A stretch of 39,635 nucleotides of DNA, taken from Bacteroidota bacterium (GTDB lineage Bacteria; Bacteroidota; Bacteroidia; B-17B0; Aurantibacillaceae). Made by a program: the position numbers and the translations under genes. Positions 1 through 39,635 of the stretch are shown here, in pieces. The notes under the pieces are model-generated. The model saw nothing but the letters and a program-made list of their open reading frames with translations. It did no database searches and was not told the DNA's origin. Within the stretch, counting starts at the first letter, position 1, and each line of letters opens with the position of its first letter. Location: assembly GCA_013697245.1 (NCBI GenBank), contig JACCXH010000029.1:1-39635 (forward strand), given 5' to 3'.

Positions 1-31
1 TGTTACCGGCTGGTGGTGGCACACAGTTTAA

Positions 32-367
32 TTATGCGTCTAACAAGTTGTCGATTTCAATTGTAAGTTTGGGAATGTCGCGAATAACGATAGCCCAAAT
101 AATGTCGTCGGATACACTGTCGTAACCATGAGAAATTCTGTTTCTGGTGTCTACGATTTTTCTTGAATTAGTAATTTCAATATTTGGATTTTGGCTTAAA
201 ATTCTATTCACAGCTTCGCCAATTATTTCAATATTTCTTTCGATGGCACGTTTTGATTTTAAGTCTTTTTGGAACTCTTGGAAGATTTTCTTTTCCGGAA
301 GAAACTGATTAATTTCAACGATTGCTTGTTTTATGTCGGAAAGCCAAACCTTAATTTCCTTGTCCAT
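32..367 (-). CDS. hepT: HepT-like HEPN toxin (DUF86 family)
   Basis: Predicted ribonuclease toxin of an MNT/HEPN toxin-antitoxin pair, 111 aa, the usual length for DUF86/HepT. The diagnostic HEPN motif RX4HXY is intact: R75, H80 and Y82 in the stretch RNRISHGYD. In characterised pairs the R/H residues form the RNase site, and the motif tyrosine is AMPylated by the partner nucleotidyltransferase, which silences the toxin; extending that to Y82 is inference. The gene starts inside the 3' end of the upstream mntA-like gene (17-nt overlap), so the two are translationally coupled. The family assignment is firm from the motif and the partner. Toxicity cannot be judged from sequence. Confidence 0.87.
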   Translation of the reverse strand: MDKEIKVWLSDIKQAIVEINQFLPEKKIFQEFQKDLKSKRAIERNIEIIGEAVNRILSQNPNIEITNSRKIVDTRNRISHGYDSVSDDIIWAIVIRDIPKLTIEIDNLLDA

Positions 368-659
368 AAACGAGCACTTTAGTATTCTCTATGTTCTGCT
401 TTAAATACTGATTTTTAATAGCTCTTAATTCAAGCAAGTCGATTTGTCTTTTAAATAGTTGTTCGAGTTGGAATTTTAAGCCAAAATAATCGTCGCTATA
501 TGATAAGGGGTCATTACTATCGATGTCTACAACGAGGTCGATGTCGCTATTTGGTTTAAGCTCGTCCCTTGTCACCGAACCAAATGCAAATAAAGACTTA
601 ACGTGATATTTAGCACAAAGTCCCTTGATAGTGTCAATATTTAAAGTAATGAGTTTCAT
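351..659 (-). CDS. mntA: MntA-like minimal nucleotidyltransferase antitoxin
   Basis: Minimal nucleotidyltransferase (MNT, NTP_transf_2 fold), 102 aa from the ATG at 659. A reading seven codons longer (to 680) exists, but the start at 659 gives the usual family N-terminus. The signature GSX10DXD is complete: G27, S28, then D39 and D41. A later Asp in QIDLLEL is a candidate third metal ligand. In the known MntA-HepT system this enzyme transfers AMP to the HEPN toxin and neutralises it. It lies upstream of and overlaps the hepT-like gene, the standard order for this pair. About 220 bp separate it from the end of the SMC operon on the same strand, and that gap contains hairpins, so cotranscription with the operon is uncertain. 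Confidence 0.87.
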   Translation of the reverse strand: MKLITLNIDTIKGLCAKYHVKSLFAFGSVTRDELKPNSDIDLVVDIDSNDPLSYSDDYFGLKFQLEQLFKRQIDLLELRAIKNQYLKQNIENTKVLVYGQGN

Positions 660-684
660 TCGTAAAACAAAGATAATCATTTTT

Positions 685-774
685 CGGGATTGTCGAGTTG
701 TCGCCCCGAGAAGGATAAAAGGAGGATTTTAGATCTTGTCTACCGATGATTTTTGTCTCGGAGAAGTCGTCCCG
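685..774. repeat. Imperfect hairpin upstream of mntA
   Basis: The outer arms CGGGA (685-689) and TCCCG (770-774) pair, and inside them CCCCGAG (704-710) pairs with CTCGGAG (757-763) with one G-T wobble. The structure lies directly beside the motif at 779-794 that recurs at 25920-25935. It may be the remains of a REP-like or cassette-boundary palindrome. The pairing is visible; the role is inference. Confidence 0.4.
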
Positions 775-778
775 CCAC

Positions 779-794
779 TTGCCACTAACTACCT
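779..794 (-). repeat. Copy 1 of dispersed motif AGGTAGTTAGTGGCAA
   Basis: Read on the minus strand this 16-mer matches 15 of 16 bases at 25920-25935 on the plus strand. Both copies sit at the edge of a folded palindrome and next to accessory genes (MNT/HEPN here, tyrosine recombinase and DUF4145 fragment there). Confidence 0.5.
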
Positions 795-795
795 C

Positions 796-820
796 ATAAC
801 CTTAATAAAGTTAAGGTTAT
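796..820. terminator. Perfect 10-bp hairpin downstream of the SMC operon
   Basis: ATAACCTTAA (796-805), a 5-nt loop and TTAAGGTTAT (811-820) form a perfect stem about 60-85 nt past the stop of the 1228-aa ATPase gene. A further half-copy, ATAACCTTAT, lies near 838. There is no clear T-tract on either side, so an intrinsic terminator is only one reading; a protein-binding inverted repeat is the alternative. Confidence 0.4.
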
Positions 821-881
821 CCGTCAATAATGAGCAGATAACCTTATGTTTATATTCTTATACAAGTTATTAATTAAAAAT

Positions 882-3800
882 TTAAGCCTCAACTTCCGTA
901 ACAATACTCGGGAAGATCCTAACGTTGTTATTTTCTTCTCTGCGGAATTGGTAAGTGTATTTATAATGACTCTCTAAACCCGATTTGTTTGGCAGACCGT
1001 TGATCATCATAATATTTCTGTTCTTGGCAAAGCGCAATAATTCCCTTAAGTAGTGGGCAGAGATCTGTCCAACTTCGTCAATAATACAATGCACTTTAAA
1101 GTCTTTAGAACTACGGTGCGATGATTCTTTAATGAATACGTGAAGTAGGGTTATGTATATAATTGCTTTTACCAAAATGTCTGTTCCGGTACTTCCAATG
1201 CTGTCAATCTTATGTGTCCATCCGGTTTCGTTCATACCTTCTTTAATATTGAACTTCAATTCAAAAAGATCTTGCAAACGAATTTCTTCTTGCTCTTGTT
1301 CTTTAATGGCAGAACTTAATTGATCTAACAACTTAACAGCGCGGCCGCTGATCTCACGTTTTTGGCCGGTTGCAAAATCAGTATTAAATAAACCTTCGTT
1401 ATACACCAAACCATTTTCTTCGCGGAATTCCTGAATACGTTTTAATAATTTGTAAACCTTGTTATCCGATTCTTCTAAACGAATTTTAATGAACTCAATT
1501 AACTTGCTTTCTTCAAATTCTGCTTTCTTAAAATCTTCTGCAATTAACGTAATAATATGTTGGATCTTATCTTTTTGTCCGCTCAACTCTTTTACTTTGG
1601 TGGCAATACTATCGGTTACCAAACCAATTTGTGTAGCGGTTTCTGCAATGGATAATTCAATCTTATTTTCGTTAATGAACGAGCGTAAGTTTTGCGCAAA
1701 ACGCTCGTATTCGCCTTGCGAGGCATCGTTGCGGATAATAAAGTTAAAGTGATTATCGATCTTGAACTTACCGGCAAACTCATTCACATAACGTTGAAAG
1801 GCCCCGTACTCTTCGTTAAAATGCGAATCGTTCTTTAATAATTGTGTACACAAATCCATAATATTATAGTTGGTACGTTTTGCTTCTGCACGTTCTATAA
1901 TATCCGAGTATTTTGTATAAACCGGTGTTTCGCGGAAATTATTGCTGTAAAAATTAATACCGTTATTAAAATCAATTAACTCTTCGTCAAAAGCACGCTT
2001 CTGTTTATTAAGATCCATACGTTTGGTATTGAATTTTCGTGTGGCTTCTTCTACCTGTGTTGTAAGGTCATTATTGCTTTTTACAAATTCTTCTTTCTTC
2101 TGAATAAAGTCAGGCATCTTATCAAAGATCTCGCGCTTATCTTTTAAATAATCGCTTACAATTTGTGCGTATTGCTCAATTTCTTTTAACGCCTCCTGTA
2201 TTTCTTTCATGCGGTTTTCAACGCCTTTTAATTGTTTGGCATCAACACCTTTGCTCTTAAAGTTGGTGTCTTTTTCTTTTGAAAGTTCGTCTTCTTTGTT
2301 TTCGTAATCTTTAACCTGGTTCTTTTTCTCAACTTCCAGTTCAGAGATCTCGGTTTCTTGTCTTTCTTTTAACTCTGCTAAACGTTCATCGTTATAAACT
2401 TTTAATTTATTGAACTGATTATCAAAATCGGCCAGTAAATTATTTTTCTTTTTATTTAAAAGCGTTAACTCTTCTTCAATAATGTTTAAACGCTGACGGT
2501 TACCGGTTAATGATTGTTCAACTTCAACACCTGCTTTGTGTCTCCATTCTTCGAGCTCACTTCCTAATTTGTGTTCGCGTTTATCTGCTAATTCTAAAGA
2601 GTAGGTGAGTACTTTCACATCTTCTTTCATTTCGCCCAATTGCTTACCAAATTTATCGGCGGCTAACATTTTTTCTTCGTTGTTAGCTGTTTGAAAACCA
2701 TTTAATGCTTCTTCAAGATCGCGGATAGCAGCTAAACGCTCATTTTTCTCAAACTGGTACTCTTCAATTGATTTAGAAACCACTTCAACGGTCTCTAAAT
2801 TTAAACTGATACCGTATAATGTATCAGCAGTTTCCTGTTTCATTTCAGGCGTAATATCGGTGCGGAACAATAATTTTTCGTTCACTACTTTACCAATAGT
2901 GTTGTGCCAGTTCTTTACATTTTTTTCAAGGAAACCATAAAACGCATCATGCTGTACATTTAATTTACCTTCAATGTCTTTAATTTCGTTCTTTAACTTA
3001 ATTATTTCGTTGTTGGTTTGGTTAACGCGGTTGCTTAACGAGCTTTTTAATTTTAATTCCAATGCTTCCCACTCGCGTTGCAAAGTTTGAACCATGTTTT
3101 GTTTAATGGCACGCTCGCTTTTGTTCTTGTAGCTTACTGCGCGGAGTTCAGCTAATTCACTTTCAAGATCTTTTATTTCCTGTTCGTAAAAACGGGTAGT
3201 GCGAATAACTTTTTCTTCACTTTTTAATTCGTTAAACTCAATTTGTTTGGCAGTAACTTCCGAATTTACTTCTCCTAAACTTTCGTCACGCTTTTGTTTT
3301 AATTCGGCATCACGTTTGTTGTATTCGTTCTTTTGAAGTAATTGTAATTCGTTATAATGGTTAAAGATCTCGCTGGTGCGGGAATTGATCTTATTAATGT
3401 ATGCGCTTTTATCGTTACGCAATTGTTCGATCAAAGTAGAATACTTCATTTCAATGCTGGCCACATTGGATGTTAAGCTTTCGTACTCGCGACGTGCGAT
3501 ATTTAATTCTACTTGTAATTTTTCGCGCTCCTGGTTCTTTTCAAGAGCTTCCTCCACATTTTGTTCTTTATAAGCCTTTAATTTTTTATTGGCATCGCGA
3601 ATGGTACGGTCGTAATAACCTATCTCTTCACGAATATCATTTTGTTTACTTTCTATGTTTTCCTTTAATGTTTCGTGTTCGGCTGTTAAAACATCCAGTT
3701 CTTCTTCTTTCTTTTTGGATGCTTCGCGAATGGATTCATTCTGTGTTTCCGCAAAACGCAAACTGCTCCCTAATTTATCGGCCATTTCCATTTGCGCGCC

Positions 3801-4568
3801 TTTAAGCATATGCACCTGATCGTATTTTTTGTCTATCAGTTCAATTAATTGCTGAGACTCTTTTTTCAAATAAGTTTCAATATCCGAATACTTCTCGTTG
3901 AACTGGCGCAACTGACGTTCTACTTGCTCTAATTTAATAGAGCTGCTTTCTGTTGTTAAGGAGTTAGCAATAAAATCCTTTATAAAGCGAGAATCTACGC
4001 TGCTTTTAGAAGATAAGAATACGTTGGTAATGGACTTAGGAATATTTTGATATTTTTCGTTCCCTTTTAGTAAATGGAATTTCGATAATTGTTTGTCGGT
4101 TTCAGTTCCGTAAATAATATTACGGTAACGCTCAAATGTATCAATTTGGTTAGAGATGTAAATGCCACGTTTTTCAAGATTTCCAATGATCTCTTTAATT
4201 TTCATGGCTTCATCATTCGCAGTGAAAAAGAAATCAGGATTATAAGGTGCATCCACAAAACGGAAAACCAATTTGTTGTGGCGGTACACCATTACAAAAA
4301 ACGCTTTGTCTTCGGTAGCGATCTCATAAATTAAATAAGAGTTCTCGTAACGGAAATAATGTTCCTCAAATGGTTTTTGAGAAGCTGAGATACCCAAACC
4401 GCGGCTATTGGCGCTGTAAAAGAACAGGATGGCACGCTGCAAAGAGGTTTTTCCAAAGTTATTTGTTCCAACAAAACAAGTGTTACCGCTTAATTCAATG
4501 TCGGCATACTTTACGTTGGAAATATTTATCTCAACAATTCTATTTAATATTCTACAGTTAGTTTCCAT
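882..4568 (-). CDS. SMC-like ATPase of MukB/MksB/JetC type
   Basis: A 1228-aa SMC-family ATPase. Walker A is near the N-terminus (G34-T41, GTNNFGKT) and Walker B near the C-terminus (VHCIIDEVGQ, with D1164 and E1165). Just upstream lies a signature-like segment, IGSTGTDILVKA (about 1124-1135), which resembles the MukB-type GTGxSILV signature more than the LSGG of canonical SMC. Between the heads, about 850 residues are rich in E, K, L and Q with heptad character, with a central interruption around residues 540-600 fitting a short hinge, so two long coiled-coil arms are expected. It is the last gene of a three-gene operon, behind MukE-like and MukF-like genes, and starts 63 nt after the MukE-like stop. 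Such complexes extrude DNA loops; Wadjet (JetABCD) cleaves plasmids, whereas MksBEF alone organises chromosomes. Both nucleotide-binding halves look intact. The family is firm; the subtype is open. Confidence 0.85.
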   Translation of the reverse strand: METNCRILNRIVEINISNVKYADIELSGNTCFVGTNNFGKTSLQRAILFFYSANSRGLGISASQKPFEEHYFRYENSYLIYEIATEDKAFFVMVYRHNKLVFRFVDAPYNPDFFFTANDEAMKIKEIIGNLEKRGIYISNQIDTFERYRNIIYGTETDKQLSKFHLLKGNEKYQNIPKSITNVFLSSKSSVDSRFIKDFIANSLTTESSSIKLEQVERQLRQFNEKYSDIETYLKKESQQLIELIDKKYDQVHMLKGAQMEMADKLGSSLRFAETQNESIREASKKKEEELDVLTAEHETLKENIESKQNDIREEIGYYDRTIRDANKKLKAYKEQNVEEALEKNQEREKLQVELNIARREYESLTSNVASIEMKYSTLIEQLRNDKSAYINKINSRTSEIFNHYNELQLLQKNEYNKRDAELKQKRDESLGEVNSEVTAKQIEFNELKSEEKVIRTTRFYEQEIKDLESELAELRAVSYKNKSERAIKQNMVQTLQREWEALELKLKSSLSNRVNQTNNEIIKLKNEIKDIEGKLNVQHDAFYGFLEKNVKNWHNTIGKVVNEKLLFRTDITPEMKQETADTLYGISLNLETVEVVSKSIEEYQFEKNERLAAIRDLEEALNGFQTANNEEKMLAADKFGKQLGEMKEDVKVLTYSLELADKREHKLGSELEEWRHKAGVEVEQSLTGNRQRLNIIEEELTLLNKKKNNLLADFDNQFNKLKVYNDERLAELKERQETEISELEVEKKNQVKDYENKEDELSKEKDTNFKSKGVDAKQLKGVENRMKEIQEALKEIEQYAQIVSDYLKDKREIFDKMPDFIQKKEEFVKSNNDLTTQVEEATRKFNTKRMDLNKQKRAFDEELIDFNNGINFYSNNFRETPVYTKYSDIIERAEAKRTNYNIMDLCTQLLKNDSHFNEEYGAFQRYVNEFAGKFKIDNHFNFIIRNDASQGEYERFAQNLRSFINENKIELSIAETATQIGLVTDSIATKVKELSGQKDKIQHIITLIAEDFKKAEFEESKLIEFIKIRLEESDNKVYKLLKRIQEFREENGLVYNEGLFNTDFATGQKREISGRAVKLLDQLSSAIKEQEQEEIRLQDLFELKFNIKEGMNETGWTHKIDSIGSTGTDILVKAIIYITLLHVFIKESSHRSSKDFKVHCIIDEVGQISAHYLRELLRFAKNRNIMMINGLPNKSGLESHYKYTYQFRREENNNVRIFPSIVTEVEA

Positions 4569-4631
4569 TCTTTATTTCTATTTACATCTCTCAGTTTTTA
4601 TAAACCCGACAGGTGTTATTGTTTAACATTT

Positions 4632-5240
4632 TTAATTATAGATCAGTCCTTGCGCATCATCCGTATTGCCTCCGGTATCTTCGTAAATGGCTACTGAATT
4701 AATTACATCCAATAAATACGCGTATGAATCCAATACTTTATAAGATTCTGTTTTTTCGTCTTCCATTTCTAAAAATGAATCACGGCTCATGAGGTCACAG
4801 ATCTCGCGAACTTTATTGTGTAATGTTTCTGAACGGTACAATGGTATTTTTTGCAATTTTTGTTTCAAACGAACATTCGCGTTACATTCCTCAGCAATTT
4901 CGCTCGGACGAAAACGGCTGCCAATAGTGATCTTGTTATCCATACTGGCTAAAAGATCAATAATATCGATATAACGCTCAAAACGTTCTAATTTTTTTTC
5001 AAGTTCAGAATTTGGTTCGTGTAGTTTTGAGAAATAGAAAAAATTATTTCCGCGTTCAATATTGTAACGGATCACATTAAAGTAGGCTTGTAACCTGTCA
5101 AAATTATCCGGGTTATTTACAATATCGTATAAGCGGTTCATACCGTCTTTTGAGCCGTTGCTGGAAATAAAATTTCCGCGGGCCATAATGCCAAATATAT
5201 CGTGAGTTTGTTTTGGTAAATTAAAATCTTCTGCTAACAT
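4632..5240 (-). CDS. MukE/MksE/JetB-like SMC accessory protein
   Basis: A 202-aa protein with no signal peptide or membrane segment. The N-terminal stretch IFGIMARGNFISSNGS followed by LYDIV resembles the start of MukE/MksE/JetB winged-helix proteins, whose typical length is about 200 aa. Its position between a kleisin-like gene (66 nt upstream) and an SMC ATPase gene (63 nt downstream) is the standard place for this subunit. In known complexes a dimer binds the kleisin and contributes to DNA entrapment. The C-terminus is acidic. The call rests mainly on gene order, length and the N-terminal motif. Confidence 0.75.
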   Translation of the reverse strand: MLAEDFNLPKQTHDIFGIMARGNFISSNGSKDGMNRLYDIVNNPDNFDRLQAYFNVIRYNIERGNNFFYFSKLHEPNSELEKKLERFERYIDIIDLLASMDNKITIGSRFRPSEIAEECNANVRLKQKLQKIPLYRSETLHNKVREICDLMSRDSFLEMEDEKTESYKVLDSYAYLLDVINSVAIYEDTGGNTDDAQGLIYN

Positions 5241-5306
5241 CTATTTTAGTTTTTAATTTTTGTTTTAAATAATTGCGTTTTTCCGTTTTGCATCTTGTGT
5301 CTTATA

Positions 5307-6563
5307 TCATTCATCCACTTTTTTCGCTTTCTCTTTTTTCTTTACTTTATCTTTTAAAGGAAGTATGAGTGTATAACCCAAACGTTTTTTTACATCGCTT
5401 CCTGTATCGCTATAATCGTGGTATTGTAAACGGTATTTAAAATCAAGATCGTTCTGGTATTCCATAGCTATCTCTACAAATAGCGAAAGCCTGTCTTCGA
5501 ATGTAACATTACCAATAGCTTTAGGGAATTTGTAATCAATTAAATATTCAAATAAATTGGCTTTTGTTTGCGTTAAGAAACGCTCTACTAACTTTTCAGT
5601 ATCTAATTTTATTTGTTGTTCTAAACCCTTGTCTTTAAAGTCACCGGCCATTTTGCCGGCAATACCGCGCACCATTAAACGGGTAAGCTTATATTTTTCG
5701 GCAATACGTTTACACAAAACGTGTCCATCATCGGTGTATAAAAAGTCGATGGCAATTTTTGTTTTTGGTGTTTTGTGCCCGTTATGTTTTAGCGTGTTGA
5801 TGCCGGAAACTATTTCTTTAAAATTTGTACGGTAGTACAACGAACCGTGTTCCTTGATCTCTTTTAAACGTTGTGCTTTTTTGTACACGTCTATCTGGAA
5901 CTGGATCTTATTGATAAAATCGGTAATATCCGTTTGGATCTCGATCAGGTAATCTAAGTTCTCGATCAAACTTACTTTTAGTGCCGAAACAATTCCGTAA
6001 AGCTCCGAATCGTTAGTTAAACTAAATAAAGCCCGGGTATCTTCAACAACATCAGATGTTTTTTTTATGAACTCAATGATGGTGTCACGTTTTTCCCTAT
6101 AATCTTCGAGCTTTTGAAGCTTGATGCGATAATTACTTTCGTTCTTGTAAGTATCATCTACATTTTTCTGAAGCTTAATGATCTCGCGGGTTAGCGTAGC
6201 GTTAATACGTTTTAAATATTTTTTTATGCTTCGCAGGAATCGCATTTCGCGGGCTTCTTGGTAAAAGCGAATGTGGCGATTTAGTTCGTTGATGTAATCG
6301 TTGATGAAGCCCGGCGTAACTTCGCCAATCTCCATAAAATCTTCGAACATGGCAACCACTGCATCGTTCAGACTAACAATGTTTTCGTACTCGTAAACGA
6401 GATCGAGTGATTTTAATTTTTGATATTGTTCCGCCGAAATATCTTCGCGCGACAATAATTCGTTTACCGTAATGTTCTCGCGGTTGGCGAATAGAAACTC
6501 AACTACGCCACGTTGGTGGTAGAGTTGAGAGAGAATATCGTTAACATTGACCTGTAGTGCCAT
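5307..6563 (-). CDS. MukF/MksF/JetA-like kleisin subunit
   Basis: A 418-aa, largely helical and charged protein without signal or membrane segments. Residues 1-70 look like a winged-helix domain, residues 90-260 form a long helical/coiled-coil middle region, and the C-terminal 130 residues are a second small domain ending in a lysine-rich tail. This fits the kleisin of MukBEF-like complexes (MukF/MksF/JetA, roughly 400-500 aa), which bridges the SMC heads and binds the MukE-like dimer. It is the first gene of the operon, so the promoter should lie in the 220-bp spacer before it. The ATG at 6563 is the only sensible start. Individual domains are not strongly diagnostic by eye; operon order carries the assignment. 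Confidence 0.75.
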   Translation of the reverse strand: MALQVNVNDILSQLYHQRGVVEFLFANRENITVNELLSREDISAEQYQKLKSLDLVYEYENIVSLNDAVVAMFEDFMEIGEVTPGFINDYINELNRHIRFYQEAREMRFLRSIKKYLKRINATLTREIIKLQKNVDDTYKNESNYRIKLQKLEDYREKRDTIIEFIKKTSDVVEDTRALFSLTNDSELYGIVSALKVSLIENLDYLIEIQTDITDFINKIQFQIDVYKKAQRLKEIKEHGSLYYRTNFKEIVSGINTLKHNGHKTPKTKIAIDFLYTDDGHVLCKRIAEKYKLTRLMVRGIAGKMAGDFKDKGLEQQIKLDTEKLVERFLTQTKANLFEYLIDYKFPKAIGNVTFEDRLSLFVEIAMEYQNDLDFKYRLQYHDYSDTGSDVKKRLGYTLILPLKDKVKKKEKAKKVDE

Positions 6564-6623
6564 TTTTATACCTAATTACTAAAAATACGAAGGCTTGGCT
6601 TTTTAAAGAAATGCCTTTATTAA

Positions 6624-6656
6624 CAAAAAAAGCGGTAATTAACTTTTTGTTTCAAA
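6624..6656 (-). promoter_or_regulatory. Possible promoter of the SMC operon
   Basis: On the minus strand TTTG (6656-6653) is followed after 21 nt by TTTTTTTG (6631-6624), 7 of 8 matches to the Bacteroidota -7 element TAnnTTTG. The leader would be about 55 nt. Spacing is slightly long and the T-run weakens the match. Confidence 0.3.
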
Positions 6657-6757
6657 AGACTTGATTTTAAAGGAATTGTGAAGAGAATGCTAAGCAAATA
6701 AAGTATTAACAACTGTTATTAAGAGTTAACAGGCTGTTGATAAGTATAGTTTTAAAC

Positions 6758-6781
6758 CACTAAGGCACTAAGGACACAGAG
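6758..6781. repeat. Tandem 8-bp word CACTAAGG with degenerate third copy
   Basis: CACTAAGG occurs at 6758-6765 and immediately again at 6766-6773, followed by ACACAGAG. It sits in the spacer between the SMC operon and the glycosyltransferase gene. Similar word-like spacer repeats occur at 16367-16448 and 17767-17829. Confidence 0.55.
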
Positions 6782-6786
6782 TTTTA

Positions 6787-7941
6787 CTAAGAAATTTTTG
6801 TTTTCTCAAATAAACTAATTAGCACACTTATAAACTCAGTCCATTCGTATTTTTTCTTTTCGAGTTTTACATTTTGGGTGAATTCATTCTCTTTATTTTT
6901 CGTGAAATAATCAATTATTTTTTCAGAAATCTTTGGAACTGAAGTATCCACAACGTAACCACATTTTTCGTTCGGCACAATTTCTGCCAGTCCACCTACA
7001 TTGGTCACCAACATAGGTTTCTCATAAAAATAGCCCACCATGGTAACGCCGCTGTTAGTAGCATTTCTATAGGTCTGCGCTATTAAGTTACTGGCACAGA
7101 AATAATATCTTACTTCTTCGTTAGCAATAAATTTATCGTGAAGAATGATCTGCTCCTGCAAATTATGTTTTTTAATAAGATCTAAATAAGGTTGTTTGTC
7201 TTCGTAAAATTCGCCGGCAATTAATAATTTAATGTTTTGCTTTTTTATTTCAGGATCGTCCATTGCTTCCATCAAAAGATCCAGGCCTTTGTAATGACGG
7301 ATCAAGCCAAAGAATAAAATAATTTTATCGCTGTTGTTTAAATTCAATTTTTTGCGGGCTTCCTCCATAGATACCATGCCACCGTATGTTTCATACATGG
7401 GATGGGGAGAATAAGCTTTATTTTTTGTATCGGAGAATTTTGAAATATCATTTAAAACCGTTTTACTCATGGCAATAAAACCATCGCAGCTTTTTACAAA
7501 ATAATTGGTAAATGGTCTATCGCCAAAACGTTTTTCGTGTGGAATAATATTATCCGTTAAAGCCAATACTTTTGTTTTTGATCTTACCCGGCGCCCGATG
7601 GTGCCTAAAGCAGGACCAAAAAAGGGTAGCCAATAACGGAATAAAATAAAATCCGGTTTTTCTTTTTTTATAAAGCGCGCTACTTTAAACCAGTTAAAAG
7701 GGTTAACCGTATTAATTAATGTATGGATCTTTATTCCTGCCGGAGCTTTGCCGCTAGTTTCAAATTGTGTGGAGCCCGGGAATAAAAAATTAGGATATTG
7801 TAACGAGTAGGAAATTGTCTGTGCATTGTGCCCGGCCTTGTTTAATTCAAAGCAAAGGTTCTCGTTAAACTGCGCGGGGCCGCCGCGGAGAGGGTAGGCG
7901 GGGCCTACAATAAATATTTTTAAATTGGGTTTGTTTTCCAC
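6787..7941 (-). CDS. GT4-family glycosyltransferase (GT-B fold)
   Basis: A 384-aa glycosyltransferase of the group 1/GT4 type. The N-terminal Rossmann half opens with KIFIVGPAYPLRGGPAQFN, a donor/acceptor loop typical of GT4 enzymes, and the C-terminal half begins at KIILFFGLIRHYKGLDLLMEA. Further on, ATNSGVTMVGYFYEKPMLV and TNVGGLAEIV occupy the place of the usual ExxxxxxxE nucleotide-sugar region, although the first Glu of that motif is replaced by S/G. There is no signal peptide or membrane segment, so it probably acts at the cytoplasmic membrane face. It stands alone, divergent from the thioesterase gene, so the glycan it builds cannot be inferred from neighbours. Confidence 0.85.
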   Translation of the reverse strand: MENKPNLKIFIVGPAYPLRGGPAQFNENLCFELNKAGHNAQTISYSLQYPNFLFPGSTQFETSGKAPAGIKIHTLINTVNPFNWFKVARFIKKEKPDFILFRYWLPFFGPALGTIGRRVRSKTKVLALTDNIIPHEKRFGDRPFTNYFVKSCDGFIAMSKTVLNDISKFSDTKNKAYSPHPMYETYGGMVSMEEARKKLNLNNSDKIILFFGLIRHYKGLDLLMEAMDDPEIKKQNIKLLIAGEFYEDKQPYLDLIKKHNLQEQIILHDKFIANEEVRYYFCASNLIAQTYRNATNSGVTMVGYFYEKPMLVTNVGGLAEIVPNEKCGYVVDTSVPKISEKIIDYFTKNKENEFTQNVKLEKKKYEWTEFISVLISLFEKTKIS

Positions 7942-7966
7942 CGCTATAAAAATACTTTTTTATTCT

Positions 7967-8000
7967 TTAGGAAATTGTTTCTTAGGTTAATATTTCCTAA
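7967..8000. promoter_or_regulatory. 9-bp inverted repeat between divergent genes
   Basis: TTAGGAAAT (7967-7975) and ATTTCCTAA (7992-8000) form a perfect inverted repeat with a 16-nt spacer, midway between the divergent glycosyltransferase and thioesterase starts. A weak plus-strand promoter (TTG at 7975, 20 nt, TAATTTCA at 7998) overlaps it, so it could be an operator. No regulator is encoded next to it. Confidence 0.35.
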
Positions 8001-8021
8001 TTTCAATAGCAAAATAGTTTT

Positions 8022-8576
8022 ATGGAAGATAATTTTAAAGAAGTGAGTTACTCGGCTACAACTGTGAGCGAATTAATGATACCGGCCTATGCTAATTTTG
8101 GAGGAAAGATACATGGTGGCATTATTTTATCGTTAATGGATAAAGTGGCGTATGCCTGCGCATCAAAGCACGCAAGCAATTACTGCGTAACTGTTTCGGT
8201 TGAGAACGTGGATTTTATTGAGCCTATTGAAGTAGGCGAGATGGTTACATTATATGCCTCGGTAAATTATGTTGGCACTTCTTCAATGGTTGTAAGGATA
8301 AAAGTAATAGCTGAGAATTTTTTGGTTGGCACCGTTAAACATACCAACACTTCTTACTTTACCATGGTGGCTAAAGATGCTAAAGGTAAACCCACAAAAG
8401 TACCGGGACTAATCTTAGAAACCAAGGAAGACATTAAACGGTTTTTAGAGGCCATTAAACGTAAAGAGTTAAGAACAACTTACAAAAAAGCCATGCAGGA
8501 TGTAAGGATATCCTTACTTGTTGAACCTGAAAATAAAATGTTGGAGAATGAAAGGTGTATGTTGAAATTGGTATAA
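8022..8576 (+). CDS. Acyl-CoA thioesterase, hotdog fold
   Basis: A 184-aa hotdog-fold acyl-CoA thioesterase of the YciA/ACOT type. The characteristic motif sits at residues 25-45: N/FGGKIHGG followed by ILSLMDKVAYACA, with the catalytic Asp in LMD. A second strand-rich segment, VSVENVDFIEPIEVGEMVTL, is the conserved core that follows in this family. The enzyme would hydrolyse acyl-CoA to free acid and CoA in the cytosol. The C-terminal 50 residues are charged and helical. It converges with the TPR gene with only a few bases between the two stops. Start and length fit the family. Confidence 0.88.
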   Translation: MEDNFKEVSYSATTVSELMIPAYANFGGKIHGGIILSLMDKVAYACASKHASNYCVTVSVENVDFIEPIEVGEMVTLYASVNYVGTSSMVVRIKVIAENFLVGTVKHTNTSYFTMVAKDAKGKPTKVPGLILETKEDIKRFLEAIKRKELRTTYKKAMQDVRISLLVEPENKMLENERCMLKLV

Positions 8577-8580
8577 AAAT

Positions 8581-10056
8581 TTATTTTTCACTGTTTTTTA
8601 GACGATCAATATTTTTTGCGAAATACTTTTCGTTTGGCAATAAAGCTTTTTGAATTCGCTGCGCATACCGAATACTATCAATGATCTCTTTTTGTTTATC
8701 GTCAACCAATTGTTTTTGTTTTTCAACTTCTTCTTTTTGACTAATGATAATTTTATTATCTTTTTGTTTTCTTTTAAAGCTGTTAAAAATAAATACCGAA
8801 AAGCCCAGCAATACTATAATACCGGTAATAAAAGCGATTTTTTGAATGTTTTGTTTCTCGATAATGCTTTCCTGCAACTGTTTATCTTTATTTAATAGTT
8901 CAATTTCTCTATCGCGTTTATCAGTTTCATATTTTGTTTGTATTTCGCCAATCTGGTTTTGGTTCTGCAAACTTTGAAGCGAATCTTTCGCCATCATGTA
9001 GCGGCGATTATATAAAAAAGCATTTTTAAAATCACCCGTCTGTGCATATAGCTCCGAGAGGGCAAGGCAAGAAACCTTCACACCTTCTTTGTCATCAATT
9101 TTTTGTGCAATAAGCAATCCTTTGTTAAGATATTCCGCCGCTTCTTTATACTTTTTTAATCGAATATAGTTATCTCCAATATTAGTGTAAGCTATTTCTG
9201 AATAAAATTCGTTATTGGTTGCTTCGTAAATAGGCGCAGCCCTAAACAGATAATCCAGCGATTTTTGAAAATGACCTTGTGATGAAAAACAAACGCCAAG
9301 GTTGGTATATATATCAGCTATTTTTAATTGATTACCCGCCGCCTGTTGGATCTTTAATGCTTCAAAAAAATAATACAGGGCTTTATCGTAATTCTTTAGC
9401 TCATTATAAACCAGGCCAAGGTTACCATATACTTTTGAGCGGTTAATATTGTCGTTTTTTTCTATTAATGGGATAGCCTTTAAAAAAAACTCTAATGCTT
9501 TTGTAAAGTTTTGCTGATCGTTATAAACATTGGCAATATTATTATAGCAGGTCATAATGCCTGTGCTGTCTTTTATCGATTCAAAAATGCGTAACGACTC
9601 GTATGAGTTGGTAATGGCTGCTCCATAATTTGCATTTGACTCATAAATTAAAGACAGATTGCGATACGAAAAAGCAATTAAAGTAGGATTACCAAAAATT
9701 TTGGCAAGTTCAAGCGCCTTTTTTAAATTTAACAGGGCGTCATTTTTCTTATGTTGGTAATTAAGCGCCATACCAATGTTATTATAACTATTGATCTTAC
9801 CGGAAGTATAATTTAGTTTTTCTGATAAAGCTAGCGCTTCATTACATAAGGTTATGGCTGAATCTGGATTTGCACGGCGAATGCTCTCAGACCTGGCATT
9901 CATATCATTGATCTTTGCGGTATCATTTTGTGATATCAAAAGAAACGGAAAAAAAAGGAAAAAGAAAATAACGATTTTGGAAAAAGGTTTTACCGCCTTT
10001 AAAAAAAAATGATCAGTTTTTTGATCGGCGAAACTCCTTTTTCTGTCAAATAGCAT
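8581..10056 (-). CDS. TPR membrane protein, truncated relative of TPR-PP2C/SpoIIE phosphatases
   Basis: A 491-aa protein with a hydrophobic N-terminal export signal (about residues 28-43), some eight tetratricopeptide repeats (about 55-370), one transmembrane helix (about 408-428) and a cytoplasmic coiled coil. It ends with DSIRYAQRIQKALLPNEK and about a dozen more residues. That linker is what normally introduces a C-terminal SpoIIE/PP2C phosphatase domain in Bacteroidota sensors of this layout, yet the stop comes immediately after and the next gene is convergent, so no catalytic domain is present. It is the third gene of a proS-hypothetical-TPR operon, 8 nt behind its neighbour. It could be a decoy or scaffold, or a decayed sensor. 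The TPR and TM calls are firm; the truncation interpretation is inferred from the linker. Confidence 0.8.
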   Translation of the reverse strand: MLFDRKRSFADQKTDHFFLKAVKPFSKIVIFFFLFFPFLLISQNDTAKINDMNARSESIRRANPDSAITLCNEALALSEKLNYTSGKINSYNNIGMALNYQHKKNDALLNLKKALELAKIFGNPTLIAFSYRNLSLIYESNANYGAAITNSYESLRIFESIKDSTGIMTCYNNIANVYNDQQNFTKALEFFLKAIPLIEKNDNINRSKVYGNLGLVYNELKNYDKALYYFFEALKIQQAAGNQLKIADIYTNLGVCFSSQGHFQKSLDYLFRAAPIYEATNNEFYSEIAYTNIGDNYIRLKKYKEAAEYLNKGLLIAQKIDDKEGVKVSCLALSELYAQTGDFKNAFLYNRRYMMAKDSLQSLQNQNQIGEIQTKYETDKRDREIELLNKDKQLQESIIEKQNIQKIAFITGIIVLLGFSVFIFNSFKRKQKDNKIIISQKEEVEKQKQLVDDKQKEIIDSIRYAQRIQKALLPNEKYFAKNIDRLKNSEK

Positions 10057-10064
10057 TTATTTAA

Positions 10065-10790
10065 TTATAGATTTATTTCGTCGTCAACACTACTGCCATT
10101 TCCTTTTGAGCCCATGTAACCTAATCGTTTACCGGTTCTTAGCGCACTACTGCTTGATTTTTCCTGGATCTCTAAAACACTTACTTGTCTTACCGAATCG
10201 TATGGGGGTGTAAATAAGTCGAAAGTGATGGCATAAATGATCAATTCATTTACAATATCACTTAGTTGTTCCTTAGAGGTAGGTTCGGCACTAAAAGCAT
10301 TGTATTTATAACCTATTTGTGTGCGGGTTTCGAGAAAGAATTTTTTTTCACGGTTCACAAAAACACGTGCTACAAGGTAACCAAGATCATTTAAACGATT
10401 GTATTTGTATGAATCTGCCAGGAAATTATAAACACTGATAATACCACAGAACGAATTCATTTCGTTGCTTTTTATATAACTTGTTTTAAACATGGGGTGC
10501 GACCTGTCAAACTCAAAAACGTTAGAGTGCATCTGAAAATCGAGAATATCGCCGGCTACCTTTAATTGCATAGATTGCAGGCTTACATCTTTGTAATATA
10601 TATTAACGCGTTTATCAATTGCCGCCACCGATTCCGCCAGGTCATCGGCTTTTTCTTTTAATGTATCTTTTAATTCGTTAAAAACAGAGATGGTATTTGT
10701 ATAAACATCCTGTTTCATTACCGATTTTTCGGAAAGTAACTTTAAGATAGTTGCTTTTTGTTTTTGTTCCTGCTCGCTGTCCATGACCAT
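10065..10790 (-). CDS. Hypothetical protein between proS and TPR gene
   Basis: A 241-aa soluble protein I do not recognise. It has no signal peptide or membrane segment. The N-terminal 75 residues are predicted helical (ATILKLLSEKSVMKQDVYTNT, then LKEKADDLAESVAAIDKRV), the middle is mixed alpha/beta with many aromatic residues, and the last 30 residues are Ser/Gly-rich and probably disordered. It starts 5 nt after the proS stop, so it is almost certainly cotranscribed with proS; a second ATG two codons in (10784) is an equally plausible start. The tight link to proS suggests a conserved Bacteroidota neighbour rather than a stray ORF, but no function can be assigned. Confidence 0.75.
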   Translation of the reverse strand: MVMDSEQEQKQKATILKLLSEKSVMKQDVYTNTISVFNELKDTLKEKADDLAESVAAIDKRVNIYYKDVSLQSMQLKVAGDILDFQMHSNVFEFDRSHPMFKTSYIKSNEMNSFCGIISVYNFLADSYKYNRLNDLGYLVARVFVNREKKFFLETRTQIGYKYNAFSAEPTSKEQLSDIVNELIIYAITFDLFTPPYDSVRQVSVLEIQEKSSSSALRTGKRLGYMGSKGNGSSVDDEINL

Positions 10791-10795
10791 TAATT

Positions 10796-12274
10796 TTAAT
10801 ATGCTCTCGCAAATAAAACCCTTTGCTTACTAGGTTTTCCGCTATAAATACATACGCCATTTTCTAATGGATTATTTAAAGGGATGCAACGGATCGTTGC
10901 TTTGGTTTCGTTCTTAATTTTTTCTTCAGACTCGGGTGTCCCATCCCAATGGGCTAAAATAAAACCTGTTTTTTCGTCCAGTACTTTTTTAAACTCTTCG
11001 TACGAATCCACTTTATGTGTCATTGCTTTCATTCGCGCCAAAGCTTTAGTGTATAGGTTGGCCTGTATATCTTCTAACAATTTAGCTACATAAACTTCAA
11101 CCTCTTCCATTTTAACTATCTCTTTGCTTAAAAGGTCACGTCTGGCAACTTCAACAGTTCCGTTGGCAAGATCTCTTTCGCCAACAGCAATGCGAATAGG
11201 AGTGCCTTTTAATTCGTGTTCTGCAAATTTAAAGCCCGGACGTTGAGAGTCGCGGTTATCGTATTTAACCGAAATATTGTTTACCTGAAGTTTTACTTTA
11301 AGTGTATTAGCAAACTCAGTTATTTTAGCAAGGCCTTCTTCACTTTTATAAATAGGCACAATAACTACTTGTGTTGGTGCTAATTTTGGAGGGATGACCA
11401 GGCCATTATTATCGCTGTGACTCATAATCAAAGCACCCATTAAACGCGTACTCATGCCCCATGATGTAGCCCAAACATGGTCTAATTTTCCTTCTTTATT
11501 AGCAAATTTTACATCAAAAGCTTTCGCGAAATTTTGTCCTAAAAAATGAGAGGTACCGGCTTGTAAAGCCTTACCGTCCTGCATCAGGGCCTCAATACAA
11601 TAAGTATCGTCGGCACCTGCAAAACGTTCGTTAGCGGTTTTTACACCTTTAACCACGGGCATAGCCAACCAGTTCTCTGCAAAATCGGCATAAACATCCA
11701 GCATTTTTCGGGTCTCTTCAATGGCCTCATCCTTTGTAGCGTGGGCGGTGTGACCTTCCTGCCATAAAAATTCGGCGGTACGTAAAAATAAACGCGTACG
11801 CATTTCCCAACGCACCACATTGGCCCACTGGTTAATAAGCAAAGGAAGATCGCGGTAACTTTGGATCCAGCCTTTGTATGTATTCCAGATAATGGCTTCG
11901 CTGGTTGGACGAACAATGAGTTCTTCTTCCAGTTTAGCTTCCGGATCAACGATCAATTTACCAGGATTTTGTGGGTCTGTTTTTAAACGGTAATGAGTAA
12001 CCACTGCACATTCTTTTGCAAAGCCTTCGGCGTTCTTTTCCTCAGCCTCGAACAAACTTTTTGGTATAAATAGCGGGAAGTAAGCATTTACGTGGCCGGT
12101 GTCTTTAAACATCTTATCCAGGGTTTGTTGCATCTTTTCCCAGATGGCATAACCATGTGGTTTAATAACCATGCAACCCCTAACAGCGCTGTGATCTGCC
12201 ATGTCTGCCTCTACAACAATATCATTGTACCATTTACTGTAATCTTGTTCCTGTGGAGTAATAACCTTGCTCAT
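10796..12274 (-). CDS. proS: Prolyl-tRNA synthetase, archaeal/eukaryote-type
   Basis: Class IIa aminoacyl-tRNA synthetase, 492 aa, charging tRNA-Pro with proline. The length and the lack of an inserted editing domain mark it as the short archaeal/eukaryotic-like ProS common in Bacteroidota. Visible class II landmarks are [15 protein letters not shown] near residue 65, the motif 2 region [11 protein letters not shown] with [12 protein letters not shown] (about residues 120-175) and the motif 3 region with [20 protein letters not shown]. The C-terminal zinc/anticodon region ends in VLFARAY, the family's typical end. It is the first gene of a three-gene operon. Confidence 0.96.
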
Positions 12275-12413
12275 AGATCAATTTAGTTTCTGTAGGCATT
12301 TTAGCTGTTTATAATTAAACTGATAAAAAATGCAAATTTTTAAAATACTAGCTTGTTTTTGCGTAAATTTACTTAAAATCTCCGCAATATTATTAACTTT
12401 TAAAAGATTTGCG

Positions 12414-13799
12414 ATGAAAAAATTCTTTGTTCCAATAGCTCTTTTTACACTACTATTTAGTTCGTGTAAAATCTCTCAGCTCAGTTCTTATCAGGACGAC
12501 GTTTATACCAGTCCATCTGAAGAAAAAAAATTAGCACGAATTGCGGAAGCTGAAAAAGCAAAAAAAGATGCTGCAGAAAAACAAAAACAACAAGATGAAG
12601 CATTAGCTCAAAAAGCTAAAGATGATTCTAATCCATATTATAAAGATCCTCAATACAACAGCGACGATTATTATGATTACAAGTATGCTTCGCAGATCCG
12701 TCGTTTTAATAACCCGGTAAGCGGCGCTGGGTACTATAATAATTATTACACTAATTCTTACATGTACAATCAAAATCCGAACATGTACGGATCTAGTATT
12801 TATAGTTCTTATAACTATAATATGCCTTCTAACCAATTTGGTAATTATAGCAATGGTCTATCCATGAGTTTTGGTACAGGAAACTATTACAATAATTCTT
12901 ATGGTGGATACAACCCATATTACAGTACTTATAACCCTTATTATTCAAATTATTATTACGGTTGCAACAACATGTATGGAGGTTATAATCCATACAGTTA
13001 TGGTTACAACCCATATAGCTATAATCCATATTCTTATAATCCTTATGGGTATAATCCATACATGATGGGTTATAACAATGGTTTTAATAGTGGTAGTAAC
13101 TGGGGTTATTTTAATAGTTATGATGTAAACAGTTCATACAGTCACGCTGAATATGGCCCAAGAGGTAGCAATGGCGGTGGTAACGGACATCGTCAAACAA
13201 CTGCAGGTATGGCTGTTCCCGAAGGAAGCAGTGTACGCCAACAATTCATAAACGAAGTAGCTGTCAAACAAGAAAGCACTCCAAGATTTATTGATGTACC
13301 TCATAAAACAATTAGCAATACTACAACTGATAATTTTGGTGGTGGACAAACTACTTCTTCCGGTTCAGGTAAAACAACCGGTACTGATATAAATTATCCA
13401 AACAATAATTCAAATACTTCAACTACTCCGGTTGCAACCCCTAAACAAGAAGGTTTTTGGCCTAGGATATTTTCTTCCGATAACCAGAATACAAATTTAG
13501 GGTCAGGAAAAAATACGACTACTGATAATGGTTCAAACACTAACACGAATCCGGTAAGAAATACTAACAACTCACCGGGAAGATCAACCGGTTCTTCTGA
13601 AACGTATAACCCAAACAACGGTAATTCCGGTTCAGGTAAAAGCGTTAATGGGAGTATAGATAATAACGGTTTTCAAAATAACACCAACAGTTCTAATCGT
13701 AACACCGGGGGTAATTCAAACTTTGGCGGCGGCGATTATAATAGCGGTGGCTCATCTAGTCCCAGAGGTTCAGGTGGAGGATCAAATCACCCAAGATAA
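12414..13799 (+). CDS. Low-complexity Asn/Tyr/Gly-rich lipoprotein
   Basis: A 461-aa protein from the ATG at 12414. The frame is open back to 12330, but only this start places a signal peptide at the N-terminus. The signal ends in a lipobox, LLFSSCK, giving a lipid-modified Cys around residue 17. Next comes a charged helical stretch rich in E/K/A/Q (35-70), then a Tyr/Asn-rich region with tandem NPYSY-type units (about 170-220), and a C-terminal half rich in Gly, Asn, Ser and Thr with several GSGK words. No enzymatic domain is visible. The next gene, an outer-membrane beta-barrel, begins 6 nt later, so the two are probably cotranscribed and both in the outer membrane. A structural or surface-layer role is possible. 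I do not recognise the family. Confidence 0.8.
   Translation: MKKFFVPIALFTLLFSSCKISQLSSYQDDVYTSPSEEKKLARIAEAEKAKKDAAEKQKQQDEALAQKAKDDSNPYYKDPQYNSDDYYDYKYASQIRRFNNPVSGAGYYNNYYTNSYMYNQNPNMYGSSIYSSYNYNMPSNQFGNYSNGLSMSFGTGNYYNNSYGGYNPYYSTYNPYYSNYYYGCNNMYGGYNPYSYGYNPYSYNPYSYNPYGYNPYMMGYNNGFNSGSNWGYFNSYDVNSSYSHAEYGPRGSNGGGNGHRQTTAGMAVPEGSSVRQQFINEVAVKQESTPRFIDVPHKTISNTTTDNFGGGQTTSSGSGKTTGTDINYPNNNSNTSTTPVATPKQEGFWPRIFSSDNQNTNLGSGKNTTTDNGSNTNTNPVRNTNNSPGRSTGSSETYNPNNGNSGSGKSVNGSIDNNGFQNNTNSSNRNTGGNSNFGGGDYNSGGSSSPRGSGGGSNHPR
12981..13062 (+). repeat. In-frame tandem coding repeat, NPYSY units
   Basis: Within the lipoprotein gene, five to six copies of a 15- to 21-bp unit encode variants of Tyr-Asn-Pro-Tyr-Ser/Gly. 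Looser copies extend upstream to about 12900. Such arrays can expand or contract by slippage, changing protein length in multiples of whole units. Confidence 0.7.
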
Positions 13800-13805
13800 C
13801 AGTAC

Positions 13806-15335
13806 ATGCTTCGCATTAAATTCTTATTAGTCCTATTTATCGTAGGCTTATGTTCGTATTCGCAAAACGATTTGGATGCTATTCGTTATTCTCGGTACGG
13901 GGTTAATGGAACATCACGCTTTGTGGCATTAGGTGGCGCTTTTGGAGCAATTGGCGCCGATCTTAGTTGCGCCGCATACAACCCTGCAGGTTTGGGTCTT
14001 TACCGCAAAGGAGAAATCACTTTTTCGGGAGGCTTAAGAACAACGAATAATACCGGAATTATAAATTCCAAATCCACTACCATTCCAAACGCAGCTTTTA
14101 CATTTAATAATTTTGGTATCCTTGGCGGTTGGCCTTCTAAAAATGATAATGAAAGCAGGAATATTATTGCTTTTACCAATACACAAATTCAAAATTTTTC
14201 AAGTAAAACAAGGATGTCATCTTACACCAACAACAGTTCTATTTTAAAAGATATGGTGAACAAGGCAAACGGATCGATCGGAAAATTAAATAGTTTTTAT
14301 GAAGATCTTGCCTACCAAACTTATTTATTGGATTACGATACTGTAAATAATAAATACAATTCTTTAGTAGATCTTAAACGCACCGTTAAACAAACACGCG
14401 ATGTGGTAACAACCGGTAGAGTGAATGAATTAAATTTTTCTTATGCTTATGCGTATAAAGATGAGTTTTATTTTGGTGCAAGCATTGGGCTTCCAAGAGT
14501 TGATTACTCATCAACCACCACGCATACCGAAGCAGACGATAAAGATAGTATGAGAATAGGCTACACATCATCATCTACCTATACTACCAACTATCTTGAA
14601 GCGGTTCCAAATCTTCATTCTGATTATTCAAAATATTTAGGTTTTAATAGTTTAGCTTATACCGAATATTTTAAAACAAAAGGTAGCGGTATTAATTTTA
14701 AAGTAGGAGGAATAGGACGAGTAAACGATTACTTAAGACTTGGATTTTATTATCACACGGCCACAATTTATAGCTTAAGAGATGATTATTACAATTCAAT
14801 GAGCGCTTATTTTGATGCAAAACCTACAACTCCAAATACCCAAAAAGATCCCCCCGATGGAGGTTATTTTAATTACAAGATCATAACACCTGCAAGGGTA
14901 AGTGTAAACGCGGCAGTAGTGATCAAAAAAATATCTGTTATTGGTATAGATTACGAAATGGTGAATTATAAGACCGCTTCATTAAGCAGCACAGATATTG
15001 CCGATTTTGCCGGTGTTAACGCAGTCATTAAAAGTAAATACAAGGCCGGCCATAATTTAAGGGTAGGTACCGAATTTAATATTAAACCGGTTATGCTGCG
15101 TTTGGGCTATAATATGCAAGGTAGCCCATTTGGTAATGCTTTTGCTGGAACATTTGTTAGACATTCTTATTCAATTGGTGCCGGTATAAGAACGAAGAAC
15201 AATTTTTATATTGATCTGGTTTGGGTAAAAACATTAAGTACCGAAGATTATTATTTCTTTAATACATTTACCCAAAAAGCAACGATCTTATATAACGCCG
15301 TTACGGTTTCTGCAACGGTTGGGATTAAATTCTAA
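13806..15335 (+). CDS. OmpP1/FadL-like outer-membrane beta-barrel protein
   Basis: A 509-aa exported protein. The signal peptide (about residues 1-19) ends before QNDLDAIRYS. The mature N-terminus contains SRFVALGGAFGAIGADLS followed by YNPAGLGLYRKGE. This 'GGAFxAxGxDxSxxxxNPAGL' plug region is typical of FadL/OmpP1 transporters and related Bacteroidota outer-membrane proteins. The remainder alternates short amphipathic strands and ends with VTVSATVGIKF, a terminal-Phe beta-signal for BAM insertion. The family imports hydrophobic compounds across the outer membrane; the substrate here is unknown. It follows the lipoprotein gene by 6 nt. Confidence 0.85.
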   Translation: MLRIKFLLVLFIVGLCSYSQNDLDAIRYSRYGVNGTSRFVALGGAFGAIGADLSCAAYNPAGLGLYRKGEITFSGGLRTTNNTGIINSKSTTIPNAAFTFNNFGILGGWPSKNDNESRNIIAFTNTQIQNFSSKTRMSSYTNNSSILKDMVNKANGSIGKLNSFYEDLAYQTYLLDYDTVNNKYNSLVDLKRTVKQTRDVVTTGRVNELNFSYAYAYKDEFYFGASIGLPRVDYSSTTTHTEADDKDSMRIGYTSSSTYTTNYLEAVPNLHSDYSKYLGFNSLAYTEYFKTKGSGINFKVGGIGRVNDYLRLGFYYHTATIYSLRDDYYNSMSAYFDAKPTTPNTQKDPPDGGYFNYKIITPARVSVNAAVVIKKISVIGIDYEMVNYKTASLSSTDIADFAGVNAVIKSKYKAGHNLRVGTEFNIKPVMLRLGYNMQGSPFGNAFAGTFVRHSYSIGAGIRTKNNFYIDLVWVKTLSTEDYYFFNTFTQKATILYNAVTVSATVGIKF

Positions 15336-15357
15336 TTTTTTTCCGGAATACTGTTTT

Positions 15358-15388
15358 TTTGAATAATTAATCTTTACTTTTAAATTCT
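15358..15388 (+). promoter_or_regulatory. Bacteroidota-type promoter of serA
   Basis: TTTG (15358-15361), a 19-nt spacer and TAAATTCT (15381-15388; 6 of 8 to TAnnTTTG). The spacing equals that of the tRNA-Glu promoter. The ATG at 15412 lies 23 nt past the -7 element. Confidence 0.5.
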
Positions 15389-15411
15389 TAATAATTTATA
15401 GGGATTTAATT

Positions 15412-16365
15412 ATGAGCAAAAAAATATTGGCAAACGATGGCATAGATGCTGTTGGAAAAGAAATGCTTGAGAAAGCCGGCTTTACAGTTGTAACCGAAAA
15501 AGTTGAACAAGATAACATTGCTAAGGAAATTAACGACAAAGGTTATATGGCCGTTACTGTGCGCAGCGCCTCCAAGATCAGAAAAGATATTATTGATGCT
15601 TGCCCAAATTTAAAAGTAATAGCCCGTGGTGGCGTGGGCATGGATAATATTGATGTGGAGTATGCCCGTTCTAAAGGAATAAACGTTATTAATACACCGG
15701 CAGCCTCCAGTAACTCGGTTGCTGAATTGGTATTTGCCCATTTATTTAATGCTGCCCGTTTTTTATACGATAGTAACCGCCAGATGCCTGCAATTGGTGA
15801 AGATAAATTTGATGAGTTAAAAAAGAAATATGCAAAAGGCATTGAACTAAGAGCTAAGACCATGGGTATTGTTGGGTTTGGCAGGATAGGGCAAAGCGTA
15901 GCTAAAATGGCCTTAGGTTTGGGCATGAAAGTATTGGCCTTTGACCCTTTTGTTACTGAAGCAACTATTGATATTGAAATTAACGGGAATGAAAAAGCGG
16001 CATCCGTAAGTATCAAAACCGTTGGTATGGATAAAGTAATTCAAAACTCAGATTATATTACTTTTCACGTACCTGGTGGTAAATTAATTACACGTCACGA
16101 AATTGCAAGTATGAAGAATGGCGTAATTCTTGTAAATACAGCGCGTGGTGGTGTTATTAACGAAGATGATCTTTTAGAAGCTTTAAACAGTGGTAAAGTG
16201 TCACATGCTTGTTTGGATGTGTTTGAAAATGAACCACGACCTTCTATAGCCATATTAAAGAACCCAAAGATCTCTTTAACCCCGCACATTGGCGCAGCTA
16301 CTAACGAAGCCCAGGAACGTATTGGTGTGGAGTTAGCAGAAAAATTAATTGAAGCATTAAAATAA
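15412..16365 (+). CDS. serA: D-3-phosphoglycerate dehydrogenase (short form)
   Basis: NAD-dependent D-2-hydroxyacid dehydrogenase, 317 aa, first step of serine synthesis (3-phosphoglycerate to 3-phosphohydroxypyruvate). The Rossmann motif GFGRIG is at 155-160 and the substrate loop ARGGVGMDNID at 71-81. The catalytic triad is R245 (VNTARGG), E274 (DVFENEP) and H292 (TPHIGAAT). There is no ACT or other C-terminal regulatory domain, as usual for the short form found in Bacteroidota, so allosteric feedback by serine through ACT is not expected. It is followed after 90 nt by a DUF1015 gene, a frequent partner of serine genes in this phylum. Another hydroxyacid substrate is possible but less likely in this context. 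Confidence 0.88.
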   Translation: MSKKILANDGIDAVGKEMLEKAGFTVVTEKVEQDNIAKEINDKGYMAVTVRSASKIRKDIIDACPNLKVIARGGVGMDNIDVEYARSKGINVINTPAASSNSVAELVFAHLFNAARFLYDSNRQMPAIGEDKFDELKKKYAKGIELRAKTMGIVGFGRIGQSVAKMALGLGMKVLAFDPFVTEATIDIEINGNEKAASVSIKTVGMDKVIQNSDYITFHVPGGKLITRHEIASMKNGVILVNTARGGVINEDDLLEALNSGKVSHACLDVFENEPRPSIAILKNPKISLTPHIGAATNEAQERIGVELAEKLIEALK

Positions 16366-16366
16366 T

Positions 16367-16448
16367 AGTCGGCAGTCAACAGAAGTTACTCGGCATTCCT
16401 GGCAGCTTTCTTACGACTAAAAACTAGCGACTAAACTCTAACGACTGA
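16367..16448. repeat. Spacer made of short repeated words
   Basis: The serA-DUF1015 spacer starts with AGTCGGCAGTC and then carries CGACTAA at 16414 and 16428 and CGACTGA at 16442, exactly 14 bp apart. The last unit sits just before the start codon of the next gene. Confidence 0.55.
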
Positions 16449-16455
16449 TTAAAAA

Positions 16456-17715
16456 ATGGCAACTGTTCTCCCTTTTAAAGGCTTACGGCCAACCAACGAT
16501 AAGGTGCATTTAGTTGCCTCCCGTAGTGTTGATGGGTATAATCCCTCAGAGTTAAAAGAAAAACTTACCGGAAACCCTTTTACTTTTTTACATGTTATTA
16601 ATCCTGATTTTGATGATGGCATTCGCACCAAGCCGGGCTCTAAAGAAAGATTGGTAAAAGTAAAACGCCGGTTTAAATCCTTCATCAAAGAAAAGGTCTT
16701 TCAACGTGATGAGAAACCTGCTTATTATATTTACCGTCAAATAAAAAATAATATCGAGTTTCTTGGTATCATTGGCTGCACAAGTATTGATGATTATATG
16801 AACGGGGTTATTAAAGTGCACGAACAAACCATTACCCAGCGCGAAGAAAAATTAAAAGATTATTTAGAGGTTTGTGAGTTTAATGCCGAGCCTGTTCTTT
16901 TCTGTTACCCAAATGATAAAGACCTTGATAAATTAATTTCAGATATTTCAAAAGCAGTACCGCATTACGATTTTACTACAACCGATAAAGTACGACATAC
17001 ACTTTGGGTTTTAAGTGATACAAAAAATGTGGAGCTAATTTCAAAACGTTTTTCCGCGATCCCTTCTATTTATATTGCAGACGGGCATCACCGCTCGGCC
17101 TCTTCGGCTTTGCTTGGCAATATAAAACGAAAAGCAAAGAAGGATTACACCGGTAATGAAGCGTTTAATTATTACCTGGGTGTTTTCTTTTCAGAAACGC
17201 AATTAAAGATCTATGATTATAACAGGATAGTAAAAGACCTGAATAATTTAAGCGTTAACGATCTGCTTCAAAAATTAAAAGATAAGTTCGAAGTAAAAGA
17301 AATTAAAGAAGTTATTTACAAACCTGCAAAGAAGCATGAAATAAGCATGTATATTGACGGGAAATGGTATTCACTGATCTGTAAAAAAGGAACTTATAAT
17401 AGCGATGATCCTGTCGGTAGCTTAGATGCATTCATATTAACAGAACATATTTTATCACCCTTGTTTGGTATTCATGATCTTAAGATCGATAAACGAATTG
17501 GTTTTATTCCGGGTATTAAGGGACCGGAAGCACTTAAAAAAAGTGTAGATGAGGATAAATCTGAAGTTGCGTTTGGATTATATCCGGTAACTATGGACCA
17601 TTTAAAATGGATTGCCGATACCAATAATATTATGCCGCCAAAATCTACCTGGGTAGAGCCAAAGATGCGTAGTGGTTTGGTTATTTATTCTTTTGAAGAT
17701 GATGATAATTCATAG
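16456..17715 (+). CDS. DUF1015 family protein
   Basis: A 419-aa cytosolic protein of the DUF1015 (COG4198) family. It begins with VLPFKGLRPTNDKVHLVASR and SVDGYNPSELKEKLTGNPF, close to the family's usual opening, and contains the hallmark IADGHHRSASSALLGN near residue 210, a conserved Asp-Gly-His-His-Arg that may be catalytic or metal-binding. FIPGIKGPEAL and VAFGLYPVTMDHL near the C-terminus are also family segments. The biochemical role is not established. Its repeated occurrence beside serA/serC in Bacteroidota suggests a link to serine or phosphoserine metabolism; that is inference. Length is normal and the frame intact. Confidence 0.9.
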   Translation: MATVLPFKGLRPTNDKVHLVASRSVDGYNPSELKEKLTGNPFTFLHVINPDFDDGIRTKPGSKERLVKVKRRFKSFIKEKVFQRDEKPAYYIYRQIKNNIEFLGIIGCTSIDDYMNGVIKVHEQTITQREEKLKDYLEVCEFNAEPVLFCYPNDKDLDKLISDISKAVPHYDFTTTDKVRHTLWVLSDTKNVELISKRFSAIPSIYIADGHHRSASSALLGNIKRKAKKDYTGNEAFNYYLGVFFSETQLKIYDYNRIVKDLNNLSVNDLLQKLKDKFEVKEIKEVIYKPAKKHEISMYIDGKWYSLICKKGTYNSDDPVGSLDAFILTEHILSPLFGIHDLKIDKRIGFIPGIKGPEALKKSVDEDKSEVAFGLYPVTMDHLKWIADTNNIMPPKSTWVEPKMRSGLVIYSFEDDDNS

Positions 17716-17766
17716 AAAGCAGGTAATTATTTAACATCAAACAATAATTTAACGCGAAATAAGAAT

Positions 17767-17829
17767 AGTTACGAATGTACGAATCAAACCACCAATTAGT
17801 AAATTCGTTAAGATTCGTAACTCGTAGAT
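17767..17829. repeat. TTCGTAA/TACGAAT word repeats with 10-bp inverted repeat
   Basis: AGTTACGAAT (17767-17776) is perfectly inverted at 17813-17822 (ATTCGTAACT). In between, GTACGAATC and AATTCGTTAA are partial copies of the same word, and CTCGTAGATT follows. It fills the spacer between the DUF1015 and yggS genes. Confidence 0.55.
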
Positions 17830-17859
17830 TAACAAGAAAAATTGAAGCGTGAATTAAAA

Positions 17860-18525
17860 ATGTCTGTAAAAGAAAATCTAATACAAATAAAGAACGCATT
17901 ATCCTCTAACGTAACATTGGTTGCCGTTTCTAAAACAAAGCCAAATGAAATGATCATGGAGGCTTATGAAGCCGGACAAAGAGATTTTGGCGAGAATTAT
18001 GTGCAGGAATTGGTTGACAAACAGCAACAATTACCAAAAGATATTCAATGGCATTTTATTGGTCACTTGCAGAGTAATAAAGTAAAATTGATCGTTCCTT
18101 TTGTTTATTTAATTCACGGTGTGGATAGTGTAAAGCTATTGCAGGAAATAAATAAACAGGCGCAAAAAAACAACAAAGTAATTAACTGTCTATTACAACT
18201 ATTTATTGCGCGGGAAGAAACAAAATTTGGTTTTTCGTTTGAAGAATGTGCTAATTTTTTAAGATCCGAATTATTCTCTCAACTAAAGAATGTAAAGATC
18301 CTTGGTTTTATGGCAATGGCCAGTAATACAGACGATGAAGGCCAGATAAGAAAAGAGTTTAGGTCGTTAAAAGAATTCTCAGATAAAACATCTTCTATTT
18401 TACAGCTTAACTTTTCTGTTTTAAGTTACGGTATGAGCAATGATTACAAAATTGCCATGGAGGAGGGGAGTACGATGATCCGCATTGGCAGTAGTATTTT
18501 TGGCGCCAGAAACTATACTACCTAA
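17860..18525 (+). CDS. yggS: YggS/PLPBP family PLP-binding protein
   Basis: Pyridoxal-phosphate homeostasis protein with the alanine-racemase N-terminal TIM-barrel fold, 221 aa from the ATG at 17860 (an upstream in-frame TTG at 17842 is a poorer start). The PLP lysine is K25 in VAVSKTKP. The conserved segments DFGENYVQEL (about 48-57), WHFIGHLQSNKVK (about 67-79) and the phosphate-binding end LSYGMSNDYKIAMEEGSTMIR with IGSSIFGAR are all present. Family members bind PLP without racemase activity and buffer free PLP and amino-acid pools. It is followed 18 nt later by the EamA transporter gene, probably in one transcript. Confidence 0.92.
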   Translation: MSVKENLIQIKNALSSNVTLVAVSKTKPNEMIMEAYEAGQRDFGENYVQELVDKQQQLPKDIQWHFIGHLQSNKVKLIVPFVYLIHGVDSVKLLQEINKQAQKNNKVINCLLQLFIAREETKFGFSFEECANFLRSELFSQLKNVKILGFMAMASNTDDEGQIRKEFRSLKEFSDKTSSILQLNFSVLSYGMSNDYKIAMEEGSTMIRIGSSIFGARNYTT

Positions 18526-18543
18526 ACACTATTAACGAATAAG

Positions 18544-19494
18544 ATGTTCGGCGAACTCATAGCTCTTTTAACAACCGTTTGCTGGAGCATTGGCATCTTT
18601 CCGTTTACCGAAGCCGCCAACCGTTTTGGCACGGCTGCACTTAACCAGTATCGTTTATTTTTAGCGTGGATAGTTATCTCTATTATTTTACTGATATTTT
18701 ACCCCTTAACTATTTCAGAACTTTTCTCTCAACCACAACCGTATCACTATTTATTTCTCGGCCTTTCGGGTATTATTGGTTTTAGTGTTGGCGATTATTT
18801 TAGTTTTACCTCATTCAGAATTCTTGGACCAAAATTAGGAAGCTTGTATACCACCTTTGCCCCGGGATCGGCTTTGCTATTGGGTTGTTTAGTGTTGAAT
18901 GAAAATATAAATTTTATTGGTATCATTGGTATCTTTATTACAGTTGCGGGTGTAATTTGGTTAACACTTTCTAAAAAAGATAAAGTTGCTTCCGAAAATG
19001 CAGGTTTTCACCGCAACAAAAAAGGTATTTTATTTGGCGTGCTGGGCGCATTATGCCAGGGCACAGGTTTAGTACTTTCTAAATTAGGAATGGATTATTA
19101 TTCCGAAAAACTGCCGACTCTGCACGCTGTATGGATACGTTTATTGTTTGCTTTTGGTGCTGCGTTTTTTATTTCAATAGTTACCGGCCGCATGAAAGCC
19201 AACTCTTTACCCATATTTAAGAATCAAAACAATGGGTTGCCTTTTATGTTTTTGGGTACCTTGTTTGGTCCGGTGTTGGGTGTTTCTTTTTCGTTAATGG
19301 CCATTCAGCATTTACCGGTTGCAACCGCCCAAACTATTTTTGCGCTTTTACCAATTGTGGTATTGCCAATAAATTATTTTTATTATAAAGAAAAAATTAC
19401 TGCCCACGCAATTTTTGCATGCCTAATTGCTGTTTTAGGAGTTTTTGTTTTAATATGGAGAGAGAAAATCAATTTGTGGGTAAATTCATTTTAG
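18544..19494 (+). CDS. EamA/DMT-family transporter
   Basis: A 316-aa integral inner-membrane protein with about ten hydrophobic helices arranged as two EamA repeats (roughly residues 3-140 and 160-305), the classic drug/metabolite transporter layout. Typical helix-end motifs include GVIWLTLSKK at the end of repeat 1 and VAVLGVFVLIWREK-like residues at the end of repeat 2. Substrates of this superfamily range from amino acids to metabolites and cannot be predicted here. Its position downstream of yggS does not decide it. Length is normal. Confidence 0.88.
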   Translation: MFGELIALLTTVCWSIGIFPFTEAANRFGTAALNQYRLFLAWIVISIILLIFYPLTISELFSQPQPYHYLFLGLSGIIGFSVGDYFSFTSFRILGPKLGSLYTTFAPGSALLLGCLVLNENINFIGIIGIFITVAGVIWLTLSKKDKVASENAGFHRNKKGILFGVLGALCQGTGLVLSKLGMDYYSEKLPTLHAVWIRLLFAFGAAFFISIVTGRMKANSLPIFKNQNNGLPFMFLGTLFGPVLGVSFSLMAIQHLPVATAQTIFALLPIVVLPINYFYYKEKITAHAIFACLIAVLGVFVLIWREKINLWVNSF

Positions 19495-19503
19495 TTAAAT
19501 TTG
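19473..19503 (+). promoter_or_regulatory. Strong Bacteroidota-type promoter for the secreted Asp-box gene
   Basis: TTTG (19473-19476), exactly 19 nt, then TAAATTTG (19496-19503), a perfect TAnnTTTG. It lies in the 3' end of the EamA gene and the spacer, 19 nt before the ATG at 19523, giving a leader of roughly 10-15 nt. Confidence 0.7.
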
Positions 19504-19522
19504 AACAACAATTCGATAAAAT

Positions 19523-21655
19523 ATGAAAAAGGAAAATAAAAAATCCGGAAGTAGATATTTCATTTTAATACTTAGCTTCATTATTATAGCTAATTCTTTA
19601 TTTTCGCAATGGAAACAAGGCATAACAAATTCTTCTTTGGCTTTTTTCGGAAATCCAATGTTTTATAATAAAGAAGATAGCGTTCTTTATTTATTTGGCA
19701 CAGGTGGTATTTATTCGTCAATTTCTGTTTCCAGAGATTCACTAAAAAGCTGGAAGCCTTTAGCTAATGCACCAATGGATGTAAAATATTTAGTAGCAAA
19801 AGATAATTATATTGTAGCATACGGTAATAATTTTGCAAATCCTTGTGTTGGCATTTATGTTTCAGCAGATTTTGGAAATTCATGGTCAGATATTTCTACA
19901 GGTTTAATTAACAATACGGCAGGGTGTGCTGTCAGGTCAATGGTTGTTAATGATTCTATAGTTTTTATTGGCAATGTTACGGGTAGGATTTATAAAAGGA
20001 ATTATAAAAATCCACTTAGCACATGGGCAGGTGCTTATAATGGCATTGATACAACATGTTTTAATCAGCAGATCAATTCTTTAGAATCATACAATAGTTT
20101 ACTATTTGCCGGAACATCGTGCTCTGGTTTTTATGTGTCAAATGATAATGGCCAATCATGGATTTCTCAGAATGTTGGCATACCTATATCTAATACTGTA
20201 ACTCTTTGGGCGAGTGATGTAGTAGTTGATTATCCATATATTTATATTGCAACATCTTTTGGTGGATACACTAGTCAAGTTGGCAATTATAACTGGGTAT
20301 TTCAACCAATTCTTTGTTCAGATGTATTTGATAGCAGGCACCAAAAACAAATAGGTGGATGTAATTATAGACAATATTCGCTTAATAATGGTGCATCCTG
20401 GATCATTCCAAAGAACGATGGGCGATTATTAACAACTGGGGTTAATGATGTTGTCGTTTTCGCAAATCAATTTGTAGTAAACGATTATGGAATACATAAA
20501 ATAAATTTGGCAGATTCTACATGGGAATCTCATTCTTATGGAACGCCAGGGCCTGGATTTTATGATATTAAAGATATTATAAAAAGTAGCACAAAGCTTT
20601 TAAGTATAAGTAAGAATGGGGGACTTTATTCATCATCTGATACGGGTAAGCATTGGACACCGGAATATAAATTAAAAAATATTCAAAGCAATTCTCTTTA
20701 TTCCTATGATTCATTGGTGTTTTTATGTTCTAAAAACGGCATATACAGATCAGCTGATTATGGATCTAATTGGTCTTTTATTAATTCAAGTTCTGGTATT
20801 TCTTTCAATAAAATGATCAAAAAAAGCAATACCCTAATTGCAGGTTCAAAAACCGGTATTTATTTATCTAACGATAATGGAAATACCTGGACTATGTCTA
20901 CAACGGTATTTAACCCGCCAGAAATAAATGATATTTTAATTAATATTGATAGTGCCTATTGCGCTACAAACAAAGGGATTTATAGATCAACAAATGATGG
21001 TATTTCCTGGCAATTATTAAATAATAATTTGAAAGATTCTTTAGTGTCAGTTTTATACGTAAATAACATAAATTTTTATGGCGCTACAAAACATACCTTA
21101 TTTAATTCGTCTGATAATTTAATAAATTTTAGCTCTGTTTTTTCAGCATCTTCTGTAATAAGTGATTTCATTATAGCAGATTCTACTTTTTTATTAGCAT
21201 CGGACTCGGAATGCTATATAAGAAAAAAAGGTTCTTTAAACTGGGGTAAAACATGGTTGCCAAATGTCTATGCTAATTATCCTAAGGATAATATATATTC
21301 TTTAAATATGATCGATTCAATAATTTTTGGTACTTCTTTATTAAAGGGGATTTGTTATATGAAAGTTAACGAATTAAAAACAGTTGGAATAAAAGAATTG
21401 TCTCAGCAGCAATCAATAAACACTATTGTTTACCCAAACCCTGCAAATAAAAACATTACAATATTATTTACAGCAATTGATTCTTATGCAATTCTAGTTT
21501 ATAATATGGAAGGAAAAAAAGTGATTGAAGAAACAGTTTTTAAAAAAAAGCAAATCGATCTTTATTTAGAAAAATTAAATAATGGGATCTATTTAATAAA
21601 AATAATTGGTCCAAATAACAGAATTGAAAACAAGAAACTGATAATTCAAGATTAA
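19523..21655 (+). CDS. Secreted Asp-box beta-propeller protein with T9SS type A sorting domain
   Basis: A 710-aa exported protein with a signal peptide (about residues 12-30, ending near LFSQ). The body carries at least six Asp-box motifs of the S-x-D-x-G-x-x-W kind (SADFGNSW, SNDNGQSW, SSDTGKHW, SADYGSNW, SNDNGNTW, STNDGISW), spaced as in sialidase/BNR-type beta-propellers. The last 75 residues form a T9SS type A C-terminal domain: VYPNPANKNITILF, then VYNMEGKKV, then LNNGIYLIKI and a basic end. It is therefore expected to be exported by Sec, secreted through the type IX machinery and cleaved or anchored at the surface. Catalytic residues of a sialidase are not evident, so a binding or structural role is equally possible. 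Confidence 0.85.
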   Translation: MKKENKKSGSRYFILILSFIIIANSLFSQWKQGITNSSLAFFGNPMFYNKEDSVLYLFGTGGIYSSISVSRDSLKSWKPLANAPMDVKYLVAKDNYIVAYGNNFANPCVGIYVSADFGNSWSDISTGLINNTAGCAVRSMVVNDSIVFIGNVTGRIYKRNYKNPLSTWAGAYNGIDTTCFNQQINSLESYNSLLFAGTSCSGFYVSNDNGQSWISQNVGIPISNTVTLWASDVVVDYPYIYIATSFGGYTSQVGNYNWVFQPILCSDVFDSRHQKQIGGCNYRQYSLNNGASWIIPKNDGRLLTTGVNDVVVFANQFVVNDYGIHKINLADSTWESHSYGTPGPGFYDIKDIIKSSTKLLSISKNGGLYSSSDTGKHWTPEYKLKNIQSNSLYSYDSLVFLCSKNGIYRSADYGSNWSFINSSSGISFNKMIKKSNTLIAGSKTGIYLSNDNGNTWTMSTTVFNPPEINDILINIDSAYCATNKGIYRSTNDGISWQLLNNNLKDSLVSVLYVNNINFYGATKHTLFNSSDNLINFSSVFSASSVISDFIIADSTFLLASDSECYIRKKGSLNWGKTWLPNVYANYPKDNIYSLNMIDSIIFGTSLLKGICYMKVNELKTVGIKELSQQQSINTIVYPNPANKNITILFTAIDSYAILVYNMEGKKVIEETVFKKKQIDLYLEKLNNGIYLIKIIGPNNRIENKKLIIQD

Positions 21656-21684
21656 AAAGTTTTAATTCTTGACATAATTTTGGT

Positions 21685-22200
21685 ATGGATATAGAAAAAC
21701 GATTAGCGGCAGAGCATAGTAAAACGTTGACCATTGCTATTGTAAGATACATTGGCGATGATAAAAAAAAGTTTAAAATGTTGATGGACCTTTTTTTGAA
21801 TAGTGAATACCGCATTACACAAAGGGCTGCTTGGCCACTTAGTTATGTAGCCATCGAGCATCCAAAATTAATTACTCCTTATTTAGGCAAACTCATTAAA
21901 AAATTAGATGAACCAAATAATCATCCGGCTATTGCGCGTAACATCTTACGCATTTTTCAGGAAATTGAGATCCCCGAAAAATACGAAGGTGCTTTGGTAG
22001 AAAGTTGTTTCAGATCATTGGTCTCTGCCGAAAGTCCTATTGCTATTAAAGCTTTTGCTATTACGGTAGCCTCTTTTATCTGTAAAAAATATCCTGAGCT
22101 AAAGAATGAGTTGCGATTGCATTTAGAGCATATGCAAAATTATCCTATGACGGCTGCTATTAAAGTGCGGATAAGAAATGCCTTTAAAGAACTCGCTTAA
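21685..22200 (+). CDS. HEAT-repeat-like hypothetical protein
   Basis: A 171-aa, almost wholly helical cytosolic protein. Pairs of amphipathic helices such as RITQRAAWPLSYVAIEHPKLI, then LGKLIKKLDEPNNHPAIARN, then SPIAIKAFAITVASFICKKY recall HEAT/adenylate-type alpha-solenoid repeats, perhaps four of them. No catalytic motif is seen. It begins 29 nt after the Asp-box gene and ends 58 nt before mgtE. The only in-frame ATG near the start is used; a TAnnTTTG-like octamer (TAATTTTG, 21675-21682) lies almost on top of the start codon and is too close to serve as an ordinary promoter. Function unknown. Confidence 0.75.
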   Translation: MDIEKRLAAEHSKTLTIAIVRYIGDDKKKFKMLMDLFLNSEYRITQRAAWPLSYVAIEHPKLITPYLGKLIKKLDEPNNHPAIARNILRIFQEIEIPEKYEGALVESCFRSLVSAESPIAIKAFAITVASFICKKYPELKNELRLHLEHMQNYPMTAAIKVRIRNAFKELA

Positions 22201-22207
22201 ATTCCTT

Positions 22208-22243
22208 TTTGTAGTAAATCCTGATTTTAATTCTTTATTTTTG
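22208..22243 (+). promoter_or_regulatory. Possible mgtE promoter
   Basis: A perfect -7 octamer TATTTTTG (22236-22243) stands 15 nt before the mgtE ATG. The nearest TTTG (22208-22211) is 24 nt upstream, longer than the 19 nt seen in the other promoters here. No magnesium-sensing M-box-like leader fits in the 58-nt spacer. Confidence 0.4.
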
Positions 22244-22258
22244 CCTGACTTTTAAAAC

Positions 22259-23611
22259 ATGCAATTCGAGATCACATCTGATTTTATAGATAGTATTAAA
22301 AATGCTATTGACGAAAAGAACACTGTTTTTTTAAAGGAGCAATTAAATGAATTTTATGCTCAGGATATTGCTATTATCATCAACCAACTTAATCTTAATC
22401 ATGCAGCTTACATTTACGAATTACTGGATGATGAAATTGCACCAAATGTTCTTTTAGAATTAGATGACGATAAGCGTGAAGATCTCTTAACCACCTTTAG
22501 TAGCAAGCAAATTGCCGAGCAGTTAGATAACATGCAGAGTGATGATGCTGCCGATGTTATTGCCGAACTCCCTGAGAACAGGCAGGAAGAAGTACTCTCA
22601 CACATTGAGGATATTGAGCAGGCAAGTGATATTGCTGAGTTGATCAATTATGATGATGGTACTGCGGGATCTTTAATGGCAAAAGAGTTGGTAAGTATTT
22701 ATGCTTTTGAAACCGTTAATGCCTGTATTGAAGAGATAAGAAGACAAACAGATAACGTGGATGTGATGTATGCGGTTTACGTAGTGGATAATAATGAGCG
22801 TTTAATTGGAATGCTGTCATTAAAGAAACTTATTATTTCTCATCCTTTGGCACGAGTAGAGGAGATTTTTGAACCGGACATTCAGTTTGTAAAAACAAGC
22901 ACTACGAGTGAGGAAGTTGCAGAGATCATGCAAAAATACGATTTGGTTGTGTTGCCGGTTATTGACCAATTAGGAAGGTTAGTGGGTAGAATCACCATTG
23001 ATGATGTTTTTGATGTGATAAGGGAAACTGCCGATGAGAATATCCAGCGTATGAGTGGTATTTCTGACGACGTAGACTCGAACGATCACTTATGGCGCTT
23101 ATCGCGCGCGCGCATTCCCTGGTTATTGGTGGGTATGTGCGGTGGTATTGTGGGCTCGCGTATTATTGGTAGTTATGAAGAACAGATCAAGATCCATCCA
23201 GAAATGGCCTATTTTATTCCTTTGATCGGTGCAATGGGAGGTAATGTTGGGGTGCAGAGTAGTGCCATAATTGTGCAGGGCTTGGCAAATAATACACTAT
23301 TAGGCGATAAGATCTTACCAAAACTTGCAAAAGAACTGGGTGTAGGGGTTATTAACGGTCTAATTTGTTCAATATTGATTTGCGGTTATTCTTTTTTAAT
23401 TGAAGATTGGCAGCTGGCGGCTACAGTGAGCGTGGCATTATTCACGGTTATTTTATGTGCCTCTTTTTTAGGAACTTTTGTGCCGTTAACGATGAACAGG
23501 TTTAAAATAAACCCAGCACTTGCCACAGGCCCTTTTGTTACTACATTAAACGATATTATTGGAATAACGATCTATTTTTTAATGGGCCGCCTGCTTTATA
23601 CCAGTTTTTAA
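22259..23611 (+). CDS. mgtE: Magnesium transporter MgtE
   Basis: A 450-aa Mg2+ channel/transporter. The order is standard: an N-terminal helical MgtE_N domain (about 1-125, with DDDKREDLLTTFSS and DDAADVIAELPE), two CBS domains (about 130-190 and 200-255, the second with VLPVIDQLGRLVGRITIDDV), a connecting helix, then five membrane helices from about residue 280. GAMGGNVGVQSSAIIVQGLA is the hallmark of the pore region, and a later helix carries LATGPFVTTLNDIIG, the Mg2+-binding Asp of the pore. The N and CBS domains close the channel when Mg2+ is high. All domains are intact and the length is normal. Confidence 0.95.
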   Translation: MQFEITSDFIDSIKNAIDEKNTVFLKEQLNEFYAQDIAIIINQLNLNHAAYIYELLDDEIAPNVLLELDDDKREDLLTTFSSKQIAEQLDNMQSDDAADVIAELPENRQEEVLSHIEDIEQASDIAELINYDDGTAGSLMAKELVSIYAFETVNACIEEIRRQTDNVDVMYAVYVVDNNERLIGMLSLKKLIISHPLARVEEIFEPDIQFVKTSTTSEEVAEIMQKYDLVVLPVIDQLGRLVGRITIDDVFDVIRETADENIQRMSGISDDVDSNDHLWRLSRARIPWLLVGMCGGIVGSRIIGSYEEQIKIHPEMAYFIPLIGAMGGNVGVQSSAIIVQGLANNTLLGDKILPKLAKELGVGVINGLICSILICGYSFLIEDWQLAATVSVALFTVILCASFLGTFVPLTMNRFKINPALATGPFVTTLNDIIGITIYFLMGRLLYTSF

Positions 23612-23677
23612 CCTTGCTTTCCTTACCAATAAAGACTTACAAAACAAAAGCCCAAAAAACTTATTTTCGAAAATAAT

Positions 23678-23708
23678 TTTGATAATTTTAAATTAATCAC
23701 TAGTTTTG
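23678..23708 (+). promoter_or_regulatory. Consensus Bacteroidota promoter of tRNA-Glu
   Basis: TTTG (23678-23681), exactly 19 nt, then TAGTTTTG (23701-23708), a perfect match to TAnnTTTG. The tRNA begins 19 nt past the -7 element. This is the clearest promoter in the window and a good template for judging the others. Confidence 0.8.
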
Positions 23709-23726
23709 CACTCCAAATTAAATTTT

Positions 23727-23798
23727 GGCCCGTTCGTCTAGGGGTTAGGACACGTCCCTTTCACGGATGAAACACGGGTTCGATTCCCGTACGGGCTA
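23727..23798 (+). tRNA. tRNA-Glu (anticodon UUC)
   Basis: A 72-nt cloverleaf. The acceptor stem pairs GGCCCGT with ACGGGCT (one G-U at the 1:72 pair). The D-arm contains GGTTAGGAC. The anticodon stem CGTCC/GGATG closes the loop CTTTCAC with anticodon TTC at 23760-23762, and the T-arm CGGGTTCGATTCCCG is canonical. The discriminator is A and CCA is not encoded. It sits at the left edge of an accessory patch containing an integrase, but no copy of its 3' end was seen downstream. Confidence 0.95.
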
Positions 23799-23855
23799 CT
23801 TAAGGTACTGAAAACCAACAACTTAAAGTAGCTGGTTGACAAAATGATTGACAAA

Positions 23856-23893
23856 AAAGGGTTTCACTCAATAGTGAAACCCTTTCCTTTTTC
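23856..23893 (+). terminator. Strong, probably bidirectional terminator after tRNA-Glu
   Basis: GGGTTTCACT (23859-23868), loop CAAT, AGTGAAACCC (23873-23882): a perfect 10-bp stem, extended by three A-T pairs. An A-run precedes it and TTTCCTTTTT follows, so it can act as an intrinsic terminator on either strand. It lies about 60 bp past the tRNA. Confidence 0.85.
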
Positions 23894-23937
23894 TGTAATC
23901 ACAAAAAAATAGGCTTAGAAATCAAACAAATCCTTCA

Positions 23938-24051
23938 CCAACCAAAAAAAAATTCATTTTTGAATGTTATGAGCAATGCCACTTAAAAAGTTTAAAGGAA
24001 TATTTCTGGGACAAACTGGTTAAAGAAATTAGCGAATATTACAAAGGATAG
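23938..24051 (+). pseudogene. Short C-terminal gene remnant, unknown family
   Basis: One frame reads KKKFIFECYEQCH, then LKSLKEYFWDKL, then VKEISEYYKG and a stop at 24049-24051. It has amphipathic-helix character and coding-like composition but no upstream start. It probably represents the 3' end of a deleted gene. I cannot name the parent. Confidence 0.3.
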
Positions 24052-24618
24052 GAATTAATTTTTACCCTTACTTAACAAAAACCCATAACACCATTACAGA
24101 TCGTTTTTTCTTCATTATTCAGGTTGTAACGCAAATTCTTATATGTTATTAATTTTTTACTCTATATTTTTCAGTTTTTAGTTATCCAAATATAATATTT
24201 TTCAATAGCGTGTTCAAATTTGATAGTTTTTGCGAAAAATCAATTATTTCAATAATTTCATTGTTTATCGCCATACCCTGTTTTCCTTTTTTTATTGGTG
24301 TTTCAGAGGCTAAAATTGATTTAATTGCTGAATTAATTGAAAAAATTGATTTAATTGAATTAATTGGTGTAGCATTTTCAATTTTCTCAATTGGCTAATA
24401 TTGATAAAAAAACTCTTAAAAAAATGTATCCGGGTTTTTGATGGTAGTTAATCCATAATTCCACTTTAGAAACTGTTCACCTTCAATTGTTTTAAGGGGT
24501 TGTATTTTGAAAAAAACGATGGATCTTGGTTTATTTCCATCATTTCAATTTCTGTTTTGATTTGGTCAATCTACTCAATTATCTTCATTTGTTAAATTAA
24601 GACGAATGAAATTAAAAC

Positions 24619-24639
24619 ATTGCTATGAATTATAGCAAT
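24619..24639. promoter_or_regulatory. Palindrome upstream of the recombinase gene
   Basis: ATTGCTAT (24619-24626), spacer GAATT, ATAGCAAT (24632-24639): perfect 8-bp arms 30 bp before the recombinase ATG. A -7-like TAATTTTG follows at 24659-24666. It could be an operator, or a core site bound by the recombinase, since such cores are short inverted arms around a 5- to 8-bp spacer. Confidence 0.4.
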
Positions 24640-24669
24640 AAATTGCTCTAAAACAGAGTAATTTTGGAT

Positions 24670-25098
24670 ATGCAAAAACCAAATGTCACATTATCAAAAT
24701 CCGTTCATAAGCAAAATCAAATTATTAAGATCTCCTTCGCGAAAAACGATACCGTTCAAAATAAATTGAAGGAAGTAAACGGTTTGCGTTGGAGTAAAAC
24801 TTTGGCTTCGTGGTATGTGCCTTTAAACGCTTACCCTTACACCCATCTTTACACTTTATTAAAAGATGTGGCTTATGTAGACTACAAACAGTTTCTTGTT
24901 TCTGATATTACTAATCCGATAGTCAATGATAAAACAACATTGCCTGAAATTGTTTCCATAAAAAAACCGGTTAATTGTTTAGGCGAACTTAACGATGAAC
25001 AAAAAATTAAACTAAACATATTTAAAAAATGGCTTGTTTCAAAGCGTTACGCCGCAAGTACAATTGAAACTTATACCGACGCTTTAAAAACTTTTTAA
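24670..25098 (+). pseudogene. Tyrosine recombinase, N-terminal part (frameshifted)
   Basis: First 142 codons of a tyrosine site-specific recombinase from the ATG at 24670 (a TTG at 24664 is in frame). Residues 1-75 form an extra N-terminal domain with the segment LRWSKTLASWYVPLNAYPYT; residues from about 115 begin the SAM-like core-binding domain (LNIFKKWLVSKRYAASTIETYTDA). Translation stops at a TAA right after ALKTF. The sense continues without loss in the -1 frame (LRYYNNTPIEELNNQ), so one base is missing in a run of five T at 25094-25098. This is an indel, or a sequencing/assembly error; a classical programmed -1 slippery heptamer is not present. By itself the fragment has no catalytic residues. 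Confidence 0.8.
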
Positions 25099-25832
25099 GG
25101 TATTACAATAATACGCCCATTGAAGAATTAAACAACCAAAGCTTAATCGATTTTAATAACGACTACATTATAAAGAATAAATTTTCGGCTTCTTTTCAAA
25201 ACCAGGTGGTTAACGCAATTAAATTATTTTTTTCGAGGGTGGAGGATAAAAAGCTTCAGCCTGAATTAATTCACCGGCCAAAGTGCCCAAAACTTTTGCC
25301 TAATGTGTTGAGTAAGGAAGAGGTAAAACAAATATTTGATAAAACCAGTAATTTAAAACACAAGGCTATGTTGAGTTTAATTTATGCTTGTGGGTTACGT
25401 TGTGGTGAATTACTTAAATTAAAATTTGAGCATGTTGATACGAAAAGAAATTTGCTGATAATTAAACAGGCAAAGGGCAGAAAAGACAGGATTGTACCCT
25501 TGAGTGCAAAAATACTAAGTCTGTTAATTGAATATTACAAAACATTTAAGCCTAAGATTTACCTGTTTGAAGGACAAACCCAAGGAGTTATGTATGACGA
25601 AAGAAGTTTACAACTGGTATTAAAAACCAATATATTAAAAGCAAATATTAAAAAGCCGGTAACCTTACATTGGCTAAGACACAGTTATGCCACGCATCTA
25701 TTAGAGAATGGCACAGATTTACGATATATACAGGAGCTATTGGGTCATAGCAGCAGCAGAACCACCGAGATATATACGCATGTAAGCACTCAAAATCTTC
25801 AAAAAATAACATCTCCATTTGATTATTTGTAA
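25099..25832 (+). pseudogene. Tyrosine recombinase, catalytic part (frameshifted)
   Basis: C-terminal continuation of the recombinase in the -1 frame. The remaining core-binding domain includes FSASFQNQVVNAIKLFFSRV, followed by a complete catalytic domain: Arg of GLRCGELLKLK, Lys of AKGRKDRIVPLS, the HWLRHSYATHLL box with its His and Arg, His of LLGHSSSRTTEI and the nucleophile Tyr of EIYTHVS. All six active-site positions are therefore intact. Joined to the first part the protein would be about 387 aa, normal for XerC/D-like integrases of Bacteroidota mobile elements. It lacks the insertion characteristic of integron integrases. Without the repair of the frame, no start codon or obvious ribosome-binding site serves this part, so it is probably silent. 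Confidence 0.82.
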
Positions 25833-25854
25833 AAATAATGATACATTTAAGAAA

Positions 25855-25914
25855 CCGATACCCACTTTCGGTAATCTACACCCCGTGGTGGAGATAACCG
25901 AAGGTTTGTATCGG
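25855..25914. repeat. Long folded palindrome downstream of the recombinase
   Basis: A 60-nt element with 23 base pairs in four helices. CCGATAC pairs with GTATCGG; after an internal loop CTTTCGGT pairs with ACCGAAGG (one G-T); after an A-A mismatch ATCT pairs with AGAT; after an A-G mismatch CACC pairs with GGTG around the loop CCGT. The regularly placed mismatches resemble single-strand-folding recombination sites (attC-like) or REP elements more than a terminator, and no T-tract follows. The boxes RYYYAAC and GTTRRRY expected at attC ends were not found. The dispersed motif of 25920-25935 follows directly. Confidence 0.55.
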
Positions 25915-25919
25915 GTATA

Positions 25920-25935
25920 AGGTAGTTAGTGGTAA
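25920..25935 (+). repeat. Copy 2 of dispersed motif AGGTAGTTAGTGGTAA
   Basis: Matches 15 of 16 bases of the minus-strand motif at 779-794. It follows the folded palindrome by 5 nt, just as copy 1 lies beside a hairpin. Confidence 0.5.
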
Positions 25936-26017
25936 TGCACCCATTTGACAATTCTAAAATAATTTACGGTTGACAACAAGCCTCTTTCTCCAAAATTTTG
26001 GGGACATTTCTCCGTAG

Positions 26018-26362
26018 TTGCAAATAATCGGCAATAAATCCGCACATGATAATTTTATTACAAAAGAAGAAGGGCTTTATTGTATTCAGGCACTCAACCT
26101 GTTAAGCGAATGGTTGTTTTTGGAGCATTTAAAGATTTCCTACCCTAAATCTTTAGTTATAGATGAGGAAATAAAAAAAGAATTACCGCCAACGGTAAAA
26201 ACAACAAGCGAATCAATGATTGGAGCTATAGTTGTTGTTCTTAACCTACTAAGGTTAGTGCAACAGCACGCCCATACTTTTATTAAAATTATAATAGATA
26301 AAATAATAAACACTTTATTGAAAGTGTTTTATCCTAAATTTAATACTGGACTTTTTGAGTGA
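26018..26362 (+). pseudogene. DUF4145-like fragment lacking its N-terminus
   Basis: A 114-codon frame with no proper start (a stop lies just upstream and the first usable codon is TTG). It opens with QIIGNKSAHDNF, the GNxxAHD segment of DUF4145 domains, followed by a helix, EEGLYCIQALNLLSEWLFLE, that closes that domain in related proteins. The remainder is helical with hydrophobic stretches and has no recognisable motif. DUF4145 proteins are often found with restriction and other defence genes; here the domain is cut in its middle, so I read it as the 3' remains of a deleted cargo gene. Confidence 0.55.
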
Positions 26363-26395
26363 ATCCCGTAATTAGACTATAAAATCCTTGTATTT

Positions 26396-26860
26396 ATGAA
26401 AAAAAAAGTTTCTTTTCTATTCTGGCAAAAGTGGTTATTCTATACCAGCATCTTATTCGCATTGTTTGGGATTAGTTTTGCCTTATTTGGAAATAATATT
26501 TTTTTTCGCCCCTATAACCAGATGCTCGCCAAAGTGTTTTGGAATCAATCTGAAATCCCATCCGAAGTAGAATCTTTTCGTGCTTTTATCTGGGGACCGT
26601 TAGGTGCAACAATTGCGTGCTGCTATATCCTATTAGCCTACATTGCATATTACCCGTTTAAAAGAAAAGAACGTTGGGCGCAGAAGGCTATTATCGCAGC
26701 TTTTGGCATTTGGGTTGTATTGGATTCGGTTGTTTGCATTAAATTTGAAGTTTATTTTCAGATTTATCTCATCAATGCATTCTCTATTATCATAAAGGCA
26801 TTGCCTTTGATTTTCACATGGAATGATTTTAAAGAACCTAATAGTAAAATTTCAACCTGA
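26396..26860 (+). CDS. Small four-helix membrane protein, unknown function
   Basis: A 154-aa protein with four predicted membrane helices (about residues 12-32, 66-88, 97-116 and 122-141) and short polar loops. A loop between helices 1 and 2 contains FRPYNQMLAKVFW and a conserved-looking FIWGPLGATIA. Basic residues at the extreme N-terminus and after helix 2 (PFKRKERW) suggest both are cytoplasmic. I do not recognise the family. It converges with the FAD oxidoreductase of the type III PKS cluster with only 2 nt between the stops, so it is not part of that operon. Confidence 0.7.
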   Translation: MKKKVSFLFWQKWLFYTSILFALFGISFALFGNNIFFRPYNQMLAKVFWNQSEIPSEVESFRAFIWGPLGATIACCYILLAYIAYYPFKRKERWAQKAIIAAFGIWVVLDSVVCIKFEVYFQIYLINAFSIIIKALPLIFTWNDFKEPNSKIST

Positions 26861-26862
26861 TC

Positions 26863-27987
26863 TCAAAATTTGCTCCCATGCGTAATAGTTATTAATTTAT
26901 CCGTCAATGCAGGAATTTTCTTTAGCAGTATAATAGAGATATTTGTCAATATTTCTCTGCCGAAAAGGTATTGTATATATTTTCCCGCTTTAATTTTGCC
27001 CGAAAAAAGATCATCCCATTGGTTTTTATATAATATTTCCATATCGCTCCGGGTAATATTTTTTTCTAAATACTTTTTTATTAATTGAAACGCAACATAA
27101 GAAGAGCGCATAGCCATACTCATGCCGTTTCCACATAAAGGAGCTATGTTGCCTGCCGAATCGCCCAACATTAAAACATTATTTTTTACTGCCGTTTTTT
27201 TATCGAACGTAATTTGTGAAATGGTGATTGGTCGGTCATAAAGGAAAACAGCCTCAGTAAAATATTTTTTTAAAAATGGATTCTTCATTAATATATTCTG
27301 TTCCATTGCTTTTATATCATTATCGTTATCTCTAAGGTTTTGAGAATTGGTCAAATAACATAAACAGTATTTGTCTCCGTCTACTTTTGAAATCCCACAG
27401 TATCCATCTTTGAAGTTATGCAACTCAATTCTGTTGGCAGGAAAATTAAGTTTTACATGGTGTTTTACGGCAATGTAATTTTTTCTGTTCGGTTTATTTT
27501 TTTTGTCTAATTTTTTATCCAACAATGATCGTTTACCATAAGCACCACACGCTACTTTTGTTTTATAAGTTTGTTGAGCAGCCTTTATCGTAAACGAATC
27601 ATTTTCAAAGATAATATCCCACACTTTAGTTTCTTCTAATAATACAACTCCTTTTTTTACAGCTATAGCGGCCAATGTCGAATCAAGGATATAACGACTA
27701 ATTCCGAATCCTCCCAAATCTAATTTTCGGGTAATAGAATTTCCATTCGGAGATGATATTTTTACTTCATGTATCATTGGAAGATTCATGCTACCAATCG
27801 GAACCCCAATTCGTTCCAAAAAATCGTAACTTTCCATAGAAATATATTCACCGCATACTTTATGAAAAGGATATTTTTCTTTCTCAAACAAAATAACTGA
27901 ATGTCCTGCCTCCGCTAATTGAATAGCTAAAGTTAATCCGGCTAATCCGCCTCCTATTATAGCGCAATCAAACAGTTTAGGATTCAT
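26863..27987 (-). CDS. FAD-dependent oxidoreductase of the type III PKS cluster
   Basis: A 374-aa flavoprotein of the geranylgeranyl-reductase/aromatic-hydroxylase superfamily. The N-terminal dinucleotide-binding motif IIGGGLAGLTLAIQLA (10-25) ends in an acidic residue at the strand-2 terminus (ILFEKE). HKVCGEYIS near residue 43 is the substrate-side loop of this group. The second FAD motif, VLMLGDSAGNIAPLCGNGMS, lies near 272-291. Its start overlaps the end of the methyltransferase gene by 11 nt, so it is the last gene of a four-gene operon. In the Streptomyces srsABC system a flavoprotein hydroxylates a type III PKS-derived resorcinol to a quinone; a comparable ring oxidation, or reduction of a prenyl chain, is the likely role here. 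Confidence 0.85.
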   Translation of the reverse strand: MNPKLFDCAIIGGGLAGLTLAIQLAEAGHSVILFEKEKYPFHKVCGEYISMESYDFLERIGVPIGSMNLPMIHEVKISSPNGNSITRKLDLGGFGISRYILDSTLAAIAVKKGVVLLEETKVWDIIFENDSFTIKAAQQTYKTKVACGAYGKRSLLDKKLDKKNKPNRKNYIAVKHHVKLNFPANRIELHNFKDGYCGISKVDGDKYCLCYLTNSQNLRDNDNDIKAMEQNILMKNPFLKKYFTEAVFLYDRPITISQITFDKKTAVKNNVLMLGDSAGNIAPLCGNGMSMAMRSSYVAFQLIKKYLEKNITRSDMEILYKNQWDDLFSGKIKAGKYIQYLFGREILTNISIILLKKIPALTDKLITITHGSKF

Positions 27988-28681
27988 TGGGGTAAATAAT
28001 TATTAAGTGCCGGAATGCCCAACGATTTTTTATAGTATAATTTTTAATTCCCGATTTTTGAAGAATAGATTGCCATTCTGGCTTAGTAAAACCTCTTAAT
28101 ACAGATAAGGGCGCATCATTTTTTACAAGTGCTGACTTTGAAAAAAATTTGGTAAGTATTTTTATCGAGTAATATGCAATAGGGTTTCTTTCTAAATCAT
28201 TAATGATGAATGTAGCTTTATTTTTACTGCATAATTTAATGAATTCAATAATTTCAATTTCAGTAAAATGATGGCAAAACAAAGATGCGTGAATAATATT
28301 AATTTGTATATGTTCTGAAAAAACATTCCTAAAATCTTCACACCTAAAGTTTATTTTATAATTAGTGCAATTAATTGCAGCATAATTAATACAGTCTTCC
28401 TTTAAATCAGCACCGTATAAGGTAATGTTGTAATCTTCCTTTTTCGCCCATTCTGCAAAAGCTTTGAGAGAATCTCCGCCTCCGCAACCAATATCCATAA
28501 TCGTATAAACCTGTGTTTTATTAGCCACAATTTTTTTTAATCCGTTTATTGAAACGGAATGACCACCTAGGTACTTATTGATAAACTCCAGTTCTGTTAA
28601 ATTTTGATAGAGTAAATCCTTTTTAATATCAGGTTCATCTAAAAGTTCTTTTTGATATGATCTTTGTTTAAACATTTTCAA
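27977..28681 (-). CDS. SAM-dependent methyltransferase of the type III PKS cluster
   Basis: A 234-aa class I methyltransferase. Motif I is IMDIGCGGGDSLKAF (61-75); the next acidic strand end is YGADLKED (about 94); ASLFCHHF and FIINDLERNP are the later core segments, ending in a C-terminal YTIKNRWAFRHLIIIY. Two ATGs lie close together (M1 and M3). The gene overlaps the upstream PKS by 14 nt and the downstream oxidoreductase by 11 nt. The arrangement matches known PKS-methyltransferase-flavoprotein sets that make methylated phenolic lipids, so O- or C-methylation of the polyketide ring is the likely reaction. The acceptor is not provable from sequence. Confidence 0.85.
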   Translation of the reverse strand: MKMFKQRSYQKELLDEPDIKKDLLYQNLTELEFINKYLGGHSVSINGLKKIVANKTQVYTIMDIGCGGGDSLKAFAEWAKKEDYNITLYGADLKEDCINYAAINCTNYKINFRCEDFRNVFSEHIQINIIHASLFCHHFTEIEIIEFIKLCSKNKATFIINDLERNPIAYYSIKILTKFFSKSALVKNDAPLSVLRGFTKPEWQSILQKSGIKNYTIKNRWAFRHLIIIYPNES

Positions 28682-29774
28682 GAATTACAGATTCCATTGT
28701 AAGCCCGGGGCCAAAAGCCACACCAAATGTTTTTTCCTTTTTCTGGGTATTCACTTTCGTTTCAAAAATATCTTTCAATACAAATAAAAAGGTTGATGAC
28801 GACATATTCCCATAATTTTTTAATACCCGAAACGAACTCTCAAGGTCACCTTTTTCCAACGCCAATTCTTTTTGGATTACTTCAAGTATTTTTCTTCCAC
28901 CAGGATGTACTGCCCAATGTGTAACTTCCTGTTTGTTAATTCCATGTTGGGAAATGGCTTTTTCAAAAAATGCTTTTATATCTTTTTGTATTAGTTGTGG
29001 AATATAAGCACTTAATGTCATTAAAAAGCCGGTGGATGTAAGTTCCCATGCCATATCGTTTTTACCCTTTAAAGAAACTTGCGAATGAAATTTTTTAATT
29101 TTAAAGCCATTTATTTTGTTTTTTGATGCATAGTCATCAGAAATTATCAGTGTTGCTGCTACGCCATCAGCAAACAAAAGGTTAGCGGTACTATTATCTA
29201 AGTCATCAATTTTTTGAAAATGAATGGTGCATAATTCCACGCAAACAATTAATACAATTGCATCCTCTTCGCTTTTGCAAATATAATCTGCTTGTTTTAG
29301 AGCGTGTATTGCGGCATAGCAGCCCATAAAATTGATAGAGGTTCTGTTTACATTTTCGTTTAATTTAAAATGCTGAACAATATCTATATCTAATCCGGGA
29401 GCGGATAATCCTGTGCAGGAAACTGTTATTAGATGTGTTATTTGCTGCTTGCTTATTTTTTTGGTGAAACAATTTTCAATAGCTTCAATACAAATAGGAA
29501 GTGCTGTTTTGTTATAATATTGCATTCTGTGTTCTATGGTAGGGAAAGGCTCAAGGTTTTTTGTATTCGAAAAAAACTTTCGCTTTTCAAGGGCACAATC
29601 AAAATCCGGAATTACAGAGTATCTGGTATCAATGCCGCTTTTACCATACATTAATTTCAATTTTCTTTTTTGGGAATCAGAATGATTAAGAAAGTCGGAC
29701 ATAAAGCCTGCTAAGTGGGATTGTTCATACTTATTTGAAGGTACAGCGGTAGCTATTTTGCAAATAACGCTCAT
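28668..29774 (-). CDS. Type III polyketide synthase (chalcone/stilbene synthase family)
   Basis: A 368-aa thiolase-fold homodimeric synthase that extends a starter acyl-CoA with malonyl-CoA. The catalytic triad is complete: C152 in NFMGCYAAIHAL, H290 in WAVHPGGRKIL and N323 in KNYGNMSSSTF. Family markers VSCTGLSAPGLD (118-129) and the C-terminal FGVAFGPGLTMESVIL (the GFGPG loop) are present. Its start overlaps the stop of the UbiA gene by 4 nt (ATGA). Bacterial members make alkylresorcinols, alkylpyrones or phloroglucinol. With a downstream methyltransferase and flavoprotein, a resorcinol- or quinone-type product is most likely; starter and chain length are unknown. Confidence 0.92.
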   Translation of the reverse strand: MSVICKIATAVPSNKYEQSHLAGFMSDFLNHSDSQKRKLKLMYGKSGIDTRYSVIPDFDCALEKRKFFSNTKNLEPFPTIEHRMQYYNKTALPICIEAIENCFTKKISKQQITHLITVSCTGLSAPGLDIDIVQHFKLNENVNRTSINFMGCYAAIHALKQADYICKSEEDAIVLIVCVELCTIHFQKIDDLDNSTANLLFADGVAATLIISDDYASKNKINGFKIKKFHSQVSLKGKNDMAWELTSTGFLMTLSAYIPQLIQKDIKAFFEKAISQHGINKQEVTHWAVHPGGRKILEVIQKELALEKGDLESSFRVLKNYGNMSSSTFLFVLKDIFETKVNTQKKEKTFGVAFGPGLTMESVILENV

Positions 29775-30664
29775 CCTGTAATGTTTAAAATTAACAGTAG
29801 AATGAAACAGACATTCATTGCCGTAGCAGCAATAAAATTCATATTCATCATATTTTTGAATGAAGCTTGGTTTTTATTTTTAATTACTTTATAGAACCAA
29901 ATCAAAAAATAAACGATCACCGGAAACAAAAAGAGTTGTAGATAAATAAAATGCTTTATTTTATCTATTCCATCAAAATAGAAGTAGAAGAAAAAATTGG
30001 CAATTACAAACATTATAGCACTAAAAATGAAAGTACCATTAATTCCCAATTTATAACTTATAGTAAAATCTCCACTTAGACTATCGGCATCGTGCTGATA
30101 CACCTGAGTGAGCGGATAAATTCCTCCTATCAGGAATGAGCAGCCTATTAAAGCCATGAGCAATATATTATCGAGTGCTATTGCATAGTTACTTATTGCA
30201 GAATAAACCATCCAAAACGTAAAAGCACCTTGAAAAAAAACGACGGTTAAAAACCCCGCAATAGCGAACTTTTTAAGGCGTATGCCTTTAAAGCTATACG
30301 CTCGTGATGCAATTATATAGAGTGCGACATAAATAAAAAATTGAATATTGATGAATAATGAAAGACTCAATCCCATAACATCAAAAATAATCGAAGTATA
30401 AAATAGTTTTTTAGTTGGTTTAGGTGGGTGCTCCAATCCGCCAATACTTGTTACATCCTGATCCATATAACTGTTATAGCCATTACTTGATGGATAGATA
30501 AATAAATGTAAAATAAAAAAACAAAGAATTGCGTTTGTCCAATTTACTTCAGGTACTTGACTGAGCGCAAGAAAGAAAACAGGCATTAGAAAGAACGAAA
30601 ATGGGATGCGGAGGAGCTTTAATGTATCGCTATCTATCTTTGATATTTTAATTCTTTCGCTCAT
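29771..30664 (-). CDS. UbiA-family prenyltransferase of the type III PKS cluster
   Basis: A 297-aa integral membrane prenyltransferase with eight to nine helices. The first Asp-rich motif is NSYMDQDVTS (N64, D68, D70) and the second is YQHDADSLSGDF (about 194-205), the DxxD-like Mg2+-diphosphate sites of UbiA enzymes. Such proteins transfer an isoprenyl chain to an aromatic acceptor in the membrane. It is the first gene of the operon and overlaps the PKS gene, so the natural acceptor is probably the PKS product; the pairing predicts a meroterpenoid-like membrane lipid. It could alternatively be a recruited menaquinone/heme-O type enzyme, but operon position argues against that. No consensus promoter was found upstream. 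Confidence 0.88.
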   Translation of the reverse strand: MSERIKISKIDSDTLKLLRIPFSFFLMPVFFLALSQVPEVNWTNAILCFFILHLFIYPSSNGYNSYMDQDVTSIGGLEHPPKPTKKLFYTSIIFDVMGLSLSLFINIQFFIYVALYIIASRAYSFKGIRLKKFAIAGFLTVVFFQGAFTFWMVYSAISNYAIALDNILLMALIGCSFLIGGIYPLTQVYQHDADSLSGDFTISYKLGINGTFIFSAIMFVIANFFFYFYFDGIDKIKHFIYLQLFLFPVIVYFLIWFYKVIKNKNQASFKNMMNMNFIAATAMNVCFILLLILNITG

Positions 30665-30971
30665 TGGTTAATCTTTGTGTAGAGTTTCGTCTCATTAATT
30701 GCCTTATTTATTAGTTAAATTTTTTATTTTAATATTAAAAATCTTTCACGTTTTCAATATTTTGAAAATGCAAACGATTTTCTAATAATTGTATAGGCTT
30801 TTTGTTTCTGCAACTCCGAAAGGTATTCCTCTCAATAAAGTTAGCTCTTCTTTTTTTAAATTTGGTAAGGAACATGATTATTGTTATAAAATCATACCAG
30901 CCAAAAGAAGCTAAGTATTAGTATATATAGAGTTATATTTAGCCACAATTCCCCAATTTGTAGACAAATGA
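30665..30971. other. Spacer upstream of the prenyltransferase operon
   Basis: AT-rich DNA without a complete gene and without a TTTG-N19-TAnnTTTG promoter on the minus strand, so the operon's promoter is not located. On the minus strand, 30782-30875 reads as about 30 codons (SLPNLKKEELTL, then LRGIPFGVAETKSLYNY and a stop) with coding-like composition, possibly another 3' gene remnant. Confidence 0.4.
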
Positions 30972-31280
30972 ACGCTATTAAGGAAATTTAAATCTCCATA
31001 CAGTACAGCCGATACAGAAAATAAACAACGTATTATAGGTTCGATATTCCCAGAACGATTGATTTATGAAAATAAGAGGTATCGAACCCTGAAATTAAAT
31101 CGTGTTGTTTCTTTAATTTGTATCAATGAAGGGCGTTTTAAAGGAGGTGAAAAAAGAAAGCACGCCTTATTAGATGTGCTTTCCTTAAAAGTTAGTGCCT
31201 CCAAGAATAGAATTCTTTTTAAATTCTTATGTTTTTTTTCGCTTTTTCTCAATGCAAATCTTCTGTGTACCGTGGGATGA
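30972..31280 (+). pseudogene. C-terminal remnant of a serine recombinase
   Basis: The frame runs from a stop at 30969 with no start codon. It reads TENKQRIIGSIFPERLIYEN, then KRYRTLKLNRVVSLIC. This 'IIGSIFPExLxFENxxYRT..N' pattern is typical of the extreme C-terminus of large serine recombinases (resolvase/invertase family) in Bacteroidota, after the zinc-ribbon and coiled coil. The catalytic serine domain and DNA-binding parts are absent. The last 40 codons before the stop at 31280 lose protein-like character, so homology probably ends near 31150. It marks the former edge of a mobile element. Confidence 0.55.
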
Positions 31281-31562
31281 TGGAACATAGATGGCGTAAT
31301 GGAACATACTGATTTTTTTAGTGTTACAATATTTATCTGTGTGGATGAAGCGCGCGCAAAATGTAACGACGGCGATAAGTCTGAAACTGTTCTTGGCCAA
31401 ACGTATACCACGTATTGTAGCCTTAAGTAATACCAATTTGATTTATTAAATAGTCCAAATATTTGAAACGAAGGCATATTCAAAATTGCATGTTTTAATA
31501 ATTTGCTCCGGAGAAATGGATTTAATAGTATTGGCAATAAACTCACTAATTTGGTCTAAGTT

Positions 31563-31935
31563 GGAGAAAGCGGTTTAAAAAAATCGCAGTTAAAAATAAG
31601 TGATAAAGCATTGGAGTTTTTAATTGAAACCTACACGGCCGAAAGTGGTATGTGTAACTTAGAAAAGAAAATTTCTAAAATAGCGCGTAATACAGCGGTG
31701 CATATTGCAAGTGAAGAAGATATCCCAAAGATAACCGAAGAAAGTGTTACAAAAATTTTAGGACCCTCGCACATAAAAGATAAATATCAGGGCAACGATA
31801 TTGCCTGCCAGTGTTGTAACCGGTTTGGCATGGACACAAGTTGGAGGAGATATTTTATTTATTGAGACCAGCTTAAGCAAAAGTAAAGCAGATAAGTTAA
31901 CCTTAACCGCTAATTACCCTTTAAAGGCTGTTTAA
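31563..31935 (+). pseudogene. lon: Lon protease fragment (frameshifted, both ends missing)
   Basis: The frame opens abruptly at GLKKSQLKISDKALEFLIE, continues TYTAESGMCNLEKKISKIAR, then [20 protein letters not shown]. This is the AAA+ lid-to-protease linker of Bacteroidota Lon. After GNDIA the sense shifts by one frame near 31803 and continues [20 protein letters not shown], then [12 protein letters not shown], the start of the Lon protease domain. It then loses homology and stops at 31933-31935. The ATPase domain and the Ser-Lys catalytic dyad region are both absent, so it cannot function. A complete lon is presumably elsewhere in the genome, making this a partial duplicate. Confidence 0.8.
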
Positions 31936-31941
31936 TAGGGA

Positions 31942-31980
31942 GAGAATCAAAATTTACTATTTTTGTACTTTTTGATTCTC
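31942..31980. repeat. 11-bp inverted repeat between two gene remnants
   Basis: GAGAATCAAAA (31942-31952) and TTTTGATTCTC (31970-31980) are perfectly inverted with a 17-nt spacer. A 12-bp direct repeat TTGTACTTTTTG (31963-31974 and 31986-31997) overlaps the right arm. The element lies exactly between the Lon and KAS III remnants and may be a rearrangement junction or a small insertion. Confidence 0.5.
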
Positions 31981-32001
31981 AGAACTTGTACTTTTTGTTT
32001 T

Positions 32002-32262
32002 TTTGATTATACAAATGAAAAGATGGATAGAGCAATTATAAGAGAATTTTACAGACTATATAATATAGACACCCCACCTGTTAATGTTTTGCCAATGAAT
32101 ATTCATTTACTGGGAAACAGCTCTGTAGCCACCATTCCAACATTGCTGGATATGGTTTTAAAAGAAGAGCAGGGAGATCACCGTCTTGAAAAGGGCGACG
32201 TGATTCTTTTCGCTTCTGTTGGTGCAGGCATGAATATTAACGCAATTACCTATATTGTGTAA
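32002..32262 (+). pseudogene. fabH: C-terminal remnant of beta-ketoacyl-ACP synthase III (FabH)
   Basis: About 85 codons matching the C-terminal end of KAS III. TNEKMDRAIIREFYRLYNI is followed by LPMNIHLLGNSSVATIP, which holds the catalytic Asn (GNSS), then KGDVILFASVGAGMNINA and the stop at 32260-32262. Before it, the codons read FDYTNEKMD where KAS III normally has a D-Y-I-I-x-H-Q-A-N-E-K-M-like string, so the segment with the catalytic His is missing. The Cys-containing N-terminal two thirds are absent too. The reading from the internal ATG at 32023 would give 79 aa; it cannot be an enzyme. Confidence 0.8.
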
Positions 32263-32320
32263 TATAATACCCGTATTATTTTTTAGGATTATTCTCTGTA
32301 GGTCTCTGATATCAGCAATT

Positions 32321-32350
32321 CTTGCCAAATATGGTTTTGGCATAATTTTG
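32321..32350 (+). promoter_or_regulatory. Possible promoter of the DUF3494 adhesin
   Basis: CTTG (32321-32324), 18 nt, then a perfect -7 octamer TAATTTTG (32343-32350), 60 nt before the ATG. The upstream element is imperfect. Confidence 0.4.
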
Positions 32351-32410
32351 TAGGATATTAATAGTCAGTTTTGACGACGCAAAAATTTATTTGCGTGTAA
32401 ATCACGAAAA

Positions 32411-33553
32411 ATGAAAACAAAATTATTTTTTAGTACAGCATTTATTGTGATGCTAGTCTTACCTGTTCAAAATTTTGCACAGGCACCAACACTTGGAACC
32501 GCCGCTAACTTTGTGCTTTTTACTAGTGTAGGAGCGGTTACAAATGTAGGGCCCTCTTATCTCACGGGTAACGTTGGATCAAACTCCGGATCAAGCACTG
32601 GTTTCGGAAATGTAGATGGAAATATGCTTAATAATAATGGCGCCACAGCATTGTGCGCATCTGATTTATTAATTGCATATAATCAACTTAATTCTACTGT
32701 TGCAGGTTTTTTTCCTGCATCTCCTTTAGGAAACGGAGCCACCTTAACCGCCGGCGTCTATTCACTTAGCGGTAACTCAATACTCAACAATACTTTAACC
32801 TTGGATGGTCAGGGAAATCCCAATGCTGTATTTATATTTTTAATCAACGGAACCTTTGCTTCAAATACAAATGCAGTCGTTCAATTAACCAATACTGCCC
32901 AAGCCTGCAATGTGTTCTGGAAAATTGAAGGTGCTGTTGGTTTATCTACCGGAACTAGTATGAAAGGAACCATAATTGCAAATAATGCAGCTATCAGTAT
33001 TAGTTCAAGCGTAACGCTCGAAGGAAGGGCACTTTCAACTACCGGAGCCATCTCTGTTAATAATGTTTTAGCCTATATACCACTTGGTTGTAGTGCGCCT
33101 ATATTAAATGGCCCTGCGGCACCGGCACTTGCTACAACAGCATGTTATGCTATCTTCTCGTCCAATGGAGCGGTATCGAATGTGGGTGTAACAACCGTAA
33201 CAGGCGATATTGGTAGTAACAACGGCTTAACAACCAATTACAATTCCCTTTTAGTTAATGGTACCATTCATCCCATACCTGATCTTTCCACTGCACAATG
33301 TTCTGTTGATTTAGGTAATGTTTACACCTATTTAAATACATTGACCGCAGATATCATTTTATTGTATCCGGCACAATTCGGAAATAACCTCGTGCTCACA
33401 CCACATACTTATTTAATGAATGGTGCTGTAACACTTACCGATTCATTATACCTAAATGCTCAGGGAAATGCAAATGCTGTTTTTGTAATTCAGGTAAACG
33501 GTGCATTTTCAACAAGTGTGAATTCTAAAATTATTTTGATTAACGGCACATAA
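32411..33553 (+). pseudogene. DUF3494 adhesin, N-terminal part up to in-frame stop
   Basis: First 380 codons of a large secreted protein. A signal peptide (about 1-24, ending NFAQ) is followed by a DUF3494 (ice-binding-like beta-solenoid) domain at about 25-225: LGTAANFVLFTSVGAVTNVG, NVGSNSG, YSLSGNSILNNTLTLDGQGN, SMKGTIIANNAAISI. A second DUF3494 domain starts at about 240 with ATTACYAIFSSNGAVSNVG. That second domain is cut by TAA at 33551-33553, inside the family segment that reads INGT-stop-AKNVFWKIDG. The frame continues uninterrupted after it, and a CAA (Gln) at this codon would restore the protein. As read, the product would be exported by Sec but has no T9SS sorting domain and would stay in the periplasm. 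DUF3494 proteins bind ice or act as adhesins. Confidence 0.82.
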
Positions 33554-35371
33554 GCTAAAAATGTTTTTTGGAAAATTGACGGGGCCTTAAGTATAAACGC
33601 TAACTCAATTTCTAAAGGTACATGGATAGTTAACAATGCGGCTATATTATTGGCGACCGGTGTTAATCTTAATGGAAGAATATTAACCACTACCGGTGCA
33701 CTCACTACAAATGCATCAACTATCAGCATTCCTCCTTCTATTGGAATTACAGCTGCCGCCATAAATCAAACTGTTTGTGTTGGAAGTCCGGTTGTTTTTG
33801 CGGTGTCATCCACTGGCGGAACTTCATTTCAATGGCGGAAAGGATTAGTAAACATAGTGAATGGAGGAGCTATTTCAGGTGCTACTACAGGCACATTAAC
33901 AATTAATCCGGTAGCGCTGAGCGATGCTGCAACAAATTATAACTTGGTAATTACCGGCGGATGTGCAGGAAACTTTACGACTCAAAACATCTCTCTTGTA
34001 GTAAATAATTCAGCCACAATTACAACCGCTATTAATAACCAAACTGTTTGTGCAGGAAGTGCCGCTAGTTTCACAGTATCTGTTCCGAGTGGAGGTGTTA
34101 CTTACCAATGGAGAAAAGGCACATTAAATTTGATCAATGGAGGAAATATTTCCGGCGCTAACTCTGCTTCTTTAATTATTAGTCCGGTTGCTGGTATTGA
34201 TGCTTCAAACAATTATAATATTGTCATCACAGGTTCTTGTTCCCTCAATTATACTTCCGCTAACGTTTCATTGGTGGTTAATAATTCTCAAACAATTACT
34301 ACAGCTATTAATAATCAAACCGTATGTCCCGGAAATTCTGCAAGTTTTCAAGCAACTACTTCTGTTAGCGGTCTTTTTTACCAATGGAGAATAGGTAGTG
34401 TTAATTTAAATAATGGTGGAAATATTTCAGGAGCTACTTCAGCTACGCTAGTAATTAACCCTGCAACAAATCCAGATGCATCTAATCTTTATAACGTATT
34501 AATTAGCGGTTCATGTGTTAATAGCTATACCTCACCCAACACTTCACTCGTGATGAGCACTCCGGCAACAATAACAGCCGTTGGTAATAATCAAACAGTT
34601 TGTGCAGGAAGTCCGGCCACTTTGTCAATATCAACTGCAGGAATAGGACTAAGTTTCCAATGGAGAAATGCAAGTACCAATTTAATAAATGGTGGAAATA
34701 TTTCTGGTGCAAACTCTCAAACACTTAACTTCAATCCTACTAATACAACTGATGCTTCGGCTAATTATAATGTTATCATTGGAGATGCCTGTGGTATAAA
34801 TTATACAACTACCAATATTTCTCTGGTGGTTAATTCTACAGCAGATCCAATTATTAATTCCAGTTTTTCGGTGTGTACAGGTAAACCCATTGATTTAACT
34901 TCTCAAACAATTGTAAGTGCCACTTATAACTGGAGTGGACCAAACGCTTTTACTTCTTCTTTACAAAATCCAAGTATACAAACGGCCGCCGCACTTAATG
35001 CAGGAACCTATTCTCTTGCTATTACTTCGAATAATTGTGCCTCTAAAACATCAACTGTGCTGGTAGCAGTAAATACCTGTAAGGACTCAGATTTCTTTAT
35101 TCCTGAAGGGTTCTCGCCTAACGGTGATGGTATTAACGATAATTTTTTTATAAGAGGTATTAACAATTTTCCGGAAAACTCTTTTGTAGTTTTTAACCGT
35201 TGGGGAGAAAAAATATTTGAGGCAAATCCTTACACCAACACTTGGAATGGAAAAACAACTATGGGTACTAGACTTGGTGGCGATCAGTTACCGGTTGGAA
35301 CTTATTTCTATGTTCTTGATTTGAATGACGGAAGTGAAGTATTTAAAGGAACCATTTATTTAAACAAATAA
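33554..35371 (+). pseudogene. DUF3494 adhesin, C-terminal part with Ig-like repeats and T9SS type B domain
   Basis: Same frame as the preceding part, separated only by the TAA. It completes the second DUF3494 domain (AKNVFWKIDGALSINANS, then SKGTWIVNNAAILL), then has four Ig-like repeats of about 91 residues, each with NQTVCxGS near its start, F/YQWRxG, NGGxISGA and a Y-N-hydrophobic-x-I-x-G strand. Next is a PKD-like linker with TCK, and last a type B gliding-motility/CHU_C sorting domain: FFIPEGFSPNGDGINDNFFI, VFNRWGEKIFE, WNGKT and LPVGTYFYVLDL. No usable start codon lies near its beginning (first in-frame options are TTG/internal ATG), so without readthrough this part is unlikely to be exported. 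The PorP/SprF gene 90 nt downstream is the usual partner of type B cargo. Confidence 0.82.
33740..34840 (+). repeat. Four tandem Ig-like coding repeats, about 275 bp each
   Basis: Units begin near 33740, 34015, 34290 and 34564, judged by the recurring ITxAxxNQTVCxG segment. They are similar but not identical, so they encode divergent domains and are less prone to slippage than perfect repeats. Confidence 0.7.
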
Positions 35372-35461
35372 GAGCAAAAAAAATCATTCTGGTTTGAATC
35401 CAAAGCTTGAAAAGCTAAAGTTATAAACCGACATTTTATTTATACCATTAAAAACATAAAT

Positions 35462-36391
35462 ATGAAAATACATCTAAAAACAGCCTACACATTCACCTCG
35501 GTGATGATGTTAGCATTAAACACTTTTTCACAGCAAGATCCCATGTATACCCATTACATGTATAATACCTTAATGGTTAATCCTGCTTATGCAGGAAACA
35601 GAGACGCCTTAACCATAACGGCTTTGCACAGGTCGCAATGGGTTGACTTTCAAGGAGCACCCATCGTTCAATCTTTAACACTTCACTCTCCTTTAAAAAA
35701 CAATCATCTGGCTTTGGGGCTTTCAATCTTAAATGATAAAATTGGCCCCACTAACAGAACATCGCTTTATGGTGATTTTGCTTACAGAATGGACCTGACA
35801 AAAAAATCGAAACTGGCATTAGGACTTAGTGGAGGAGTAAATATGTTTAAAGCCAACTTGGGCGCCTTGGCCTTAGATCAGCAAGCAGATCCATCCTTTC
35901 AAACCAATATCAACAATCGTATCACCCCAAATTTTGGCTTTGGTGCTTATTATTCTAGAGAGCGTTTTTATATGGGTCTTTCTGTACCCAATTTAATAGA
36001 AAACAACTATTCAAGCGATGGGGCAATCGCCGGAAGCGAACAGCGTCATTACTTTTTTATTGCGGGAGCATTGTTTAATTTGTCAGAAAACGTGGCATTT
36101 AAACCAACTACTTTTGTTAAAGTAACTTCCGCAGTTCCTATTCAGGCTGATTTTACTGCTTCGTTTATTTTTATGAAAAAATTCACACTTGGTGCTATGT
36201 ACCGCACAAATGATGCTTTTGGCGCATTGTTAGGGTTTAATTTCACAGAACAACTTTTTCTTGGGTATTCCTACGATTGGTCTTATGGTTTACAAACTGG
36301 TAAATACAATCAAGGTAGCCATGAAATCGTATTACGATACGATTTTTTAACGGCCGCTAAAAAACAAATTCACTCACCACGTTACTTTTAA
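35462..36391 (+). CDS. PorP/SprF family T9SS outer-membrane protein
   Basis: A 309-aa outer-membrane protein with a signal peptide ending near TFSQQ. The mature start QQDPMYTHYMYNTLMVNPAYAG is the signature of PorP/SprF, followed by HRSQWVDFQGAP and beta-strand-rich barrel sequence (LALGLSGGVNMFKANLG, FGFGAYYSRERFYMGLSVPN). In Flavobacterium, SprF-type proteins are needed for secretion or attachment of the type B sorting-domain protein encoded beside them. Here the immediate upstream gene is exactly such a cargo, so a dedicated pair is expected. The frame is intact even though its cargo gene is interrupted. Confidence 0.92.
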   Translation: MKIHLKTAYTFTSVMMLALNTFSQQDPMYTHYMYNTLMVNPAYAGNRDALTITALHRSQWVDFQGAPIVQSLTLHSPLKNNHLALGLSILNDKIGPTNRTSLYGDFAYRMDLTKKSKLALGLSGGVNMFKANLGALALDQQADPSFQTNINNRITPNFGFGAYYSRERFYMGLSVPNLIENNYSSDGAIAGSEQRHYFFIAGALFNLSENVAFKPTTFVKVTSAVPIQADFTASFIFMKKFTLGAMYRTNDAFGALLGFNFTEQLFLGYSYDWSYGLQTGKYNQGSHEIVLRYDFLTAAKKQIHSPRYF

Positions 36392-36411
36392 CTATCCTAA
36401 AAAATAAATAC

Positions 36412-38478
36412 ATGAAAAACATATACATTCCCCTAATCGCATTGATTGGAATAAGTTATAGCAGTGCTGCACAAATTAACGCCTCATCCTTAAACAATGG
36501 GTATGATAAGCAAGCAGAATATAAACATAAAAATTATTCGGAAAAATTAACAAACATTTCCTATGATAAATATGTAGACGTTCCTAAAAAATCAAAAAAC
36601 GAAATAAAAGGCGATAATTTATATTTTATTTATTCGTATGACAAGGCTATTGAAGCTTACAGTAAAGACCAGCAACTGAGTACTGATGGGCAAAGAAAAC
36701 TTGCCACTAGTTATTACAAAATGAATAAGTATACAGAATCTGAGACGGCTTATGTAAAATTATTTACCTTGGAGAATGGTCAGATGCCCGAAGATTACTA
36801 CAATTATTCGAAGGTGTTAAGAGCTAATAGTAAATACGATGAGTCTGCAACTTGGATGGATAAATTCCAGCAAATGAAGCCGAATGATTTGCGTGCAATG
36901 GACTATGCCGCAAACAAAAACAATTTGGCAACTTTACTAAAAAATGATGAAAAACAGAAAATAAAACATCTGAGCATAAACAGTAATGCTCAAGATTTCG
37001 GCGCTTCCTATTTTAAAGATAAAATTGTTTTTGCTTCCAGCAGAACTACGAAAGCTAATCCAAAAACATCTTATCGCAATGGCAAACCCTACCTTAATAT
37101 TTACCTCGCTGAAATTGAGAACGGTGAATTAAAAAATCCTGAGAATTTTAATAAAGAATTTAATGGCGACATGAACGAAGGACCGGCAAGTTTTAATAAA
37201 GCAGGTACATTTATGGCCTACTCAAAAAACAACTATACGCTTAACAAAAAAGAATTGGTTGTTAATGTTGAAATTTATTTCTCGAGCTACGATCCATTAA
37301 AACAAGAATGGTCTAAGCCGGAAGGTTTTATACTTAATAACAAAGACTACTCGCTTGGACAACCTGCTTTATCAGCCGATGGAAATACTATGTATTTTAC
37401 CGGTAATATGCCGGGTGGTTTTGGTGGAGCGGATATTTACAGAGTAACAAGAACTGCCAATCAAGCTTGGACAAACGCTGAGAACCTTGGAAACACAATT
37501 AATACCGAAGGTAATGAGGTATTTCCTTTTTACCAGGAAGAAAAAGAAATACTTTTTTTCTCATCTGATGGTCGCTTTGGTGTTGGTGAACTTGATATTT
37601 TTAGTGCTAAGCACAAAGGTTTAGTTTTCGAAACAGCCGTAAATATTGGCGCACCCTTAAACAGTTCTTCCGACGACTTTTCAATTGTTATGAATAACTC
37701 AAACAGTAAAGGTTACTTTTCATCCAACAGAGGTGGCGGTAGCGGAGATGATGATATTTATGCTGTTGATTTCATGACAAACAAAACAATAAATGGGCGC
37801 GCTGTTGACAAAAATGAAAAACCATTACCAATAACATTTATTACTTTACTCAGCAATACGGATGTGGTGTTAGATACTTTCACTACAAAAGATAATGGAG
37901 CCTTTAGTTTTAATGTGGAAACTGATAAAAATTATAAATTAATTGGCACAAAAGATAAATATACTCAAGGTACAAATACATTTGGCACTTACGGTACTGA
38001 GTCTGCTGTAATAGCCGATGTGATGCTTTCAATTCCCGTAAAAGAAGAAACTGTTGTTAAAAAAGAGGAATCCATTAAAGAAAAAATTGAAGTGAAAAAA
38101 GATCTGGCCTTAATAGTTGGATTCAATCCAATCTATTTTGATTTTCATGAATACACGATCCTTCCTGCAGCCGAAATAGAATTAAACAAGATTGTAAAAG
38201 TATTAAACGAAAACCCTACAATGAGCTTGCAACTAAAGGCATACACCGATTGTAGGGCAAGTAGTGATTATAACCAAAAACTATCTGATAAAAGGGCTAA
38301 AGCTTCTTCTGATTATATCAAAAAGAAAATTAAAAATCCGGAAAGAATTCGTTCGAAAGGATACGGCGAAACCATGTTACTAAACAAGTGTTCTTGTGAT
38401 CTTAACGATTCCTCAGGCTGTTCAGAAGAAGCACACCAGGCAAATAGAAGAACTGAATTTATTATTCTTAAGAAATAA
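36412..38478 (+). CDS. PorE-like TPR/PD40/OmpA envelope protein
   Basis: A 688-aa exported protein. It has a signal peptide (about 1-20), tetratricopeptide-like helices (about 60-165: SYDKAIEAYSKDQQLS, KLATSYYKMNKYTE), and a WD40-like/PD40 beta-propeller (about 190-445, with blades such as GQPALSADGNTMYFTGNMPGG and KGYFSSNRGGGSGDDDIYAV). Then come a carboxypeptidase-regulatory-like beta-sandwich (about 455-535) and a C-terminal OmpA peptidoglycan-binding domain (about 565-688) with YTDCRASSDYNQKLSDKRA and NRRTEF. This TPR-propeller-CRD-OmpA order is that of PorE, which links the T9SS ring to peptidoglycan. It follows the PorP/SprF gene by 20 nt. Many paralogues exist in Bacteroidota, so it may be an accessory rather than the core PorE. 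Confidence 0.88.
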   Translation: MKNIYIPLIALIGISYSSAAQINASSLNNGYDKQAEYKHKNYSEKLTNISYDKYVDVPKKSKNEIKGDNLYFIYSYDKAIEAYSKDQQLSTDGQRKLATSYYKMNKYTESETAYVKLFTLENGQMPEDYYNYSKVLRANSKYDESATWMDKFQQMKPNDLRAMDYAANKNNLATLLKNDEKQKIKHLSINSNAQDFGASYFKDKIVFASSRTTKANPKTSYRNGKPYLNIYLAEIENGELKNPENFNKEFNGDMNEGPASFNKAGTFMAYSKNNYTLNKKELVVNVEIYFSSYDPLKQEWSKPEGFILNNKDYSLGQPALSADGNTMYFTGNMPGGFGGADIYRVTRTANQAWTNAENLGNTINTEGNEVFPFYQEEKEILFFSSDGRFGVGELDIFSAKHKGLVFETAVNIGAPLNSSSDDFSIVMNNSNSKGYFSSNRGGGSGDDDIYAVDFMTNKTINGRAVDKNEKPLPITFITLLSNTDVVLDTFTTKDNGAFSFNVETDKNYKLIGTKDKYTQGTNTFGTYGTESAVIADVMLSIPVKEETVVKKEESIKEKIEVKKDLALIVGFNPIYFDFHEYTILPAAEIELNKIVKVLNENPTMSLQLKAYTDCRASSDYNQKLSDKRAKASSDYIKKKIKNPERIRSKGYGETMLLNKCSCDLNDSSGCSEEAHQANRRTEFIILKK

Positions 38479-38946
38479 ATAATTCATTCGTTGTTGCACT
38501 ATTAAGATAGGAAAATGCAATTAAGAAAGGTTAGTGCGAGTAGAAATAAAGTTATATTTTTAAAAGTTGCAGATTGATTAGTAAATAAATGATTTATACT
38601 AACAACACTCAAAAAGATGCAAAGAGCATTAAACTCTTCGATTAAGAAAGATCTTACCATTCCTTAGCTAAAACCTAAGGGATGGTTTTAAAACCGGTCC
38701 TTTTGAAAGAAAATTAAAAGGCTAACGAATTTAATTTCTAAAACTGAAGTTGTATATTATGCTTTCACTTCTAGCAGAAGCGTTAAGTTTTGTGCTGATG
38801 CGAAGCTCGATAAATACATACACAATAAGTCATTTGTTTACAGTAGCTGGATTTTCCGCTTAAACAGCCCCCTCACTTTGAACTGCCATTTAGTTTGATC
38901 TAAAACTGTTTTTGCATTCTTCGGCTAAGTTAGTTTTTTAAATTTT
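38479..38946. other. Spacer between the T9SS module and the IS21 fragment
   Basis: No convincing gene. It holds one clear terminator (38656-38689). Near 38873-38906 two loosely similar words (CACTTTGAACTGC and CATTTAGTTTGATC) resemble the multiple short repeats at IS21-family ends and may mark the outer end of the element whose istB fragment follows. The remainder is AT-rich and unassigned. Confidence 0.4.
38656..38689 (+). terminator. Intrinsic terminator downstream of the PorE-like gene
   Basis: ACCATTCCTTAG (38656-38667), a 7-nt loop and CTAAGGGATGGT (38675-38686) form a 12-bp stem with one G-T wobble, followed by TTT and an A/T-rich tail. It lies about 180 bp after the PorE-like stop codon. 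Confidence 0.7.
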
Positions 38947-39231
38947 CTAAATCAATTTCTTCTTCATTTTTCGGTTGTTTTTTTTTCGTAAAGACTCACC
39001 TTTTATTTCTACACGATGCGCATCATGAACAATTCTATCGAGAATAGCATCTGCTATAGTTTGGTCTCCAATAACTTCATGCCATTTGCTTACTGGTATT
39101 TGAGAGGTAAAGATCGTTGAAGATTTTCCGTGACGATCTTCAATGATTTCCATTAGCGCAGAACGACTTTGTGCATCAAGGGGCTGTATTCCAAAGTCAT
39201 CTATGATTAAAAGATGTTGTTTCTCGGGCGC
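38947..39231 (-). pseudogene. istB: IstB (IS21 helper ATPase), C-terminal fragment
   Basis: Minus-strand frame matching the last ~95 residues of IstB. The Walker B segment HLLIIDDFGIQPLD is followed by RSALMEIIEDRHGKSST, IFTSQIPVSKWHEVIGD, ADAILDRIVHDAHRVEIKG and a lysine-rich end. A complete IstB has about 240-260 residues with Walker A upstream; here the sequence changes near 39231 into unrelated surface-protein sequence, so the N-terminal 60% including Walker A is gone. No istA is seen in the window. IstB is the AAA+ partner of the IstA transposase. The fragment shows that an IS21-family element inserted here and was later truncated. Confidence 0.88.
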
Positions 39232-39514
39232 AAATACAACCGCTACTTCAACTGCATGGAGTGTTACTGCCGATAACCTTAGGAAGATCTACGTTACTGG
39301 GCGTACTCAAGGCAATTTAAATCTACTTGGCGTAAACTCAGGTAGCGTTTACTCAAAAACAAGTACTCTTGGTCAAGTAGATAGTTACATTATTTCTTTC
39401 AACGCTCAAAACTCGCTTATTTGGAACACCTATTACGGTGGGCAATATAACGAGTGCGCAACAGAATTAGATTTTAATCCAATAGAATTATGATCTGTGG
39501 TTTAACAAATGGAT
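39232..39514 (+). pseudogene. Fragment of an SBBP-like surface protein gene
   Basis: Plus-strand sense starting abruptly at the IstB junction: AWSVTADNLRKIYVTGRTQG, then VDSYIISFNAQNSLIWNTYY and GGQYNECATELDFNP. The pattern of xIYVTGxT, DxxIxxFN and LxWxTYYGG is that of SBBP (seven-bladed propeller-like) repeats in secreted Bacteroidota proteins. After NP the sense shifts frame and continues IMICGLTNGYSH up to the start of the 24-bp repeats. Both ends are missing and there is an internal frameshift, so it is a decayed scrap between two pieces of IS21-like DNA. Confidence 0.7.
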
Positions 39515-39610
39515 ATTCTCATCTAATATAGGCCACCCATTCTCATTTATATTAGGCCAGTCATTCTCATCCAAAATAGGCCAGTCGTTCTCATTTTAAT
39601 TAGGCCACTT
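39515..39610. repeat. Four 24-bp tandem repeats, probable IS21-type end
   Basis: Units at 39515, 39539, 39563 and 39587, each exactly 24 bp. All carry (A/G)TTCTCAT at the start and TAGGCCA at positions 15-21, with an AT-rich middle that varies. IS21-family elements have multiple short repeats at their ends that bind IstA, which fits the repeat form and the IstB fragment nearby. The repeats run up to the window's end, so the element they belong to probably lies to the right. There are no unique spacers, so this is not CRISPR. Confidence 0.7.
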
Positions 39611-39635
39611 TTTTGGGTTGTTTTGTAAAGCAAAA

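Follow-up and report, generated by a model that had tools for sequence, protein, structure and literature searches.

Besides its one type III polyketide synthase (PKS), the agqA-D cluster of the actinomycete Actinoplanes missouriensis comprises three further genes, agqB, agqC and agqD, for a methyltransferase, a flavoprotein and a UbiA-type prenyltransferase. This cluster was reportedly described by Awakawa et al. in 2011 (ChemBioChem 12:439). Its products are given as alkyl-O-dihydrogeranyl-methoxyhydroquinones, for which an alkylresorcinol is described as being prenylated by a membrane-bound enzyme (O-prenylation) and hydroxylated (PMC10896814, PMC4044012, PMC7692728). Four Phytohabitans strains with agqA-D orthologues are reported to have shown no masses of agq products in culture, and the product of such a gene set is therefore not predictable from gene content alone.

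Similar sets are the hidABC (hierridin) operons of cyanobacteria and operons of Planctomycetota, in which a PKS, a methyltransferase and an oxidoreductase are described as standing together, with an alkylresorcinol as the core of the product (PMC8086630, PMC10896814). According to these accounts a UbiA gene is absent as a rule, and one cyanobacterial cluster has been reported with a prenyltransferase. The planctomycete PKSs are reported to produce alkylresorcinols when expressed in Corynebacterium, and co-expression of the methyltransferase and the oxidoreductase to add one methyl group, the role of the oxidoreductase being left open (PMC10896814); as this gave methylation only, ring hydroxylation was not demonstrated by that system. 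Within the Bacteroidota, the UbiA-superfamily enzyme Ubi-297/EboC of Flavobacteria is described as acting on aromatic acceptors (PMC9235831). Type III PKS clusters have been put at 9% (PMC7440613) and 10.7% (PMC10734526) of flavobacterial clusters, and our literature search found no product assigned to UbiA-bearing type III PKS clusters in Bacteroidota.

The window analyzed here, i.e. the whole stretch of 39,635 nucleotides from a member of the Bacteroidota, contains four intact genes on the minus strand which probably build a methylated, prenyl-tailed phenolic membrane lipid. In detail, the first gene encodes a UbiA-superfamily membrane prenyltransferase (29771..30664, 297 aa), followed by a type III PKS (28668..29774, 368 aa), a class I SAM methyltransferase (27977..28681, 234 aa counted from a TTG start) and an FAD-dependent oxidoreductase, here called the flavoprotein (26863..27987, 374 aa). 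The UbiA and PKS genes overlap by 4 nt (ATGA), the PKS and methyltransferase genes by 14 nt, or by 8 nt if the ATG two codons on (28675) is used, and the methyltransferase and flavoprotein genes by 11 nt. The sequence-only reading had proposed just such a block of four overlapping genes with jointly made products; the coordinates and Pfam matches above the curated cut-offs bear out the former, and the latter is supported because the overlaps are conserved among relatives.

By gene composition alone the operon corresponds to the agq set. It differs from agq in belonging to another phylum, in being led by the UbiA gene and in encoding a UbiA protein of a family with atypical metal motifs. With hidABC and the planctomycete operons it shares the trio of PKS, methyltransferase and oxidoreductase genes, in a different order and with a UbiA gene added, and the methyltransferase and the flavoprotein show 23% and 21% identity, respectively, with those of one planctomycete plasmid operon. 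In general, these two proteins reach only 21–31% identity with counterparts next to PKSs on plasmids, and a tblastn search of plasmids for the UbiA protein gave no match at 1e-5. A recipe of this kind is already known in an actinomycete; its spread among Bacteroidota and the unusual prenyltransferase set the present version apart. A product previously assigned to the same four genes had been named as grounds for giving up the proposal; a like set does have a product, in another phylum, and this precedent makes the operon less novel.

The PKS has the N- and C-terminal domains of chalcone synthase-like proteins, both above the curated cut-offs (Chal_sti_synt_C, PF02797, 102.3 bits; Chal_sti_synt_N, PF00195, 81.6 bits), together with the triad C152, H290 and N323, which is invariant in 34/34 aligned PKSs. 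Using malonyl-CoA as extender, it would convert a long-chain acyl thioester into an alkylresorcinol-type ring. The solved sequences nearest to it are 4b0n, 7cb3 and 1ted, the last being the mycobacterial pks18, which makes alkylpyrones. Such an enzyme could alternatively yield an alkylpyrone, with the methyltransferase and the flavoprotein decorating the pyrone and the UbiA protein prenylating it or another acceptor, and no sequence feature examined separates lactone from aldol closure. We consider a pyrone unlikely, as the combination of PKS, methyltransferase and flavoprotein matches the resorcinol and hierridin operons as described, and the five loci at which a protein of ring-hydroxylase type takes the flavoprotein's slot suggest an aromatic ring.

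As for the starter unit, it had been suggested that it comes from fatty-acid metabolism. This is compatible with the finding that no acyl-activating enzyme occurs among seven families scanned with Pfam, out of a list of the 18 neighbour families that 105 unique loci most often have in common, although absence from the neighbourhood does not reveal the source of the starter. A ketosynthase remnant upstream of the operon (31963-32262, PF08541) was rejected as a starter gene because it is just a C-terminal fragment, and the region 30665-32410, searched in six frames against the open reading frames of the relatives' loci, gave no match. No prenyl-diphosphate synthase gene lies within the operon, a point against the reading of its product as prenylated.

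The methyltransferase, which would act on the alkylresorcinol-type product of the PKS, matches Methyltransf_31 (PF13847) with 35.7 bits (cut-off 27) and the NCBIfam model PRK06202 with 129.4 bits, below the cut-off of 243 for that model; its translation contains the SAM motif DIGCGGGD. The flavoprotein is a probable ring hydroxylase, which would next convert the methylated ring to a hydroquinone. It matches DAO (PF01266, 49.7 bits) and FAD_binding_3 (PF01494, 37.2 bits) above the curated cut-offs, and the FAD motifs IIGGGLAG and GDSAGNIAP are present in its translation. Its best NCBIfam match, on the other hand, is the geranylgeranyl reductase superfamily TIGR02032 (112.4 bits), and digeranylgeranylglycerophospholipid reductase (3oz2) appears among its solved matches alongside halogenases and monooxygenases. 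The flavoprotein might therefore reduce the prenyl chain instead, leaving a partly saturated tail as in the dihydrogeranyl compounds of agq, with ring hydroxylation absent or carried out by another enzyme. Several points make this role quite improbable. The TIGR02032 score lies under the family cut-off of 158.8, PKS, methyltransferase and FAD genes also occur together where no UbiA gene is annotated (within the 5–6 kb shown), so that a prenyl chain to reduce would be lacking, and in five loci the slot of the flavoprotein is held by PF01494 proteins with weak matches to ring-hydroxylase C-termini (three of the five were scanned).

For the UbiA protein, the Pfam match (PF01040, 47.5 bits, cut-off 34.2) agrees with the AF2 model (pLDDT 93.9), the predicted fold of which is clearly that of UbiA. 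The model aligns with 4tq4 over 271 residues (VIA Z 24.1, rmsd 3.4, 16% identity) and with 4od5 over 258 residues (Z 22.3, rmsd 2.9, 15% identity), these two being the AfUbiA/ApUbiA structure pair. Despite the common fold, neither the canonical motif I of the superfamily (NDxxDxxxD) nor its motif II (DxxxD) is found. Motif I reads N64-S65-x-x-D68-x-D70 (NSxxDxD), with no Asp at position 72, and motif II reads Q190-x-x-x-D194 (QxxxD), its first Asp being replaced by Gln. Both variants are present in all aligned members of three sets (25/25, the PKS-linked UbiA proteins, 19/19 and 11/11), and the protein was therefore filed as a divergent UbiA subfamily rather than as a canonical aromatic prenyltransferase. 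The earlier statement that all key residues of the four proteins are in place thus stands for the PKS triad and the SAM and FAD motifs, and fails for the two Asp motifs of UbiA. MAFFT alignments are the main basis of the motif columns. An HHalign comparison of the family with the host UbiA protein L004 gave a low probability (3.7), yet paired the same columns; with the host protein L006 no usable alignment was obtained, and the family profile found no match at E<=1 among PDB sequences. An identity with EboC/Ubi-297 was set aside, since the motif of Ubi-297 is DxxDxxxD and its gene is part of the ebo cluster (PMC9235831), whereas the neighbours here are the genes of the PKS operon; EboC in NCBIfam was not matched at E<=0.001.

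As the atypical metal site occurs in every aligned member, prenyl transfer may follow a chemistry other than that of MenA or the UbiA of E. coli. It could further be argued that the protein has another role in the membrane, using a different donor or only binding its ligand, and that the end product is unprenylated. The Gln in motif II and the lack of a conserved third Asp in motif I speak for this, as does the report that MenA of E. coli cannot do without the residues equivalent to AfUbiA D198 (PMC4106721). Against it, D198A in AfUbiA itself is reported to raise the dissociation constant for GPP 45-fold without abolishing binding (PMC4106721). Judged by motif order and spacing only, N64, D68 and D194 are kept counterparts of AfUbiA N68, D72 and D202, and Y123, S124, R129 and K131, a Tyr-Ser pair with an Arg/Lys stretch, resemble AfUbiA Y139, S140 and K146. 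Moreover, the haem O synthase of the host likewise lacks a canonical motif II, though it belongs to a prenyl-transferring family. We therefore regard a protein that does not transfer prenyl diphosphates as very unlikely.

The four-gene block is conserved and the version seen here is common in Bacteroidota. All four genes are present in 23/29 PKS neighbourhoods fetched (28 from relatives and one being a second operon of the host, at C53), and UbiA adjoins the PKS in 25/29; matches scoring less than 56 bits had been dropped before this count, as had two PKS fragments at G090:C57 (60.5 and 45.1 bits). Among 80 loci selected by UbiA from named genome records, some on cut contigs, a PKS was found in 77, a methyltransferase in 72 and a flavoprotein in 66. 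In a sample spread evenly over the phylum, the PKS adjoins UbiA in 15 of 20 genomes with a close UbiA (host left out), and UbiA stands without a PKS beside it in 5/19 loci fetched. At least 584 relatives of UbiA were confirmed in a collection in which each species is represented by a single genome, PKS linkage having been checked in the 80 loci mentioned. A third host operon, at C6, was dismissed because it consisted of a 40-residue UbiA-like match with only a YceI gene and no operon genes within 18 kb.

UbiA shares a single open frame with the PKS in 11 of the 80 loci, and such a frame was found in 11/15 Dyadobacter loci. A fusion enzyme is doubtful, as the C terminus of AfUbiA is reported to face the cell exterior (PMC4106721) and an internal TTG at the start of the PKS appears to be kept. 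Among 53 columns of invariant Leu, this is the sole one with an identical codon in 11/11 fused-frame loci, and judging by this constancy the TTG looks retained as an internal start.

In the final step of the pathway, the membrane-bound UbiA protein would attach a prenyl chain, either on the ring itself or on a phenolic oxygen. On balance we lean towards a prenylated phenolic lipid as the product of the operon, best read as an alkyl-phenol or hydroquinone lipid that has been methylated, hydroxylated and prenylated, where we infer the substrates, the type of ring, the order of steps, the position and length of the prenyl chain and the location in the membrane. The prenylated, methylated, membrane-embedded polyketide foreseen by the sequence-only reading hence stays the best reading, with agqA-D as precedent, even though the UbiA motifs assumed to be canonical are not. 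If true, a single conserved operon would account for a class of unseen membrane lipids and prenyl transfer could run without a canonical motif II. The pathway is open to direct testing, as some carriers, Dyadobacter and Flammeovirga among them, can be cultured.

Genes of the YceI family adjoin 17 of the 105 unique loci, compared with 1.1 expected, and YceI-family structures are described as mostly binding octaprenyl compounds or ubiquinone-8 (PMC9113575). These neighbours, like the replacement of the flavoprotein by ring-hydroxylase-type proteins, are hints towards a prenylated phenol or hydroquinone. A far-reaching and rather speculative extension would be a Bacteroidota-wide pathway in which the Gln-for-Asp UbiA works by a distinct mechanism, perhaps O-prenylation, and YceI lipocalins carry the product, a membrane antioxidant or quinone-like lipid, through the periplasm.

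A possible fifth member, which like the second host operon is absent from the sequence-only reading, is a gene for a small membrane protein (26396..26860, plus strand, 154 aa) that converges on the flavoprotein gene, with 2 nt between the two. The protein has no match to a Pfam or NCBIfam family, and its model (pLDDT 76.6) no fold match at E<=0.001. It was found in 7/100 genomes including the host, in five of which it lies beside the operon, and in six sister loci its relatives directly follow the flavoprotein or hydroxylase gene.

The operon lies on the minus strand of the window and is transcribed in the order UbiA prenyltransferase (29771-30664), type III polyketide synthase (PKS, 28668-29774), methyltransferase (27977-28681) and flavoprotein (26863-27987), each with a Pfam match above the curated cut-off. 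The sequence-only reading had described overlaps of 4-14 nt along the four genes, which agrees with the measured junctions: UbiA and PKS share an ATGA (4 nt), PKS and methyltransferase overlap by 14 nt when the latter starts at TTG or by 8 nt when it starts at the ATG two codons further, and methyltransferase and flavoprotein overlap by 11 nt. The PKS residues C152, H290 and N323 are present as claimed, and this triad is invariant in all 34 aligned PKSs. A small membrane protein without known family is encoded at 26396-26860; it adjoins the operon in five of the seven genomes carrying it (100 genomes searched).

The operon is a real, conserved pathway. A PKS search of 100 genomes, including the host, gave matches in 36, many of them weak (<35 bits, mostly 20-30% identity). 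All four genes were found in 23 of 29 PKS neighbourhoods (28 from relatives with stronger matches plus the second locus of the host), and UbiA adjoins the PKS in 25. The exceptions comprise L044 and L064, which contain the PKS alone of the four (the contig of L044 ends nearby), L065 and L066, which lack UbiA, L067, with UbiA and an incomplete PKS where its contig ends, and L046, with another protein in the flavoprotein slot. Addition of 80 UbiA-found loci (among the matches listed) and removal of four duplicates gave 105 unique loci, of which 74 have four separate genes and 11 more have UbiA and PKS in one frame, with methyltransferase and flavoprotein present. Neighbours share a strand and are separated by -150 to 30 nt in 69 of 87 UbiA-PKS pairs (opposite strands in five more), 86 of 93 PKS-methyltransferase pairs and 76 of 87 methyltransferase-flavoprotein pairs, the overlaps being somewhat inflated since ORFs were started at the first possible start codon.

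The single open frame for UbiA and PKS (652-656 aa) occurs in 11 of 15 Dyadobacter loci (L085, L086, L093, L094, L102, L103, L105, L107, L113, L128 and L148), and the other four show a TTGA overlap of the UbiA stop with the PKS start. Of 53 invariant-Leu columns, only the one at the PKS start, a TTG, shows the same codon in 11 of 11 sequences, suggesting that this codon probably still serves as an internal start.

A second operon is found in the host at C53 (locus L003), with UbiA at 9115-9969, PKS at 7945-9108, methyltransferase at 7263-7976, flavoprotein at 6154-7266 and the small membrane protein at 5700-6170. Identities between the two operons are 38% for PKS, 43% for flavoprotein, 46% for UbiA and 49% for methyltransferase; the small membrane protein, with 56%, lies above all four enzymes. 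In the PKS tree, the only partner of the window gene is the PKS of a congener (G018; 100/100) and the C53 gene belongs to a separate seven-member clade (100/100); the host thus holds two old operon lineages rather than a recent duplicate. An ABC/MCE-type lipid transport set, for which we assume the Mla names, lies upstream of the C53 operon and of two relatives (L061, L063). Both host operons have ice-binding-like genes upstream; within 32411-35371 of the window, the gene (PF11999) stops at 33553 and is followed by a second ORF, and its homologue next to the C53 operon (L003 13172-14797) is longer.

A UbiA profile search (E<=0.001) matched 110 of 296 genomes of the phylum in three score tiers: 21 genomes, host included, reach at least ~298 bits, another 26 fall between 102 and 141 bits, and the remainder score no higher than 44 bits. 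In the first tier without the host, the PKS adjoins UbiA in 15 of 20 genomes (14 of 19 fetched as phylum sample, plus G074, whose locus L042 was fetched via the PKS); in the second, no PKS lies beside UbiA in the 11 loci fetched of the 26. Three of the five first-tier loci without PKS (L167, L170, L171) have UbiA next to a methyltransferase-like gene, an assignment strong by Pfam in L167, below cut-off in L170 and unsupported in L171, although the latter protein resembles that of L170. This context may reveal another acceptor. A distant UbiA group (L182-L192; 27-35% identity) keeps the motifs NSxxDxD and QxxxD, with PKS in none of its 11 loci; a similar-looking downstream gene, thioredoxin-like by Pfam in L182, is seen in each of the three loci for which neighbours were listed.

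The model of the window UbiA (pLDDT 93.9) resembles the solved structures of AfUbiA (PDB 4tq4; Z 24.1, rmsd 3.4, 271 residues) and ApUbiA (PDB 4od5; Z 22.3, rmsd 2.9, 258 residues). Mg is reported to be bound in AfUbiA by N68, D72, D198 and D202, with D76 more distant, and E. coli MenA needs the equivalents of the former four [PMC4106721]. As judged from motif spacing and a MAFFT alignment with the four other UbiA proteins of the host, the AfUbiA sequence being outside the alignment, the window UbiA retains N64, D68 and D194, and has Gln190 at the place of D198 and no conserved Asp at that of D76 (residue 72), so that the claim of two intact Asp motifs did not hold. D70 and S65 are invariant. 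This atypical pattern is found in all 25 PKS-linked UbiA proteins (the window's included; L041, cut by a contig end, excluded), in 19 of 19 from an even phylum sample, one of which has Asp at 72, and in 11 of 11 of the distant group without PKS. The 190 place holds Asp in three of the host's other UbiA proteins and Asn in haem O synthase. The change to Gln190 need not mean loss of function, because haem O synthase also deviates at motif II and because the AfUbiA mutant D198A is described as weakened, not abolished, in substrate binding [PMC4106721]. His191 is invariant in the PKS-linked and phylum-sample sets and absent from the distant group; that it might activate the acceptor is speculation.

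The flavoprotein leans in sequence toward geranylgeranyl reductases, its nearest relatives, with a score below cut-off, as would suit a reduction of the prenyl chain. Five loci (L046, L133, L134, L140, L141; no PKS in place in L134) carry another protein, of ~526-557 aa, at the flavoprotein position. The three scanned match PF01494 at 219-274 bits, and their C-terminal aromatic-ring/phenol hydroxylase domains reach the cut-off in L141 only. Because these replacements are of hydroxylase type, ring hydroxylation appears favoured at this position and prenyl reduction less so. Against ring hydroxylation, co-expression of a planctomycete methyltransferase and oxidoreductase is reported to have given methylated resorcinol only [PMC10896814].

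The nearest known system is agqA-D of Actinoplanes missouriensis, which like the window operon combines a type III PKS with three more genes, and whose products are described as alkyl-O-dihydrogeranyl-methoxyhydroquinones [PMC10896814, PMC4044012, PMC7692728]. Phytohabitans strains with agqA-D orthologues are reported to have given no product masses under the culturing attempted. The hierridin-type trios (hidABC) are described as lacking UbiA as a rule; the window operon contains it. Literature searches for a product from Bacteroidota (listings and some paper passages) turned up type III PKS clusters only as a class. The PKS matched 154 plasmid records. Among the five read with annotation, PKS, methyltransferase and FAD genes are found together in Methylobacterium, Deinococcus, Paludisphaera and Psychrobacter (the latter with the PKS on the opposite strand), with no UbiA annotated within the 5-6 kb displayed.

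The enzyme classes of all four steps are established. As to substrates and step order, we infer that the PKS would convert an acyl thioester and malonyl-CoA into an alkyl-phenol, which would then be methylated, ring-hydroxylated and prenylated, and the product should remain in membranes. We consider such a prenylated phenolic lipid pathway the best reading and moderately probable, our confidence being slightly reduced because the planctomycete and Phytohabitans results oppose inferring a product from gene content.

YceI-family genes, labelled from a Pfam scan of one member, number 18 in 17 of the 105 loci, both upstream and downstream, 13 of them within 200 nt. With 143 copies in 31 genomes (~117 Mb, a hand sum of rounded sizes) and flanks totalling 928 kb, 1.1 would be expected; since the loci are related, the Poisson value of 9e-15 overstates the significance. 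Most YceI structures are described as containing an isoprenoid, e.g. octaprenyl compounds or ubiquinone-8 [PMC9113575]. Because of this link, our guess for the product is an antioxidant or redox lipid. The window operon has no adjoining YceI gene. A short-chain dehydrogenase gene (one member Pfam-scanned) occurs in 14 loci, two without UbiA. The Dyadobacter operons have carotenoid-type genes downstream.

Elsewhere in the window, three genes at 882-6563 encode an SMC-like ATPase (1228 aa) together with two partner proteins (202 and 418 aa), a set presumably akin to MksB/Wadjet-type operons; PADLOC gave a weak AriA match (31 bits) and no other. In the gene-poor stretch upstream of the operon, a plus-strand fragment (31963-32262) that corresponds to the C terminus of a ketoacyl synthase III (PF08541) looks like a gene remnant. 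On the other side, the stretch 24664-25832 contains a tyrosine recombinase (PF00589), preceded by a 144-aa ORF and ~1.4 kb from a tRNA-Glu (23727-23799), which may represent a mobile-element scar beside the operon.
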